64,000 nucleotides of DNA from Porticoccaceae bacterium LTM1. GTDB lineage: Bacteria > Pseudomonadota > Gammaproteobacteria > Pseudomonadales > Porticoccaceae. The position numbers were made by a program, and so were the translations under genes. The stretch spans positions 880,501 through 944,500 of the forward strand of contig CP127080.1 in the NCBI GenBank assembly GCA_030252795.1. Reading direction: 5' to 3'. Shown in pieces: positions 1 to 64,000 of the stretch (the stretch's first letter is position 1; every line of letters begins with the position of its first letter). A model generated the notes under the pieces. That model was given only the letters and a program-made list of their open reading frames with translations, searched no databases and was not told the origin of the DNA.

Positions 1-29
1 CTGGAAAAATCTGCATAAAAATTGGGAGG

Positions 30-61
30 TGGCAGTTTTGATTTCATGAATTCAGCTGCCA
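30..61 (+). other. Hairpin upstream of thioredoxin-like gene
   Basis: TGGCAG at 30-35 pairs with CTGCCA at 56-61. There is no T-run, so it is not a standard terminator. Comparable hairpins lie between receptor and thioredoxin genes in module 1 (7347-7385) and module 2 (20679-20713). Confidence 0.45.
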
Positions 62-85
62 TTTCACTCAACAGAGGAAAAAAAT

Positions 86-1150
86 ATGTTGAATAAAAGC
101 TTGAAAGTTGTAACTTCGATTGCGTTGATGCTGCTGGTGAGTTCTGCATTTGCCAAGAAAGATGCACCTTGGATTACGGATATGGAGCAGGCCAAGAAAA
201 TCGCTAAGGCCGAAGGAAAAAGCATCTTCATGTTTTTTACCGGTTCTGACTGGTGTGGCTGGTGTATCAAGCTGGATGAAGAGGTATTGTCCCATGATGA
301 ATTTCTGGATTACGCCAAAGAAAAGCTGGTGTTGGTGGAGCTAGACTTCCCTCAGGATGAGAGCCTCGTAACTGAGGAGCAGAGAGATCACAATGAGAAA
401 TGGAAGGACGTGTTTCAGCCAAGAGGTTATCCCACTGTTTACCTGACCGACGCCTCTGCACAGGCCTATGCCCAGACAGGTTATCAGGCAGGTGGGCCGC
501 AGGCATACATTGAGCATCTGGAAAGCTTTGTCGCTCAGAAAACTGCTGTGGAGGAGTTGACAGAGAAAGCGCTTCAGGCCAGTGGCATGGAAAAAGTAAC
601 CCTTCTGGATGAGCTTCTCACAAAGGGTGGAAAACTCGTTAGTGGTAAAAGTGATTTGATGGCAGAAATTCTTGCGTTGACCAAAGGCAAAGACGAAGCG
701 ATGTACAATAAATACCGCATGCTCAAAGGCGGCCAAGATTTAGTCGATGGCGCCGATGCCTTGATGAACAGCGATAAGAGTGCAGACCAAAAGCTCAAGG
801 GTATGCTTGAGCTGTTTGCTGCAAACAGTTTTGTAAAGGAGGGTGAGGCTCTGGAAGGCTTCCTGCAGAATAACCTGGCATCAGCATTTCCTATGGCCGG
901 TAAAGCAGATCAGGGCGTGGAGTTCTTTGGCGAAAAGGCATCAGATGAAAGTTATGACCTGCCAATGCGTCAAATGTTTACCGTCATGCAAGGTTTTATG
1001 TATGCAGAAACCGGTGATGAAGAGAAAGCTGTTGAGCTTGTGGATGAGGCCATAGATATGGATCCGGATACCCTGGAAGAACATCTGGATAGCTTATACG
1101 GACAAATTCGCAAAATTCTCCAGCGTCGCAAATTACAGGTTGCGCCATAA
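86..1150 (+). CDS. Periplasmic thioredoxin-like protein, tail of an upstream module
   Basis: 354 aa. Residues 1-23 form a signal peptide ending AFA, so the protein should be periplasmic. A thioredoxin-like domain follows, with the redox motif CGWC at residues 57-60 inside FFTGSDWCGWC and a GYP cis-proline-type loop near residue 113. The C-terminal two thirds are helical and TPR-like, without a family I can name. It is clearly paralogous to the gene at 7420-8505, which ends signalling module 1. I infer that this copy ends a fourth module whose receptor lies before the window. The ATG follows a good AGAGGA ribosome site. A hairpin lies just upstream and a terminator just downstream. Likely role: thiol-disulfide exchange in the periplasm; the partner is unknown. 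Confidence 0.8.
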   Translation: MLNKSLKVVTSIALMLLVSSAFAKKDAPWITDMEQAKKIAKAEGKSIFMFFTGSDWCGWCIKLDEEVLSHDEFLDYAKEKLVLVELDFPQDESLVTEEQRDHNEKWKDVFQPRGYPTVYLTDASAQAYAQTGYQAGGPQAYIEHLESFVAQKTAVEELTEKALQASGMEKVTLLDELLTKGGKLVSGKSDLMAEILALTKGKDEAMYNKYRMLKGGQDLVDGADALMNSDKSADQKLKGMLELFAANSFVKEGEALEGFLQNNLASAFPMAGKADQGVEFFGEKASDESYDLPMRQMFTVMQGFMYAETGDEEKAVELVDEAIDMDPDTLEEHLDSLYGQIRKILQRRKLQVAP

Positions 1151-1172
1151 GAGGTTAGTAACATTACAGGTA

Positions 1173-1204
1173 TAAAAAGGGAGCTTTTTAGCTCCCTTTT
1201 TATT
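1173..1204 (+). terminator. Rho-independent terminator
   Basis: AAAAGGGAGCT and AGCTCCCTTTT form an 11-bp perfect stem with a 5-base loop, followed by a T-rich tract. It lies about 23 bases after the thioredoxin-like gene. Confidence 0.9.
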
Positions 1205-1725
1205 TATAGGAGCGGGTTGAGCAGCGAACCATGCTAACAGCCGACGCAATAGCGGCCCTATTAATAACACTCGATACCCTCCGAAACCAGTAATCTCACC
1301 TCGCAGTTACCGCCCACGCAATATAGCCCGATTTACATAGTGCTCTAAGAGGCTGTTCATTCAATTTTGGGGTAACTCCAAAAATTAGAAAGGCGGAGTG
1401 GTGATAAGTTTAATAATTTCAATGAGTTAGATGTTTATTGGTCTTGATTTGAGTGAGCTTAAGGGGGGGGCGGCCTTATTTCAATGTTCTTGCCAACTTT
1501 TCTAGAGCTACTATATATCTAAGACCAACTAACAGCTTAATACGTATGTGCAGCAGTTACATGATATACGGAAATACCGCTATAGACGCTCCCGAGAGTA
1601 GGTTGGTCAATTGCATAGCCGATTACACTTGGCGTAATTAATTTTCAAAAACTTTCAAAAAAGTGAGGGAAGGTCGAATTTCAAACGTGCTCTCCATGCT
1701 TAGATGTGTCCGCAGGGAGACTAAA
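1205..1725. other. Gene-free stretch before signalling module 1
   Basis: No convincing gene. The 62-codon open frame at 1453-1641 has no homology I recognise and no good ribosome site. A hairpin AATTTTGG / CCAAAAATT lies at 1363-1386. The right end should hold the promoter of the sigma gene. Confidence 0.5.
1671..1693 (+). promoter_or_regulatory. Candidate ECF promoter of module 1 sigma gene (weak)
   Basis: AGGTC, 11 bases, then GTGCTCT. A similar pair (AGGTC, 10 bases, GTGCTCT) lies at 3815-3836 upstream of the module 1 receptor. The right edge is 33 bases before the proposed GTG start at 1726, matching the spacing in modules 2 and 3. The spacer differs by one base, so support is modest. 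Confidence 0.3.
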
Positions 1726-2325
1726 GTGAAGTTCGCAGAATCCGCGATGAGAAAGGTTATTGATATTAATGGTCGAAAGCCTGAGTCAAACGATCAGGTA
1801 TTAGAGCGACTGTTCAGTGAGCATATTGGGGCACTCCGTGGCTTCATTCGCATGCGGCTGGGCGTCGGAGAAGATCTTGATGACGTCATTCAGGAGGTGT
1901 TTGCACGCCTTGCAAGACTGGATAACCTGGCAGAACGTTTGCCTATTGATGGTGAAAGTAATCGTTCTTATCTGTTTGCTGTTGCGAACAATCTAGTGGT
2001 TGATATGGAACGACGCAAGGTTCATCTGCGGAGGTATGTTGAAAGACAGCAGTCCAACTATCTGGAAGAGTTGGAGTGCGGTTCTCAAAATCCCGAATCA
2101 ATTGTTTTGGCACATGATGATATTAAAACTCTAAGACAAGTTATTTTCAAAATGAAACCAACCTGGCGTGATGCTTTTATCCTAACTCGAATACAGTGCC
2201 TTAGTTATAAAGAAGCTGCAGATCATATGGGGGTTACGATAAAACAGATAGAAGGTTTCCTGACCAGAGCATTTAAACACATTCGCAAAGCCGATATCAG
2301 CATTATAAAGGAGGAGAAAAAGTGA
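1726..2325 (+). CDS. ECF sigma factor, FecI-like (module 1)
   Basis: 199 aa from the GTG at 1726. The frame is open back to a GTG at 1663, but 1726 has a good AGGGAGA ribosome site and gives a length matching the sigma factors of modules 2 and 3 (196 and 198 aa). An ATG at 1747 is another option. Region 2 is visible as LFSEHIGALRGFIRMRL..DDVIQEVFARLARLDNL. Region 4 is visible as WRDAFILTRIQCLSYKEAADHMGVTIKQIEGF, a helix-turn-helix. It should direct RNA polymerase to the receptor promoter once released by the FecR-like protein. The stop overlaps the next gene's start by 4 bases, indicating translational coupling. Confidence 0.9.
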   Translation: MKFAESAMRKVIDINGRKPESNDQVLERLFSEHIGALRGFIRMRLGVGEDLDDVIQEVFARLARLDNLAERLPIDGESNRSYLFAVANNLVVDMERRKVHLRRYVERQQSNYLEELECGSQNPESIVLAHDDIKTLRQVIFKMKPTWRDAFILTRIQCLSYKEAADHMGVTIKQIEGFLTRAFKHIRKADISIIKEEKK

Positions 2326-3410
2326 TTCGTAAATTAAGGGAAGAACTGATGCTGAGTCGTAGTGCCAGAGAGGTTACAAAGCTCTACAGTGATGAGGTTG
2401 ATGCTGAGGATGTTGAGCGAATCAGTCAGTGGAAATCTCAAGAGGAAGAGTTCAAGGCTAATTATGTGCGAATGAATCACTTGATATCAGATCTGGAGGC
2501 CTTGGCTGGTGATGAGGAGTTGATGTCTCTGGTCGGAAATCCGGTGCCTAAACATGAATTGCAAAAAGAACCTGTAATTAAGGGGCGTTGGCCTCAAGTG
2601 GCGATGGCGGCCTCATTGATTTTGGCAGTTTTGATATCACTGACCTTTGTTTCTTTTGAAGAAGTTAAGCCGCAAGGAGATCGCTTTGTCACTCGCATTG
2701 GAGAGCAAAAAGAAGTCATGTTGGACGATGGCTCCTCTGTTTTTCTCAATACCAACTCTGAGGTAGTTGTCACATACAGTGAATCAGAAAGATCAGTAGT
2801 CCTTGAGCGTGGTGAGGGTTATTTTGAGGTCGCCAAAGACCCTGATCGTCCGTTTGTGGTTAATGTGGGAGAGAGGCGCGTTATCGTTCTTGGGACGGCA
2901 TTTAACCTTCACAAAGAAGCGGATCAAATAGGGCTGGAGGTTGTAGAAGGTGAAGTCGCAGTTGTTCAGTCAGAAGAACTGCTGAATAACCCTGTTCGAT
3001 TGCAGCTCCCTGAAAAAGGCTTACAGAATTTGAATGTGGCTGATCAGTATCGTGTTGCTTCAGGAGAATCGATTACATACAGCCTGGCTACCAATATATT
3101 TACCGGGGAAAGAATTGAGGATTTAACTCGAGTAAGTAGTTGGCGTAATGGCTTGATTCGTTTTTCTGAGGAACCACTGGATGAAGTTGTTGAGGAGCTG
3201 AACCGATATTCAGCCAAGAAGATTGTGATAGAAGACCCTGAAGTTGAGGATATGAAGTTGTTTGCAACAGTTCGAGTGGATCGAATTGAAGAGGCGTTGA
3301 GGGTTTTGGATATGAGTATGCCAATACATGTTGATAGTTATTCTGACAGAATAGTAATCACTAAAGAGGATGACTTTGATAAAAAGCAAAAAGCCGTTAT
3401 CAAGAAATGA
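2322..3410 (+). CDS. FecR-like anti-sigma/signal relay protein (module 1)
   Basis: 362 aa. The cytoplasmic N-terminus (about 1-88) should bind the sigma factor. One membrane segment lies near residues 90-112 (VAMAASLILAVLISLTFV). The periplasmic FecR domain begins at RFVTRIGEQKEVMLDDGSS and includes LNTNSEVVV and ERGEGYFEVAKDPDRPF. The C-terminal part (EEPLDEVVEELNRYSAKK) resembles the STN-like domain known from FecR-type regulators. The GTG start overlaps the sigma stop and has a strong AGGAGGAG site. By family knowledge it carries the receptor's signal across the inner membrane. Confidence 0.9.
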   Translation: MIRKLREELMLSRSAREVTKLYSDEVDAEDVERISQWKSQEEEFKANYVRMNHLISDLEALAGDEELMSLVGNPVPKHELQKEPVIKGRWPQVAMAASLILAVLISLTFVSFEEVKPQGDRFVTRIGEQKEVMLDDGSSVFLNTNSEVVVTYSESERSVVLERGEGYFEVAKDPDRPFVVNVGERRVIVLGTAFNLHKEADQIGLEVVEGEVAVVQSEELLNNPVRLQLPEKGLQNLNVADQYRVASGESITYSLATNIFTGERIEDLTRVSSWRNGLIRFSEEPLDEVVEELNRYSAKKIVIEDPEVEDMKLFATVRVDRIEEALRVLDMSMPIHVDSYSDRIVITKEDDFDKKQKAVIKK

Positions 3411-3488
3411 GGATGTTAGTAGTTTTTCATTTGTTTCTTTGAAAGGAATTCCTGGAAAGATTTTCTGCTGATATCTCCAATATCAATC

Positions 3489-3504
3489 GTGACCTGGTGG
3501 TCAC
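3489..3504. promoter_or_regulatory. Perfect inverted repeat, possible operator
   Basis: GTGACC, 4 bases, GGTCAC. It lies 80 bases after the FecR-like gene and about 385 bases before the receptor start. No regulator can be assigned. Confidence 0.25.
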
Positions 3505-3814
3505 AATAGGTGATTCATCTATATTGTCACAGCTATGGCCAATATCTATTCTGATTTATTAACCCTTTGATGTGGGTTTTCTTTTTCTATTCAAATGGTT
3601 ACGTGATTACGTTCTGAGTGTTAACTTCAAGTTTGTGGCGCTTTTGTCGGGCGAATGTCAAGATTTTATCTAATTTTCCGGTGATTATATTGGGCAATTG
3701 ATCAAGTATGACTGGAGTTTTGACGGATACTTCATCTTTTTTTAAAAAAATTATATGAAAAGTGAGGGGGTGAGTGGATTTGTTCGTGATCTCACTGAAA
3801 AGACCCACAGCTAG

Positions 3815-3836
3815 AGGTCTTTCTTGTGAGTGCTCT
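3815..3836 (+). promoter_or_regulatory. Candidate ECF promoter of module 1 receptor (weak)
   Basis: AGGTC, 10 bases, GTGCTCT, partner of the element at 1671-1693. It ends 53 bases before the receptor ATG; the equivalent gaps in modules 2 and 3 are 68 and 63 bases. Confidence 0.3.
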
Positions 3837-3889
3837 TTGAGAGGTTTATCTCCTTTGGGGGCAAATAAAATTTAGATAGAGGTAGGTAT

Positions 3890-6800
3890 ATGAGCTTTGG
3901 TACTGGTAATAGGTTTCGTAAGAAAAAACTTGTGCTTGGGTTGAGTTCGGCTATAGCTTTTACGGTTTCTTGTGGGGCTTTGGGCGGGGAAAAACTTCTG
4001 GATTTGAATATAGAAAAGCAGGGAGTTGGTAATACACTAATGGAGCTCGGAGAGAAAGCCGGTGTGCAAATTATTCTTCCACAAAACCTGGGTTTAAGCT
4101 TTGATGCTGCAGCTATTCAAGGGAAATTTACTCTGGTAAATGCTCTTAATCAAATACTTAAAGGGTCAGATCTAAAGTATAAGTTTGTCTCTGATAGCTC
4201 TGTTTTGATCAGTGATTCTGATGATGAAGAGGAAAACTCTGAAAAAAAAGATGAAGAGATAGAAGATATTGTCGTAACAGGTAGCCGCTTGGTTCAGGAT
4301 CCAGGTAAGCTAACTCGCCAGGTTACCACGATTAGTCGGGAAGAGTTGGAAGCCAGCGGTATGTCTCGCCTTGATGAATACCTGCGTCGTTTGCCTCAAA
4401 ACCTTAATGCTCCAAGCAATGTGGCTTCTGGTACGTTTGAGTCCGGTGTCTCCTTTGGTCGTGGGGCAAACGTATTTGCAGGCAGCGGCGTAAACCTTCG
4501 TGGGTTGGGTGAGCAATACACGCTCATTCTGATTGATGGTCGTCGTCCAGCAAAAGGAGGGCTTTTTGGTGATGTTACCGATATCAGCTCAATCCCTATT
4601 TCTCAGGTAGAGCGTATTGAAATACTCTATGATGGTGCGGCTGCAATATATGGAGCAGATGCGGTTGGTGGTGTCGTCAATATCATTACCAACAGAAACT
4701 TTGAAGGTACAAATATTTCAATTGACATCACCAGGCCGGAAGATAATGGTGCTGAAGAGCTGAATGTAAATATTGGTCATACATTTAACTTTGGTGATAG
4801 CCAGCTGACACTCAATGGCTCTTATCAATCCCGTGAGCCACTGGTGGCTACAGATCGCAATATTCCATTTACACCTCTGCCAGCTGGCGGTCAGGGCTTC
4901 GCGCTTTCGGATGACCAGAACTTGATTCTTTATCCGTCCAGCCCCGCCAATATTGGTACTGGTTTCAGTGTTCCTCAGGTACTGATGTATGTTAAAGACG
5001 TGGATGGTGACGGCAGAACCGATAATGAGGCACTGGATGAGCGCCTCTCTGGTAGTGTTCTGATTCCTACTTCATGGGGTGGTACCACTCGCACTGATAG
5101 AGATGAGCCAGAGGGTTATATCCCTGTTTATACCCTGCAGCTACCTGAAGGACGAGACACGCTCTCACTTTACGATATCCAGGAAGACGTAAATGCGCCA
5201 CTCCCTGCCGCAGGTGCTTCACAAGAAGAAACACTGATTGCTATGCGCGCCAGATTCCCGCTGGGAGAAAACTCCTATGTGCCAGGTGCAGGTTATAGCT
5301 TGTTACCTGAGGATGAAACGCTTGCAGGTAGCTTGAATTATAACTATCAGGTTTCTGACGATTTGAGCGTTAATCTGGCTGCCAGATACTCAAAGTCTAC
5401 CCGTGACAGCTCAACCAGAAATGATACCCACCAATATGTAGTTACATGGTCAGTTCCTAACAACCCGTTCAATTCTAACTTCTTCTTTAACTACAGTGAT
5501 GGTCTGCCTCAGACTGTTCAAGAGGTAGAAGTTGAAAATACTTCAGTATCGGGTGGCTTTGAATATGACCTGAATGACAATTGGAGTATGCAGTTCGGTT
5601 TCGGTTTCAGTGAAAGTGATAGTGTTTCTAACAGTACTAATTCTGTAAATAGTTCAGCGTTAGGCGCTGCAGTCCAGGGTAGATATTACGATTACGATGT
5701 CTATCAATACGTAGAGAATGGGCTGGGTTATTTTAAAGAGAACTTTGGCTATAACAGCTATGAAGAGTATGTGTCTAACGTAATCATTCCATTGGTTCAT
5801 ACCAATACTGTTACAGAGTCTACTGATATTGATATCAGTCTTACCGGTGTGGTGGCTGAGTTGCCGGCTGGTGATATGAGAACCAATATTATTCTCTCCC
5901 ACAACAAAAATACGACAGACATATATTCGGAGCAGTTTTTTAGCTTTTTGAATACAGCTAATAACTATGAGGACGGTGTGCTACTCAACGAGTCAAGTGG
6001 CAGCACACGTAATGGCATAGGTATGGAGCTGTCAGCCCCATTGCTGGATACATTACTTGCAAATGTTAATGGCAGGTATGAAAAATACGATAACATTGAT
6101 GATACCGCATTGAACTGGGCTGCCGGGTTTAACTGGGAGCCGGTTGAGTGGATGACTGTGCGATTGAATCGAACTTTTAGCACTATTGTCCCTGATTCAA
6201 TGACTACTGGTATTCCGGCTAAATTGCGTTCTGGTAGCTTCTATCTAAGAGATGAAAATAGAGGCTATTTGCCTGGTTATCCACGGGAGACTGCATTTTA
6301 TGTTTATGGTGGTAATGATAGTCTCACACCTGAAACTAATTACGGTACAACATTAGGTATTGTGGTAAGACCGTTGGAAGGGCTTGAGATTCAAGCTAAT
6401 CTGACTGACTCAAATACCTTTGACCGTATTGGGATTCCCGGCGTTAATATTGCTTATACGCCTTCAGAGCTGACAGCAGAGTCGATTGCTTCGAACCCTA
6501 TTCTGTATCAAGTACAAAATGGACAGGTTACAGTTGGTAATCAAACCTACACAGAATCCAGTGTGACAGCAACCTCATCGTCAATTCCTCTGATTGAAGA
6601 TGCCTATGTATTTGATCGCCGTGAAATCAACTTGGGGGATGCTTCTTCTCGAAGTGCTGACTTCCAGTTGCGCTATCGTTCTTCTACTGATTTTGGTGAT
6701 TGGTTCTTAACCTATACCCACCAATATATGATGGATTTTGAAATTCGCCCCGGTAATATCTGTGGTGAAGGTGTTTGCATCAGTGAAATTTATGCTTATG

Positions 6801-7327
6801 ACTACAGGAATCGGGTGGCTGCTTATCAACCTGCGGATACCCCATTTGATCAGGTTGGATCCATTGATCGACGTCAGGTAAACACACGTGGCTATTACCC
6901 ACTACCAGAGCATCGAGGCTCATTTGATGTAACTTGGTCGTACCGTGGACTCAGTGCAAATCTACAGACCACAGTTCAATCAGAAACTTCAATTATCGAA
7001 GAGGAGCGTCGGGAAGGTTTGGCTGATAATGGTGACCTGCTGTGGCGAATCAATACAAACGAAATCATCACTAAAGCAGCAACGCCTGTTAACCTTAATA
7101 TTGGTTATGACTTTTCTGGTGACCTGTTTGATGCACCAAATTGGCTGAAAACCACTCGTGTCAACTTGTTGATCAGCAACTTGTTCTACGACGAATCAAA
7201 AATTAGTCGTAAAGTACTTGATCAAGAGTTTGAGCCAGATGATTTTGAGTCACTTCAATCATTCACACCATTTGGTGTTGATCCGTATGGTCGCACTTTG
7301 CGACTTGGCATTAAGACAACTTTCTAA
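3890..7327 (+). CDS. TonB-dependent receptor/transducer with STN domain (module 1)
   Basis: 1145 aa. A signal peptide is followed by an STN signalling domain (about 35-108), an acidic linker, a TonB box-like IEDIVVTGSR (about 125-134), a plug domain with LRRLPQN, VNLRGLGEQYTLILIDGRRP and GAAAIYGADAVGGVVNIIT, then a long beta barrel ending in Phe (IKTTF). The STN domain means the receptor can signal to the FecR-like protein. Two features are shared with the module 2 and 3 receptors: a DVDGDG loop at residues 370-375 and a CX4C pair at 958/963, the only cysteines I see in the mature chain. The ligand is unknown; nothing marks it specifically as a siderophore receptor. It is closest to the module 3 receptor. 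Confidence 0.92.
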   Translation: MSFGTGNRFRKKKLVLGLSSAIAFTVSCGALGGEKLLDLNIEKQGVGNTLMELGEKAGVQIILPQNLGLSFDAAAIQGKFTLVNALNQILKGSDLKYKFVSDSSVLISDSDDEEENSEKKDEEIEDIVVTGSRLVQDPGKLTRQVTTISREELEASGMSRLDEYLRRLPQNLNAPSNVASGTFESGVSFGRGANVFAGSGVNLRGLGEQYTLILIDGRRPAKGGLFGDVTDISSIPISQVERIEILYDGAAAIYGADAVGGVVNIITNRNFEGTNISIDITRPEDNGAEELNVNIGHTFNFGDSQLTLNGSYQSREPLVATDRNIPFTPLPAGGQGFALSDDQNLILYPSSPANIGTGFSVPQVLMYVKDVDGDGRTDNEALDERLSGSVLIPTSWGGTTRTDRDEPEGYIPVYTLQLPEGRDTLSLYDIQEDVNAPLPAAGASQEETLIAMRARFPLGENSYVPGAGYSLLPEDETLAGSLNYNYQVSDDLSVNLAARYSKSTRDSSTRNDTHQYVVTWSVPNNPFNSNFFFNYSDGLPQTVQEVEVENTSVSGGFEYDLNDNWSMQFGFGFSESDSVSNSTNSVNSSALGAAVQGRYYDYDVYQYVENGLGYFKENFGYNSYEEYVSNVIIPLVHTNTVTESTDIDISLTGVVAELPAGDMRTNIILSHNKNTTDIYSEQFFSFLNTANNYEDGVLLNESSGSTRNGIGMELSAPLLDTLLANVNGRYEKYDNIDDTALNWAAGFNWEPVEWMTVRLNRTFSTIVPDSMTTGIPAKLRSGSFYLRDENRGYLPGYPRETAFYVYGGNDSLTPETNYGTTLGIVVRPLEGLEIQANLTDSNTFDRIGIPGVNIAYTPSELTAESIASNPILYQVQNGQVTVGNQTYTESSVTATSSSIPLIEDAYVFDRREINLGDASSRSADFQLRYRSSTDFGDWFLTYTHQYMMDFEIRPGNICGEGVCISEIYAYDYRNRVAAYQPADTPFDQVGSIDRRQVNTRGYYPLPEHRGSFDVTWSYRGLSANLQTTVQSETSIIEEERREGLADNGDLLWRINTNEIITKAATPVNLNIGYDFSGDLFDAPNWLKTTRVNLLISNLFYDESKISRKVLDQEFEPDDFESLQSFTPFGVDPYGRTLRLGIKTTF

Positions 7328-7346
7328 TACTGATTGATGTCTATAT

Positions 7347-7385
7347 CACATAAAAAGGAGGCTCTTATAGCTTCCTTTTTATGTG
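7347..7385 (+). terminator. Hairpin between module 1 receptor and thioredoxin genes
   Basis: A 15-bp stem (CACATAAAAAGGAGG with CTTCCTTTTTATGTG, one mismatch) lies 20 bases after the receptor stop. The right arm supplies TTTTT, so it may terminate or attenuate and lower expression of the next gene. Confidence 0.7.
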
Positions 7386-7419
7386 TCAATTTTAAATTAA
7401 ATCTATTTGGAGGGATGTA

Positions 7420-8505
7420 ATGCTTAAATTGGCCTTTGGAGTGCTTTCAATCCTCTTGCTGTCTACGTCAAGCGTAAGTGCCTGTGATCAATGTGATGAG
7501 GATAAGCAAGGCAGTTCCAGTTCGCATGACGTCTGGATAACAGATATGGATGAGGCACAAAAGCTTGCCAGGAAAGAGGGTAAAGATATTTTTATGTTCT
7601 TTACAGGGTCTGATTGGTGTGGTTGGTGTGTGAAGCTGGAAAAGGAAGTCCTTTCTAAGCAAGAATTTATTGATTTTGCTTCAAGTAAATTTGTATTGGT
7701 TGAATTAGATTTTCCGGCAAAAGATGACATTATCAGCGAGGAACAACGCGCTCATAATGAGATATGGAAAGAGAAGTTTAGTCACAGTGGCTATCCTGCG
7801 ACCTATTTGACCACAGCTTCGGTTGAGCGCTATGGGAAAATTGGTGGATACTGGGCTGGTGGTCCGGCGGTTTATAATAATAAGCTTGAAAATCTGTTGG
7901 AAGCTAAACATGAGGTTGAGCGTTTACTTTTCAAAGCAGAGCAGTCATCCGGGATTGAACGAGCAAAATTATTGGATGAAGCTATGAGTATTGATGGTGC
8001 AATCATTGAAAGTCGCAAAGCTTTTATTGATGAGTTAATAAGTTTGGCTAAAGACCGTGATCATGAAATTTATGTGAAGTATCGTGATATTAAGGGTGAT
8101 AATGAGCTGATAGAAAAACTAACTGCTCTACGCTCCGTTGATGATGGTGCGGAAGCTGCTTTGAATTCAGCTTTGAGTCTTTTTCATGAGTACAGTTATC
8201 TTAAGGATGGGAATGGACTGTCACGGTTGATAACGGTTCTCTCAGGGGCGTTTATTAAAGTTGGTGCCTATGATAAAGGTATGAGTTTCTTTGATGATCT
8301 GGTGGCGGATAAAAGCTATTCAGTTAAGGCGCGCCAAAGGTCAATGATAAATAAAGCTTATATCATGGGTGCAAATGGAGAATTGGATCAAGCGAAAGGG
8401 TTGATAGATTCGGCGGTAGATATGGCTCCTGATCTGATTTCAAGTGGACTGAAAGACTCTATGCTTTATCACTTAAATAAAGTGAGTAAAAGTGTTGAAG
8501 ATTGA
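7420..8505 (+). CDS. Exported thioredoxin-like protein (module 1)
   Basis: 361 aa, paralogous to the protein at 86-1150. The signal peptide ends near VSAC, which loosely fits a lipobox with Cys22, so it may be a lipoprotein; a second cysteine follows at 25. The thioredoxin-like domain has CGWC at residues 67-70 in FFTGSDWCGWC. The C-terminal region is helical, with no named family. AGGGATG precedes the ATG. It follows the receptor on the same strand after a hairpin. Likely role: thiol-disulfide exchange in the periplasm, perhaps on the receptor's CX4C pair or on the imported ligand; this is inference. Confidence 0.82.
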   Translation: MLKLAFGVLSILLLSTSSVSACDQCDEDKQGSSSSHDVWITDMDEAQKLARKEGKDIFMFFTGSDWCGWCVKLEKEVLSKQEFIDFASSKFVLVELDFPAKDDIISEEQRAHNEIWKEKFSHSGYPATYLTTASVERYGKIGGYWAGGPAVYNNKLENLLEAKHEVERLLFKAEQSSGIERAKLLDEAMSIDGAIIESRKAFIDELISLAKDRDHEIYVKYRDIKGDNELIEKLTALRSVDDGAEAALNSALSLFHEYSYLKDGNGLSRLITVLSGAFIKVGAYDKGMSFFDDLVADKSYSVKARQRSMINKAYIMGANGELDQAKGLIDSAVDMAPDLISSGLKDSMLYHLNKVSKSVED

Positions 8506-8520
8506 TGGTCTTTCTTTGGT

Positions 8521-8556
8521 AATAAAAAAGCCCTGCTAAGCAGGGCTTTTTTATTT
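8521..8556 (+). terminator. Rho-independent terminator after module 1
   Basis: AAAAAAGCCCTGC-TAA-GCAGGGCTTTTTT is a near-perfect stem with A and T flanks. The IS element begins 5 bases later. Confidence 0.92.
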
Positions 8557-8613
8557 TAGTTGTCCCGTCCTGAATAACGTTGACACTTTTCAATCACCGA
8601 ATTGGAAAGTGAC

Positions 8614-9015
8614 ATGAAATCAACAACTAAGCGCACGCAGCAAGATTATTCCCTGGCTTTTAAATTATCGGTTGTCGACCAGGTTGAGCATGGCGAATTG
8701 ACCTACAAACAAGCCCAGAGTCGTTATGGTATTCAGGGGCGATCGACGGTTTTGGTTTGGCTTCGCAAGCACGGTAGGCTAGATTGGTCCAAAGGCACAC
8801 CACACTGCTGCCGCGGAGAGCGAGCAATGTCAGAGAAACCAAGGCCACTTACTCCAGAGCAACGGATCAAAGAGCTTGAACAACAGCTCGCCGAGGCCCA
8901 ACAAAAAGCGGATTTTTTTGAGGCGGTTGTTGATGTGCTGAAGAGGGACTACGGAGTCAGCGTGACAAAAAAGCCTCACGGCAAGTCATCGAAGCCAAGC
9001 AAATCCCGGGACTGA
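8614..9015 (+). CDS. IS3-family transposase OrfA
   Basis: 133 aa from the ATG at 8614, which has GGAAAG upstream; a TTG at 8602 is also in frame. The N-terminus has a helix-turn-helix (DYSLAFKLSVVDQVEHG..YKQAQSRYGIQG). It ends in a leucine-zipper-like helix (IKELEQQLAEAQQKADFFE). OrfA alone binds the terminal repeats and acts as a regulator in the family. The A-AAA-AAG heptamer at 8967-8973 lies in its frame and should give an OrfAB fusion by -1 frameshifting. Confidence 0.9.
   Translation: MKSTTKRTQQDYSLAFKLSVVDQVEHGELTYKQAQSRYGIQGRSTVLVWLRKHGRLDWSKGTPHCCRGERAMSEKPRPLTPEQRIKELEQQLAEAQQKADFFEAVVDVLKRDYGVSVTKKPHGKSSKPSKSRD
8967..8973 (+). promoter_or_regulatory. Programmed -1 frameshift heptamer A AAA AAG
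   Basis: The codons of orfA read ACA AAA AAG here. After a -1 slip the frame continues without a stop (ASRQVIEAKQIPGLSVT) into orfB, which is in the -1 frame. This is the classic IS3-family arrangement. Confidence 0.85.
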
Positions 9016-9038
9016 GCGTCACGAAGGCTTGCCAGATC

Positions 9039-9836
9039 TTGGGCATCAGTCGACAGGCCTACTATCGACAGCGTCAAAGGGCTCAACAGCAAACCGTATC
9101 TTGCGAGGCCATATTGGCTTTCGTTCGGCACGAACGCCTACGACACCCGCGAATGGGCGGTCGTAAGCTCTTGTATCAGCTCAAGGCGCAAACTGACTTC
9201 ACTATAGGCCGTGACAGGCTCTTTGACTTGCTAAAGCAGCACCGATTATTGGTTCACAGGCGACGTGCCTACCATAAGACAACACAGAGCAATCATCGCT
9301 TCTGGTGTCACCCCAACCTGCTGAAGGCAGGGCCAAAGCAGATGCAGGCTGCCGGGCCCGAGCAAGTTTGGGTGGCTGATATTACGTATTTGCCCGTCAA
9401 GCAGGGAGAGGCTTATCTGAGCCTGGTTACGGACGCCTTCTCACGGAAGATCGTTGGTCATCATGTGCACGGTGACCTCAAGGCGGAATCGGTATTGAGG
9501 GCGTACAAAAAGGCATTGCATGAGCGTAGTCGAGAGAGTGAGCTAATCCATCACTCAGATCGAGGGATCCAGTACTGTTCTAAGTTATATCAGGCTGAAC
9601 ACGAGAAACATAAGGTGCACTGCTCCATGACAGATGGGTATGACTGTTATCAAAATGCGCTTGCTGAAAGAGTGAACGGGATATTGAAGACAGAATATCT
9701 GACGGTGAAACCTGAAAATCTTGATCAGGCTGCCATCATGGTGGAAGAGTCTATAGAGCTATACAATAAACAGCGGCCACACATGGCCCTAAAATACAAA
9801 ACGCCCGAGGAAGTCCATCGGGCGTTTTTAACCTGA
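9039..9836 (+). CDS. IS3-family transposase OrfB (DDE integrase domain)
   Basis: 265 aa from the first ATG, but the frame is open upstream to the frameshift site, so it is most likely made as part of OrfAB. Catalytic DDE residues are visible: Asp in VWVADITYLPV, Asp in IHHSDRGIQYCS, Glu in NALAERVNGILKTEYL. An HTH_21-like segment (HPRMGGRKLLYQL) precedes them. The gene appears intact. Confidence 0.92.
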   Translation: MGISRQAYYRQRQRAQQQTVSCEAILAFVRHERLRHPRMGGRKLLYQLKAQTDFTIGRDRLFDLLKQHRLLVHRRRAYHKTTQSNHRFWCHPNLLKAGPKQMQAAGPEQVWVADITYLPVKQGEAYLSLVTDAFSRKIVGHHVHGDLKAESVLRAYKKALHERSRESELIHHSDRGIQYCSKLYQAEHEKHKVHCSMTDGYDCYQNALAERVNGILKTEYLTVKPENLDQAAIMVEESIELYNKQRPHMALKYKTPEEVHRAFLT

Positions 9837-9869
9837 AATAGTGTCAACCTATATCAGGACAAGACAAGT

Positions 9870-9918
9870 GGTTTAAGCTGTGAGCCTGCGACAAGGCTCT
9901 TTTTTACGGCTTAAACCG
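9870..9918. terminator. Nested hairpin downstream of maeB
   Basis: Outer arms GGTTTAAGC / GCTTAAACC enclose GAGCCT-GCGACA-AGGCTC followed by six Ts on the plus strand. The T-run suits plus-strand transcription, while the outer arms could act in either direction. It begins directly after the IS target duplication. Confidence 0.6.
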
Positions 9919-9933
9919 CTCTACACTTTTGTA

Positions 9934-12240
9934 TCACACTGCACAAAAGTGATCCTGACAATAACGCTCAATATCCGCCGCTGTCAGCGCACTCATATTG
10001 AAAATACCGCGTGCTGTAACCGACGGAATCACAATGTGCGCCGGTTTTTTCAGGCCGGTCAGGAACGGGCCAATCAGCAACGCATCAGTGAATGAACGTA
10101 CCAGGCCCAGAGCAATATTTGCGGTATCCAGGTTGGGCATTACCAACAGGTTGGCCTGGCCGGTCAGATTGGATTCGGCAAATGAGCTTTCCCGGTTGTT
10201 GGCATTGAGCGCGCTCAGGGCGTGCATCTCGCCATCCAGTTCCAGATCCGGGAACTCTTCACGCAAAATCGCTGCCGCTCTGCGCATTTTCTTGGCGGAA
10301 GGTGCATTGGAAGTACCAAAGTTGGAATGAGACAACAGGGCTACTTTCGGCTTGATACCAAAGCTCTTCACAAATTCGATTCCGGCGCGGGTTTTTTCCA
10401 CAATCTGCTGTACAGATGGGTCCACGGTCAGGAAGGAGTCGGTCATAAATACCGGGCCTGATGGCAGCAGCAGCGCCTGCACGGAGGAGATATGCTGGTC
10501 GTCATCGGGTCCGAGAATCTGGTGAATGTCGCGGAAGTGGCTCAGGAAGCGGCCAACTTTACCGCAGATCATGCCGTGGGCTTCGTCCAGTGACACCATT
10601 ACCGCAGCCAATGCCGAGGTGTTGGTTGTCATCAGTGACTTGGCGGCTTCTACTGATACCCCTTTGCGGCCGGCAATGGAGTGGTAGTGCTGCCAATAGC
10701 GGTCGTAGTTGTCAGCGTCCTTTGGATTGAAAATTTCCATATCTTCGCCCGGCTGCAAACGCAGGCCAAGGCGCTGGATTTTGTCTTCAATTACACGCTG
10801 GCGGCCCAGCAGAATCGGGCGGGCGACTTTTTCATCCACCACGGCCTGTACTGCCAGCAGCACGTCGTCGTTTTCGCCTTCGGCGTAAACCAGGCGACGC
10901 ACAGGACCGTGTTTGGCAGCCTGAATCACAGGTTCCATAAACAGGCCGGCACGGTTTACAAATTCGTGCAGGGACTTCTGGTAGGCATCCAGGTCGGCAA
11001 TCGGGCGAGTGGCTACGCCGCTTTCCATTGCCGCTTTAACCACTGCAACCGGCAGCTCTTCCACCAGGCGTGGGTCAAACGGTTTTGGAATCAGGTAATC
11101 GGGGCCGAATTTCAGCTCTTCACCGGCGTAGGCGGCGGCTACCACATCAGTGGCTTCTTTCATGGTGAGATCGGCGATGGCACGCACACAGGCCATCTTC
11201 ATCTCTTCGTTAATAGTGGTGGCGCCACAGTCCAGAGCTCCGCGGAAAATAAACGGGAAGCAGAGTACGTTGTTCACCTGGTTCGGGTAGTCGGAGCGGC
11301 CGGTGGCGAGAATCGCATCCGGGCGCACGGCTTTGGCTTCTTCCGGCAGAATTTCCGGTGTCGGGTTGGCCATAGCCAGAATCAGCGGGTCGCGGGCCAT
11401 GGTTTTAACCATCTCTGGCTTGAGCAGACCTGGTCCGGAAAGACCCATAAACACATCGCAGTCCACCATGGCGTCCGCCAGGGTGCGCGCTTCAGTATTG
11501 GCAGCCAGCTTCTCTTTCCATGGGTTCATATTGTCGGTGCGGCCTTCGTAAACCACGCCGGCGCGATCCACCAAAATCAGGTTTTGCTTGGACAGGCCCA
11601 TACTGATCAGCAGTTCCACACAAGCAATACTGGCAGCACCAGAGCCGGATACGACCAGTTTGATGTCTTCAATCTTTTTGTTAACGATGCGAAGACCGTT
11701 ATAAACCGCAGCTGCGGCAACAATGGCGGTACCGTGCTGGTCGTCGTGGAAAACCGGGATTTTCATGCGTTCGCGCAGTTTGCGCTCAACCAGGAAACAC
11801 TCAGGTGCCTTGATATCTTCCAGGTTGATCCCGCCGAAGGTGGGCTCCAAGGAGGCGATGGTGTCTACCAGCTTGTCGACATCGTTTTCGTCGATCTCGA
11901 TATCGAACACGTCAATATTGGCGAACTTCTTGAACAGTACCGCTTTACCTTCCATCACCGGCTTGGACGCCAGCGGGCCGATATTGCCCAGTCCCAGTAC
12001 GGCAGTACCGTTACTGACTACACCCACCAGGTTGCCGCGGGAGGTAACCTTGGCGGCAAAGTTGGGGTCCTCGACAATTGCTTCACAGGCGTAGGCCACG
12101 CCTGGCGAGTAAGCCAGAGAAAGGTCCCGTTTATTGGCGAGCGATTTAGTAGGTTGAATCTCCATCTTTCCGGGCACCGGTTCGGTGTGGTACCGCAAGG
12201 CGCTCTCTTTCAGGGAATCACTTTTTTTTGCGTCGGACAT
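9934..12240 (-). CDS. maeB: NADP-dependent malic enzyme with phosphotransacetylase-like domain
   Basis: 768 aa from the ATG at 12240, which has GGAG five bases upstream; the frame continues to 12279. The N-terminal 430 residues are malic enzyme ([35 protein letters not shown]). The C-terminal 330 residues form the phosphotransacetylase-like domain that marks MaeB-type enzymes and is usually regulatory. It decarboxylates malate to pyruvate with NADP in the cytoplasm. It stands alone with no operon partner. Confidence 0.95.
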
Positions 12241-12513
12241 GTGCGCTCCGTCAACTTCTGGCTGTCGAGGTGAATACAAATAAGGGCGGCTATTGTGGCA
12301 GCTTGTAACAACTATTTGAATGCCTTGAAAGGTTCTTTTTGGCCACTAAGTTGGTAAAAAAAGACTAGTACGATTGGCAGAGTGCGGATTAGTAAGGCCA
12401 ATTTGGTGGTAGACGATTCTTGCTCCAGTGATAGTATGAGAAGCTGTCGAGGTAGGGAGTTTGATGTACGTCTGCCATCGATCACTGAAACAATAATCAA
12501 ACCGGGAGTTTCT

Positions 12514-13791
12514 GTGCGCAGAGTAAAAGGAAGCCGTTTAGGCTGGTTGTTGTCGCTAGCGGGTCTTGGGCTGTTTGGCATGGTAGTAGGGACATCCCTT
12601 GCTGAGGGTGATGCCGCACAACTGTTTAAGAAGCACAGTGAGCATATCTACCAGATCCGGTTGATAGATCTGGCGGCAGAAAAGAAGTCGGCACTGGGGA
12701 GCGGATTCCTTGTTTCCAGCGGTGGGGTGTTGGCCACTAACTATCACGTTATTGAAAGTGCCATCAGCAACCCCGACAAATTCCGTATTGAATACCTTGG
12801 CACAGACGGTTCCAAAGGGGAGTTGAAGCTACTGGATGTGGATGTGATCAACGACCTGGCACTATTGAAGTCTCCACAGTTGACGAGAGCACCGTTTGAG
12901 CTGGCTGCCCAGGAACCCCAACAAGGCGAAACCATCTACTCACTCGGCAACCCCCACGATATCGGTTTTACGGTGGTACCGGGTACCTACAATGGTATCA
13001 GTGATAAAAGTTATTACCGCCGCATACACTTTTCTGGCTCCATTAACGCGGGTATGAGCGGTGGTCCAACCCTGGATTCACAGGGCAGGGTGGTGGGCAT
13101 CAATGTCTCCACTGCTGGCAATCAGATCAGTTTCCTGGTGCCAGTGGCTGCACTTCAGGCTTTGCTTGCCGAAAATCATCTACAGCCCGATCAAAATATG
13201 AAGGCTCGTATACGTCAGCAACTTTTCGATAATCAGGATGCTTTGTACGGAAGCATGTTGGCTCAGGAGTGGCCTACCCAAAAACTCGGAGAGGCGAATG
13301 TACTGGCGGAAATGGTGCCTTTTGTGAAGTGCTGGGGCGGGTCGACCGATGAAAAACGCCGTTATGTGCAAGTAAGCAGCACATGTCAGGGGGATGAGTA
13401 TGTTTACCTCAACCCGTTTTTTACCAGTGGAACGGTCAATTACCAATTCTTCTGGATGGAGGCCGGGGAGCTGAATCGCTGGCAGTTCTATAGCCTCTAT
13501 GAAAACCTGTTTGGCGGTTTTGTGCCGGATAATCGTGCTGGTGAAAACGACGTGGGTGAATTTTCGTGCGATGAAAAATTTATCAAGAGTGACAGTGGCG
13601 GTCAGGAAAAAGTGGCAATTTGTACACGAGCCTATCGCGAATACCCCGGATTGTTTGACGTCATGTTTATTGGTGCCAGCGTTCATTCCAATGATAAAGC
13701 CTATGTGCGCCACTTCAGCCTGGCGGGTGTTTCACGTGAAAACAGCAAAGCCTTTATGAAAAAATTCATGGAGACCACGGCATGGCAGTGA
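12514..13791 (+). CDS. Exported trypsin-like serine protease (S1C/DegP-like)
   Basis: 425 aa from the GTG at 12514, preceded by GGGAG; the frame runs back to 12382, but this start places a signal peptide at the N-terminus (GWLLSLAGLGLFGMVVGTSLAEG). Catalytic triad: His in GVLATNYHVIES, Asp in INDLALLKS, Ser in NAGMSGGPTLDS. No PDZ domain follows; the C-terminal 200 residues are unassigned. The next gene, encoding an FHA membrane protein, overlaps by 10 bases, so the two are translationally coupled. Confidence 0.85.
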   Translation: MRRVKGSRLGWLLSLAGLGLFGMVVGTSLAEGDAAQLFKKHSEHIYQIRLIDLAAEKKSALGSGFLVSSGGVLATNYHVIESAISNPDKFRIEYLGTDGSKGELKLLDVDVINDLALLKSPQLTRAPFELAAQEPQQGETIYSLGNPHDIGFTVVPGTYNGISDKSYYRRIHFSGSINAGMSGGPTLDSQGRVVGINVSTAGNQISFLVPVAALQALLAENHLQPDQNMKARIRQQLFDNQDALYGSMLAQEWPTQKLGEANVLAEMVPFVKCWGGSTDEKRRYVQVSSTCQGDEYVYLNPFFTSGTVNYQFFWMEAGELNRWQFYSLYENLFGGFVPDNRAGENDVGEFSCDEKFIKSDSGGQEKVAICTRAYREYPGLFDVMFIGASVHSNDKAYVRHFSLAGVSRENSKAFMKKFMETTAWQ

Positions 13792-14747
13792 TCATAGAAA
13801 TTCGCCGTCGTGGTGGACAGCTGATTGAGCGATGTCGCTGCGATGCCGGCAGTATTCGTGTCGGGCGATCATACGATAACGACGTAATCGTTGATGACCC
13901 ATTTGTCAGCCCTCACCATGTTCGGCTCGACCCCTGTGAAAACGGCTGGAAAGTAGTCGATCTGGAAAGCCTGAACGGTTACCGGATTAAAGCCAATGGC
14001 CGAACTGCAGATCGGGATGTAATTTACTCTGGTGAGAAAATGCGCCTCGGTCATGTAACGCTGCGCATTTACCACACTCACCATGCCGTGGCTCCGACCC
14101 TGAAAGTGAATGGACTGGAAAGCAGCCTGAAAATGCTGGGCTGGCATCGAGTCTGGCCGTTTGTATTAATGGCACTTCTCGGTAGCTCGTTGCTGGAGTT
14201 CTATTTCCGGTCGGTGGCCGAAGTGGAGCTGATGGATTTACTCAGTGCCGCATTGGATGAGTTGGTTACCGTAGGCTCTATCGCATTCTTGTGGGCATTG
14301 GCGGGCAGGGTTTTTCGCCACCAGCCGAGGTTTTTCTGTCACTTCTCTATGTGGTCGCTTTACGCAATCCTGACCCAGATTTCGGACAGCTTTGCGGATT
14401 TCCTTGCCTACAACTTTGGCAGCGACAACGCCAAGCTGATTGTGGACACTGTATTACAGGTTATTTTGTTGGCTTTGGTGGTTTGGAGCAGCCTATCCTT
14501 GGCGTCCAATCTGCACGCGAGAGGACGATTCTGGTCGGCTATCAGTGCCAGCCTGGTATTTCTGTCCCTGCAATTTGTTGATTTTTGGCAGTTTGAGCAG
14601 TTCTTCCTCGGTTCGCCGGAATACCAGAGTGGCCTCAAGCCGCCTGCGCTCACCTGGGTGGGCAGTAGTTCACCGGAGCAATTGATGGAATTTGCTGACG
14701 GGCTCTTTGACGAGGCGGAGCAATCTGCCAAAGAGCCTGTGGAGTAG
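13782..14747 (+). CDS. FHA-domain membrane protein
   Basis: 321 aa. Residues 1-95 form an FHA domain, with IRVGRSYDNDVIVDDPFVSPHH containing the GRS and SxxH elements that bind phosphothreonine, and SLNGYRI. Several membrane helices follow (about 125-270), so the FHA domain is probably cytoplasmic and membrane-tethered. It overlaps the protease gene by 10 bases. The pair may sense cell-envelope state and report to a Thr kinase, but no kinase gene is in the window. Confidence 0.82.
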   Translation: MAVIIEIRRRGGQLIERCRCDAGSIRVGRSYDNDVIVDDPFVSPHHVRLDPCENGWKVVDLESLNGYRIKANGRTADRDVIYSGEKMRLGHVTLRIYHTHHAVAPTLKVNGLESSLKMLGWHRVWPFVLMALLGSSLLEFYFRSVAEVELMDLLSAALDELVTVGSIAFLWALAGRVFRHQPRFFCHFSMWSLYAILTQISDSFADFLAYNFGSDNAKLIVDTVLQVILLALVVWSSLSLASNLHARGRFWSAISASLVFLSLQFVDFWQFEQFFLGSPEYQSGLKPPALTWVGSSSPEQLMEFADGLFDEAEQSAKEPVE

Positions 14748-14754
14748 AAAGACG

Positions 14755-15237
14755 TTATTCTTTGTCTGGAGTCTGTCCTGACGGCTGGCGAATCTGTTCA
14801 ACCAGATTTTTAGCCAGTTCGTTGGGCACTGGAATGACCAAGTGATATTGGGCAATTTTCCAGCCGCCTTCCGTTTTGACCAATACCCCCGTACCACGGC
14901 AAACCCCGTAGTTTTCGTTATCCAGCATTTCATCAAACCAGGCCGTTTGTTGATCTTGTGACAGATAGATATGACGACTGGTGGAGGTATATGTCCATCC
15001 CTTGCCCTGATCAAAATAAGGCTTGGCAAAGGCTTCAAACTCTTTCTTGCTCCAGCGTTCGCTGGCATCTGTTCCAATGAAAACGGCTTCCTCGGTTAGC
15101 AGATCAAAGTACTTTCCACCATGGGCTTCGGACGCGGCTTTGTGGAAGTTGTCGAGCACGATTGAGACGTGCTCCTCGCAGGCATTGGCGGTACCGATTG
15201 CAAAACCCAGAAACAGCAAGGCAACTTTATGTAACAC
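14755..15237 (-). CDS. Secreted NTF2/SnoaL-like small protein
   Basis: 160 aa with a signal peptide (ending near GTANA|CEEH). The body (VLDNFHKAASEAHGGKYFDLL..EEAVFIGTDASERWSKKEF..VLVKTEGGWKIAQYHL) matches the SnoaL_3/NTF2-like fold common in small periplasmic proteins. No catalytic function can be assigned. It converges on the FHA gene with a 7-base gap. Confidence 0.75.
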   Translation of the reverse strand: MLHKVALLFLGFAIGTANACEEHVSIVLDNFHKAASEAHGGKYFDLLTEEAVFIGTDASERWSKKEFEAFAKPYFDQGKGWTYTSTSRHIYLSQDQQTAWFDEMLDNENYGVCRGTGVLVKTEGGWKIAQYHLVIPVPNELAKNLVEQIRQPSGQTPDKE

Positions 15238-15350
15238 GGTCTCTCTCCGTAAGGGGGGGTGTGACCGAAAAGCCTATCATGGTTTCGGTGTCTATCAAAT
15301 CTGTCTGTGTGACAGGCCTTGGCCCTTGATGAGTCAAATAATTGAAAAAA

Positions 15351-15383
15351 ATGGGGGGGGATTCAGTTCTGAGGTGTCTAGTG
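15351..15383 (+). promoter_or_regulatory. ECF promoter of module 2 sigma operon
   Basis: The 12-mer AGGTGTCTAGTG at 15372-15383 recurs exactly at 17080-17091 upstream of the module 2 receptor. A GGG about 15 bases upstream and scattered other positions also match (23 of 33 overall), and both sites follow an A-tract. The element ends 33 bases before the TTG start. Confidence 0.6.
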
Positions 15384-15416
15384 TGTAGAGATAAATTATA
15401 TTTAGAGGGTTAATGA

Positions 15417-16007
15417 TTGAATCTCAGCAAGTCGAGAACAAACGTGGTCGAGTTCCCCTCCAGATCGTCTGAAACCAGGAAAAAGCTGCTGGATCGTCTC
15501 TATGATGATCATGGCAATGCGCTACGGTCTTTTGTTGGATTAAGAATGGGTGGGCACGTCGACGCTGATGATGTCGTGCAGGATGTCTTCACCAAGCTTG
15601 CCCAGATGGATAACTTAAAAGGGGTGCTCCCTTCAGAATATAAGTCTGAGCGGGCATATATTTTCCAGATGGCAAGTAATCATATTATCAACCTGTATCG
15701 ATACAGATCTGTTCGGAGAAGATATTCTGATCCAGAGGCCGTGGAAGAAGTTTGTGATTCCGTTGAGGAGCGAAGTCCCGAGCGTATAGTGTTGGCACAA
15801 CATGAGCTCGAAGCGGTTCGCAAGGCCATTCAAAAATTGCCGGAGTCGTGTAGGCAGGCCTTTCTACTGTGTAGATTTAAGCAAAATACTTACCCCGAGG
15901 TTGCCCAACAAATGGGGGTGTCGGTAAAACAGGTTGAAAAGTATATGCAGAAGTCATTGATAGTAATCCGTCGTGTTGCTAAGCGACTCAGGGAGGCGGA
16001 GAAATGA
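15417..16007 (+). CDS. ECF sigma factor, FecI-like (module 2)
   Basis: 196 aa from a TTG at 15417 with AGAGGG seven bases upstream; a nearby ATG (15413) is out of frame. Region 2 reads LLDRLYDDHGNALRSFVGLR..DADDVVQDVFTKLAQMDNL. Region 4 reads LPESCRQAFLLCRFKQNTYPEVAQQMGVSVKQVEKYM. It should recognise the AGGTGTCTAGTG promoters of this module. It is followed by a FecR-like gene overlapping by 4 bases. Confidence 0.9.
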   Translation: MNLSKSRTNVVEFPSRSSETRKKLLDRLYDDHGNALRSFVGLRMGGHVDADDVVQDVFTKLAQMDNLKGVLPSEYKSERAYIFQMASNHIINLYRYRSVRRRYSDPEAVEEVCDSVEERSPERIVLAQHELEAVRKAIQKLPESCRQAFLLCRFKQNTYPEVAQQMGVSVKQVEKYMQKSLIVIRRVAKRLREAEK

Positions 16008-17041
16008 ACATTGAATTTGCAGAACGCAAAGCGGCTGCTGATGCAGCTCTGTTGCTGCACGGTACCCCCAGTGACGAAGAGATGGCCAGAATTGAAAGTG
16101 CCAAAAACCAGTCAAAAGAGTATGCGACTTATTTAAATGAGTTTTTAGTTGTAAGTGACTCACTTGAAGGTCTGCAGGACGATAAGATCCTGCTGTCCCA
16201 GCTTAACGTCGTTACTCGAAAAAAATCGTCAAGTCACATTAAGAAAGTTAGCTGGATGGTTATTGCTGCCTCCCTGTTGGTGACGGTGGCTACATCCTTT
16301 CTTTGGACAAATGAGCCGGTAAGTCAGGCGGAAATGTCTCGCTACGTATCCAGGGTTGGTGAGCAAAAACTCATTGAGCTTGAAGATGGTTCAAGCGTGA
16401 TGATGAACACGGGAACCGAGATCATTGTCGAAATGACGGATCAGCATAGAGCTGTGATACTCAATCGTGGAGAGGCATATTTTTCAATTGCTGGTGACCC
16501 TGAAAGACCTTTCAATGTATCGGTGGGTGATCGTTCAGTAACGGTCCTCGGTACAGAATTTAATGTAAAAAAGCAAAATAATGGATTTATACTAGCGGTA
16601 AATGAAGGGTTGGTGGCGGTTCATGCTGAGTACGAGCCAGTTAATGCTCAGTCCGAACAAATAAGTCTTGATGTTGATGATGGGGCAAGAATGCTGGATC
16701 TTCAACAACGTCGGTTTGGTGCCGGAATGGTGGCTGAATTTAATGTCGACGAACGTATGACCACTGTTTATAAGCCGGAAAGTATCAAAAAGTTTGTAGG
16801 TTGGAAGTCCGGTGTTATTCGGTTTGAAGGCGTACCGATGTCGGAAGTGGTAATGGAGTTGAACCGCTATTCAGGTAAGAAAATCTTAATCAAAGATCAA
16901 AGTGTGTTCAATATCATTATATTTGCTTCCGTAAATGTAAATAATATTTCTGAAGCTATAAATATGCTTGATGTGGCTTATCCAATTGATGTTATTCACC
17001 AGTTTGATCAGATAGTCCTGGTTTCACAAAAAGATAAATAA
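16004..17041 (+). CDS. FecR-like anti-sigma/signal relay protein (module 2)
   Basis: 345 aa, same architecture as the module 1 protein: N-terminal sigma-binding part, one membrane segment near 85-103 (WMVIAASLLVTVATSFLW), FecR domain (RYVSRVGEQKLIELEDGSS..LNRGEAYFSIAGDPERPF) and a C-terminal STN-like segment (VPMSEVVMELNRYSGKKI). The ATG overlaps the sigma stop by 4 bases; AGGGAGGCGGAGAA upstream. Confidence 0.9.
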   Translation: MNIEFAERKAAADAALLLHGTPSDEEMARIESAKNQSKEYATYLNEFLVVSDSLEGLQDDKILLSQLNVVTRKKSSSHIKKVSWMVIAASLLVTVATSFLWTNEPVSQAEMSRYVSRVGEQKLIELEDGSSVMMNTGTEIIVEMTDQHRAVILNRGEAYFSIAGDPERPFNVSVGDRSVTVLGTEFNVKKQNNGFILAVNEGLVAVHAEYEPVNAQSEQISLDVDDGARMLDLQQRRFGAGMVAEFNVDERMTTVYKPESIKKFVGWKSGVIRFEGVPMSEVVMELNRYSGKKILIKDQSVFNIIIFASVNVNNISEAINMLDVAYPIDVIHQFDQIVLVSQKDK

Positions 17042-17058
17042 ATGCCAAATAAAAAAAT

Positions 17059-17091
17059 ATTAGGGTGTTTTTTGCGCTCAGGTGTCTAGTG
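17059..17091 (+). promoter_or_regulatory. ECF promoter of module 2 receptor gene
   Basis: AGGTGTCTAGTG at 17080-17091, an exact copy of the element at 15372-15383. It ends 68 bases before the receptor ATG. An A-rich tract and GGG precede it at matching positions. Confidence 0.6.
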
Positions 17092-17159
17092 ATTGGGATC
17101 TGTAAATGCTCACAGATATCCAATTGCGAAAACAAACGTATAAAAGGTAGGTATGGTTT

Positions 17160-20100
17160 ATGAGTATTCGCTATAACAAATTTAAACCTAAAAAAATTGC
17201 TGTTTCGATCGGTGGAGCCTTGGCTATCATGCTGTCTGCTGCAGTCCATGCAGAAATAAAGGATGTTGATCTGAAAATTGACAGTAAATCAGCAGGTAAA
17301 GCTATTCTTGATCTTGCTGAGCAGACCGGCAGCCAAATTGCATTTCCAAGTGCACTTAACACCAAACTGATTCTGCCTGAAATTCAAGGCCAATATACAG
17401 TTACTGAAGCACTTGACTTTATGCTCCAAGGTACTGGCTTGGTGTATCAAGTGCTTTCTGACAGTTCAATCGTAGTGAAAGAAGGTGAAAAAGAAGCTTC
17501 AACTTCTGAATCAAAAAAAGAAGAACCAGTAGAAGAAATTGTTATAACCGGTTCTCGCCTTATTACTGATCCAGGTAAATTAACCAGGCAGATTACCGTT
17601 TTTGATCGTTCAGAGATTGAGAGAAGCGGCGCAACAAGACTTGATGAATTTCTTAATCGCTTGCCTCAAAATGTAAACGCTCCCAATAATATCGGGTCAG
17701 GTTTTCAAATGGGTAGCTCCGCTCCGACAGACTTTGGTGTGGGTGCTAATGTTTTCGCAGGAAGCAGTATCAATCTGCGTGGCATGGGTTCCCAGTATAC
17801 GTTGATTCTGGTCGATGGCAGGCGCCCGCCGTCGGGGGGGCAATATGGTGATATTACCGATATTTCAAATATCCCTATTGAGCGGGTTGATCGCATAGAA
17901 ATTCTGTTTGATGGTGCTGCCGCAATTTATGGTGCTGATGCTGTTGGTGGTGTGGTTAATATTATTACCAATCGAAGCTATTCCGGTACCAATGTCAGTT
18001 TGACTTATGGTGACACCACAGAGGGTGGTGGTGCCCGTACCAATCTCAGTATTGGTCATACTTTCAATTGGGGTAGTGGTTCTGCAACCGCAACGGTTGG
18101 CATGCAGTCTCAAGAGCAAATTGATGGCGCATCTCGGGATAGTCGCCTTGCAGATACTCTAGCTTATAGTTTGCCACCGTCCTCTCCTGGGAATGTTTCA
18201 GGTCGCGGGGTAGTGAATTATCGAGTAACAGATTTGCCTCTTTTCTGGGTTAAAGATGTTGACGGCAATGGTGATACACTCAACCAGTCACTGAATGAAC
18301 GCCTGACAGGTGGCGTTGAAATTGCGGTGCTGGAAAGAAGAGCTGCCTGGATAAATGGGGTCCCAAATTATGAGTATGTTGAGACTACGGCAATAGTTGA
18401 TCGCCGGAATCCGGTTTTACCATCTACTCAGACAGCTTTGGATCCGTTGCCGACAGATCCAAGTCTGGATGGTTATAGGCCGGTAATGGCTGCCCAAATT
18501 CCAGAGGGGGCTGGCTCCGGAACCACGATCTATGATTTTAGCGATAGTGAAGAGCTTGGGGAGAGTGAATATATTCCTTTCCAGGGTATGGCCCTCACTC
18601 CTGAAGATAAAACTCATTATGCCAGTTTGGATCTGGACCAAGATATTAACGAAGATCTAAAGTTAGCTCTCTCTCTGAATTACAGCAAAACTGAAAAAAT
18701 CAGTAATACCAGTGGTAATACTAATCTTTATTCTGTTGCTGCCAGTGCAAGCAATCCGTTTGTGCAGGGTTTAACTTATTCGTTTACTAATGCTTTTCCT
18801 CAGCAGTTTCAGCTGGTAGATCAGTCATCCATGGGTGTTTCAGGGAATCTTCTCTGGGATATTAATGATACCTGGCGTTCCAATCTGGGCTTTTCCGTAA
18901 GCAAAGGAAAGAATCGCTCCCAGTCGGTCAACCAGATTCGCAGTCGTCAGACAAGTACTGCCAGATCACTGGAAGAGATTGAGCCAAACCTGGGAGATCT
19001 TTTGAATGGCTATAGCTATTATTACGATGAGAATTTTGTAAGACATAATGTTGATTTGGGAGTTAGTTTCCTGGATCCAAATCTGGGTTACGATAGCCCG
19101 CAAGCCCTTGCTGCAGCTCTGGCAGACCCTGATCTATTAACGGTCAACAACTCAACTAATCGGGAAGTTGATTTGAACGTACAGGGAACATTGTTTGAAA
19201 CTTCCGCGGGAAGTGCGACGACTAATATCTTTCTTTCTCACCGAGTAACTGAGAATTCATTATTTAATAGCAACAAATTTTATAGTAACGATGGCCTGTT
19301 AGATGGTAATGGATTTGGCCAAATTATTACGAAGTATGATGTTGAAACAGAGCTTTCAACTAATTCTGTGGCAGCTGAATTGGCTGTTCCGACGGTTAGT
19401 GAAGATATGGCTGTACCATTTGTGAAAGGACTTCTGTTTAACGCCAGTGCTCGATATGAAGATTATTCAACTACAGAAGAGTCAGGACTCAATTGGCAGT
19501 TGGGCATGAACTGGGAAGTGAATGACTGGATGACCGTTCGACTAAATCGAACGTACAATTTGGTTGTTCCCGATGCTATGAAGTCCGCACTCCCGGAAAG
19601 CTTTTATAGAACGTCCCTCAAGCTGTGGGGGGATCCTGACGATTTTGCAACCCGATATACTCATAGCTCTCCCTTGTGGACCTTGAACGGGGGTACGGAT
19701 AACCTGAAACCAGAAACAAACTATGGAACAGCACTGGGCTTTATTTTCACTCCGACTTTTGTTGATGGCTTGAGAATTCAGCTAAACCTGACCGAGTCAG
19801 AAACGCAAGATCTTATCAGTGCCAATGGTATGGGTGACCCTGGAGCGATTGGTCGCTGGACTGCGGATTACATTTCGCCAGAGAATATTGCGTTGAATCC
19901 GGCACTCTCTATTGCTGATCCTGAAAATAATCCTGACCATCGATTGTTTTATTACACCAGTACGGGAACTCTTATTGAAGTGGCTCCCGGGGATATTATT
20001 TGGGATAACCGTGCAGTTAATACGGGCATGCTATACAACCGCGGAGCTGACCTTGAGGTAAGTTATCATCTTTCCAATACTTGGGGAGATTGGTATTTGT

Positions 20101-20654
20101 CATGGCGACATCAGTATCTGGATGCTAATGAAGTCACCAACTCAAGTATTTGTCAGGGGGGCGTGTGTGACACAACGCAAGAGCTTGATGGTATGGCAGT
20201 GGATACTGTTGATACAGTCGACCGTTATCATACGCAAAAGTTTGCATTGCCCGAACACAGTGGCTCGGTGGATTTAAGTTGGGGGTATGATGGACTTACT
20301 GTTTCATTGTTTACCCGTTATCAGGAAGAGACGTCAATTCTTAAGTTTCGAGAGTGGAGCCGTATTGATAATGTTGTTTATTACAATTACCCCAGAGAAA
20401 CAACAAGCCCAGCCAAATCGGTTGATATGACAGCCAGTTACGATTTTTCCCATGGGAAAGGTTTGCCCTCCATGTTTGAAAGTATGAAGGTTAGTTTATC
20501 GGTGGCGGGGGTATGGCGTAGCGACCGTAAATTCAAGAGAGAGTATGTCTCGCAGGAATTTACGCCAGAAGCTAATCCTCGCGGCGAGTTGAACAGGAGT
20601 AGTTATAATGCTCGTGGTCGAGCATTTACTCTGAGGGTAAGCAGCTCGTTCTAA
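17160..20654 (+). CDS. TonB-dependent receptor/transducer with STN domain (module 2)
   Basis: 1164 aa. Signal peptide ending VHAE, STN domain (about 33-105), charged linker, TonB box-like VEEIVITGSR, plug (FLNRLPQN, INLRGMGSQYTLILVDGRRP, GAAAIYGADAVGGVVNII) and barrel ending in Phe (LRVSSSF). It is the most divergent of the three receptors but keeps the DVDGNG loop at residues 366-371 and the CX4C pair at 998/1003, again the only cysteines I see. AAAAGGTAGGTAT precedes the ATG. Ligand unknown. Confidence 0.92.
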   Translation: MSIRYNKFKPKKIAVSIGGALAIMLSAAVHAEIKDVDLKIDSKSAGKAILDLAEQTGSQIAFPSALNTKLILPEIQGQYTVTEALDFMLQGTGLVYQVLSDSSIVVKEGEKEASTSESKKEEPVEEIVITGSRLITDPGKLTRQITVFDRSEIERSGATRLDEFLNRLPQNVNAPNNIGSGFQMGSSAPTDFGVGANVFAGSSINLRGMGSQYTLILVDGRRPPSGGQYGDITDISNIPIERVDRIEILFDGAAAIYGADAVGGVVNIITNRSYSGTNVSLTYGDTTEGGGARTNLSIGHTFNWGSGSATATVGMQSQEQIDGASRDSRLADTLAYSLPPSSPGNVSGRGVVNYRVTDLPLFWVKDVDGNGDTLNQSLNERLTGGVEIAVLERRAAWINGVPNYEYVETTAIVDRRNPVLPSTQTALDPLPTDPSLDGYRPVMAAQIPEGAGSGTTIYDFSDSEELGESEYIPFQGMALTPEDKTHYASLDLDQDINEDLKLALSLNYSKTEKISNTSGNTNLYSVAASASNPFVQGLTYSFTNAFPQQFQLVDQSSMGVSGNLLWDINDTWRSNLGFSVSKGKNRSQSVNQIRSRQTSTARSLEEIEPNLGDLLNGYSYYYDENFVRHNVDLGVSFLDPNLGYDSPQALAAALADPDLLTVNNSTNREVDLNVQGTLFETSAGSATTNIFLSHRVTENSLFNSNKFYSNDGLLDGNGFGQIITKYDVETELSTNSVAAELAVPTVSEDMAVPFVKGLLFNASARYEDYSTTEESGLNWQLGMNWEVNDWMTVRLNRTYNLVVPDAMKSALPESFYRTSLKLWGDPDDFATRYTHSSPLWTLNGGTDNLKPETNYGTALGFIFTPTFVDGLRIQLNLTESETQDLISANGMGDPGAIGRWTADYISPENIALNPALSIADPENNPDHRLFYYTSTGTLIEVAPGDIIWDNRAVNTGMLYNRGADLEVSYHLSNTWGDWYLSWRHQYLDANEVTNSSICQGGVCDTTQELDGMAVDTVDTVDRYHTQKFALPEHSGSVDLSWGYDGLTVSLFTRYQEETSILKFREWSRIDNVVYYNYPRETTSPAKSVDMTASYDFSHGKGLPSMFESMKVSLSVAGVWRSDRKFKREYVSQEFTPEANPRGELNRSSYNARGRAFTLRVSSSF

Positions 20655-20678
20655 TTCAAGACATTAATTGTCTAATCA

Positions 20679-20713
20679 GGATCTGGCAGTGAATGAATAT
20701 CACTGTCAGATCC
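20679..20713 (+). other. Hairpin between module 2 receptor and thioredoxin genes
   Basis: GGATCTGGCAGTG pairs with CACTGTCAGATCC (13 bp, one G-T) around a 9-base loop. No T-run follows. It occupies the same place as the hairpin in module 1 and probably tunes downstream expression or protects the receptor mRNA. Confidence 0.6.
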
Positions 20714-20794
20714 CCCTCCACTTTTAAATATATTCAACTTTTATGATGTGGCAAATGACCGCAGGGTCTTGCTCAATCTGACAGAGGGAAATTT

Positions 20795-22192
20795 ATGTGG
20801 TTTATAAGGTTTATTGCTGTATCGCTATTGCTGATTGTGGGTGTTTCTGCTCAGGCGGAGACCAGCCGTGATGAGTTTGCTTTGATTCGCGGGAAGATAT
20901 CGACTCCAGTAAAAGATAATAAAATTGAACTTAAAAAAGCGGTAGATGGTGCTTTAAGTATTCATACTATCACGCCTGTGGATGAGCAGGGATATTTTGC
21001 TTTTATGGTTCCGGTCAGCTCTCCGGGGTTTTATCAGATTAAATATGCGGATTACAAGCAAAAACAAATAGTACGCCTATATCTTGAGCCAGGTTTGGAT
21101 CTTGATTTGAATATTGATGAAAACTCCTATCAAGTATCTGGTGATAATCTGGGCTATAACGAATTGGTGATGAAGTGGAGTAATCAGTATCAAAAATTCA
21201 GCAAGTATATAACTCTCGGTGCCAACGTCACTTATGAAGATTTTTATCCTTTTTTGGAAAGTGAAGGACTTTTGTTAGGGGCGAAATTTATCGAAGGAGT
21301 TGATACCGGAGATAAAGATTTTGATGAACTAATGAAGTTGGCAGTCAGGACGGATGTCGAGGGGGCATGCTATCGGTTTTTTATGTTGCCAAGAACAAAG
21401 CATCCTGACAAAGAAAATTATCCGAAAGTTTATAAGGATTGGAAGCAGGAGAATAAATTTAGTAATCCACTCTTGCTTGAATTGGGGGGCGGGCTGGATT
21501 TGGTTAAGTCCTATTTCCAGTTTTGGAACATGAAAGATGGATTGTTGCAGCCAAAACCGGCGCTTGATAATGCCATGAAATCTATTGTGCCAGAGCGATT
21601 GAAAGAGGTATTTCTTTTTGACCAGTTCTCTCGCTATAAAACTCGAAAGCCGCCAAAGGCGCAGTACTACGATCTGGTGGAATCAGTCCGTCAATATATG
21701 GTCTCGGATAAAAGTAAATCGTTGTTAGTAGAGCTGGAAAAAGAGTTTCATAGTCAGGTTGGCCAGCCCGGATTCAATTTTACATATCAGGACATTGATG
21801 GAAACCCGGTCTCTTTTGAGTCTTTTAGAGGTAAGGTAGTTTATGTTGATGTATGGGCGACCTGGTGTGCCCCATGTAAAGCTGAAATTCCTCATCTTAA
21901 AAAGCTTGAAAAAGAGTTGCACGGAAAAGATGTTGTATTCGTCAGTATCTCAACCGATATGGATGAAGAGGCCTGGCGAGAGTTCCAGGAGGAAAATGAT
22001 ATGACTGGTGTTCAGTTGTTGGCAGATGACGGGCCACAGTCTGGCATTTCCAAGACTTATGAAATTAATTCGATTCCACGTTTTATGCTATTTGATCGTG
22101 AGGGTAAAGTTGTTGATACCAACGCCAGACGACCTTCAGCCCCTGAATTGAAAGGGGAGTTATTGGATCTGATCAATCGCCAGGTACAGTGA
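20795..22192 (+). CDS. TlpA-like thioredoxin with N-terminal DUF4369-like part (module 2)
   Basis: 465 aa. Signal peptide at 1-22. Residues 30-110 form a beta-rich domain (LIRGKISTPVKDNKIEL..FMVPVSSPGFYQI) resembling the DUF4369-type domain seen in Bacteroidota TlpA proteins. The C-terminal thioredoxin fold has WATWCAPCKAEIPHL with CAPC at residues 358-361 and a SIPRFMLFD cis-proline loop. It is a different thioredoxin subfamily from the module 1 protein yet occupies the same position after the receptor. Likely a periplasmic disulfide reductase. Confidence 0.85.
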   Translation: MWFIRFIAVSLLLIVGVSAQAETSRDEFALIRGKISTPVKDNKIELKKAVDGALSIHTITPVDEQGYFAFMVPVSSPGFYQIKYADYKQKQIVRLYLEPGLDLDLNIDENSYQVSGDNLGYNELVMKWSNQYQKFSKYITLGANVTYEDFYPFLESEGLLLGAKFIEGVDTGDKDFDELMKLAVRTDVEGACYRFFMLPRTKHPDKENYPKVYKDWKQENKFSNPLLLELGGGLDLVKSYFQFWNMKDGLLQPKPALDNAMKSIVPERLKEVFLFDQFSRYKTRKPPKAQYYDLVESVRQYMVSDKSKSLLVELEKEFHSQVGQPGFNFTYQDIDGNPVSFESFRGKVVYVDVWATWCAPCKAEIPHLKKLEKELHGKDVVFVSISTDMDEEAWREFQEENDMTGVQLLADDGPQSGISKTYEINSIPRFMLFDREGKVVDTNARRPSAPELKGELLDLINRQVQ

Positions 22193-22239
22193 TAACCAGT
22201 TAGTAGAGGCATCCATCCATCTACTTTTTGTGTTCTTTT

Positions 22240-22267
22240 GGGGCTCCGCGGGAGCCCTGTTTTTTTA
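22240..22267 (+). terminator. Rho-independent terminator after module 2
   Basis: GGGCTCC-GCG-GGAGCCC followed by a T-rich tract (TGTTTTTTT). Confidence 0.92.
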
Positions 22268-22643
22268 ATGACGGATTTAGTCTGTCTGTTGAAAATGACA
22301 GCAGTCCGGGTCTCAGTTCAGGGTTGCCAATGGCAACATTGGTGGGAATTTTCGAGAAAGTTGTTTTGCAATAACTATGCTGAAATGCTGTTTCAAGCAG
22401 TCAACAAGTATTGTGACCCCGGTATACGATTGTTGAAATCAAGAGCTACCAGATTAACCAATCCAGCAGGGTTTGGGTTCTAAGAGTCAACACTTTTTCC
22501 GAAAATCGTGTTGCAGGACTATTGGAATTCAAGCGCCTGGATTCGTGCGTTATTGACCAAGTCTGACAATTCAACACGCGCCTATCAGGAAGTTACCTCC
22601 TTGTAGTGAATTAAAATTGTCAGTAGCAGTGGTGGGGTGATTG
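22268..22643. other. Gene-free stretch between module 2 and rnt
   Basis: No credible gene. One palindrome GTTGCCAATGGCAAC at 22323-22337. Nothing else recognised. Confidence 0.4.
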
Positions 22644-23267
22644 TTAAACCAGCCACCCACCCAGCTCACGCCAGCGATTCACAATCCCACAAAACAGTTC
22701 CGCTGTACGCTCGGCATCGTAAGCTGCCGAGTGCGCTTCCTTGTTGCTGAACTCAATATTTGCCGCTTCGCAGGCTTTGGCCAGAACGGTTTGCCCGTAT
22801 GCCAGGCCGCCTAATGTGGCGGTGTCAAAGCAGGAGAAGGGGTGGAAAGGGTTGCGTTTGATGTCGCAGCGCTCCACGGCCATATTGATAAAGCCAAGAT
22901 CAAAGTGGGCGTTGTGGGCGACGATTACCGCGCGTTTGCAGCCTGCGGACTTCACCGCTTTGCGTACTTTCTGGAAAACCTGGGTCATCGCATCGAGCTC
23001 GGGGAGCGCATTGCGATTGGGGTCGTCCAGTTTGATGCCGGTAATGTCCAGTGCGGCTTGCTCGATGTTGGCGCCTTCAAATGGCGCCACTGCACAACTG
23101 ATGGTTTCGTCCGGCATCAGCCAGCCTTCCTCATCCATGGTCAGGGTAACGGCGGCAATTTCCAGCAGGGCGTCGGTGTCTTTGTTAAAGCCACCGGTTT
23201 CTACATCCACCACAACCGGCAGAAAACCGCGAAAGCGCGATGCGAGCAACGGCTCAAAATCGTCCAT
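22644..23267 (-). CDS. rnt: Ribonuclease T
   Basis: 207 aa, typical length. DEDDh exonuclease motifs: Asp21 and Glu23 in [11 protein letters not shown], Asp in [12 protein letters not shown], and His/Asp in [14 protein letters not shown]. It trims the 3' ends of tRNAs and other stable RNAs in the cytoplasm. It follows pyrC on the same strand with a 16-base gap, as in pseudomonads. Confidence 0.95.
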
Positions 23268-23283
23268 GTTGAAAGCTCCTCGC

Positions 23284-24315
23284 TTAGACCATTTTCCAGT
23301 TGAGAGTGGTGCCAGCGGCCAGTGGAATCATCTCTTCTTCGCCAAGGGCGACAGACTCCGGCAGCTGCCAGGATTCGTTCACCAGAGTGATGGTGTCGCT
23401 GTTGCGCGGCAGGCCGTAGAAGTCGGGGCCGTGGTAGCTGGCAAAGCCTTCCAGCTTGTCCAGTGCGCCAGCGCCGTCGAATGCTTCGGCGTAGAGTTCG
23501 ATTGCAGCATGGTTGCTATAGCAACCAGCACAGCCGCAGGCAGTCTCTTTGCGATGCTGGGCGTGTGGTGCCGAGTCGGTGCCGAGGAAGAATTTCGGAC
23601 TGCCACTGGTGGCGGCTTTCAACAGCGCTTGCTGGTGAATATCGCGCTTGAGGATCGGCAGGCAGTAAAAGTGCGGGCGAATGCCGCCAGCCAGCATGTG
23701 ATTGCGGTTGTAGAGCAGGTGCTGCGGCGTGATGGTGGCGGCAACATTGTCGCCGGCAGCAGCTACAAACTCAGCGCCTTGCTTGGTGGTGATGTGTTCG
23801 AGCACCACTTTCAGGCCGCTGAAGGTATCGACGATTCCGCGCAGGTGGCGGTCGATAAACACTGCTTCGCGATCAAAAATATCGATATTGCTGTCGGTCA
23901 CTTCGCCGTGCAGCAGCAGTGGAATACCCGCTTCCTGCATTGCTTCAAAGGCATTATAGACACGACGCAGGTCAGTCACGCCGGAGTCGGAATTTGTGGT
24001 GGCGCCGGCCGGGTAGTACTTCACTGCCTTTACAAAGCCGGAGTCAGCAATGGCGCGAATGTCGTCGGCGCTGGTGTTGTCGGTCAGGTAGATCACCATC
24101 AACGGATCCCAGTCGCTGCCTTCCGGGCGCTGAGCCAGAATGCGGTCGCGATACGCTGAAGCCTGCTCTACCGAGGTTACCGGTGGCACCAGGTTGGGCA
24201 TGATAATGCCGCGGCCAAAGCAGCGTGCTGCATCGGGAACCGTGGTGGTGAGGGCTTGATTGTCGCGAAGGTGCAGGTGCCAGTCGTCCGGGCGAGTGAT
24301 GGTCAAAGTGCGCAT
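23284..24315 (-). CDS. pyrC: Dihydroorotase
   Basis: 343 aa, class II dihydroorotase length. Metal ligands His13 and His15 in DDWHLHLRD, the lysine expected to be carboxylated in [12 protein letters not shown], and later His residues in LLLHGE and VLEHITT. It interconverts carbamoyl aspartate and dihydroorotate in pyrimidine synthesis. Divergent from argG, with 233 bases between them. Confidence 0.96.
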
Positions 24316-24548
24316 GAAATTCTCTACAGTCGATTACGGTGCGAATGCTACCGGAAATGGCCTGATGATGACAGTACAGAGCGTCTGGAAAACAGCATGA
24401 ATAGCTTATGTAATCCGGAAAAACGTCTTCTGAATTGGAAGTGGCTGGATCTCGGGCAAATCCGTAAGGTATTTTGCCTGTGAATTTGCACTCAAGAGGT
24501 ATAGAATACGCGCCCCTAAATCCACCCTTCTTAGAGGAGACACCGTAA

Positions 24549-25769
24549 GTGTCCGCAATAAAGAAAGTTGTGTTGGCCTACTCAGGCGGCCTCGATACAT
24601 CCGTTATCGTCAAGTGGCTTCAAGAAACCTACCAGTGTGAAGTTGTAACGTTTACCGCCGATCTCGGCCAGGGAGAGGAGGTGGAGCCGGCTCGAGCCAA
24701 GGCTCAGGCGCTCGGTATCAAAGAGATTTACATTGACGATTTGCGCGAAGAGTTTGTTCGTGACTTTGTATTCCCGATGTTCCGCGCCAACGCGATCTAC
24801 GAAGGGGAATACCTGCTGGGTACCTCCATCGCCCGCCCGCTGATCGCCAAAAGATTGATCGAAATTGCCAACGAGACTGGCGCAGACGCCATCTCCCACG
24901 GCGCTACCGGTAAGGGTAACGATCAGGTTCGTTTTGAGCTGGGTGGTTACGCCCTGAAGCCTGGTGTGAAGGTCATCGCCCCGTGGCGCGAGTGGGACCT
25001 GAACTCCCGTGAAAGCCTGATGGCATACTGCGAGAAACATAATATCCCGGTGGACTTCTCCGGCAAGAAGAAAAAATCCCCGTACTCCATGGACGCCAAC
25101 CTGCTGCACATCTCCTATGAAGGTGGCAACCTGGAAGACCCATGGTGGGAGCCTGAAGAGGACATGTGGCGCTGGTCTGTTGCTCCTGAGAATGCTCCGG
25201 ATCAACCTACCTACATTGAACTGAAATATGAAAAAGGCGATGTGGTAGCTATCGACGGTCAGCCGATGACTCCTGCCGAAGTGCTGGCGCACCTTAACAA
25301 GGTGGCTGGTGCTAATGGTATCGGTCGTCTGGACATCGTTGAAAACCGCTATGTGGGTATGAAGTCCCGCGGCTGCTACGAAACCCCGGGCGGCACCGTA
25401 CTGCTGAAAGCGCACCGCGCCATTGAGTCGCTGACTCTGGACCGCGAAGTGGCGCATATGAAAGATGAATTGATGCCACGTTACGCTAAGCTGGTATACA
25501 ACGGCTACTGGTGGGCTCCAGAGCGCAAGATGCTGCAAGCCGCCATCGATGAAACTCAAGACGTTGTAAACGGTGACGTTCGCCTGAAACTTTACAAGGG
25601 TAATGTCTCGGTCGTAGGCCGTCGTTCGGATGACAGCCTGTTTGATGCCAGCATTGCGACTTTTGAAGATGACGAAGGTGCTTACGACCAGAAAGACGCA
25701 GAGGGCTTTATCAAGCTCAACGCTCTGCGTCTGCGCATCGCCGCAGGTAAAGGCCGCTCTCAACTGTAA
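24549..25769 (+). CDS. argG: Argininosuccinate synthase
   Basis: 406 aa from the GTG at 24549, preceded by AGAGGAGA. The PP-loop ATP site [11 protein letters not shown] lies at residues 10-20, and [15 protein letters not shown] is the family signature. It joins citrulline and aspartate in arginine synthesis. The argG-pyrC-rnt order matches that in Pseudomonas. Confidence 0.97.
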
Positions 25770-25802
25770 GAGGGCTTTTACCTGAACAGGTATTCGGCTT
25801 AT

Positions 25803-25816
25803 TTGATATGAGTCAA
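25803..25816 (+). promoter_or_regulatory. Fnr/Anr box upstream of ccoN
   Basis: TTGAT-ATGA-GTCAA, one base from the consensus TTGAT-N4-ATCAA. Its centre is 125 bases before the ccoN ATG. cbb3 operons are known Fnr/Anr targets, so this fits low-oxygen activation. Confidence 0.7.
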
Positions 25817-25934
25817 CTCGTTTGACTACCACCAAAGGAATAATGGCGGCGGTCAAACGGGGGGCCTGTTGATAGGTCCTATAAAAGATTTGAGCTTTAA
25901 AATACTAACTTTAGGAAACCATTAAGGTAATCTG

Positions 25935-27377
25935 ATGAGCAACGTTGCGACTGCCGGAACTATGCCGGCATACAACACTAAAGTGGTAAAGGCATTCTCC
26001 ATCATGACTGTGGTGTGGGGTGTCGTTGGTATGGCGGTTGGTGTTCTGTTGGCAGCACAGTTGGTGTGGCCTGAACTGAATAACCTGCTGCAGCCATATA
26101 CCCACTTTGGTCGTCTGAGACCGCTGCACACCAATGCGGTAATTTTTGCATTTGGTGGCTGCGCCCTGTTTGCTACCTCCTATCACGTTGTGCAGCGCAC
26201 CTGTCGCACTCCGTTGATCTCCAACACCATGGCGTGGTTCACGTTCTGGGGTTGGCAGGCGGTGATTGTCGCAGCCGCGATTACCTTGCCGATGGGCTTT
26301 ACCTCTGCCAAAGAATACGCCGAGCTGGAGTGGCCGATTGATATCGCCATTACCATCGTTTGGCTGGCGTACGCTTATGTGTTCTTCGGTACCATCATGA
26401 AGCGCACCATCAAGCACATCTACGTTGCCAACTGGTTCTACGGTGCGTTTATCATCACCGTTGCCATGCTGCACGTTGTTAACAGCATGGAAGTTCCGGT
26501 GCACATGTGGAAGTCCTACTCGGTATACTCCGGTGCTGTAGATGCCATGGTGCAGTGGTGGTACGGCCACAACGCAGTGGGCTTCTTCCTGACCGCTGGC
26601 TTCCTGGGCATGATGTACTACTTCGTACCCAAGCAGGCTGAGCGTCCGGTTTACTCTTATCGTCTGTCGATCGTGCACTTCTGGGCGCTGATCTCCCTGT
26701 ACATCTGGGCCGGCCCGCACCACCTGCACTACACTGCGCTGCCTGATTGGGCGCAGACCACCGGTATGGTTATGTCACTGGTTCTGTGGGCTCCTTCCTG
26801 GGGTGGAATGATCAACGGCATCATGACCCTGTCCGGTGCCTGGCACAAACTGCGTACTGACCCGACTCTGCGGTTCCTGGTGGTTTCCCTGTCGTTCTAC
26901 GCTATGGCTACCTTTGAAGGCCCAATGATGGCGATCAAGTCTGTGAACGCTCTGTCTCACTACACTGATTGGACAATCGGCCACGTTCACTCCGGTGCTC
27001 TGGGCTGGGTAGCGATGATCTCTATCGGTGCGATTTACCACCTGCTGCCGAGACTGTCTGGCAAAAAAGAGATGTTCAGCGTTCCGCTCATCAATGCGCA
27101 CTTCTGGCTGGCCACTATCGGTACCGTTCTGTACATCGCCTCCATGTGGGTGAACGGCATTACCCAAGGTCTGATGTGGCGCGCCTTTAACGTAGACGGC
27201 ACTCTGACTTACAGCTTTGTGGAAGCACTTGAAGCAAGCATGGGTGGTTACATCGTTCGCTTTATCGGTGGCGCTCTGTTCCTGGCCGGTATGCTGGTGA
27301 TGACTTACAACATGTACCGCACACTCGCTGACACCAAGTCAGAAGAGCCTGCGGTTGCTGAGACCCAGGTCGCGTAA
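25935..27377 (+). CDS. ccoN: Cytochrome cbb3 oxidase subunit I
   Basis: 480 aa, about 12 membrane helices. Heme and copper ligand histidines are visible in [41 protein letters not shown] and [10 protein letters not shown]. It holds the low-spin heme b and the heme b3-CuB centre that reduces oxygen and pumps protons. First gene of ccoNOQP. Confidence 0.97.
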
Positions 27378-27388
27378 GGGGAAGCATT

Positions 27389-27997
27389 GTGAAACACGAT
27401 TTTATTGAAAAAAATATTGGCCTGATGACCATCCTTATTCTGGTGGCGGTCAGCTTTGGTGGCCTGGCACAAATCGTGCCGCTGTTTTACCAGACTGAAA
27501 CCACTGAGCCGATTGATGGCCTGAAGCCGCTGCCAGCATTGGTTCTGGAAGGTCGCGACATCTACATTCGTGAAGGCTGCCATGTTTGCCACACCCAGAT
27601 GATTCGCCCGTTCCGCGCCGAAACCGAGCGTTACGGTCACTACTCGCTGGCCAGTGAGCACGTGTATGAGCATCCATTCCTGTGGGGCTCCAAGCGTACC
27701 GGTCCAGACCTGGCTCGAGTTGGTGGTCGCTACAGTGACGAATGGCACAAAGCGCACCTTTATAACCCGCGCGATGTAGTACCTGAGTCCAACATGCCGG
27801 AATTCCCGTGGTTGTTCAGCAACAAGCTGGACGGCAAGTACACCGCCAAGAAAATGGAAGCGCTGAAAGCGGTTGGTGTTCCTTACACCGAAGAGGACAT
27901 TGCCGGTGCTCGCGACGCGGTGAAAGGCCAGTACGAAATTGACGCCCTGGTGGCTTATCTGCAACAGCTGGGCACTCTGCTCAAGCAGAAGCGTTAG
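27389..27997 (+). CDS. ccoO: Cytochrome cbb3 oxidase subunit II (mono-heme cytochrome c)
   Basis: 202 aa from a GTG. N-terminal membrane anchor (about 10-30), then [15 protein letters not shown] with the heme c motif CxxCH. Methionine ligand likely in ESNMPEFPW. It passes electrons from CcoP to CcoN. Lies 11 bases after ccoN. Confidence 0.97.
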
Positions 27998-28000
27998 GCA

Positions 28001-28177
28001 ATGGATAAAGGCACCCTGCAGGGTATAGGCACCATCCTGGCGATGATCGCGTTTTTCGGCATCGTCTGGTGGGCTTACAGTAAACACAAAAAGAAAGATT
28101 TTGATGAGGCTGCCGGACTGCCGTTTGAAGACGGTGAGCTGGATGACGAACAAAATCCTGAGAAGAGGCAAGACTGA
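28001..28177 (+). CDS. ccoQ: Cytochrome cbb3 oxidase subunit CcoQ
   Basis: 58 aa: MDKGTLQGIG at the start, one membrane helix (TILAMIAFFGIVWWAY), then a lysine-rich segment and an acidic tail ending KRQD. Size, position between ccoO and ccoP and single helix identify CcoQ, which stabilises the complex. Gaps of 3 and 2 bases to its neighbours. Confidence 0.93.
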   Translation: MDKGTLQGIGTILAMIAFFGIVWWAYSKHKKKDFDEAAGLPFEDGELDDEQNPEKRQD

Positions 28178-28179
28178 CA

Positions 28180-29118
28180 ATGAGCACCTTCTGGAGTATC
28201 TGGATCTCCGCATGCGTAATCATCGTGATTGGCGGTTGTACCTGGTTGCTACTGGCCAACCGTAAAGTTGAATTACGCGGAGAAGACGCTGAAAGCGGTG
28301 AAGTACCAACTACCGGCCATATTTATGACGGTATTGAAGAGTACGACAACCCACTGCCAGCCTGGTGGTTTAAAAGCTTTTTGGGCACTGTGATTTTTGG
28401 TGTCGCCTACTTTATCTGGTATCCCGGTATGGGTGCCTGGGAAGGGGCTGCCAAGTATTTCAGTGACGATGGTAAGGCCTGGACTCAGGAAGTACAGTGG
28501 GAGCGTCAGGTAGCTGCGGCTGACGAGAAATACGGTCCGGTATTTGAGCAGTTCCACAGTACACCGATCAGCGAACTGGTTAATAACCCGGATGCACTGA
28601 AAATGGCCAGCCGCCTGTTTGCCAACAACTGTGCGATCTGTCACGGTACCGGCGCACAGGGTGGTTACGGCTTCCCGAACCTGACTGACAAAGACTGGTT
28701 GTACGGCGGCGAGCCGGAGACCATCAAAGCGACCATTACTCACGGCCGTAAAGGTGCGATGCCTGCGTGGGGTGAAGTGATCGGTGAGCAGGGTGTTCTG
28801 GATGTAACCGAGTACGTACTGAGCCTGAGTGGTCTGGAGCACAACGCTGAGCAAGCCGTTGCTGGTGCCGAAGTGTTCAAGGCGACCTGTACCACCTGTC
28901 ACGGTGCTGACGGTAAAGGAATGAAAGAGCTGGGTGCTCCCAACCTGACCGACGATGTCTGGTTGTACAAGAGCCCGCGTTTCAGCCTGCGGGAAAGTAT
29001 TCGTCACTCGGTGCGCAATGGCCGCAGTGGCAACATGCCGGCTCAACAGGATCAGTTGACCCCGGCGAAGATTCACCTTCTGGCGACATACGTTTACAGC
29101 TTGTCATTAGAAGAGTAA
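28180..29118 (+). CDS. ccoP: Cytochrome cbb3 oxidase subunit III (di-heme cytochrome c)
   Basis: 312 aa. N-terminal membrane helix and the CcoP N-terminal domain (YDGIEEYDNPLPAWW), a second helix, then two heme c sites: NCAICHGTGAQGG and TCTTCHGADGKG. It accepts electrons from soluble cytochrome c or the bc1 complex. Confidence 0.97.
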   Translation: MSTFWSIWISACVIIVIGGCTWLLLANRKVELRGEDAESGEVPTTGHIYDGIEEYDNPLPAWWFKSFLGTVIFGVAYFIWYPGMGAWEGAAKYFSDDGKAWTQEVQWERQVAAADEKYGPVFEQFHSTPISELVNNPDALKMASRLFANNCAICHGTGAQGGYGFPNLTDKDWLYGGEPETIKATITHGRKGAMPAWGEVIGEQGVLDVTEYVLSLSGLEHNAEQAVAGAEVFKATCTTCHGADGKGMKELGAPNLTDDVWLYKSPRFSLRESIRHSVRNGRSGNMPAQQDQLTPAKIHLLATYVYSLSLEE

Positions 29119-29121
29119 TCA

Positions 29122-29157
29122 GCAGGCCGGGAGTGAAAGCTTCCGGCCTCTTTTTTA
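29122..29157 (+). terminator. Rho-independent terminator after ccoNOQP
   Basis: AGGCCGG and CCGGCCT stem with six Ts (29151-29156). It separates the structural genes from ccoGHIS. Confidence 0.9.
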
Positions 29158-29222
29158 ATGGGGTTAATTGACTCCATCACATCTGGTTTTACTTGTCCGT
29201 TTTTATCAGGGGATATTGATAG

Positions 29223-30641
29223 ATGTCAGAGAATAAAGCTTCTCGAATAGAACTCGCTCAGGAAGAAGAAGTCGTCAGGATTGTCGACCTTTATCAGAGT
29301 GGTGAGAAGATTTATACCCGCCGTATCAAGGGTTTCTTTCGTTCCTTACAGCACTGGACCTGGCTGCCTCTGCTCTCTGCATATTTCCTGCTGCCGTGGA
29401 TTAACCTTAACGGACGTCAAATCGTCTGGTTTGATCTGGCCGAACGCAAATTCTATGTATTTGGCCTGACCTTCTGGCCGCAAGATTTTATTCTGCTGGC
29501 CTGGCTGTTGATTATTGCCGCGTTTGCCCTTTTTGCCATGACGGTCCTGGTGGGGCGGGTATGGTGCGGTTTTACCTGCCCGCAAACGGTCTGGACCATG
29601 ATCTTTATGTGGGCGGAAGATTTCTGGGAAGGGGATCGCAACCAGCGTATCAAGCTGGATAAGGCTCCGTGGTCATTTAACAAAGTCGTACGCAAAAGTG
29701 GTAAACAAGCTACCTGGGTATTGATTGCCTTTTTGACCGGCCTCACTTTTGTCGGTTACTTCAACCCGATTCGCGAACTGGTGGTTGACCTGTTCCGGTT
29801 TGATGCAGAGCTGCAAGTTGCCTTCTGGGTACTGTTTTTTGCCGGCGCAACTTACGCCAATGCCGGATTTATGCGCGAGCAGGTGTGCAAGTACATGTGC
29901 CCCTATTCACGTTTCCAGGGCTCTATGTTTGATGCGGACACCCTGATTGTCTCCTACAACCAGGAGCGCGGTGAGGGACGTGGACCGCGCAAAAAAGGCG
30001 AAGATTACAAAGCCAAAGGACTTGGTGACTGCGTTGACTGTACACTCTGTGTGCAGGTCTGCCCGGTAGGTATCGATATTCGCGACGGCCTGCAGTACGA
30101 GTGCATCAGCTGTGGCTTGTGTGTAGATGCCTGTAATGCCGTAATGGACAAAATGGATTACCCTCGCGGGTTAATCAGCTTCACAACTGAAAACACCCTC
30201 AAGCACAAAAAGACCCGTATACTGCGCCCGCGCCTGGTGGGATATGTGTTGGCTGTAGTGCTGATGTCGGCAGCGTTTCTGTACACTATGGTCAGTCGTG
30301 TACCGGTAAGTGTGGACGTGGTGCGAGATCGCGCCATGCTCTACCGTGAACTCTCCAGTGGTGAAGTTGAAAATATCTACACCCTCAAAATAAACAACAT
30401 GGACACTCGCGATCACCGCTACCACATCGAGGTAAAAGGTGATTACGACTTCATCTACAAAGGTGATGAAGAAGTAAATGTTGCTGAAGGTGAGGTGCTG
30501 AGTGTTTTGGTACGACTGCGATTGAACCCACAGGAAATGACGGTGCCCAATACCGATGTTACTTTTGTGGTGGAGTCACTCACCGATGACAGTGTTCGCG
30601 GTGAGCAGGAGAGCCGCTTCCTCGGGCCGAGAAACTTTTAA
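29223..30641 (+). CDS. ccoG: cbb3 oxidase assembly ferredoxin-like protein (RdxA/FixG)
   Basis: 472 aa. Five or so membrane helices; two 4Fe-4S sites in CVDCTLCVQVCPVGIDI and CISCGLCVDACNAVMDKM; periplasmic C-terminal Ig-like domain. It reduces copper for delivery to the CuB site during cbb3 assembly. ATG at 29223. First gene of ccoGHIS. Confidence 0.95.
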   Translation: MSENKASRIELAQEEEVVRIVDLYQSGEKIYTRRIKGFFRSLQHWTWLPLLSAYFLLPWINLNGRQIVWFDLAERKFYVFGLTFWPQDFILLAWLLIIAAFALFAMTVLVGRVWCGFTCPQTVWTMIFMWAEDFWEGDRNQRIKLDKAPWSFNKVVRKSGKQATWVLIAFLTGLTFVGYFNPIRELVVDLFRFDAELQVAFWVLFFAGATYANAGFMREQVCKYMCPYSRFQGSMFDADTLIVSYNQERGEGRGPRKKGEDYKAKGLGDCVDCTLCVQVCPVGIDIRDGLQYECISCGLCVDACNAVMDKMDYPRGLISFTTENTLKHKKTRILRPRLVGYVLAVVLMSAAFLYTMVSRVPVSVDVVRDRAMLYRELSSGEVENIYTLKINNMDTRDHRYHIEVKGDYDFIYKGDEEVNVAEGEVLSVLVRLRLNPQEMTVPNTDVTFVVESLTDDSVRGEQESRFLGPRNF

Positions 30642-30660
30642 TTAGTGAGATGTAAGCTGT

Positions 30661-31215
30661 ATGGGTAAAATTGGCATCGACCAATCCGGTGTTAATCAAT
30701 CAGAGAGAAATGCCTTGAATAAACCAGTTTCCAAATCCTGGTACCGCAATTTTTGGCCATGGGCGATTGTTGTGTTGATGGTGAGCTGCATTGTTGCCGT
30801 GCTGTGGACTGTGAATATCGCCATTCGCGGCGCCGACGATATGGTGGTGGATAACTACTATAAAGACGGCAAGTTTATCAATCAGGTACTGGATCAGGAT
30901 GTTCGCGCCAGTGAGCTGAAATTGCGAGCCATGGTTAGCTTTAACCTCAACAGTGATACCCTCAATATTTCCCTGGAAGGGGAAGGGCAGCTGCCGCAAA
31001 ACCTGCGCCTGAAACTGCTGCACCCGGTTGAGGCCGATAATGATAAAACCGTCGAGCTGAAGGGCAATGGTAGTGGTAGTTACAGCGCTACTCTCAGCGA
31101 CGACCTGCAGTACCGCTATCTGCTGCGACTGCTGCCTGGCGACAATGACGAATGGCGTCTGAACGGTGAAATTGATTTTGCCCGCACCAGCGAGACTGTT
31201 CTGCTGTCGCAATGA
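30661..31215 (+). CDS. ccoH: cbb3 oxidase assembly protein FixH family
   Basis: 184 aa. One membrane helix (WPWAIVVLMVSCIVAVLW, about 35-52) and the FixH feature DDMVVDNYYKDGKFIN. Located between ccoG and ccoI; overlaps ccoI by 4 bases. Needed for cbb3 stability. The start may be an internal one. Confidence 0.9.
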   Translation: MGKIGIDQSGVNQSERNALNKPVSKSWYRNFWPWAIVVLMVSCIVAVLWTVNIAIRGADDMVVDNYYKDGKFINQVLDQDVRASELKLRAMVSFNLNSDTLNISLEGEGQLPQNLRLKLLHPVEADNDKTVELKGNGSGSYSATLSDDLQYRYLLRLLPGDNDEWRLNGEIDFARTSETVLLSQ

Positions 31216-33674
31216 GTGCCTCTGACACTAACTCTAAAGACTGCTATCACTGTGGTCTGCCTGTTCCCCCAAACCTTAACCTGACCGTCGATATTGGCGG
31301 TCGGGCAGAGCCAATGTGCTGTATTGGCTGTCAGGCAGTGGCCACCGCCATCGTTGATGGCGGCTTGCAGAATTTCTACAAATACCGTTCCACCCAACAG
31401 CCCCGCCCCGAACACACCGAAGACAGCTTTGCCGCCTACGACCTGCCAGCCGTGCAGGAGGACTTTGTTCACATCATCGAAGATGAGCAGGGTAGTCGCT
31501 TACGAGTTGAACTGCTGGTGGATGGTATTACCTGTGCCGCCTGTGCCTGGCTGATTGAACATCACCTGGAGCGCATTGATGGTGTCACTGCGGTGCGAGT
31601 CAATGTCACTACCCACCGCTGCTGGTTGGAGTGGGATAACACCCGGGTCAAACTCAGTACCCTGCTGTCATCTCTGGCGCAAATCGGTTATGCAGCGCGT
31701 CCGGCCAGTGATGAAGAGGTTCGCGATGCCCGCCGTCGTGAAAACAACCGTGCATTGCAACGCCTCGGCGTGGCGGGAATTGGCATGATGCAGGCGGGTA
31801 TGTTTGCCGTGGCACTCTACGCCGGAGCCTTTGACGAGATGCTGCAACTGTTGCGCTGGGTCAGCCTGATTGTGGCGACACCGGTTGTTTTGTTTGCTGC
31901 AGCACCATTCTTTCAGGCTGCCTGGCGCAGCTTGAAGAGCCGTGTATTGGTGATGGATGTGCCGGTATCACTGGCCATCGGTCTGGCTTACCTGGCCAGT
32001 GTATGGGCAACGGTTTCCGGTGGCGGTGAAGTCTATTTTGACTCGGTGTCGATGTTTACCTTCTTCCTGCTTGTCGGGCGCTATCTGGAAATGCGGGTTC
32101 GCCATCGCAATGAACTGCGTATGGAAGGGCTCGGTCAGTTATTGCCGCCGGTAGCGACCAGGGTGACTGAAGGTGATGATGAATCAGTTCCGGTCAAACT
32201 TCTGAAGGCTGGCGATGTGATTCGTGTGGCACCGGGGGATGTAATTCCTTGCGATGGCGAGGTGATCAGTGGCAACTCCAGTGTGGTGGAATCTGTGCTC
32301 ACAGGAGAACAGCGGCCGGTAAACAAGACGGCAGGCAGCGATGTGAGTGCCGGCACCGCCAATACCGAAAACCCGCTGCTGATCAAGGTCACAGCCGCTG
32401 GCAACAACACTCGACTCTCCTCAATTCTGCGATTGGTTGAACGGGCGCAGATGGAGAAGCCCAGGCAGGTGGCATTGGCGGATCGGGTAGCCGGTTATTT
32501 TGTCGGTTTTGTGTTAGTGGTGGCGACCAGCGTGGCAATGGTCTGGTGGCAGATTGAGCCTGGCCATGCTCTGTGGGTGACGCTGTCGGTGCTGGTAGTC
32601 ACTTGTCCCTGTGCGTTGTCTCTGGCGACACCAACTGCCCTGGCAGTGGCGACCCATGAGCTGCGTCGGCGCGGATTTCTGGTCAGTCGCGGTCATGTGA
32701 TCGACACATTGGTACAGGCCGATCGTATCGTATTTGATAAAACCGGAACCCTCACCACTGGTGATATGTCGGTGCAAAAAGTAGTGTGCCGCAGCTCGGT
32801 AAGCGAACAGAAAATGCTCGCCATAGCCGCTGCCCTGGAGGCCGGTTCCCGACACCCGATTGCAGCGGCTTTTGCTGATTGTGATGGGGGGCTGAGGGCA
32901 ACTACTACCGACAATCGTGTGGGCGACGGTGTCTCAGGTACTGTAGAAGGTATTCGTTATGCCATTGGCCGTGAACAGTACATCACTGAGCTGTTTGGCC
33001 GCACGGATGACCTGCCGGAGATGCCTGGCGAAGGTGAAGTATGGTTGATGCTGGCCAGTGAATCTGCGGTGCTGGGCTGGATTATGGTGCGTGATCGCCT
33101 GAGAGTTGACGCCAGGGAGACCGTAGAAACCTTGCAATCTGCCGGGCTGACTGTAGAGCTTCTGAGCGGAGATCGCCCGGCTGCTGTGGCTGCGATGGCT
33201 AACCACTTGGGTATTGATCATTGGCAGGGTGGAGTAACACCCGAGCAGAAACTGGCTCACGTTCGCCAATTGCAGCAGGCTGGCCATAAAGTGGTGATGG
33301 TGGGAGATGGTATCAACGATGTGCCGGTTCTCAGTGGCGCAGATGTGTCGGTTGCTATGGGTGAAGCTGCGGATGTCACGCGCATTCATGCCGACAGTAT
33401 CCTGATGTCCAGCCAATTGCTCGGTTTCGCTTCAGCAGTCAAATTTGCGGCTAAAACGGGGCGGGTGATACGTCAAAACCTTGCCTGGGCACTGGGTTAT
33501 AATCTGCTGGCACTGCCACTGGCGGCTGCCGGGTTAGTTCCCCCTTGGGCAGCGGCCATTGGTATGTCGGCCAGCTCCCTGATCGTGGTAGTAAATGCAC
33601 TGCGCCTGGCGCGGTCTGAGCGTGGTCAAACTACTAACGTCGCCTATCTGGAGTCCGAAGTTACCCATGGATAG
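31212..33674 (+). CDS. ccoI: Copper-translocating P1B-type ATPase for cbb3 assembly
   Basis: 820 aa. An N-terminal cysteine-rich stretch (CYHCGLPVPP, CCIGCQAV) and an HMA-type domain with GITCAACAW. Membrane CPC motif in TCPCALSLATP, phosphorylation motif DKTGTLTTGD, GSRHPIAAAF and GDGINDVPVL. It supplies copper to the oxidase. Its stop overlaps ccoS. Confidence 0.96.
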   Translation: MSASDTNSKDCYHCGLPVPPNLNLTVDIGGRAEPMCCIGCQAVATAIVDGGLQNFYKYRSTQQPRPEHTEDSFAAYDLPAVQEDFVHIIEDEQGSRLRVELLVDGITCAACAWLIEHHLERIDGVTAVRVNVTTHRCWLEWDNTRVKLSTLLSSLAQIGYAARPASDEEVRDARRRENNRALQRLGVAGIGMMQAGMFAVALYAGAFDEMLQLLRWVSLIVATPVVLFAAAPFFQAAWRSLKSRVLVMDVPVSLAIGLAYLASVWATVSGGGEVYFDSVSMFTFFLLVGRYLEMRVRHRNELRMEGLGQLLPPVATRVTEGDDESVPVKLLKAGDVIRVAPGDVIPCDGEVISGNSSVVESVLTGEQRPVNKTAGSDVSAGTANTENPLLIKVTAAGNNTRLSSILRLVERAQMEKPRQVALADRVAGYFVGFVLVVATSVAMVWWQIEPGHALWVTLSVLVVTCPCALSLATPTALAVATHELRRRGFLVSRGHVIDTLVQADRIVFDKTGTLTTGDMSVQKVVCRSSVSEQKMLAIAAALEAGSRHPIAAAFADCDGGLRATTTDNRVGDGVSGTVEGIRYAIGREQYITELFGRTDDLPEMPGEGEVWLMLASESAVLGWIMVRDRLRVDARETVETLQSAGLTVELLSGDRPAAVAAMANHLGIDHWQGGVTPEQKLAHVRQLQQAGHKVVMVGDGINDVPVLSGADVSVAMGEAADVTRIHADSILMSSQLLGFASAVKFAAKTGRVIRQNLAWALGYNLLALPLAAAGLVPPWAAAIGMSASSLIVVVNALRLARSERGQTTNVAYLESEVTHG

Positions 33675-33864
33675 TCTCTATTTTCTTATTCCGTTGTCCT
33701 TGCTGATGCTCATTGGCGGTGTATGTGTCTATTTCTGGGCTGTGAAACAGGGTCAGTATGATGACCTTGACCGGGAAGGCGAGCGGATACTGTTTGACGA
33801 TGAAACGGATGATGCCCCGATAGATCAACAAGACAGCGACAAAATGTCGCAGGATAAAAAGTAG
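33667..33864 (+). CDS. ccoS: cbb3 oxidase maturation protein CcoS
   Basis: 65 aa from the ATG at 33667, inside the end of ccoI (overlap 8 bases). One membrane helix (LYFLIPLSLLMLIGGVCVYFW), then the family segment GQYDDLDREGERILFDDE. The frame is open upstream, but that would not add a conserved part. Confidence 0.93.
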   Translation: MDSLYFLIPLSLLMLIGGVCVYFWAVKQGQYDDLDREGERILFDDETDDAPIDQQDSDKMSQDKK

Positions 33865-33882
33865 TAGTTTCGTTAAAATCTT

Positions 33883-33959
33883 GTGAGACGTGAGACGTGA
33901 GACGTGAGACGTGAGACGTGAGACGTGAGACGTGAGACGTGAGACGTGAGACGTGAGAC
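33883..33959. repeat. Eleven tandem copies of GTGAGAC
   Basis: A perfect 7-bp tandem array, 77 bases, between ccoS and the TauE-like gene. No spacers, so not a CRISPR array. Probably unstable in copy number. Confidence 0.98.
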
Positions 33960-34023
33960 GATCTCCCAATTGCATTCGCACATATCAGATAGTGTTAACA
34001 GTTCCTAACCCGAGCAATTCCCA

Positions 34024-34749
34024 ATGATAGAAACCGCCATACTCACCGGACTGCTGACCATGGGCCTTACCAGTGGTGCCCACTGTATCGGTATGTGTGG
34101 TGGAATTGCGGCGGCACTTGGATTTGCTGTTGACCCGCAGCGCACCTCACTGGCACAGCGGTTACCGGTACTGCTGGGCTATAACTTTGGACGTGTTATC
34201 AGCTATAGCATTGCCGGCGCGATAGTTGGCTGGTTGGGCGGTGTTGGCAATCACTACTTCGACTGGATGCCGATTCTTCGCACCATTGCGGCGGTTCTGT
34301 TGGTGATGATGGCGTTTTATCTGGCAGGCTGGTGGCATGGACTGGTACGACTCGAAAAGCTCGGTAGCAGCTTTTGGAAGCTATTGCAGCCGCTGGGCCG
34401 CAAACTGATGCCGGTGAAAGGTCCCTGGGGAGCTTTGGCACTGGGTATGGTGTGGGGTTGGTTGCCTTGTGGCCTTGTGTATAGTGCGCTGGCCCTGGCG
34501 GCGACAACCGGCAATCCGGCCAGCTCGGCACTGGGCATGATGATTTTTGGTTTATGTACCATTCCAGCCATGCTGGCGGGAGGCATCTTTTCGGATCAGG
34601 TTCGGGAGATCCTGCAAAACAAGGCACTGCGGTCGGTGTTCGCTCTGCTGCTGCTTGGCTTTGCAGTATGGATTTTCTGGACTGGCGCCGGTCATATCCT
34701 GTTTGGCCAACATGACGACAGTCTGTTGCACTGCGAGCCCTGGCACTGA
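34024..34749 (+). CDS. TauE/SafE-like membrane protein linked to cbb3 genes
   Basis: 241 aa, about six membrane helices. Signature TSGAHCIGMCGGIAAALGF near residues 17-35 is typical of the COG2836 type, often found after ccoS. It is thought to help with metal or sulfur transport for oxidase maturation; the exact substrate is not established. It follows ccoS after the GTGAGAC array. Confidence 0.85.
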   Translation: MIETAILTGLLTMGLTSGAHCIGMCGGIAAALGFAVDPQRTSLAQRLPVLLGYNFGRVISYSIAGAIVGWLGGVGNHYFDWMPILRTIAAVLLVMMAFYLAGWWHGLVRLEKLGSSFWKLLQPLGRKLMPVKGPWGALALGMVWGWLPCGLVYSALALAATTGNPASSALGMMIFGLCTIPAMLAGGIFSDQVREILQNKALRSVFALLLLGFAVWIFWTGAGHILFGQHDDSLLHCEPWH

Positions 34750-34807
34750 TTTTCAGTAAACAATTTTCTTCTCGATTCCCTTGACGCTTTGCCAAAAATC
34801 AACTTTG

Positions 34808-34821
34808 TTGACTTTCATCAA
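34808..34821 (+). promoter_or_regulatory. Fnr/Anr-like box upstream of Yip1-domain gene
   Basis: TTGAC-TTTC-ATCAA, one base from the Fnr/Anr consensus. Its centre is about 84 bases before the ATG, so a start site about 41 bases downstream would be well placed. Confidence 0.5.
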
Positions 34822-34898
34822 TACCTGATGTTGACTCTAGGCAGACAATAAAAAGAAATTCACCAAGCTGAAAGAGTGCTAGAAGGGGATCACACACT

Positions 34899-35501
34899 AT
34901 GTTCAATCATATTCCGGGATTGCTGTTTAATCCGCGCGAAGAGTGGAAAAAAATAGCCCACCTGTCTGACGAATCAATCAAGCGTCAGGTTCCGTATTTT
35001 GTGCTAATGGCACTGATTCCACCCATAGGGTTTTTCTGGGGTACAACCCAGGTGGGATGGTCAATTGGCGATACGAGCGAGGTTTATCGTGTCACGATTG
35101 AAAGTGCGATTCCGCTCACAGTTTTGTTTTACGCTGCTCTCGTAGTGACCGTTATCTGGTTGGGATACTTTATCCACTGGATGTCCCGTACCTATCGCGC
35201 AGATTCTTTCCGGATGAAAGACTTTGTACTGGTAGGTTACGCCATGACGCCGGTATTTGTAGCGGGCATCTTCAGCTTCTGGCCGGTATTCTGGCTGGAT
35301 CTTTTGATTGCCACAGCCGCATGTAGCTATGCTATCTACCAGTTATATATTGCCATCCCGTTACTGCTTCATGTTCCCGAGGAGCGTGGCTTTCTTTACG
35401 CCAGTGCGGTGATGATGATGGTACTGGTACTGGCAGTGGTTATGCTCGGTGTCACAGTGGTGCTGTGGGAAATGGGTATGGTGCCGGTGTTTGTAGATTA
35501 A
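34899..35501 (+). CDS. Yip1-domain integral membrane protein
   Basis: 200 aa, five membrane helices. NHIPGLLFNPREEWKKIA is the typical Yip1 start, and SRTYRADSFRMKDFVLVGYAM is also family-like. Function unknown in bacteria. Its last codons and stop are part of a 15-bp duplication. A possible Fnr/Anr site lies upstream. Confidence 0.85.
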   Translation: MFNHIPGLLFNPREEWKKIAHLSDESIKRQVPYFVLMALIPPIGFFWGTTQVGWSIGDTSEVYRVTIESAIPLTVLFYAALVVTVIWLGYFIHWMSRTYRADSFRMKDFVLVGYAMTPVFVAGIFSFWPVFWLDLLIATAACSYAIYQLYIAIPLLLHVPEERGFLYASAVMMMVLVLAVVMLGVTVVLWEMGMVPVFVD

Positions 35502-35518
35502 GAGTTTGTAGATTAAGA
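35489..35518. repeat. Two tandem copies of a 15-bp unit over a stop codon
   Basis: GTTTGTAGATTAAGA occurs at 35489-35503 and 35504-35518, with a partial third copy. The TAA of the Yip1 gene is in the first copy. Confidence 0.9.
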
Positions 35519-35562
35519 GTTTGTCCAACAAGAAGTAGCTTGCTAAGCTCTTCTCTGAATCC

Positions 35563-35592
35563 GAAAAGCCGGGCTTCGCCCGGCTTTTTTGT
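35563..35592 (+). terminator. Rho-independent terminator
   Basis: AAAAGCCGGGC-TTC-GCCCGGCTTTTTT, between the Yip1 gene and gloA. Confidence 0.95.
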
Positions 35593-35615
35593 ATCAGAAC
35601 TGAAAGGAACCTGTT

Positions 35616-35999
35616 ATGCGACTGCTGCACACTATGCTGCGGGTGGGCGACCTGGATCGCTCCATTGCGTTTTATACCGAACTGCTGGGCATGAAATTAC
35701 TGCGCCGCAATGACTACCCGGAAGGGCGGTTTACTCTGGCATTTCTGGGCTATGGCGAGATTGCTGATAGCACAGTATTGGAGCTGACCCATAACTGGGA
35801 CACTGACAGTTACGAGCTTGGCAATGGCTTTGGTCATCTGGCGATCGAAGTGGATGATGTCTACCAGGCCTGTGACGCTATTCGCGCAAAAGGTGGTAAT
35901 GTAGTGCGCGAAGCTGGCCCGATGAAACACGGTACTACGATACTGGCGTTTGTCGAAGATCCGGACGGTTATAAGATTGAATTGTTATCTAAAAAATAA
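35616..35999 (+). CDS. gloA: Lactoylglutathione lyase (glyoxalase I)
   Basis: 127 aa. Starts [20 protein letters not shown] and includes [32 protein letters not shown] and [14 protein letters not shown]. Metal ligands His and Glu are at the expected places. It converts the methylglyoxal-glutathione adduct to lactoylglutathione. Confidence 0.96.
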
Positions 36000-36023
36000 T
36001 TTCTATCACAAGGAGAGAAACAC

Positions 36024-37454
36024 ATGAAAAAAGTGATTGGTACAATTGGTGGTGTATTGGCTGTTGGGGTATTGGCCGGACCGTTTATTACTGCGGGAGT
36101 GGCAAAGCAAAGTATTGAAAATGACATCGCCATGATCAATGAGATCCCCGGTTATAAAGCCGAGCTTGTTGAGTATGAAAAAGGCTGGCTCTCCTCCAGT
36201 GCGGTATTAACGCTGGGGATTGATACCGAAATGATGTTTGGCCCAGCTATGGCCGATCTGCCAGCGTCTGAGCGGGAGATCTTTAAGTCGATGCCGAATA
36301 TTGCCCGGTTTGAACTCAGCATGGGGCACGGCCCGGTAATTTTCGCTGATGGCGGTAAGCTTGGCCTGGCTTCTATCAATGGCACTTTGGATCTTTCACA
36401 CAGTGATAAAGCGGTTGAGTTGCAGAAAAAGCTGGGTATCGATAGCTTTATGACCTACTCATCCCTGATCAATTATTTCGGAAATGCCTCTTTCACGGCT
36501 AATTCCCCCAAATTTACCTTTAACCCTGACGAAGACACCACTATCACCTTTGGTGGTATTGATTTGAATGGCGGGTACGAGCGGTCCAACCGCAAAGGGG
36601 ATGTGAGCGGCCAGATTGGAGAGATCCTGGTTGAGGCGAGTGAAGGCACTTTGAGAGTTGAGCCGATGATTCTGAGTAGCAATATGGAATACATCAGCCC
36701 AATGATTCAGTTGGGCAGTGGTGACTTCAAAGTACCTTCAGTTACTTTCTATAAAAGCGATGCAGGTGGTGAGCCATTATTTTCGATGAAAGATCTCGGC
36801 GTTAACTACAGCATGGATAAAGACTCCGAAAAAACCGTAAAGATGAACCTGGAATATTCCGTTAATCAGGTTCGGGTTGAAGGGGAGCAAGTGGACAATG
36901 CTCGTCTTGGCATGGCCTTTGAAAGAATGAGTATTGATGGGCTGGAAAAATACTACGACTCCTTTGCTGACCTTATGAAAAAACGGCCTGACTATTCGCA
37001 GCAGCAAGCGGAAATGGCAATGATTGGACAGGAGATGGCAAATGATTTTCTGCCTCTCTCGCCAGTGATCGCAATCACTGATCTGAGCTTTGAGTACGCC
37101 GGTGAAAAACTGTCTTCCAACGCGCGCGTTGAATTTGATGGTAGCAATATGACTCCACCTATCGATCTCAATAACCCAATGATGATGTTGGTGAATCTGG
37201 TGGTAGACGCAGAGGCCAATATCAGTGAAGGTCTGGCCCTGAAAATTGCTTCCCGCGCAATGGCGGAGCAAATGGCTGGCAATCCGCAGGTCGAGGGTAT
37301 GTCACCGGATGATATCCAGCAAATGGCTGAGGCCCAAGCTGGTATGATGTTGCAAATGGGCTTTCTGGAAAAAACAGAAAATGGTTACCGTGCTGTGTTT
37401 TCAATGAAAGAAGGTGCAATGACACTGAATGGTGAACAACTTCCGATGATGTAA
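36024..37454 (+). CDS. DUF945 family protein
   Basis: 476 aa. N-terminal signal peptide or anchor (MKKVIGTIGGVLAVGVLAGPFI), then the DUF945 pattern EYEKGWLSSSAVLTL. Similar to YdgA of enterobacteria; a beta-rich envelope protein with no known activity. AGGAGAG upstream of the ATG. It lies 24 bases after gloA and may be cotranscribed. Confidence 0.88.
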   Translation: MKKVIGTIGGVLAVGVLAGPFITAGVAKQSIENDIAMINEIPGYKAELVEYEKGWLSSSAVLTLGIDTEMMFGPAMADLPASEREIFKSMPNIARFELSMGHGPVIFADGGKLGLASINGTLDLSHSDKAVELQKKLGIDSFMTYSSLINYFGNASFTANSPKFTFNPDEDTTITFGGIDLNGGYERSNRKGDVSGQIGEILVEASEGTLRVEPMILSSNMEYISPMIQLGSGDFKVPSVTFYKSDAGGEPLFSMKDLGVNYSMDKDSEKTVKMNLEYSVNQVRVEGEQVDNARLGMAFERMSIDGLEKYYDSFADLMKKRPDYSQQQAEMAMIGQEMANDFLPLSPVIAITDLSFEYAGEKLSSNARVEFDGSNMTPPIDLNNPMMMLVNLVVDAEANISEGLALKIASRAMAEQMAGNPQVEGMSPDDIQQMAEAQAGMMLQMGFLEKTENGYRAVFSMKEGAMTLNGEQLPMM

Positions 37455-37481
37455 CTGTTGAGGGTCTAGTTGTCTCTTATA

Positions 37482-37519
37482 TAAAAGCCGGGTTGTTTTA
37501 AAACAATCCGGCTTTTTTA
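37482..37519 (+). terminator. Rho-independent terminator after DUF945 gene
   Basis: AAAAGCCGGGTTGTTTT pairs with AAAACAATCCGGCTTTT, followed by Ts. Confidence 0.93.
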
Positions 37520-37656
37520 ATTACAGCAAAATCCGGTTTTAGAGTTAAAAATACTTTCCTGACTCACCCTTAGACCATTTTGCTCTTTATCCTTTACCGC
37601 CCCCTTGCATAGCTATACTTTTAAATGCCGTAATCCCTCTTCGGAGGAGGTTGTTT

Positions 37657-38154
37657 ATGAGTATGTCACCCGCCCTGAATCATTATCTGGCTGCCCAGCA
37701 GCTCAGGTATGATATTTTGTCTCACCCGCATACGAGTAACTCGCTTTCCAGCGCATATGCTGCCCATATTGAACCGGAAAAAGTGGCCAAAGCCGTGGTG
37801 GTAAAACATGGTAATCACTACAGCATGTGTGTAATTCCGGCGAGTCACCAATTGATTCTGGAATGGTTGGAATACGAACAGCAGCTGTCATTTGAGATGG
37901 CAGACGAACAGGAGTTGCGAGGGCTGTTTCCGGACTGTGAATTGGGAGCGATCCCCTGTGTGGGGCAGGCATTTAATATGGATGTAATTGTCGATACTGC
38001 TTTGATGGATAAACAGGATCTCTATTTTGAAGGTGGTGATCACCGTCACCTGGTTCACATGGAAAGTCGCTCATTCCGTTCAATGATGGAAGATGCCTGG
38101 CAAGCAGTGATCAGTTGCCCGATTTATGATGAATTTGGCGATGTGGTTCACTAG
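37657..38154 (+). CDS. YbaK/ProX-type aminoacyl-tRNA deacylase family protein
   Basis: 165 aa from the ATG at 37657, with a strong GGAGGAGG six bases before; a TTG at 37651 is in frame. Family-like stretches: LRYDILSHPHTSNSLSSAY, KVAKAVVVKHGNHYSMCVIPASH and DCELGAIPCVGQAFNMDV. It probably hydrolyses mischarged tRNA, but the C-terminal part may have another role. Confidence 0.88.
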   Translation: MSMSPALNHYLAAQQLRYDILSHPHTSNSLSSAYAAHIEPEKVAKAVVVKHGNHYSMCVIPASHQLILEWLEYEQQLSFEMADEQELRGLFPDCELGAIPCVGQAFNMDVIVDTALMDKQDLYFEGGDHRHLVHMESRSFRSMMEDAWQAVISCPIYDEFGDVVH

Positions 38155-38213
38155 CAGATAGTTTTTCAACAACCTGCAAACCTGGATGAATATCCACGAC
38201 CTTGGCATAATTT

Positions 38214-38250
38214 GAAAATCCGCTGTAAATATTACAGTGGATTTTTTTAT
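38214..38250 (+). terminator. Rho-independent terminator
   Basis: AAATCCGCTGTAA pairs with TTACAGTGGATTT (one G-T), followed by Ts. Confidence 0.9.
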
Positions 38251-38334
38251 ACCGCTCAATCTCCCCAAAATAGTTTATTTGGTTGAACCCCACTTTCTGC
38301 TATGGTTGCAAAATCAATACAGTAAGGATGCACT

Positions 38335-39492
38335 ATGAAACGCTCTGTGCTGGTGTGGGGTGGCGTGGTTGCGGTGGGGGTAGCCTGGATGATGCTGGCC
38401 AAGCAGCCTCCAGTGGCTGTCGAGGTAATGACTGTTGGAACGGGTAAAGTAGAGCATATCGTTGCCAACACCCGAGCGGGCACTGTCACGGCTTGCCAGC
38501 GATCAAGATTGTCGCTGCCCATTGGTGGACAAATTGATCGGATCCTGGTGAAAGAAAACGACCGGGTAAAAGAGGACCAACTGCTGATGGTGCTCTGGAA
38601 CCGCGATCGGCAGGCTCGGCTGGAACAGGCCGAGGCATTCCTTAATTCCGCCAGACTTGAACGGGAAGGTATCTGTGTTTCAGCACAACTGGATCGACGT
38701 GAATCCAACCGCTTGAAAGGGTTGGTCAGCCGCGGGCTGGTTTCCACAGATCTTGCCGACAAGGCAGCCACCAAAGCCCAGGCCAGTGATTTCCAGTGTC
38801 AGGCTGCCAAGGCACGTGAAGAAGAGGCTGGGGCAGCATTTAGCCTGGCAAAAGCATCCCTTGATCAAACCCGCCTTTATGCGCCTTTTGACGGCATGGT
38901 GGCGGAGGTTACCGGCGAAGTAGGTGAGTACTCCACGCCATCCCCCCCAGGTGTCGCAACCCCGCCAGCTATCGACCTGCTTACCAACGACTGCCACTAC
39001 GTTATTGCCCCGATTGATGAAGTCGACGCCGCTGATATTCGTCAGGGTATGCCGGTGCGGATTACGATGGATGCTTTTCGGGATCAACAATTTGCCGGAC
39101 GAGTACGCCGTGTTGCTCCCTATATTCTCGACTTTGAAAAGCAGGCCCGTACGGTAGATGTAGAAGTGGACTTTGAGGCGGAAGCCCTTGAACAGCTGAA
39201 TTTACTGGCAGGTTACAGTGCTGATGTGGAAATAATTATCGAGATTCGCGAAGACGCACTCAAAATACCCACTGAGCTGTTAATTGAAGAAAACAAGGTG
39301 ATGATGCTCGATAGCGAAGGAGTATTGAAACTTCATTTAGTCACAACCGGAATTGGAAACTGGCGCGAAACCGAAATAATCACTGGTTTATCGGCCGGAG
39401 ATCAAATTGTCAGCTCACTGGGTTTGCCAGGTGTTGAAGTGGGTAAAAATGCACAGGTAAGTGATAAGGCGAGCGACGCCGGCAATGATTGA
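38335..39492 (+). CDS. Periplasmic adaptor of a MacAB-like ABC exporter (HlyD/MFP)
   Basis: 385 aa. N-terminal membrane anchor (VLVWGGVVAVGVAWMML), lipoyl halves (LPIGGQIDRILVKENDRVKEDQ and LYAPFDGMVAEVTGEVGEYS) flanking a coiled-coil hairpin (about 85-165), then a beta-barrel domain. It links the inner-membrane ABC permeases to an outer-membrane channel, which is not in the window. Overlaps the ATPase gene by 8 bases. Confidence 0.9.
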   Translation: MKRSVLVWGGVVAVGVAWMMLAKQPPVAVEVMTVGTGKVEHIVANTRAGTVTACQRSRLSLPIGGQIDRILVKENDRVKEDQLLMVLWNRDRQARLEQAEAFLNSARLEREGICVSAQLDRRESNRLKGLVSRGLVSTDLADKAATKAQASDFQCQAAKAREEEAGAAFSLAKASLDQTRLYAPFDGMVAEVTGEVGEYSTPSPPGVATPPAIDLLTNDCHYVIAPIDEVDAADIRQGMPVRITMDAFRDQQFAGRVRRVAPYILDFEKQARTVDVEVDFEAEALEQLNLLAGYSADVEIIIEIREDALKIPTELLIEENKVMMLDSEGVLKLHLVTTGIGNWRETEIITGLSAGDQIVSSLGLPGVEVGKNAQVSDKASDAGND

Positions 39493-40195
39493 ATTTAATA
39501 ACGTCAATAAAACCTACTTAGTGGGCGAAGAACCGCTACATGCATTAAAGGAAATTTCCTTGTCCATAGAGCCAGGCGAATATGTTTCTGTCATGGGACC
39601 ATCCGGCTCAGGAAAATCAACTTTGCTGAATATGATTGGCTTGCTTGATAGGCCAGACAGCGGAACTTACCACTTAAATGGCACTGCCACCGAATCCCTG
39701 CCTGAAGAAGATCGCGCAGAACTACGCCGCGACAACATTGGTTTCATTTTTCAGTCATTCCACTTGATTGGCCGCCTGACCGCTTTTGAGAATATTGAAC
39801 TGCCATTAATGCTGGCCGGGGCGCCAATTAAACAGCGTCGCCAGCAGGTGTCCGATGTATTGGAGCAGGTGGGGTTAATGGATCGACGTGATCACACTCC
39901 CGCACAACTATCCGGCGGCCAATCACAGCGAGTGGCGATTGCTCGGGCGCTTGTTATGAAACCGCGCATACTGTTAGCAGACGAGCCTACCGGTAATCTT
40001 GATCTTGCCTCCGGAAATGATGTGGTACAGCTTTTGGAAGAACTCAATCAGGAGGGTATTACCCTGGTGGTGGTTACCCACGATGAGGCATTGGGTAAAC
40101 GCGCCCGGCGTCGCATTCGAATGGTGGATGGAGAGATCGCCAGTGATGCTTCTACTGAGTCATATATAAAAAGCAGTCGTGAACAGGAGTCTTGA
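39485..40195 (+). CDS. MacB-like ABC transporter ATPase
   Basis: 236 aa from the ATG at 39485, overlapping the adaptor stop; the frame is open to 39461. Walker [12 protein letters not shown], signature [15 protein letters not shown], Walker [14 protein letters not shown]-loop VVTHDEAL. It powers the two permeases that follow. Confidence 0.94.
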
Positions 40196-40204
40196 ATAGT
40201 AGCC

Positions 40205-41416
40205 ATGAACAGCAGCGATAAAATTCGCTTTAATCTTGCTGTACTCGGTCGTTATCGAGTGCGTACAGGGTTGCTGTTGCTGGCCATCGGGATTGGTGTG
40301 GCGTCGGTCATTTTACTCACCAGTCTTGGGGAAGGCGCACGCCGTTATGTGAATCGGGAATTCTCGGCATTGGGTAACAATATGCTGATTGTCTTTCCCG
40401 GAAAAACCGAAACCGTCGGAGGCATGCCACCCATTTACGGCACCTCTCATCGCGACCTGACGCTGGAAGACGCTGCCGCCATTGGCCAGATTTCGACAAT
40501 TGAGGATTGGGCGCCGATTATTGCCGGGAATTCGCTGGTGAGTCGCGACAGCCGTATGCGCGAAGTTATTGTAATTGGCAGCACGCCGGGATTTTTTGCA
40601 GTACGCCAACTGGACACCGCACGTGGCAATATTCTGCCCGAACGCACCAATGATGATGCCATGCCGGTTTGTGTATTGGGGGCAAAATTAAAGCGGGAGC
40701 TGTTTGATAACGACCGCGCCATTGGTGAATGGGTGCGTATTGGTGATCGTCGTTTTCGTGTGATTGGCGTTTTATCAGAGCGGGGTGAATCACTGGGTTT
40801 GGATCTTCGCGACGTTGCGGTTATTCCGGTGCGCTCGGCAGAACAGTTATTTAATAGCCCGGGCTTGTTTCGACTTTTATTGTCACTAAAACAAAGCGGC
40901 AATGCGGAATACACCAAGCAGCGTATAGAAGCGGTAGTAAAAGCCCGTCATGAAGGGGTGGATGATGTCACCATCGTCAGTCAGGATTCTATTCTCAGTG
41001 GATTTGATGACATCCTCACAACGCTTACCATCACTATCGGCGCAATTGCGGCGATCAGTCTGTTGGTGGCAGGGGTGTTGATTATGAATATCAGCCTGAT
41101 CTCCGTCAGTCAGAGACGCCAGGAAATCGGCCTGTTAAAAGCCATCGGTGCCAGCCGTGCCCAGATCCGCGACCTGTTTTTGGGGGAGTCTCTTTTGCTG
41201 GTGGGAATCGGCTCTGCCTGTGGCGTCGCTTTCGCTTTGGCGTTGCTCACCCTTGAACGACAGTTGGCGCCCAGCTTTCCATTAATAGCACCCTGGTGGT
41301 CGATTACTGCTGCGGTATCAACTGCCTTTGTATTTGGTGTGCTGTTTTCATGGGTTCCGTCCCGCCGTGCCGCGGATCTCGACCCCGTACTGGCAATGCG
41401 AGGAATTGTGAAATGA
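40205..41416 (+). CDS. MacB/FtsX-type ABC permease, first copy
   Basis: 403 aa. One N-terminal helix (TGLLLLAIGIGVASVILLTS), a large periplasmic MacB-type domain (about 45-265), and three C-terminal helices with RRQEIGLLKAIGASRAQIRDLF. It should pair with the second permease as a heterodimer. Nine bases after the ATPase gene. Confidence 0.92.
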   Translation: MNSSDKIRFNLAVLGRYRVRTGLLLLAIGIGVASVILLTSLGEGARRYVNREFSALGNNMLIVFPGKTETVGGMPPIYGTSHRDLTLEDAAAIGQISTIEDWAPIIAGNSLVSRDSRMREVIVIGSTPGFFAVRQLDTARGNILPERTNDDAMPVCVLGAKLKRELFDNDRAIGEWVRIGDRRFRVIGVLSERGESLGLDLRDVAVIPVRSAEQLFNSPGLFRLLLSLKQSGNAEYTKQRIEAVVKARHEGVDDVTIVSQDSILSGFDDILTTLTITIGAIAAISLLVAGVLIMNISLISVSQRRQEIGLLKAIGASRAQIRDLFLGESLLLVGIGSACGVAFALALLTLERQLAPSFPLIAPWWSITAAVSTAFVFGVLFSWVPSRRAADLDPVLAMRGIVK

Positions 41417-41434
41417 CTATTTCAGGTTGTTATC

Positions 41435-42631
41435 GTGTTGCTGCGTGATGCACTGCTGTGGATCTGGCGCGCGGTGTGGATGCATCGCGGCCGTTCTCTG
41501 CTGACCGTTGTAGGCTTTGCCATCGGTATCGCGGCGATGGTGTTGCTCAGCTCATTTGGCGAAGGCCTGCGGCTGTTTGTGCTGCAACAATTTACCCAGT
41601 TTGGCAGCCATATAGTTGGTGTCAGCCCCGGTCAAAATAGTACATTTGGGGTTGGTGCCATTCTGAAAACGACTCGTCCATTAACCCTGGAAGATGCCGA
41701 TGCCATTGAGCGACTGCCGGGAATAGAAGCTGTGGTACCTGCTGTTGCCGGATTATTGCCGGTGGAGGCAAACAATCGCACTCGCAATACCGATATTTAC
41801 GCCGTCGGCGCATTAGCGGCACAAGCTTATAAACTGGATTTGGCGCAAGGGCGTTTTTTGCCCGATGAAGAGCGCAGCCAGGCACGACCCTTTGCGGTTT
41901 TAGGCAGCGATCTTAAGCAGGAATTTTTTGGCGATGCCCCGGCGTTGGGCGAAGACATTCGTGTGGGAGGCAGCCGGTTTAAAATTATTGGCGTCCTGGC
42001 CAGTAAGGGGGAGTTTCTCGGCCAGGATCTGGATAAAACGCTATATATCCCAGTGGCTCGCGGGCAGCAGATGTTTAATCGCGAAAGCCTGATGGGGATC
42101 GATGTATTTTACAGCCCTTCACGAAGTGCTGAGTACGTAAGTCAACAGATTACCGAACTGTTAATTCGCCGCCACGGTTTTGAAGATTTCACCATCACCA
42201 CCCAGGATCAGATGCTGGATACCATGGATAATATTCTCAATATCCTCAAGCTTGCCGGCGGTGGCCTTGGTGCAATTTCGTTGCTGGTAGGTGGCGTGGG
42301 TATTGCCACCATTCTAATGATCACTGTCACAGAACGTACCCAGGAAGTCGGTTTACTGCGTGCGCTTGGCGCCACCCGGTTTCAAATTCGTAACCTGTTT
42401 TTGGGGGAAGCGGTTTTTCTGGCATTACTGGGGGCGGTCTGCGGAATTGCGTTGATTGCCTTGCTGATGCTGACGGCAAGACTGCTGGTGCCGGGGCTAC
42501 CCATTGCCATGAGTCCCGGTATTATTTTGATAGCTCTTATCGCTGCGACGGTTATCGGAGCGCTGTCCGGAGTTCGCCCTGCGATTTCTGCTACTCGATT
42601 AAGCCCCATTGACGCTCTGCGCTCGGAATAA
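41435..42631 (+). CDS. MacB/FtsX-type ABC permease, second copy
   Basis: 398 aa from a GTG. Same layout as the preceding permease (RSLLTVVGFAIGIAAMVLLSS; ERTQEVGLLRALGATRFQIRN). Two separate permeases with one ATPase distinguish this exporter from canonical MacB, in which a single fused protein dimerises. Substrate unknown; peptides, lipoproteins or macrolides are exported by relatives. Confidence 0.92.
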   Translation: MLLRDALLWIWRAVWMHRGRSLLTVVGFAIGIAAMVLLSSFGEGLRLFVLQQFTQFGSHIVGVSPGQNSTFGVGAILKTTRPLTLEDADAIERLPGIEAVVPAVAGLLPVEANNRTRNTDIYAVGALAAQAYKLDLAQGRFLPDEERSQARPFAVLGSDLKQEFFGDAPALGEDIRVGGSRFKIIGVLASKGEFLGQDLDKTLYIPVARGQQMFNRESLMGIDVFYSPSRSAEYVSQQITELLIRRHGFEDFTITTQDQMLDTMDNILNILKLAGGGLGAISLLVGGVGIATILMITVTERTQEVGLLRALGATRFQIRNLFLGEAVFLALLGAVCGIALIALLMLTARLLVPGLPIAMSPGIILIALIAATVIGALSGVRPAISATRLSPIDALRSE

Positions 42632-42652
42632 TTTTGCGCTAATTAACAATTC

Positions 42653-42668
42653 GTCTTAGGTTTAAGAC
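42653..42668. promoter_or_regulatory. Inverted repeat upstream of ggt
   Basis: GTCTTA-GGTT-TAAGAC, perfect 6-bp arms, 28 bases before the proposed ggt start. Possible operator; regulator unknown. Confidence 0.3.
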
Positions 42669-42695
42669 AGTTAACTACAATGTTGGGTAGTGATT

Positions 42696-44435
42696 ATGTC
42701 GCTTAACTTACTTGCGAGAATTCAGGTTGTTTTAGGTCTGGTTGCAACAATACTTTCTGGAGGTGCGGTAATGGCTGGTCCTGATCGAATCACCGGAATT
42801 GACGGCACCACCCGATCAGAAGTGATAGCCCCAAATGGCATGGTGGCTACCAGTCAGCCCCTGGCAACCCAGATAGGGCTGGATATTCTCAAACGCGGCG
42901 GCAACGCAATTGATGCTGCCATTGCGACAAATGCGGCACTTGGATTGATGGAGCCGACGGGATGTGGAATTGGCGGCGACCTGTTCGCTATTGTCTGGAG
43001 TGCAAAAGATAAAAAGCTCTACGGCCTGAATGCCAGTGGTCGCTCTCCGCAGGGATTAAGTTATCAGCAGCTTCAAGAAGAGCTTAATAAGCTCAATCGC
43101 GATGATATTCCACCATACGGCATGCTGCCTATTTCTGTGCCGGGAGCAGCGGATGGCTGGTTTGAACTGCACAAAAAGTTTGGCAAATTATCCATGCAAG
43201 AGGTTTTGCAACCGGCTATTGGCTATGCGGAAAATGGATTTCCTGTCTCAGAGCTTATTTCTTTCTATTGGAATTTAAGTGTTCCTCGTTTAAAGGAACA
43301 GCCGGGAGCATTTGCATCGACATTTACCATAGATGGCAAAGCTCCTCGCAAGGGGCAGATGTTTCGAAATCCCGATTTGGCCTCTACTTACCGACAGTTG
43401 GCCAAAGGCGGCCGTGATGTATTTTATCGTGGTGCCATTGCCGAACAAATTGATGCCTTTATGCGCAAAGAGGGCGGATACCTGCGCAAAGCAGATTTTG
43501 AAAATCATCGCTCAGAATGGGTTGAACCACTATCCACTAACTATCGCGGTTACGATGTCTGGGAACTGCCCCCCAACGGGCAGGGCATTGCCGCTTTGCA
43601 GATGCTCAATATCCTCGAAGCTTACGACTTGAAATCCCTGGGTCACAACAGTGCTGAATTTCTGCACCTGATGGTGGAAGCCAAAAAACTGGTGTTTGAA
43701 GATCGCGCCAAATTCTATGTCGACCCGGATTTTCACAAGATTCCTCTCCAGGGATTACTCTCCAAAAAGTATGCTGCTGAGCGTCGCAAGTTAATTGGGG
43801 AACGCGCTGCCCGGCGGGTGGAGGCCGGTAATCCACGCTTGCAACAGGGTGATACCATTTACCTGACCACTGCCGATAGCCAAGGCAATATGGTTTCCCT
43901 GATTCAAAGCAATTACCGGGGGATGGGTTCTGGAGTGGTAGTGCCGGGGTTGGGGTTTGGTTTTCAGGATCGGGGACAGCTGTTTTCCATGGACCCCAAA
44001 CACGCCAATGTCTATGCGCCGGGCAAGCGGCCCTTTCACACCATCATTCCCGCCTTTATGACCAAAGATGGCAAACCGGTGATGAGCTTTGGCGTCATGG
44101 GTGGTGCCATGCAGCCACAAGGGCATGTGCAGATAGTCGTTAACCTGATTGATTTTGGTATGAACCTGCAAGAGGCGGGCGATGCAGCCCGCTGGCAGCA
44201 CTATGGGTCAACCGAACCGACCGAGAGCCAGAATGCGTTATTGGCTACTGGTGGTGAGCTGGCTGTTGAATCCGGTATCAACTATCAGGTTGTTCGAGAA
44301 CTGATGGATAAAGGACACATGGTTAGGTATTCAAGAGGGTATGGCGGCTATCAGGCAATCTGGTATGACGCGGAGCAGGGCGCTTATTACGGTGCCAGCG
44401 AGTCCCGCAAGGATGGTCAGGCAGCAGGATACTAG
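42696..44435 (+). CDS. ggt: Gamma-glutamyltransferase
   Basis: 579 aa from the ATG at 42696; a GTG at 42690 is also in frame. A signal peptide (LGLVATILSGGAVMAG) sends it to the periplasm. Family motifs: GGNAIDAAIATNAALGLMEP, GCGIGGDLFAIVW and SVPGAADGW. The nucleophile threonine that starts the small subunit after self-cleavage should be Thr387 in GDTIYLTTADSQGNMVSL. It cleaves gamma-glutamyl bonds, as in glutathione. It lies between the ABC exporter and module 3. Confidence 0.92.
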   Translation: MSLNLLARIQVVLGLVATILSGGAVMAGPDRITGIDGTTRSEVIAPNGMVATSQPLATQIGLDILKRGGNAIDAAIATNAALGLMEPTGCGIGGDLFAIVWSAKDKKLYGLNASGRSPQGLSYQQLQEELNKLNRDDIPPYGMLPISVPGAADGWFELHKKFGKLSMQEVLQPAIGYAENGFPVSELISFYWNLSVPRLKEQPGAFASTFTIDGKAPRKGQMFRNPDLASTYRQLAKGGRDVFYRGAIAEQIDAFMRKEGGYLRKADFENHRSEWVEPLSTNYRGYDVWELPPNGQGIAALQMLNILEAYDLKSLGHNSAEFLHLMVEAKKLVFEDRAKFYVDPDFHKIPLQGLLSKKYAAERRKLIGERAARRVEAGNPRLQQGDTIYLTTADSQGNMVSLIQSNYRGMGSGVVVPGLGFGFQDRGQLFSMDPKHANVYAPGKRPFHTIIPAFMTKDGKPVMSFGVMGGAMQPQGHVQIVVNLIDFGMNLQEAGDAARWQHYGSTEPTESQNALLATGGELAVESGINYQVVRELMDKGHMVRYSRGYGGYQAIWYDAEQGAYYGASESRKDGQAAGY

Positions 44436-44734
44436 AGCCCGTAGACATTAAGACCTATTAACATGCTTCGTGCACCTCATATCAGGGGTACACCGTTACG
44501 GGGCTCTACTTCAGAGTATATACGAGTTGATCTGTAGTATTGATCACTAAGTATTGAGTTAGTGTATTAAACTACACCATGTTGGAAAATGTTATTAAAA
44601 ATCATATTGTTATGGTCTTTCCTGGCGGTGTCATTCAGTATTCTTCCGTCTAAACTAAAAATATTCACAGATTTCGTTCGGTTTGGCGGCTTTCAAACGT
44701 ATACCTGGTGAGAACGAAGAAGTATGGGCCTCTC
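44436..44734. other. Intergenic region before module 3
   Basis: About 300 bases, no gene seen. The right end holds the module 3 promoter at 44675-44701. The rest shows no structure I can name. Confidence 0.5.
44675..44701 (+). promoter_or_regulatory. ECF promoter of module 3 sigma operon
   Basis: CGTTCGGTT, 11 bases, AAACGTA. The same two blocks with the same 11-base spacer recur at 46616-46642 before the module 3 receptor, with ACC one base further on in both. The block spacing fits -35 and -10 elements. It ends 33 bases before the ATG at 44735. Confidence 0.72.
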
Positions 44735-45331
44735 ATGAGAAACACCATGTCGGTAAAAAATGACAACATCATTGATTTTAATAGCCGTTTCCTGTCAAAG
44801 AAGGAGTTTCTGAGACGACTGTATGATCAGTACGAAACCTCTGTTCGAAGGTTTTTGTATGCTCGTTCGGTTAATTTCGATGAAGTTGATGATATTACTC
44901 AAGATGTCTTTGTGCGCTTGGCGCGTATGCCGGACTTGATGGAAAAGATTGACCCTGATGAAGATCGGTGTCGCTCGTATCTATTTTCAATTGCACACAA
45001 TATAGTAGTGGACAGAGAGCGACATAAGGCGATAAAGAGGCGCCATAAAGAGAGTGGTAAGTTGGGTAATCCTGCCGATGTATATGAAATTTCACCAGAA
45101 ATAGTTATTTCAAGCCAGCAGGATTTGAAGTTGTTGGAAAAAGCAGTTGTGGAATTGCCGGAAAAGTGGCGAACAGCGTTCTTGCTCAGCCGTTTTAAAT
45201 ATCTTCCTCAAAAAGAAATCGCGAAAAAAATGTCTGTTACTACCCGTGCTGTCGAAAAATATATATCAGCAGCCATTAAGCAATTAAGAAAATGCCTGGA
45301 GTATGGCGCAGGAGCGAATCGTGAGCAGTAA
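44735..45331 (+). CDS. ECF sigma factor, FecI-like (module 3)
   Basis: 198 aa from the ATG at 44735. A GTG at 44708 is in frame but would fall at the predicted transcription start, so it is unlikely; an ATG at 44747 is possible. Region 2: LRRLYDQYETSVRRFLYAR..EVDDITQDVFVRLARMPDL. Region 4: LPEKWRTAFLLSRFKYLPQKEIAKKMSVTTRAVEKYI. It should read the CGTTCGGTT/AAACGTA promoters. Confidence 0.9.
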   Translation: MRNTMSVKNDNIIDFNSRFLSKKEFLRRLYDQYETSVRRFLYARSVNFDEVDDITQDVFVRLARMPDLMEKIDPDEDRCRSYLFSIAHNIVVDRERHKAIKRRHKESGKLGNPADVYEISPEIVISSQQDLKLLEKAVVELPEKWRTAFLLSRFKYLPQKEIAKKMSVTTRAVEKYISAAIKQLRKCLEYGAGANREQ

Positions 45332-46367
45332 AGAGATGGACAGGATCAAAAATGACGCAGCTGTCGAGTTGATAGGGATGCTTGATGGATCGCTTATGAC
45401 TCACGATGGCAAAGCTCAATCAAGCTGGTCAGATAAGTCTCCGGAATACCGGCGGGAATTTTTGCAAGCCAGTCATACGCTGGCGGATATAGACTGCCTT
45501 AAAGATTCGTCAGTTATTCAGAATTTACTGGAGCTGGCTGAATCCGGTGGCACACAGAAATATCGAAAATTTAACCACTGGAAAGGCTTTTCGATGGCGG
45601 CTGGAATATTGATCGCTGTTTTTGCCGGGCTTCTTCTATGGCAGGGTAATCAGGTGACGCCAAATGGAAAAATTGACAGATATGTAACCCGTATTGGTGA
45701 ACAAAATCAGCTTACTTTGGCGGATGGAAGTACAGTTTATTTGAATACCGGCACTGAATTGCTTGTTGAGATGAATGAGGATGCTCGCAAATTGACTTTG
45801 CGTAGGGGGGAAGCGTATTTCGATGTGGTCAAACAAGCGGATGCGCCTTTTTCCGTTGAGGTCGGCGGTCGTACCATAGTGGTTTTGGGTACGACTTTCA
45901 GTGTGCGGGTTATGCCGGATCGAACACTTTTGGATGTCTCTGAAGGTGAGGTCGCCCTTATTCGTAGTGATGAACCACTTGCCAGTTATGGTCTGCAAGA
46001 CATTGCAGAAGGTGAATTAGTCATGGCAGCTGGCAACCAATACCGAATTGGTGCTGGTTGGTCAGCAAATCTTGATGTTGCCAATGCCAGTATGTCAGCG
46101 ATGCGTGTGGATATTTCCCGGGTGGCTGATTGGCGAGATGGTGTGCTTAGCTTTGAAGGGGTGCCACTGGTGGATGTGGTCCAGGAGTTGAACCGTTATT
46201 CGGCAAAAAAAATCATGATTATGGATTCGGAGGTAATGGGGTTGGAAGTCACAGCAGGTATACCGGTTTCCAGAATTTCTCAAGCACTGAGTGGGCTTTC
46301 CAAAGTGCTACCGATTCAGATTGAGAGTGACTTTGATCAGGTTTTTATAAGCTCAAAGGCTGATTAA
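45321..46367 (+). CDS. FecR-like anti-sigma/signal relay protein (module 3)
   Basis: 348 aa from the GTG at 45321, with GGAG six bases before; an ATG at 45303 is also in frame. One membrane helix (GFSMAAGILIAVFAGLLLW), FecR domain (RYVTRIGEQNQLTLADGST, RRGEAYFDVVKQADAPF) and C-terminal STN-like part (VPLVDVVQELNRYSAKKIM). It overlaps the sigma gene by 11 bases. Confidence 0.9.
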   Translation: MSSKEMDRIKNDAAVELIGMLDGSLMTHDGKAQSSWSDKSPEYRREFLQASHTLADIDCLKDSSVIQNLLELAESGGTQKYRKFNHWKGFSMAAGILIAVFAGLLLWQGNQVTPNGKIDRYVTRIGEQNQLTLADGSTVYLNTGTELLVEMNEDARKLTLRRGEAYFDVVKQADAPFSVEVGGRTIVVLGTTFSVRVMPDRTLLDVSEGEVALIRSDEPLASYGLQDIAEGELVMAAGNQYRIGAGWSANLDVANASMSAMRVDISRVADWRDGVLSFEGVPLVDVVQELNRYSAKKIMIMDSEVMGLEVTAGIPVSRISQALSGLSKVLPIQIESDFDQVFISSKAD

Positions 46368-46370
46368 ACC

Positions 46371-46447
46371 ATGTCATCCTGAGTCAATGAAGGAAATCCG
46401 AACCTATTGTTTTAAGTCATGTCATCCTGAGTGAAGCGAAGGATCTT
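46371..46447. repeat. Two GTCATCCTGAG-type repeats
   Basis: A decayed copy at 46371-46400 and a fuller one at 46419-46447 (GTCATCCTGAGTGAAGCGAA then GGATCTT). Same family as the repeats at 52629, 52961 and 60595. Confidence 0.85.
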
Positions 46448-46615
46448 TTAGTTGTCTTTGAGGTTGGAATTCTTCGCTTCGATTGGACTGACAAATGGTA
46501 ATTTAGAGTGACGCGCATTAATCAAGGTAATAAGTAGGAGTTGATGCAAAGGCCTGAAAGTGGCCTTTATTTCAGTATATTGAAGTATAGAAAAATTCCT
46601 TTTTTTAATTTTTAC

Positions 46616-46642
46616 CGTTCGGTTACCTGTGAGTTAAACGTA
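46616..46642 (+). promoter_or_regulatory. ECF promoter of module 3 receptor gene
   Basis: CGTTCGGTT-N11-AAACGTA, twin of the element at 44675-44701. It ends 63 bases before the ATG at 46706. Confidence 0.72.
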
Positions 46643-46705
46643 AACCTTATAGCAGACTCGAATTCTGCAATGAAAATACAAAACTTATAGGTGGATTTAC
46701 TAGGT

Positions 46706-49700
46706 ATGAATAGATCAGATCGTGTTTATTCCAAAAAGCGCCTGTCGCTGGCAGTAGCGGCAACTCTATCCCTCTCTACAGTTGCATTTGCATCCGCTTC
46801 TGATGAGCGTATGCAGCTTAATATAAAATCTCAGAAAGCAACGCCAGCACTCCTGGAACTGTCCAAAAAGACTGGATCGTTAATTATTGTAGAGCCAGGT
46901 ATTGAGAGCAACTCAATCTTGCCAGCTATTGTTGGTGAGCTAACGTTGGTTGAAGCATTGGATATCTTGCTGACCGGTAGTGGTCTTACTTATCAGGTGG
47001 CCAGCGATGGTTCTATTGTCGTTGCTTCTGAAGAAAATGGTAAAAATCAAGGTGGTGAGGAGAAAGCGCAAGAAAAAAATGAAGTTGAAGAAGTTGTTGT
47101 TACCGGTAGTCGCCTGGTTCAGGATCCTGGAAAGCTTACTCGGCAAGTTACTGTTATCAGCCGTGAAGAACTGGAAGCCAGTGGCATGTCTCGGCTGGAT
47201 GAGTATTTGCGCAGACTTCCCCAAAATGTAAATGCTCCAACTAATGTGGCATCAGGTACTTTTGAATCGGGTGCTACGTTTGGTAGAGGGAAAAACGTTT
47301 ATGCTGGCAGTGGTGTAAATCTTCGTGGTCTTGGGGAACAGTATACCCTGGTTTTAATTGATGGACGTCGTCCTGCCAAAGGTGGATTGTATGGTGATGT
47401 GGCTGATATCAGTAGTATTCCTGTCGATCAGGTAGAGCGAATTGAAATCCTTTATGATGGTGCAGCAGCAATTTACGGTGCTGATGCTGTTGGTGGGGTT
47501 ATTAACATTATTACCAACAGGGAGTTTGAAGGAACTCAGGTTTCTGTTGATGTAACCCGTACAGAAGATGGTGGCGCTGATGAGTTGAACTTCGGCCTGG
47601 GGCATACGTTCAACTTCGATAACGGTTCTCTTACTATTAACGGTAATTATCTGACCCGAGATCCATTGGCAGGTACCCAGCGAGAAATTCAGTTTACCCC
47701 TCTCCCGGCCGCTGGGCAGGGTTTTGCATTGTCCAATGATGAAGGTTTGGTTTTGCACCCTTCTTCTCCGGCAAATATAGGCACAGGCTTTAGTTATGAT
47801 CAGGTACTGATGTTTGTGAAAGACGTAGATGGCGATGGGAAAACGGATAATGAAGCTCTGAATGAACGTGTACCAGGTGGTCAAATGGTGCCTAACTCAT
47901 GGGGAGGTACAAGGCGAATTGACAATACACCACCTGATGCCGATTACTTGCCTGTTTATACTTTGCAGCTGCCGGACGGTGCTGGTCTGGATGCTTTGAG
48001 CCTTTATGATATTGTCGAAAATACCAGTGTAGAGCTACCAGTAGCGGGAGCCGCCTTTGAGGAAATCCTGACCACAATGCGTGCAAGATTTCCACTTGGT
48101 GAGAACAGCTATCAGGTCGGTAAGGGTTACAGTCTGTTGCCAGAGGATGACACCATTTCTGGTGGCCTATCATATACCTATGACTTTTCAAAAGATCTGC
48201 GTGTTAACCTGGCTGCTCGTTATTCGAAATCCTCGCGCCAAAGTGCCACTCGAAATGACGCACATCAGGATAGGGTTTTAGCCAATGTGCCGAATAATCC
48301 GTTTTTTTCCCATTTTTTATTTAATTACACCGATGATCTGCCCCAAACTACCCAGAAGGCAGAGACCGAGAACCGGTCTTTGTCTGGTGGCATTGATTAT
48401 GACCTGAATCCCGATTGGAGTATGCAATTTGGTTTTGGTGTCAGTGAAAGTGAGAGGACTTCAGACAAGTGGAATTCAGTGGATGGAAGTGCTCTCAGAA
48501 ACGCAGTCAATGGCCGGTATTACGACTCTGATCTACGTCAATATGTTGAAAATGGCTTGGGGTATTTTAAACCCTACTTTGGCTATTCCGGGCCAGAGGA
48601 GTATGTAAGTGCTCTGACTATCCCTTTCATTCATACCAGTACAGAAACAAAATCTCTTGATATGGATATCAGTGTAACAGGAGTTTTGGCAACACTGCCT
48701 GCTGGTGATATGAGAACTAATGTGATCCTGTCGCATGCAGAAACGAGCACTAATGTCTATTCAGAAAAATTTTCAGACACATTGAGTACGGGTGCTGGTT
48801 ATACGGGTGGCGTTACTTTTAATGAGCAAACTGAACGTAAACGCACAGGCCTTGGAGTGGAATTGTCTGCTCCGGTGATTGACAGTTTACTTATGAATGT
48901 CAATGGTCGTTATGAGCAGTACGGTAATATTGATGAGAGTGCCTTGAATTGGGCAGCGGGCCTTAACTGGGAGCCGGTTGAGTGGATGACCGTACGTCTT
49001 AATAGGACACATAGCACTATTCTGCCAAATTCAATGGTATCCAATAGTTCTACTCGATTGATCTCCACTAGCTTTTATCTGAGGGATGAAGCTCGTAATT
49101 ATTTGCCTGGTTACCCCCGGGTCCCAGCTTACTATATCTCGGGAGGGCGTGATGGATTGAGGCCAGAAACGAACTTTGGGACCTCTCTTGGGTTTATTTT
49201 CAGGCCCCTGGACGGCATGGAGGTACAGTTAAACCTGACTGAATCGAATACATCTGATCGTATTGGTAAGCCTAATGTGAATACTGCCTATACACCTTCA
49301 GAGTTACTGCCAGAGTCAATTGTCAATAACCCTGCACTTTATCAGGTGCAAAATGGCAGAGTGATTATTGATGATAAAACCTGGGTAGAACGTACACAAA
49401 CGGCCAGACAAACGGCCGAACCTCTGATTGATGGTGCCTATGTGTTTGATCTCCGAGAGGCGAATATGGGCGCTGTTTCTTCTCGTAGTGCGGATTTTCG
49501 GGTTCGTTATCGAGCCAGCACAGATCTTGGTGACTGGTTTTTGACGTATACACATCAATATACTTTTGAGCATCAAGTTGATCCGGGTGAGTTTTGTCTG
49601 GGTGATGCTTGTACTACATCAAGCCAAGTTTATGATTTCTCATCTCGCACTGTTATTATGGATCCAACTGATACGCCGTTTGATCAGGTTGGAAATATTG

Positions 49701-50161
49701 ACCGTCGATTGAGATCTACTCGTGGCTACTATCCCTTGCCCGAGCATCGGGGGGCACTGGATATTTCCTGGACTTACCGAGGTTTAAGTGCAAATGTTCA
49801 GACGTCAATCCAATCTGAAACATCAATTATAGAAGAAGAATACAGAAAAGGTTTGGATAGTAGTCATCAGTATATTTATCGCACAAACCTGAATCGCATT
49901 ACGACCAAAGCGGCGACACCGGTAAACTTCAACCTTGGTTATGATTTTTCGGGGGATCTGTTCAGTGCACCTCGCTGGTTGAGTACTACTCGAATTAACT
50001 TTCAGATAAATAACCTGTTTTATTTCAAAGCTAAAGTTAGCCGAGAAGTTCTCAGTCAGGAGTTTGAGCCGGATGAATTTGAGGCAACCCGGTCTTTCTC
50101 TCCATATGGTGTTGATCCCTACGGACGTACTATGAGACTGAAAATTACAACAACTTTTTAA
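46706..50161 (+). CDS. TonB-dependent receptor/transducer with STN domain (module 3)
   Basis: 1151 aa from the ATG at 46706; a GTG at 46691 is in frame but poorer. Signal peptide, STN domain (about 35-110), charged linker, TonB box-like VEEVVVTGSR, plug (LRRLPQN, VNLRGLGEQYTLVLIDGRRP, GAAAIYGADAVGGVINI) and barrel ending in Phe (KITTTF). Highly similar to the module 1 receptor. DVDGDG loop at residues 373-378; CX4C pair at 964/969, the only cysteines seen. No thioredoxin gene follows, unlike modules 1 and 2. Confidence 0.92.
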   Translation: MNRSDRVYSKKRLSLAVAATLSLSTVAFASASDERMQLNIKSQKATPALLELSKKTGSLIIVEPGIESNSILPAIVGELTLVEALDILLTGSGLTYQVASDGSIVVASEENGKNQGGEEKAQEKNEVEEVVVTGSRLVQDPGKLTRQVTVISREELEASGMSRLDEYLRRLPQNVNAPTNVASGTFESGATFGRGKNVYAGSGVNLRGLGEQYTLVLIDGRRPAKGGLYGDVADISSIPVDQVERIEILYDGAAAIYGADAVGGVINIITNREFEGTQVSVDVTRTEDGGADELNFGLGHTFNFDNGSLTINGNYLTRDPLAGTQREIQFTPLPAAGQGFALSNDEGLVLHPSSPANIGTGFSYDQVLMFVKDVDGDGKTDNEALNERVPGGQMVPNSWGGTRRIDNTPPDADYLPVYTLQLPDGAGLDALSLYDIVENTSVELPVAGAAFEEILTTMRARFPLGENSYQVGKGYSLLPEDDTISGGLSYTYDFSKDLRVNLAARYSKSSRQSATRNDAHQDRVLANVPNNPFFSHFLFNYTDDLPQTTQKAETENRSLSGGIDYDLNPDWSMQFGFGVSESERTSDKWNSVDGSALRNAVNGRYYDSDLRQYVENGLGYFKPYFGYSGPEEYVSALTIPFIHTSTETKSLDMDISVTGVLATLPAGDMRTNVILSHAETSTNVYSEKFSDTLSTGAGYTGGVTFNEQTERKRTGLGVELSAPVIDSLLMNVNGRYEQYGNIDESALNWAAGLNWEPVEWMTVRLNRTHSTILPNSMVSNSSTRLISTSFYLRDEARNYLPGYPRVPAYYISGGRDGLRPETNFGTSLGFIFRPLDGMEVQLNLTESNTSDRIGKPNVNTAYTPSELLPESIVNNPALYQVQNGRVIIDDKTWVERTQTARQTAEPLIDGAYVFDLREANMGAVSSRSADFRVRYRASTDLGDWFLTYTHQYTFEHQVDPGEFCLGDACTTSSQVYDFSSRTVIMDPTDTPFDQVGNIDRRLRSTRGYYPLPEHRGALDISWTYRGLSANVQTSIQSETSIIEEEYRKGLDSSHQYIYRTNLNRITTKAATPVNFNLGYDFSGDLFSAPRWLSTTRINFQINNLFYFKAKVSREVLSQEFEPDEFEATRSFSPYGVDPYGRTMRLKITTTF

Positions 50162-50183
50162 GACGAATTTACTTGGGTGATTT

Positions 50184-50213
50184 GACGGGGACATCTTGAT
50201 GTCCCCGTTTTTA
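50184..50213 (+). terminator. Rho-independent terminator after module 3
   Basis: ACGGGGACATC-TT-GATGTCCCCGT followed by TTTTTA. Confidence 0.93.
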
Positions 50214-50276
50214 TTGAGGTGAGTTGTATGGGCAGACTCTCTGTCACGCGAAGACTATGCAAATAATCGAATTCGA

Positions 50277-52421
50277 TTATTCTTTCATGCCAATCAAATC
50301 AAACATAAACGCATAAACCAGTGCGCTTTCCTCCAAACGTTTGAATCGCCCGGACGCACCACCGTGGCCGGCTTCCATATTGGTTTCAAATACCAGCAGG
50401 TTGTCATCGGTTTTCAGCTCACGCAGTTTAGCCACCCACTTCATTGGCTCGAAATACTGAACCTGTGAATCGTGCAGACCGGTGGTGACCAGCATATTGG
50501 GGTATTTCTGGGCTTTTACCTGATCATAGGGTGAGTAGGAAAGCATGTATTCGTAGCTGTCCTGATTGTTGGGGTTGCCCCATTCGCCATATTCATTGGT
50601 GGTGAGTGGAATGCTCTCATCCAGCATGGTGGTAACTACATCCACAAAAGGCACGGCAGCGTGCATACCGCGGTACAGCTCCGGCGCCATATTGGCGACT
50701 GCACCCATCAACAGGCCACCGGCACTGCCGCCCTGGGCAAATACTTTGTCTTTGGCGGCGTATTTCTTATCAACCAGTGCCTTGGTGACGTCGATGTAAT
50801 CGGTAAAGGTGTTTATTTTTTCAAACATGCGGCCCTGTTCGTACCAATCCTGGCCAAGCATTTTGCCGCCGCGAATATGGGCGATGGCATAGACAAAGCC
50901 ACGATCCAGTAGCGTCAGGCGGGTAGAGCGGAACTCCGGTTCAATTACGGCACCGTAGGAGCCGTAGGCGTATTGCCACAACGGATTGGTGCCATCTTTT
51001 TTGAACAGGGATTTTTTGTACACCAGGCTAACTGGAACCTCTACACCGTCGCGCGCTTTTACAAATATGCGTTCACTCTGGTAATCAGCCGGATTGAAGT
51101 TACCAAGCACTTTATCCTGTTTTAACAGTGTCTTTTCGCCATTGGTCATGTGAATGTCGTAGACCGTTCCTGGCGTGGTGAGTGAGGTGTAATTGACTCG
51201 TACAGTGTCGCTCTGCATTTGCGGGTTGGTGCCGACTTCGACAACATAAACTGATTCATCAAATGCAATTGGATGGGTCTCGCTGGTGTTCAGGTCCATT
51301 ACCTGTAACTGAGACTGGCCGCGTATCTTCTGACTGTACACCAGGTAATTTTCAAACAGCTCAACATCTTCCAGATAAATTTCCGGATCGTGGGCAATCA
51401 CTTCTTGCCACTGGCTTTTATCGGCGGTGTGATCCTGATGCACTTTCATTAGGCGATAGTTATCCGCCAGCCAGTTGGTGTGCACATAAAACCACTCACC
51501 GCGCTTTTGAATGCTGTACTTCAGTCCTTTTTCCATTGGGTGGAACGGTTTGAAGTCGCCGTTGGGGTTACTGGCATCCAGTATCAGAATGGCCTCTTCG
51601 TTGGTGCCATCCTGGGCAATCATCAGGGTGCTGTCGTCTTTTGATTTGCCAAGGTTGATGTAAAGTTCTTTGTTCTTCTCTTCGTACACCAGTACGTCAT
51701 CGGTTTGTGGTGTTCCCAGCTTGTGGCGATAGACCTGAAAACCCAGCAAAGTTTGTGGATCTTTTTTGATGTAAAAAACGGTTTCGTTATCGTTGGCCCA
51801 GATCATGGAGCCGGATGTGCCGGTGAGCTTGTCGTCGTACAGTTCGCCGGTTTCGAGATTTTTAAACTGAATATCGTAAATACGACGGCTCAGGGTGTCA
51901 GAGGAATAAGCCAGAATCTGGCTGTTGGTGCTGACACTCATGCTGCCCATGGAAAAATAGTCGTGGGGAGCGGCCAGTTCGTTCAGGTCCAGCAGGACTT
52001 CGCGTTCGGCGTCGAGCGAGCCTTGGCGACGAATGTAAATCGGGTAGTCGTTTTCGCCACTGAATTCGCTGGCATACCAGTAACCGTTTTTCAGGTAAGG
52101 GACGGAAGAGTCATCTTTGTCGATTCGGCTGACCATTTCGTCCAGCAGTTTTTGCTGCAGTGGCTGGGTGTGCTCCAGCATGGCTTCGCCATAGGCATTT
52201 TCCGCTTCGAGGTGACCGAGTATTTCTGGATCCTGGCGTTGGTCGTCACGCATCCAGTAATAGTTGTCGATGCGGGTGTCGCCGTGGATGGTCATTTCGT
52301 AGGGAATTTTTTTCGCTACAGGTGGAAGTGGACTATTGTCATTTGCGGCTTGTTGGGCGTTGTCGCCACAGCCTGCCAGCAGGGCGCTGATGGCAATGCT
52401 GAGTGCCAGTGTTTTGTTCAT
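50277..52421 (-). CDS. ptrB: Oligopeptidase B-like S9A peptidase, lipoprotein
   Basis: 714 aa. A lipoprotein signal (ALSIAISALLAGCGDN, Cys18) indicates membrane attachment, whereas classic PtrB is cytoplasmic. N-terminal beta-propeller, C-terminal hydrolase. Catalytic Ser566 in AQGGSAGGLLMG, Asp in TTGLHDSQVQYFEP, His in EAGHGGASGRF. MLDESIPLTTNEYGEWGNP is typical of oligopeptidase B, which cuts short peptides after basic residues. It converges on module 3. Confidence 0.9.
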   Translation of the reverse strand: MNKTLALSIAISALLAGCGDNAQQAANDNSPLPPVAKKIPYEMTIHGDTRIDNYYWMRDDQRQDPEILGHLEAENAYGEAMLEHTQPLQQKLLDEMVSRIDKDDSSVPYLKNGYWYASEFSGENDYPIYIRRQGSLDAEREVLLDLNELAAPHDYFSMGSMSVSTNSQILAYSSDTLSRRIYDIQFKNLETGELYDDKLTGTSGSMIWANDNETVFYIKKDPQTLLGFQVYRHKLGTPQTDDVLVYEEKNKELYINLGKSKDDSTLMIAQDGTNEEAILILDASNPNGDFKPFHPMEKGLKYSIQKRGEWFYVHTNWLADNYRLMKVHQDHTADKSQWQEVIAHDPEIYLEDVELFENYLVYSQKIRGQSQLQVMDLNTSETHPIAFDESVYVVEVGTNPQMQSDTVRVNYTSLTTPGTVYDIHMTNGEKTLLKQDKVLGNFNPADYQSERIFVKARDGVEVPVSLVYKKSLFKKDGTNPLWQYAYGSYGAVIEPEFRSTRLTLLDRGFVYAIAHIRGGKMLGQDWYEQGRMFEKINTFTDYIDVTKALVDKKYAAKDKVFAQGGSAGGLLMGAVANMAPELYRGMHAAVPFVDVVTTMLDESIPLTTNEYGEWGNPNNQDSYEYMLSYSPYDQVKAQKYPNMLVTTGLHDSQVQYFEPMKWVAKLRELKTDDNLLVFETNMEAGHGGASGRFKRLEESALVYAFMFDLIGMKE

Positions 52422-52524
52422 GGGGTTATCTCTTTTATTTGAAGGCCAAAATTGGAATTACAAACCGGCTACGATGCCACAGTCAGAGGTCAAGAAAAAG
52501 TTTGTCTTTCGGTTGTTTGAATCC

Positions 52525-52600
52525 GCCCTTACCTTACCGGAACAGGCCTGCCCTCATATAACCCACAAATCGGGCAAACCTGTTCCGGTAAGGTAAGGGC
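52525..52600. repeat. Hairpin element A
   Basis: 22-bp perfect inverted repeat (52525-52546 with 52579-52600). The interior holds CCTCATATAAC-CC-ACAAAT at 52552-52570 and a short GCCC/GGGC inner stem. Related to elements B and C. Confidence 0.92.
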
Positions 52601-52628
52601 TGGTTTGGGTGCTATACCAGCAGTCTGT

Positions 52629-52657
52629 TGTCATCCTGAGCGTAGCGAAGGATCTCA
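52629..52657. repeat. GTCATCCTGAG-type repeat
   Basis: GTCATCCTGAGCGTAGCGAA followed by GGATCTC. Single copy between hairpin elements A and B. Confidence 0.9.
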
Positions 52658-52730
52658 AAGGGTGAATTGCGTTGAGTGCCGAAGGCGATATCTTCGGTTT
52701 TTGTGTGATAAGTTTTTGATTGGCGAGCCC

Positions 52731-52806
52731 GCTCTTTCCCTGACCTGATAAGCCACTCCTCATATAACTGACAAATAGTCGTGACCTGTCAGGTCAGGGA
52801 AAGAGC
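52731..52806. repeat. Hairpin element B
   Basis: 18-bp perfect inverted repeat (52731-52748 with 52789-52806). Its arms differ in sequence from those of A, but the interior has CCTCATATAAC-TG-ACAAAT at 52758-52776, the same 19-base pattern. Confidence 0.9.
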
Positions 52807-52866
52807 TACTTTGGGTAGGTTTGTCATCTTGAACGAAGGGAAACGGAGCATCATTGGCACTAAGCG

Positions 52867-52935
52867 AGCCCTTGCTCAACCGGAATAGGTTTGCCCGATT
52901 TGTGGGTATATGAGGGCGGGCCTGTTGCAGGGCTA
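52867..52935. repeat. Hairpin element C (decayed, inverted copy of A)
   Basis: Contains the reverse complement of the A interior (ATTTGTGGGTATATGAGG at 52898-52915) with GCCC/GGGC beside it. The outer arms (AGCCC..ACCGGAATAGG and CCTGTTGCAGGGCT) pair only partly. Confidence 0.7.
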
Positions 52936-52960
52936 GTTTGGTTGCCATCTCTCTTACTAT

Positions 52961-53033
52961 TGTCATCCTGAGCGCAGCGAAGGATCTCAATGATCAGTGA
53001 GTAAGAGATCCTTCGCTACGCTCAGGATGACGG
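52961..53033. repeat. Inverted pair of GTCATCCTGAG-type repeats
   Basis: A forward copy at 52961-52990 faces a reverse copy at 53004-53033, forming a long near-perfect palindrome with a short loop. Confidence 0.92.
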
Positions 53034-53088
53034 AAAAGGGAGGCTCAGGATGACGGAAAGGGGAGGCTCAGGATGACGGAAAGGGGAG
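53020..53088. repeat. Three tandem 23-bp units
   Basis: Unit GCTCAGGATGACGGAAA followed by RGGGAG, at 53020-53042, 53043-53065 and 53066-53088; a decayed fourth follows. It appears to have grown out of the end of the reverse GTCATCCTGAG-type repeat. Confidence 0.92.
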
Positions 53089-53124
53089 ATTAGGATGAAG
53101 GAGGGTCCAATTAACACCAGTTCA

Positions 53125-53685
53125 TTAGCGGCTATCCAGGCTTATTAAAATAAATTGTTTACCAGTGACGGTGGTTGGGGTTGTGCATTGGTCAATACTA
53201 ATCAGATACCCTGCTGGAACGGAGGTGCTGGAGCAGGAAAGATGTATCGGGCTGTCGGGAGCATAAATAAACAGCTGCTCGGCCTGGGGTAATACCAGTT
53301 CATTTGCTTCATCAAGCACTGCCAAATTTGCCTGAATACGATCCGAGTGAGTGATCAGGTTAAATGCTGTCACCGGTCCATCAACCAGTGTGGCGACAGT
53401 TTGGCTGTCACCGGAATACCGGGCCTTATCAAATGGCCGATTAAACTGGTCAGCTGTATTGTTATCGTGAACCAGCCTCATGCCATTGCCGGATAACAGC
53501 ACCTGATCGCGCGTGTAGCCGCTGAAATTTGAAAAGGGGCCGTTGTTGGCAATGGTGGCAATGCTGAGTCGCCAATCAAAATTTTCCGCAGTTCCACCTG
53601 AATTTATGGCCAGTTCAATGGTGCTGCCCTGGCCATTTTTCCAGGGGAATTCGCGAAACTCATGAGGCGAAATAATGCGCAGCAT
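53125..53685 (-). CDS. HutD/Ves family protein
   Basis: 186 aa. Starts MLRIISPHEFREFPWKNGQG and includes STIELAI, FDWRLSIATIANNGPFSNF and GNGMRLVHD, the HutD pattern (cupin-like fold). Function is poorly known; relatives are linked to histidine use. It lies 6 bases after rsxE on the same strand, so it is probably the last gene of the rsx operon. Confidence 0.88.
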   Translation of the reverse strand: MLRIISPHEFREFPWKNGQGSTIELAINSGGTAENFDWRLSIATIANNGPFSNFSGYTRDQVLLSGNGMRLVHDNNTADQFNRPFDKARYSGDSQTVATLVDGPVTAFNLITHSDRIQANLAVLDEANELVLPQAEQLFIYAPDSPIHLSCSSTSVPAGYLISIDQCTTPTTVTGKQFILISLDSR

Positions 53686-53691
53686 TTATGA

Positions 53692-54408
53692 CTATTCTGT
53701 GCCGACGATTTCGGTGGTGCGGACCCGCTTGCTGCCCGCTTTGACAGGGGCGCGTTTGGCTTCAGCACGTTTTTTTCGTGCCTGGTCAATGCTGTTTTTA
53801 AGAGCGATTAATAAGCCAGTTACCAGGAAGGCTCCCGGCGGCAGGATGGCCACCAGAAAGGCGTAATCGTCGGGGAATATATGAATGGTCCAGTCAGCGG
53901 CTGTAGAGCCAAACAGCAGTTGCATGTTGGCAAACAGGGTGCCGCTGCCGAGTACTTCACGCACCGCGCCCACTGCCAGTAATACCATTGCAAAACCCAT
54001 TCCCATCATCAGGCCATCCAGCGCTGAAGGCAGTACGCTGTTTTTACTGGCAAAGGCTTCGGCGCGACCAAGAATGGCGCAGTTGGTAACGATCAATGGA
54101 ATAAAAATACCCAGCACCAGATACAGTTCGTAGGTGTAGGCTTTCATTAATAATTCGGTGCAGGTGGTAAAGGTGGCGATAATCATTACGAACGCCGGCA
54201 GTCTCACCGCGTCGGAAATTTTGCTGCGCACCAGCGAGACCACAATATTGGAGCCGGTTAATACCAGCAGGGTGGCAAGTCCAAGACCCAGTGCATTGAC
54301 GATCGAACTGGTGACCGCCAGCAGAGGGCAGAGGCCGAGCAGCTGAACCAGTGCGGGGTTGTTTTTCCAAAGGCCGTTGACCACGACCTCGCGGTAACTA
54401 GTTGCCAT
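53692..54408 (-). CDS. rsxE: Rnf/Rsx electron transport complex subunit E
   Basis: 238 aa from the ATG at 54408, with AAGGTG six bases before; the frame runs to 54426. Six membrane helices; [20 protein letters not shown] is the family start. C-terminal basic tail ([10 protein letters not shown]). Paralogous to RsxA; the two form the membrane core of the complex. Confidence 0.95.
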
Positions 54409-55084
54409 GGCTGTCACCTTGCTCATCGTTATTGATGCCGGACTGGCTGCGAGTGGCTCTCTGGATCAGGCGCTTTTTATCTTCCTGAAAATAGCGCAGT
54501 GCGCGGCTTATCTGATTGATGACCGCTCTCGGGGTTATGGTGGCGCCGGTAAACTGGTCAAAGTCGCCGCCATCTTTTTTTACTGCCCAGCGATTGAGTG
54601 ATGGATTGCCGAGGGATTTTCCATCAAAGCCGAGTACCCAATTGCTTTTGGCAAGATCCACTTTGTCGCCCAGTCCCGGGGTTTCGCCGTGTTCGGTAAT
54701 GCGAACCCCGGCAATGGAGCCGTCGATATTCAGGCCGATAATCATTTTGATTTTGCCGCTGTAGCCGTCCGGTGCAATGGCAGGGAATATCACTGCCGAG
54801 GGTGCACCATTTTCGTTGCGGGCGATATGTACCTTACCGCCTTCCGGCAGTCCCAGAGTCGGCCAGAAATGCTCGGGAATTTCCTCGGTATCCAGCAGCA
54901 AATCGTTGCTGTGTTGTTCAACCGGGATAATTTCCAGCAGGGTTTTCTGCTCCAGTTCGCGCTGGGCCGTTTCTATCTTGTCTTTGGTGCCGTGATAGGT
55001 GGTGGCCAGCAATGTCGCAGTAATCAAAGCGACTGCTGCCAGAGTCAGGCTGTTTTTACGCATTGAGTCCCGTTCGCTGTTCAC
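54398..55084 (-). CDS. rsxG: Rnf/Rsx complex subunit G, FMN-binding
   Basis: 228 aa from a GTG at 55084; an ATG at 55063 is possible. One membrane helix ([19 protein letters not shown]). FMN is attached to the Thr in [11 protein letters not shown]. Overlaps rsxE by 11 bases and abuts rsxD. Confidence 0.94.
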
Positions 55085-56140
55085 TTAACGCTCCTGTTTC
55101 TCAATGGCTTTACGCGCATGGCTGTGGCCGTAAGTGCGCGGCAAGGTGTAGTAATCAATAAACGGGGCGGCAAAGTTGGCCAGTAGCACCGCAAAGGCGA
55201 CCGCGTCCGGGTAGTTCCCCCAACAGCGAATGACGTACACCAACAGGCCGATAAGCACACCGTAAATCAGTCGGCCACGATTACTGGTAGCAGAACTGAC
55301 CGGATCGGTGACGATAAAAAATGCCCCGAGCATGGTTGCGCCACTCAGTAGGTGCAGGGATGGTGTGCCATGACTGTCGGAACTTCCACCGTCATTGAAA
55401 ATGATCGCCAGCAGCAACAGGGTTGCCAGCATCCCCACCGGTGCGTGCCAGGTGAATACTTTCTTGCTGAGCAGAAATACACCGCCCAACAGAAAACCCA
55501 GATTGACCCATTCCCAACCGGCTCCGGCCCAACGGCCTTCGTTAAAGAGCGGTTGTTCGGCATAAAACTGTTCCACCAGCATACCGCGATTGTGCTTGAA
55601 CAGATCAAGCGGGGTTGCACCACTCAGCGCATCCACATGGGGGGTGGCGCCAAATACCATGGCGATACTGTCCAACAACCCGGGGTGGTGGATTCCCTCG
55701 GCCAGCAATGGCTTGGGTGCCAGCCACTGGGTCATATCTACCGGAAATGAGATCAGCAGCACCACATAGCCAACCATTGCGGGGTTAAACGGGTTATAGC
55801 CCAGACCGCCGTAGAGATGTTTAGCCACCACGATGGCAAAGAGGGTACCGAGAATTACCAGCCACCATGGGGCCAGTGGCGGCAGTGCCAGTGCAAGCAG
55901 CACTGCAGTTACCAGAGCGCTGTAGTCACGCAGATAAAATCCGACCGGTTTTTTGCGCAGGTGGAGCATGCCAGCTTCTGCAGCGATGGCCGTAACTGAG
56001 GCCAGGGCGATATTGATCAACGTTCCCCAGCCAAAAAACAGTGTCAGGGCCAGTGCGCCGGGCAGTGTGGCCAGCAGTACCATCTGCATGATATTAGCGG
56101 TGCTGCGCTGACTGGTGGCGTGGGGTGAGCTGAACATCAT
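55085..56140 (-). CDS. rsxD: Rnf/Rsx complex subunit D, FMN-binding
   Basis: 351 aa, nine or ten membrane helices. [11 protein letters not shown] contains the Thr that carries covalent FMN. Overlaps rsxC by 4 bases. Confidence 0.95.
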
Positions 56141-58404
56141 GATGACGGGGTATCCGTAGTTGTGCGCTGCTCGGCCAGCTTGGCTTCCGCTGTTGCCAGT
56201 TTTTGTCGCATGCGTTCAATGGAGGTTTGCAGTGCTTCCTGCATGGATTCGTCACTCTCCGCCAACTGCTGCTGAACTTTGGAAATTCGCTGCTGGAGCC
56301 GATCAATGTCTGCCTGCAGGCGCTGCTCGGCCGATTTGGCGGCACTTGCAGCGGTGCTGGCCAGTGCTCTATCCGTTGCGGTGATGGTGCCGACATCCGT
56401 TACTGGTTGATCGGCATCGTTGCCCAGGTTGAGTAAGTCGCTGCGGGCATCGGAAAGTTTGCCGAGGAATTTATTACGGCTGTTGTTGAGTGCTTCGCGA
56501 AGGGCCTCGTCGTCACAGTTAGCGATTTTCTCGTCGATGGAGCGAAGCTGTTTCTCCAGCGACTCGACTTTGGCTTCCAAGGTCTGTCTTGGGGAGGCGA
56601 GCACTTTTTGGCGTGCACGACTGGCGCTGTCACCATTGTTGTCAAAGTCAGCCAGCTTTTGTTGAGCTTCCAAATGTTTGTGACGGGCGCTTTCAATCTG
56701 GGCGCGATAGCCATCTACCTGCTCCGGGGTCAGTGCCGGGTCGGCGTCGGTTGCCTGGCCATCGGCCAGCTTCTGCTCCAGACGCTGCAAGCGACTCTCG
56801 GCACTGCTCACACTGCGCTCCAGCTTGGCACGCTGCTGTTCCGGGGTAACTTTTTTGGCTTGCACTTGTGCCAGGGCTGCCTGCACCACATCGCTGGCGG
56901 CACTGCCGTTATCGCCGGACGTTTGCTGTTCGGCGAGCTTGGCCTTGGCCTGTTCAGCGGCGAGGCGACGGGCCTCGCGTTTGGCGGCTTTTTCTGCTTC
57001 GGCCTGTTGCTTGCGGGCTTTATTGAATTCAAAGCGCTCGCGGGCACGGTCGGCTTTGATTTTTTCCTGCGCCTGCTGGCGCATTTCGCCCTTGGCGGCG
57101 CGGTAGTACTGCACCAACGGGATATGGCTGGGGCAGGTGTAGGCGCAGGCACCGCACTCAATGCAATCGAACAGGTTATGGGTTTGCAGGCGCTCGTAAT
57201 CGTTGGCCTGGGCATACCAGAACAGCTGCTGCGGCAGCAGCCCGGCAGGGCAGGCTTCGGCACAGGCTCCGCAACGAATACAGGGCTGTGCTGGCGGTGC
57301 TTCTGGCAGTTCGCTGCGGCTGGGGGCGAGAATACAGTTGGTGGTTTTAATCACCGGCACCGAGGTGTCCGGCAGGGCAAAACCCATCATCGGGCCGCCC
57401 ATCACTACGCGGTCCGAATTTCCTGCGTCGTAACCACACTGCTCAAGTACAAAGTCGATTGGAGTGCCGATCAGCGTTTCGAAATTACGCTGTACCTTGC
57501 ATGCCTCACCAGTCACTGTGGTAATTCGTGAGATCAGTGGTGTGCCTTCCGCAACCGCTCGGTAAATAGCGTGGGCGGTGCCGACGTTCTGGCAGATGAT
57601 GCCGATATCTGCCGGCAGTTTGCCGTTGGGCAGTTCCTGGCCAGTGAGGATCTGGATCAGCTGACGCTCGCCACCGGACGGATACTTGGTGGGAAATTCC
57701 ACCAGCTCGATATTGGTACCTTCCAGATGGGGAAGCAGGGCGTCGTAGGCCGCCGTTTTGTTGTCCTCAATGCCGATCAGCACGTTCTCCGGGTTACCGA
57801 GAATGTGGGCAAGAATCTGGATGCCTTCCACCACTTGTTGCGGGTGGCTTTGCATCAGTATGTCATCGGCGGTGATGTAGGGTTCGCACTCGGTGGCGTT
57901 GATGATCAGGGTGCTGATCGGGTGGTCCACCGGCGGGCTCAGTTTTACTGCGGTGGGAAAGCCTGCGCCACCCAACCCGGAAATACCGGATTCGCGAATG
58001 CGACTGACCAGCTCAGCGGGTTCACGGTTGCGAAAATCCGCTATTGGCTGTCGCTCAATCCACTGTTCTTCACCATCCGGTTCGATCACCATAACAAGGG
58101 CGTTGAGTCCGGATGGGTGCGGAACGGGTTGAGATTCCATTGCGACAATTCGCCCCGAGGTCGGGGCGTGAATGGCTGAGCCCAATGCGCCGCTGGGCTC
58201 GGCAATGGTTTGTCCTTTTAAAACCTTGTCACCAATATTTACAGTGGCAATGGCATTCTGGCCATTGTGCTGGTTTAACGGAACAATTAATTGCGGTGGT
58301 AGTGGCAGGGTGCCAATGCCGTGCCCCAGGGATTGGGTTTTACGCTCCGGTGGGTGGATGCCACCGGGAATATCCCAGATGCGGCGGGTGCTTGTTTTGC
58401 TCAT
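56137..58404 (-). CDS. rsxC: Rnf/Rsx complex subunit C
   Basis: 755 aa from the ATG at 58404, overlapping rsxB by 4 bases; the frame runs to 58491 but adds nothing conserved. N-terminal RnfC domain ([11 protein letters not shown]), NADH/FMN-binding region ([14 protein letters not shown]), two 4Fe-4S sites ([34 protein letters not shown]). The last 300 residues are a charged, Ala/Gln/Lys-rich coiled coil found in many gammaproteobacterial RsxC proteins. Confidence 0.95.
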
Positions 58405-59039
58405 GCTTCCGCCTCTTGGGATTGTTTCGATTCGGTAAGTTCGCCGCGCTGGTCGGTGGCGATCAGTGCACCTGGTTTTGGCGTTGGCCAAGCCCAGGTG
58501 GTGAGGGTCGGTTCAATGTCCACCATGTCTATACAGTCTACCGGGCATGGTTCAACACATAGGTCGCAGCCGGTACACTCATCGATAATAACGGTGTGCA
58601 TCTGCTTGGCCGCACCGAGAATGGCATCTACCGGACAGGCCTGGATACATTTGGTGCAGCCGATGCATTCGTCTTCGCGAATGTAGGCGACTTTGGGTAG
58701 TTCGGATTCTTCGCCGTGTTCGGCGTCCAGCGGAATTGACTCGACACCGAGCAAGTTGGCAATGGCATCAATTGTGGCCTGCCCGCCGGGCGGGCAGTGG
58801 TTAATTGCTTCGCCGTTAGCAATGGCTTCGGCATAAGGGCGACAACCGGGGTGGCCGCATTGACCACACTGGGTTTGCGGCAGCAATTCGTCAATCTGGT
58901 CGACAATTGGGTCGCCTTCGACTCTAAAACGCACCGCAGCAAAACCGAGAATTGCGCCAAACAGGATGGCGAGACCCACCAGCACATAGAGTGCGATCAG
59001 CATTGGATCCTGTGCGGCAATTTCGTAAATGCGTTCCAT
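58401..59039 (-). CDS. rsxB: Rnf/Rsx complex subunit B, iron-sulfur protein
   Basis: 212 aa. N-terminal membrane helix, a 4Fe-4S domain ([16 protein letters not shown]), and two ferredoxin clusters ([32 protein letters not shown]). One base after rsxA. Confidence 0.96.
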
Positions 59040-59040
59040 A

Positions 59041-59616
59041 TCAGACCAGTCCGGCGAAACCCATAAAGGCCAGCGACATGAGGCCTGCGGTGATCATGGC
59101 TATGGCCGCACCTTTAAATGGCGTTGGGACATCGGCCACTGCCAGCCGCTCGCGCATGGCGGTGAAAAGTATCAATACCAGTGAAAAACCAATCGCCGCA
59201 CCGAATCCGTACAGGGTTGAGTGGAAAAAGTTGTGGGAGCGAATGGTGTTCTGCAAAGCGACACCCAGAACGGCACAGTTGGTTGTAATCAGCGGCAGGA
59301 AAACACCCAGTACGCGATAGAGCAGGGGGCTGGCCTTTTCGATAAACAGTTTGGTGAACTGTACAACAGCAGCAATCACCATGATAAAGGCAATGGTGCG
59401 TAGGTACTCAAGTCCCAGAGGTTGTAATAGCCAGGTGTTTACGATGTAGCTGGCCATGGAGGCGAGGGTAAGTACGAACGTGGTAGCCATCGACATTCCG
59501 ATGGCGCTTTCCAGCTTGTTGGACACACCCATAAACGGGCACAACCCTAAAAACTGAACCAACACGAAGTTGTTCACCAATATGGCGCTGATCAGAATGA
59601 GGGCAAATTCCTGCAT
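59041..59616 (-). CDS. rsxA: Rnf/Rsx complex subunit A
   Basis: 191 aa, six membrane helices. [20 protein letters not shown] is the family signature. First gene of rsxABCDGE-hutD; the complex moves electrons between NADH and ferredoxin coupled to ion transport and can reduce SoxR. Confidence 0.96.
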
Positions 59617-60022
59617 TGAGTGTCCAAAGCTTGTTTAATGACACTGCAAAAGGCGGTTGCAGCGGCTGTTTGAAAACAGGTTGCTATTATCGGCTATTTG
59701 AGGGGGTGTCGTCCAATGGATCTGCGTCAATTAGAGGGTAAAAACCTTTCAAGATCAGGGGTATAGAGTAACTGATGATCGGGTTTGACGTTGTTTTGGG
59801 AGTTGCAGAAGATGGGGTAGCTCAATTTGATTGGAACGTGGGCTATAGCATCAAGTCTGAGCGTGAACGGAGTCGGCAACAATTACCGGACACGCTGTGA
59901 ATACGTCCCTGTACGCTCGGTGGCCGCTATCCCTGCGGCCAACGGTCCGGCAATTGTTGCCAACTCCGTTCAGGAAAGTGTGGTTGGGCGTTCGACTGTA
60001 TTAATTTGAAAAGGGTAATTAC
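59617..60022. other. Intergenic region between rsxA and DUF2937 gene
   Basis: 406 bases without a gene. Contains the long inverted repeat at 59865-59971. The left part should hold the rsx promoter, but I see no clear site. Confidence 0.5.
59865..59971. repeat. Long inverted repeat with GTGAATACGTCC core
   Basis: 27-base arms (59865-59891, 59945-59971) match at 25 of 27. The 53-base interior has GTGAATACGTCCCTGTACGC then CTCGG and a GGCCGC/GCGGCC hairpin. I recognise similar GTGAATACATCC elements as common intergenic repeats in marine gammaproteobacteria. Confidence 0.88.
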
Positions 60023-60541
60023 ATGAGCAAGTTGCACCACTATCTATCGATGATTGTGTTTGTTTCTGCTGTGATGCTGGGGGTGCAGGCACCCAATTTT
60101 GTGGATCAGTATGTGAAGCGGGTGGATGCGCATTTTCAGGAGGCCAGCAGTGCATTTGCCAGTCACCAGAAAACAGCCGATTTGTATCACGGCGGTTCAG
60201 TAGAAAAATTAATTGATCACTACCGTGCCCAGCCCGACCCGACTTTCCAATCGGGTGCCGAAGCGATCGCTGACAGCAAACGTCGAGTGGAGCGGTTTTC
60301 CAATGAGCGGGAAGCGTTGCAAGCCGGTTTGTGGGGCCAAATGTGGCATGTGTTATGGTCGAGGGACGCTGTGTTATTTACCGCTACCATGGAGAATTTT
60401 TCTGCCAATGTGCCGTTAAATACGGATGCGGTAATTTGTGGAATTGTTGCGGGGATATTGGCGTCGATTATTTTTGAATTGTTGTTGTGGCCATTCAGGA
60501 GATTGTTTTACCAAAGTCGAAAACCGACTCGAAGCTGCTGA
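60023..60541 (+). CDS. DUF2937 family membrane protein
   Basis: 172 aa. N-terminal helix (IVFVSAVMLGVQAPNFV), a soluble middle, then a C-terminal helix (AVICGIVAGILASIIFELLLW). Matches the DUF2937 pattern. No known function. GAAAAGGG upstream of the ATG. Confidence 0.8.
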   Translation: MSKLHHYLSMIVFVSAVMLGVQAPNFVDQYVKRVDAHFQEASSAFASHQKTADLYHGGSVEKLIDHYRAQPDPTFQSGAEAIADSKRRVERFSNEREALQAGLWGQMWHVLWSRDAVLFTATMENFSANVPLNTDAVICGIVAGILASIIFELLLWPFRRLFYQSRKPTRSC

Positions 60542-60594
60542 GAATTGGTGAACAAGTTAGGTTAACGACCAAGCCGTAAGGTTGCCTTAATCTC

Positions 60595-60669
60595 TTTGTC
60601 ATCCTGAGCGCAGCGAAGGATCTCAATGGTTGGTCGCCAGAGATCCTTCGCTGCGCTCAGGATGACAAA
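60595..60669. repeat. Inverted pair of GTCATCCTGAG-type repeats
   Basis: About 29-bp arms (TTTGTCATCCTGAGCGCAGC with GCTGCGCTCAGGATGACAAA at the outer ends) around a short loop. Lies between the convergent DUF2937 and feoB genes and could terminate both. Confidence 0.93.
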
Positions 60670-60719
60670 CGCGCTTCTAGGTGCGCATGGTGCACCCTAG
60701 GGCCTGGTGTGAATATCAA

Positions 60720-63044
60720 CTACAGGTTCACCACTGGAATCAGATTGGTTTTTCCGGCTTCTTTGCGGGCGTAGTGCATCAGCCCCAGGTAACCACCTAC
60801 CAGCAGAACTACCATCCCGCCACACCACATCATCGAGCTCATTGGGTGCGCAGCAAACGTCCCAAGCTGGTAGCACAATACCGCCGCAGCATAGGCAATC
60901 AGGGTGTTCCAGGTTGCCGAGAAGGTTGCCCAGAAGCCGCCGGCTTCTTTGTAGAGAGCACCCAGTGTGGCCACGCAGGGCATATACAGCAGTACAAACA
61001 ACAGGTAGGCAAAGGCCCCGATCCGGCCGTCAAACAGGCTGGCCATGAGGGTTAATGTGCCCACGGCAACTTCCTGGTCGGCAGCCGCTGCCTCGGTGTC
61101 GCTCATGTCGTCCACACTGATACCCAGCGGGTCGCTGAAAGCATCCCCCAATTCGCCAAGGTTGGCCGGGATGGATGCTACCGCTTCCTTGAGGGTTCCG
61201 GTCAGGGTGGTTTCCTCATCGCTGGCAGTGGTATCGCCCGCCATATTGGTATACAGCGCGTCTAGGGTGCCGACCACAACTTCCTTGGCAAAGATGCCGC
61301 TGAAAATGCCTACTGTGGCAGGCCAGTTTTCTTCTTTCAGGCCCAGCGGTTCAAATACCGGAGTAATCTCTTTGCCGATTACAGAAAGTACGGATTGTTC
61401 GGTGTTCTCGTTACCAAAGCTGCCATCGGTGCCGATGGAGTTAAGGAAATTCAGCACAATCACTACGGTGACAATGGCTTTACCGGCGCGTACCACAAAA
61501 CCTTTCAGACGGTGCCAGGTGCTCATCATCAGGCCGCGCATGGTGGGGATGTGGTAGTTGGGCAGCTCCATTACCAGCGGAGTCATATCCCGGCGCAGCA
61601 ACTGCTTGCGCATCACCAGGCCAGTGAGTACTGCGAGTACCAGACCGATCAGGTAGAGACCGAACACAACATTCTGGCCATTGGTGGGGAAGAAAGCTGC
61701 AGCGAACAGGACGTATACGGTCAGTCGCGCTCCACAGGACATAAACGGTGCCATCAGCGCGGTCAGCAGTCGATCCTGTTGTGAATCCAGTGCTCGTGCC
61801 GCCATCACAGAGGGTACGTTACAACCAAAACCAACTACCAGCGGCACGAAGGATTTTCCGGGCAGGCCGATGGATCGCATCAGGCGATCGAGAATAAATG
61901 CCGCCCGTGCCATATAGCCGCTACTTTCCAGGAAAGACTGGAACAGGAACAGTGCACCAATTACTGGCACAAAGCTCAATACCAGCTGAATACCGCCGCC
62001 GGCACCGTCGGCTATAAGTGCAACCAGGAATTCCGGGCAGTGAATGGCGGTCAGCAGTTGCCGAGGCAGGTCTACAAAGATGGCACCTGCGGCAATGTCA
62101 AAGAAGTCGATAAAGGCGCTGCCGAAATTGATGGTGAACAGGAACATCAGGTACATCACCACCAGGAACAGTGGGAACGCCAGGAATCGGTTCAACAGCA
62201 GAGAATCAAGGTAATCGCTGAGGGTGCGCTTCACCTGTTCGTCGCGGTGCTGAACACCTTCGATTTTTTCGGCGATCCACTGGTATCTGGCCTGGATCAG
62301 CAGGTCGGTGGTGTTGCTGTCGCGGCGTTCTTCCAGTTCGGAAACCAGCGCGTCCACTTCCTTGCGAGCCTCTTCTGGCAGGGTTTGGCGCACGTTGGCG
62401 TCTTTTTCCAGCAGGGCGGTCAATTGCAGGCGATTGGCGGTCTGGTCGTGCTTACGCAGAATCGCATCAATGCCCATGACCGCAGCTTCCAGTTCAGCGC
62501 TGAGCGGAATACTGTGATCTCTGGTGTCTGCCTGTTCGCGCAGGCGGTTGATAATCACGTCGATCAGGGTGCCGACCCCTTCCTGCTTACTGGCAATAAT
62601 TGGCACTACCGGCAATCCAATGTGCTCGGCGAGGCGATAGGGGTCAATGTGCATACCTTGCTGGTGGGCGACGTCCATCATATTGAGGGCGACCACAATC
62701 GGAATGCCGGCATCGCGCAATTGCGTGGACAGGTACAGGCCACGCTCCAGGCTGGAGGCATCGATAATGTGAACCAGCAGGTCGGCTTCGCCGGACAGTA
62801 CATAGTGCTGGGCAATCTGCTGGTCCAGTGAATCCTCTTCGTGGGATACATGCAGTGAATAGGTGCCGGGGAGGTCGACCACTTCAAAGGTGGTTTCGCC
62901 GTGACGGAAATGTCCGGTTTTACGCTCAACGGTAACGCCGGGCCAGTTGCCAACCTTCTGGTGGCTGCCGGTCATCGCATTAAAGAGGGTGGATTTACCG
63001 CAGTTGGGATTTCCAACCAGCGCAAGGGTAAAGGTCTTATTCAT
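60720..63044 (-). CDS. feoB: Ferrous iron transporter FeoB
   Basis: 774 aa. N-terminal GTPase: G1 GNPNCGKSTLFN (residues 11-22), G3 DLPGTYSL, G4 NMMD; then a helical domain and two Gate regions in the membrane core (GFGCNVPSVMAAR). Full length. It imports Fe2+ across the inner membrane. Overlaps feoA by 4 bases; no feoC follows. Confidence 0.97.
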   Translation of the reverse strand: MNKTFTLALVGNPNCGKSTLFNAMTGSHQKVGNWPGVTVERKTGHFRHGETTFEVVDLPGTYSLHVSHEEDSLDQQIAQHYVLSGEADLLVHIIDASSLERGLYLSTQLRDAGIPIVVALNMMDVAHQQGMHIDPYRLAEHIGLPVVPIIASKQEGVGTLIDVIINRLREQADTRDHSIPLSAELEAAVMGIDAILRKHDQTANRLQLTALLEKDANVRQTLPEEARKEVDALVSELEERRDSNTTDLLIQARYQWIAEKIEGVQHRDEQVKRTLSDYLDSLLLNRFLAFPLFLVVMYLMFLFTINFGSAFIDFFDIAAGAIFVDLPRQLLTAIHCPEFLVALIADGAGGGIQLVLSFVPVIGALFLFQSFLESSGYMARAAFILDRLMRSIGLPGKSFVPLVVGFGCNVPSVMAARALDSQQDRLLTALMAPFMSCGARLTVYVLFAAAFFPTNGQNVVFGLYLIGLVLAVLTGLVMRKQLLRRDMTPLVMELPNYHIPTMRGLMMSTWHRLKGFVVRAGKAIVTVVIVLNFLNSIGTDGSFGNENTEQSVLSVIGKEITPVFEPLGLKEENWPATVGIFSGIFAKEVVVGTLDALYTNMAGDTTASDEETTLTGTLKEAVASIPANLGELGDAFSDPLGISVDDMSDTEAAAADQEVAVGTLTLMASLFDGRIGAFAYLLFVLLYMPCVATLGALYKEAGGFWATFSATWNTLIAYAAAVLCYQLGTFAAHPMSSMMWCGGMVVLLVGGYLGLMHYARKEAGKTNLIPVVNL

Positions 63045-63283
63045 ACTTTAATTACGTGTATTTGGCCGGCTTCTGCGCGGCGCAGGCTCAATTTGAATCC
63101 GCGTACTTTAAGGCTCATTGGGTCGCCAAGCGGGGCAACGCCTTGCAGTTCGATGGTGGTGCCGGGGGTAAGTCCCAGGCTCATCAGGCGGTTGCGATAG
63201 TTGGCATCAATGCCATTGAAGTGGTCGATGATGGCTTTTTCGCCGACTTTCAGCTGATGCAGGGGGGTGCTGTTGTTGGTCAC
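63041..63283 (-). CDS. feoA: Ferrous iron transport protein FeoA
   Basis: 80 aa, SH3-like. HQLKVGEKAIIDHFNG, YRNRLMSLGLTPGTTIEL and RRAEAGQIHVIKV are family-typical. It supports FeoB. A Fur-like box lies 52 bases upstream. Confidence 0.95.
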   Translation of the reverse strand: MTNNSTPLHQLKVGEKAIIDHFNGIDANYRNRLMSLGLTPGTTIELQGVAPLGDPMSLKVRGFKLSLRRAEAGQIHVIKV

Positions 63284-63334
63284 GCTGGCCTACCGAATCC
63301 TGTTGAATGCGGGAAAGGATAGCTACCCGCGAAT

Positions 63335-63356
63335 AAAAATGAAAATCATTCTTATT
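63335..63356 (-). promoter_or_regulatory. Fur-like box upstream of feoA
   Basis: ATGAAAATCATTCTTATT region (63340-63357), close to the repeated GATAAT pattern of Fur sites. Distance to the feoA ATG suits repression. Confidence 0.65.
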
Positions 63357-63515
63357 ATGCCATTGATGGTTTTGGAAGGGAATTGCTCGCTGGGATCTCT
63401 TTGATCTGGGTCAGTTGGCTTGCTTGACTGCACCGTAGTGCTGCTATTTACGTGGTAACGGCAGAAGTGGCCCAGATCTGTTGTGGGTTTAACTGTGTAC
63501 TGGCGGAATCTGTAT

Positions 63516-63529
63516 TTGACGCAAATCAA
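63516..63529 (+). promoter_or_regulatory. Fnr/Anr-like box upstream of porin gene
   Basis: TTGAC-GCAA-ATCAA, one base from consensus. A start about 41 bases downstream would fall in the Fur box at 63549-63567. Confidence 0.6.
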
Positions 63530-63548
63530 ATTTGTTGCAAATCTAGTT

Positions 63549-63567
63549 GATAATCATTTTCATTACC
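63549..63567 (+). promoter_or_regulatory. Fur-like box upstream of porin gene
   Basis: GATAATCATTTTCATTACC; 14 of 19 positions match the GATAATGATAATCATTATC consensus. Placed at the likely start site. Confidence 0.65.
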
Positions 63568-63654
63568 ACTATCATTTCGCCCGAAATTGATTGCTCCTCT
63601 CAATGGAAGGGGGGTAAACAACAAACAACATTACCCAACAAGTAAGGACGTTCC

Positions 63655-64000
63655 ATGTTCAAGAAAACTTTGGTTGCTTTGGCGGTTGCCAGTGCCTCTT
63701 TTGCCGCAGTTGCAGACAATGAACAAACCCAACCTTCCCTGGAAGAGATGTGGAAACTGATTCAGCAGCAGAACGCTGAAATCAAGGAACTGAAAGCAGA
63801 ACTGAACAAAAACAAGACCCAGATTCAGGAGACTGAAATCAAGGTTGTTGCTACTGCTGAAGCTGTTGAGAAGCAGGCTACTGTTTCTTCTGCCAGTGCT
63901 CGTTGGGCAGAAAAAACCACTCTGGGCGGTTACGGTGAGCACCACTTCAACCACTTTGAAGAAGGTACTGACAAAGTTGATGCCCACCGCTTCGTACTGT
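63655..64000 (+). CDS. Outer-membrane porin-like protein (start only)
   Basis: The first 115 codons are present and the gene runs off the window. Signal peptide (KKTLVALAVASASFAAVA), then a coiled-coil segment (WKLIQQQNAEIKELKAEL, to about residue 75), then the first barrel strand region (TTLGGYGEHHFNHFEEG..VDAHRFVL). The last part resembles porin families with a GYGELHYN..DFHRFVLF start. AAGGACG upstream. Fur- and Fnr-like sites suggest control by iron and oxygen. Confidence 0.75.
   Translation, partial: MFKKTLVALAVASASFAAVADNEQTQPSLEEMWKLIQQQNAEIKELKAELNKNKTQIQETEIKVVATAEAVEKQATVSSASARWAEKTTLGGYGEHHFNHFEEGTDKVDAHRFVL

Follow-up and report, generated by a model that had tools for sequence, protein, structure and literature searches.

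Why should the gene for an exported thioredoxin-fold protein follow the receptor gene in signalling modules of the FecI/FecR/FecA kind? Thioredoxins are proteins that break disulfide bonds, FecI/FecR/FecA systems classically import ferric chelates, and to our knowledge the classic scheme includes no thioredoxin, a point on which we agree with the initial annotation. The question is raised by a stretch of 64,000 nucleotides (the window, contig CP127080.1) of Porticoccaceae bacterium LTM1, a gammaproteobacterium with a 3.13-Mb genome, given as a marine bacterium and a congener of Porticoccus sp. W117.

The three sigma/FecR/receptor modules originally proposed for the window are all present (genes 1663-8505, 15417-22192 and 44708-50161; Table 1), an ECF sigma gene adjoins FecR in each of them, and modules 1 and 2, as claimed, end in a thioredoxin-like gene, which module 3 lacks. 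The sigma gene start placed earlier at 1726 (a GTG) is in frame with the start at 1663. The description of the receptors as STN proteins held in part: the Plug match is strong in all three, while the STN scores (24.4, 28.7 and 23.8 bits for modules 1, 2 and 3) exceed the Pfam cut-off of 28.4 in module 2 only. The thioredoxin-like gene at 86-1150 had been regarded as the tail of another module. Judged by gene order this is plausible, as the gene begins 67 bases past a 2173-aa TPR gene, the last of a long MoxR/DUF58/VWA cluster that leads back to a FecR/receptor module at ~858 kb, although two small opposite-strand ORFs separate that receptor from the cluster. Gamma-glutamyltranspeptidase (GGT) genes also adjoin FecR/receptor modules in G001 (L121) and G002 (L139).

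Table 1. Genes and other features of the window modules and their neighbours (positions within the window).
Feature	Coordinates	Strand	Characteristics
Exported thioredoxin-fold protein	86..1150	+	354 aa; N-terminal Thioredoxin_7 with WCGWC, C-terminal part
ECF sigma factor, module 1	1663..2325	+	Sigma70_r2 and Sigma70_r4_2 over cut-off
FecR-type anti-sigma regulator, module 1	2322..3410	+	Profile match; with FecR_C; cysteine-free
Plug/STN TonB-dependent receptor, module 1	3890..7327	+	1145 aa; cysteine pair 958/963; Plug E 5e-18, STN 24.4 bits
Intrinsic-terminator-like hairpin and T-run	7345..7382	+	Between module 1 receptor and thioredoxin gene
Exported thioredoxin-fold protein, module 1	7420..8505	+	361 aa; Thioredoxin_7/DsbH-like, WCGWC; helical C-terminal part (modelled)
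ECF sigma factor, module 2	15417..16007	+	
FecR-type regulator, module 2	16004..17041	+	Cysteine-free
Plug/STN TonB-dependent receptor, module 2	17160..20654	+	1164 aa; cysteine pair 998/1003
Exported Redoxin, TlpA/ResA-like protein, module 2	20795..22192	+	465 aa; C-terminal Redoxin domain with WCAPC
Gamma-glutamyltranspeptidase (GGT)	42690..44435	+	Just 5' of module 3; possible satellite gene
ECF sigma factor, module 3	44708..45331	+	
FecR-type regulator, module 3	45303..46367	+	
Plug/STN TonB-dependent receptor, module 3	46691..50161	+	1156 aa; no thioredoxin after it
S9 prolyl oligopeptidase	50277..52421	-	Convergent neighbour 3' of module 3

The host genome contains 42 FecR/TonB-receptor modules. 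The sigma gene is clustered directly upstream on the same strand in 39 of them and lies on the opposite strand in one, with none called in two; all 42 FecR proteins combine the FecR domain with a putative transmembrane segment (by a simple script, the most hydrophobic 19-residue stretch, starting at residue 82-135). The modules share with FecI/FecR/FecA the clustered ECF sigma factor, FecR-type regulator and TonB-dependent receptor, the STN match of the latter being weak. They differ by a secreted thioredoxin, which is the next gene after the receptor in 23 of 42 cases, and by the absence of fec-type transport genes among the identified downstream genes. Overall, they stay within FecI/FecR/FecA signalling; the thioredoxin partner is the new part, not a new kind of signalling. 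The association far exceeds chance in this genome: 31 of 59 thioredoxin matches fall 2-6 kb downstream of FecR-linked receptors, a value never reached in 20,000 random draws (mean 1.7, maximum 8) that placed the 59 matches uniformly, with duplication outside the model.

The thioredoxin had been proposed as a regular fourth partner of such loci, which is true of the host and fails as a general rule. Searches with profiles derived from the host proteins (which may miss distant thioredoxins) detected the pairing in 8 of 19 fetched modules of Porticoccus sp. W117, in none of 5 modules of a third congener and nowhere in 16 stretches taken from other genera, several of them incomplete. The suggested comparison with background receptors came out negative outside the genus. 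Among 79 loci of other genomes, a thioredoxin lies within the next two genes for 1 of 22 FecR-linked receptors (that of Porticoccus sp. W117) and for 2 of 69 receptors not linked to FecR. No annotated TlpA or other thioredoxin gene was found beside FecR in 12 Bacteroidota plasmid FecR regions (taken in rank order, with 9.5-kb flanks and an incomplete gene table; one region shows no receptor), and no WCxxC motif in the unmatched genes of 331-559 aa from nine stretches of relatives. Genes in fetched stretches were called by a longest-ORF script, which may let short ones escape (e.g. a DsbD_N gene in L123) and leaves some starts uncertain. With one case in 22 elsewhere, in a congener, and none in the Bacteroidota regions, a general rule for FecR/receptor loci was rejected; the receptor-thioredoxin pairing is lineage-specific. 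On another gammaproteobacterial MAG contig (L054), a receptor gene is accompanied by three genes of the thioredoxin fold and by a DsbD-like gene in convergent orientation.

The observation that different thioredoxin subfamilies share one slot (Thioredoxin_7/DsbH-like in module 1, Redoxin/TlpA-like in module 2) was borne out and extended, as at least five mutually dissimilar architectures occupy the position after the receptor. In the fetched stretches, all 45 thioredoxin-fold proteins longer than 250 aa keep the CxxC motif, and a simple test of hydrophobicity indicates an export-like N-terminus in 44 of them. Three relatives lacking the tryptophan ahead of the motif (two in L126, one in L054) still have CxxC, and a non-catalytic thioredoxin fold is unsupported. 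The N-terminal domains of the 7420-8505 and 86-1150 proteins resemble the DsbH disulfide reductase family (structure 2ju5, matched by the former), with scores of 101.7 and 116.8 bits that are below the NF043050 cut-off of 190, and both have an extra C-terminal part. The structural model of the 7420-8505 protein is poor in the thioredoxin part and gave no fold-search match at E<=0.001; only its helical C-terminus was used. The model of the 20795-22192 protein predicts an N-terminal beta-sandwich and a helical linker, the end domains being good and the linker weaker. The C-terminal TlpA/ResA-like domain of the TlpA-type host thioredoxins is shared with DUF4369-TlpA proteins of Bacteroidota. DUF4369 was matched at E<=1 in 18 of 21 aligned proteins, the 20795-22192 protein giving no match despite its modelled sandwich. 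Gammaproteobacteria very seldom carry DUF4369 (of 369 genomes drawn, 3 have it, the host among them), and the best plasmid matches of one host paralogue are from Bacteroidota.

A comparison with related systems indicates what the slot may be for. In sphingomonads, FecI, FecR and receptor genes with an Atxe2-type isopeptidase are reported as part of lasso peptide biosynthetic clusters (PMC9266682). These share the signalling and receptor genes of our modules, and their receptor-adjacent enzyme opens a covalently locked peptide; the slot is filled by an isopeptidase (NF033523, whose cut-off was exceeded in 4 of the 6 loci tested from other genomes) rather than a thioredoxin. No such isopeptidase is found beside the window receptors, where modules 1 and 2 continue with a thioredoxin-fold gene. 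In a Spirosoma oryzicola plasmid locus (sigma/FecR/SusC/SusD/TlpA/cysteine synthase/CcdA/pitrilysin/M3 peptidase), sigma, FecR and receptor genes precede a TlpA-type protein, as in the host; the difference is SusD, which follows none of the window receptors directly (a convergent peptidase does in module 3). Partners other than thioredoxin in the W117 modules are glycosidases with a sulfatase, or GGT, and glycosidases also occur in Bacteroidota loci. The slot after the receptor thus often holds a cargo-processing enzyme in related systems, and by this analogy the thioredoxin suggests chemical reduction of imports.

A shared need for disulfide chemistry, as the initial annotation proposed, is plausible, but its site is mostly not the receptor or FecR. 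No cysteine past residue 45 is present in 16 of 27 thioredoxin-linked receptors, and none in the periplasmic part (beyond the transmembrane segment) of 39 of 42 FecR proteins. Since most of both are cysteine-free, the cargo would be the natural redox target. The receptor or FecR is rejected as a general target; in the minority with cysteines it may still play this part. The 11 linked receptors with cysteines, both window ones included, and the three FecR proteins with a periplasmic cysteine were therefore counted against cargo reduction.

A possible source of electrons is encoded as well. The only DsbD_TM match in the genome is in a gene that also carries DsbD_N and Thioredoxin_7 domains; it lies in an island at 2743-2776 kb, alongside two modules and a further six thioredoxin-fold genes. 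This DsbD-type membrane protein could feed electrons to the exported thioredoxins. Three of the five DsbD_N proteins (two of 168-181 aa and a 644-aa FG-GAP protein) are encoded no more than three genes past the receptor of a module, one of them in a module at 1266 kb that has no thioredoxin (also counted against cargo reduction); W117 likewise has one DsbD_N protein inside a module.

The reading that we prefer, at a probability of roughly 0.45, is an induced import of disulfide-bonded cargo that is reduced in the periplasm with DsbD-fed electrons. Each module would be a substrate-induced uptake system, whose receptor binds and imports the cargo and, by analogy with FecI/FecR/FecA, would signal from its STN domain via FecR to the ECF sigma factor that switches the module on. 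The exported thioredoxin-fold protein would act in the periplasm as the cargo-processing enzyme, its target being a disulfide of the imported molecule or some other bond open to reduction. Electrons would pass from the cytoplasm through the single DsbD-type protein to the thioredoxin, relayed in some modules by a separate DsbD_N protein. Helper domains on the thioredoxins (the DUF4369-like sandwich with helices, the helical part and further domains) could recognise differing cargos. The hairpin at the receptor-thioredoxin junction of module 1 may, by attenuation, hold the enzyme level below that of the receptor; none was found ahead of the module 2 thioredoxin gene. On the other hand, the 19 of 42 modules in which the next gene is not a thioredoxin and the lack of TlpA in the 12 Bacteroidota regions count against cargo reduction, and a motif of the reducing type is no proof of reductase activity. 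The same side includes the peptidases: a protein cargo with disulfide bonds would call for them, and they were noted near some modules (S9, M13) as incidental finds. A more specific version, which we hold to be rather unlikely, views the modules as reductive importers: dozens of self-regulating TonB receptors, each tuned to its own natural product or peptide with a disulfide bond and with an exported reductase of its own, served by one DsbD system and separate DsbD_N relays. Such cargo might include peptides rich in cystine and disulfides of the glutathione type; some modules have a GGT gene as neighbour.

Among the alternatives, the most probable one, though unlikely, gives the thioredoxins a general role in the envelope, as reductases or in repair. 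Carried along with the expanding modules, they would protect outer-membrane and periplasmic proteins, and their position would be irrelevant to the cargo. The many thioredoxin paralogues, a catalase-peroxidase after another module receptor (L022) and the DsbD-type proteins of the genus, which differ in length from most of their family, are in line with this, whereas the variety of architectures beside the receptors and the low identity of the linked receptors (30.5% at the median) speak against it. Descent points both ways: on a FastTree tree of a fast MAFFT alignment (midpoint root, L043 and L054 receptors absent, deep branches and origin uncertain), 11 changes of partner type are counted among 25 linked receptors against a shuffled mean of 13.4, with 3.6% of shuffles as low. 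The partner type thus tracks receptor descent weakly, as the alternative would have it, and yet the number of changes looks like repeated recruitment.

Less probable still is that the thioredoxin-fold proteins act on metal instead of a nutrient disulfide, either by reducing an imported metal or metal chelate (Fe(III), Cu(II)) or by serving a metal site. The ferric chelates of classic FecI/FecR/FecA import favor such a role. So do the inability of Bacteroides fragilis to grow on Fe(III)-ferrichrome once its thioredoxin reductase is mutated (PMC5552952), a TlpA-family gene in an iron-stimulon table of Prevotella intermedia (PMC10434189) and a solved structure (4txo) that is, by its title, TlpA bound to a copper chaperone. 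Against it, 25 receptor-thioredoxin pairs exceed the apparent needs of iron uptake, no siderophore or ABC transporter gene is found among the identified downstream genes (a part of all), and the W117 modules with other partners have genes for glycosidase, sulfatase or GGT.

We give very little weight to the thioredoxin as a signalling part that sets the switch by making or breaking a disulfide of the receptor or of FecR. Its constant place beside signalling genes, the cysteine pair in both linked window receptors and the finding that all three FecR proteins with a periplasmic cysteine belong to thioredoxin-linked modules would fit; the cysteine-free majority does not, and the same kind of pair is present in receptors without thioredoxin, including that of module 3. 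Least probable of all is that the pairing arose as a side effect when a few modules were recently duplicated in tandem, or by chance, both kinds of gene being abundant in the genome (69 Plug, 43 FecR, 26 Thioredoxin_7 and 33 Redoxin matches). This was rejected as sole cause, despite some tandem modules, given the uniform random placements, a single linked receptor pair above 60% identity and the repeated pairing in W117.

FecI/FecR/receptor/thioredoxin modules did not surface in the open-access literature by title and abstract opening, and the word thioredoxin is absent from the main text of a 2024 review of TonB-dependent transporters (PMC11658791). If the preferred reading is true, a redox step is added to TonB-dependent uptake, and receptors for disulfide-bonded cargo could be traced by the thioredoxin in the post-receptor slot. 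A single genus would have developed an extensive, regulated set of uptake systems based on a chemistry outside that review. The system lends itself to direct testing, since every module yields a prediction of inducer, receptor and enzyme. Should the modules indeed be reductive importers, organic disulfides would form a class of nutrients served by dedicated uptake loci, in the way glycans are.

The three modules of ECF sigma, FecR and TonB-dependent receptor genes (Plug matched strongly, STN weakly and above its cut-off in module 2 alone) and the fourth thioredoxin-fold gene (86-1150) described in the initial annotation were all found where it had placed them, and modules 1 and 2 indeed finish with thioredoxin-fold genes differing in kind (DsbH-like and TlpA/ResA-like, respectively). 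Module 3 (44708-50161) has no thioredoxin gene, the next gene encoding a convergent S9 peptidase; a gamma-glutamyltranspeptidase (GGT) gene lies upstream of it (42690-44435). Each of the genus's three genomes has a GGT gene adjoining a FecR/receptor module, the other two cases being L121:8018-9754 in a congener (most likely Porticoccus sp. W117, whose locus L041 shares a 60-base stretch with contig 54 of that congener) and L139:6506-8245 in a second congener. Immediately 3' of module 1 lies an element of two frames that has an rve integrase core (8602-9836), labelled here as IS3-like, whose relatives (cluster c6) adjoin other modules. At L033:9637-13323, three thioredoxin genes closely related to the two DsbH-like ones of the window stand in tandem with no module receptor ahead of them.

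Thioredoxin-fold genes closing modules 1 and 2 of the window, and the junction hairpin
Feature	Position in window	Description
Module 1 thioredoxin-fold protein	7420-8505	N-terminal DsbH-like domain and helical C-terminal part
Module 2 thioredoxin-fold protein	20795-22192	beta-sandwich and helices, followed by C-terminal TlpA/ResA-like domain
Terminator-like hairpin and T-run	7345-7382	module 1, gap between receptor and thioredoxin genes

Each of the 43 FecR matches in the genome, window included, was retrieved with its flanking genes and inspected (the same genome has 69 matches to Plug, 26 to Thioredoxin_7 and 33 to Redoxin). A same-strand receptor is missing for one FecR; the remaining 42 constitute modules, 39 of them with a clustered sigma gene immediately upstream on the same strand. 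If only genes of 120 aa or more are counted, the first one behind the receptor (or behind receptors in tandem) is thioredoxin-fold in 23 of the 42 modules; in two further modules such a gene is at most four genes away, and in three the convergent neighbour is thioredoxin-fold. Of 59 thioredoxin hits (two of them contributed by an 846-aa fused protein), 31 fall 2-6 kb downstream of one of the 46 Plug matches linked to FecR, on its strand; uniform random placement, drawn 20,000 times, averaged 1.7 and never exceeded 8. Among Plug matches without a FecR link, 2 of 23 have a thioredoxin. The linked receptors of this genome are 30.5% identical at the median, so they did not arise in a recent burst of copying. 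Behind the receptor of the 1225 kb module comes a gene for a peroxidase-family protein of 743 aa, catalase-peroxidase-like (L022:7517-9748).

The gene at 86-1150 sits after a long cluster, itself behind a FecR/receptor module at ~858 kb; the order from that receptor is two small opposite-strand ORFs, a 499-aa gene, MoxR, DUF58 and VWA relatives, and a 2173-aa TPR gene. Three homologous clusters (858-881, 430-450 and 1201-1221 kb) share a plan of FecR/receptor module, MoxR, DUF58, VWA and a gene of 2109-2192 aa (TPR in the sole one tested). In the 430 kb cluster a thioredoxin-fold gene sits between MoxR and DUF58, and in the 1201 kb cluster no thioredoxin was found as far as 1224 kb.

The claim that such four-gene modules recur holds strongly for this genome and extends to W117, where a thioredoxin is the next gene in 8 of the 19 FecR loci retrieved (20 FecR hits in all; one of the 19 breaks off at its receptor, and in another FecR lacks an adjacent receptor), but not to the second congener (none of five modules retrieved, with six FecR in the genome) or to other genera (none of 16 stretches, several shortened by contig ends). 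In a ninth W117 module two genes, DsbD_N and one of 522 aa, precede the thioredoxin. FecR counts are 43, 20 and 6 in the three genomes of the genus, respectively, and 0-7 in other family members; the corresponding Redoxin counts are 33, 21, 13 and 3-9. In a tree of 96 receptors, 31 of the 33 thioredoxin-linked sequences belong to one clade of 55 (43 from this genome and 12 from W117; support 0.895), chosen as holding the most linked receptors without any from the second congener or other genera. Thioredoxin presence changes 20 times on this tree, compared with 27.6 on average and no fewer than 19 after shuffling. The type of partner switches 11 times among the 25 linked receptors of this genome (shuffled mean 13.4, with 3.6% of shuffles as low) and thus tracks receptor descent just weakly. 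On two other gammaproteobacterial MAG contigs (L043 and L054), not in the tree, a receptor is followed by a thioredoxin-fold gene with no FecR called. Overall, the association is real, strong and lineage-specific.

A hairpin of -10 kcal/mol or lower ahead of a T-run is present in 18 of 25 receptor-thioredoxin junctions of this genome. For the remaining same-strand gaps the figure is 29 of 127 (Fisher p 4e-6), for FecR-receptor gaps 4 of 38 and for convergent gaps 23 of 40; in W117 the hairpin marks 6 of 8 such junctions vs 4 of 18 FecR-receptor gaps. The junctions of module 2 and of L054 have no such hairpin. The hairpin sequences differ from one another, and fewer than 35 bases separate the T-run from the thioredoxin start in 8 of the 18 hairpin junctions. 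This arrangement suggests read-through attenuation. The hairpin may, however, in part be a general mark of receptor ends, since it is also found after receptors with other same-strand neighbours (5 of 15 in this genome, 2 of 6 in W117).

It appears highly improbable that the thioredoxin is a signalling part acting on a disulfide of the receptor or FecR. Such a role would be favoured by the single cysteine pair in both linked window receptors and by three FecR proteins with cysteines beyond the transmembrane segment, all three from modules with thioredoxin as the next gene (read from the listed positions). On the other hand, 16 of 27 linked receptors have no cysteine past residue 45 (the remaining 11 have two to five), a pair of the same kind is also seen in several unlinked receptors, the mean number of cysteines is 1.11 per linked receptor vs 1.86 in 22 others, and 39 of 42 FecR proteins lack any cysteine beyond the transmembrane segment. 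By their cysteine content, the receptors and FecR would mostly not be possible thioredoxin targets.

Among the thioredoxin-fold proteins themselves, all 45 longer than 250 aa in the retrieved stretches (DsbD included) have CxxC, and simple pattern tests found an export-like N-terminus in 44 and a lipobox-like motif in 10. Their non-thioredoxin parts form at least five sets (DUF4369-type partners counted as one) mutually without BLAST similarity at E 1e-3. Of 21 aligned C-terminal-type proteins, 18 match DUF4369 with E no higher than 1, and the window protein of module 2 has no match at that limit. The domain is very rare in Gammaproteobacteria, occurring in three of 369 genomes drawn, this one included and alone above the cut-off, and among 38 relatives just in this genome and W117. 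The first eleven plasmid matches listed for the paralogue at 545 kb are from Bacteroidota, and the solved structures nearest to the domain of the module 2 protein are from Bacteroides vulgatus; we infer that the DUF4369-TlpA partners were gained from Bacteroidota.

With respect to electron supply, the single DsbD_TM match in the genome is a 766-aa DsbD-like protein. Its gene lies ~10 kb from the nearer module receptor of an island (2743-2776 kb) that includes two modules, an M13 peptidase and, besides DsbD itself, six thioredoxin-fold genes. DsbD_N is matched five times: by this protein, by a frame of 268 aa at 418 kb, and by three proteins encoded first to third downstream of module receptors. 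Two of these three have 168 and 181 aa, and the third is an FG-GAP protein of 644 aa; one of the three modules has no thioredoxin. Within the genus, each of the three genomes has two DsbD_N frames, one of 752-772 aa and the other of 268-276 aa (here at 2751322 and 417990). Among the 22 family members outside it, 19 have just one frame (575-674 aa), a further one has two, and the last two lack it. In L054, behind the receptor come three thioredoxin-fold genes, and a DsbD-like gene, convergent with them, is interrupted by the contig end. Members of the c12 family (500-509 aa; L025:7394-8923 and genome positions 2471154 and 2757575) lie behind module receptors alongside a DsbD_N gene or thioredoxin; one member has no Pfam match.

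Among 79 loci of other genomes (from the best 80 matches listed), the gene next to 22 FecR-linked receptors is a same-strand non-thioredoxin gene in 20 cases, a thioredoxin in one (W117) and an opposite-strand gene in one; receptors not linked to FecR have a thioredoxin in 2 of 69 cases. Of six slot genes tested, four, all from sphingomonads, exceed the Atxe2 isopeptidase cut-off, one is below it and one has no match at 1e-20. In these four sphingomonad loci an Atxe2-type isopeptidase takes the place that a thioredoxin-fold gene has in modules 1 and 2. The W117 modules tested that lack thioredoxin carry either a sulfatase with two glycosidases (L120) or GGT (L121). A Spirosoma oryzicola plasmid combines sigma, FecR and receptor (SusC) genes with TlpA, as in the Porticoccus modules, but with SusD between receptor and TlpA, and it also carries cysteine synthase, CcdA, pitrilysin and an M3 peptidase. 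Two others of the six Bacteroidota plasmid TlpA loci examined, which were selected via TlpA and are uninformative on frequency, have a receptor at most four genes away; annotated TlpA was found in none of 12 Bacteroidota plasmid FecR regions, which were taken by rank, passing over one unannotated record. The contents of the slot elsewhere indicate that it frequently houses a cargo-processing enzyme, which in Porticoccus would be a putative reductase acting on the imported cargo. The scheme of signalling and uptake is already known, and what is novel is its thioredoxin-bearing variant: the modules are best read as predicted import systems with the reductase as their cargo-processing enzyme.
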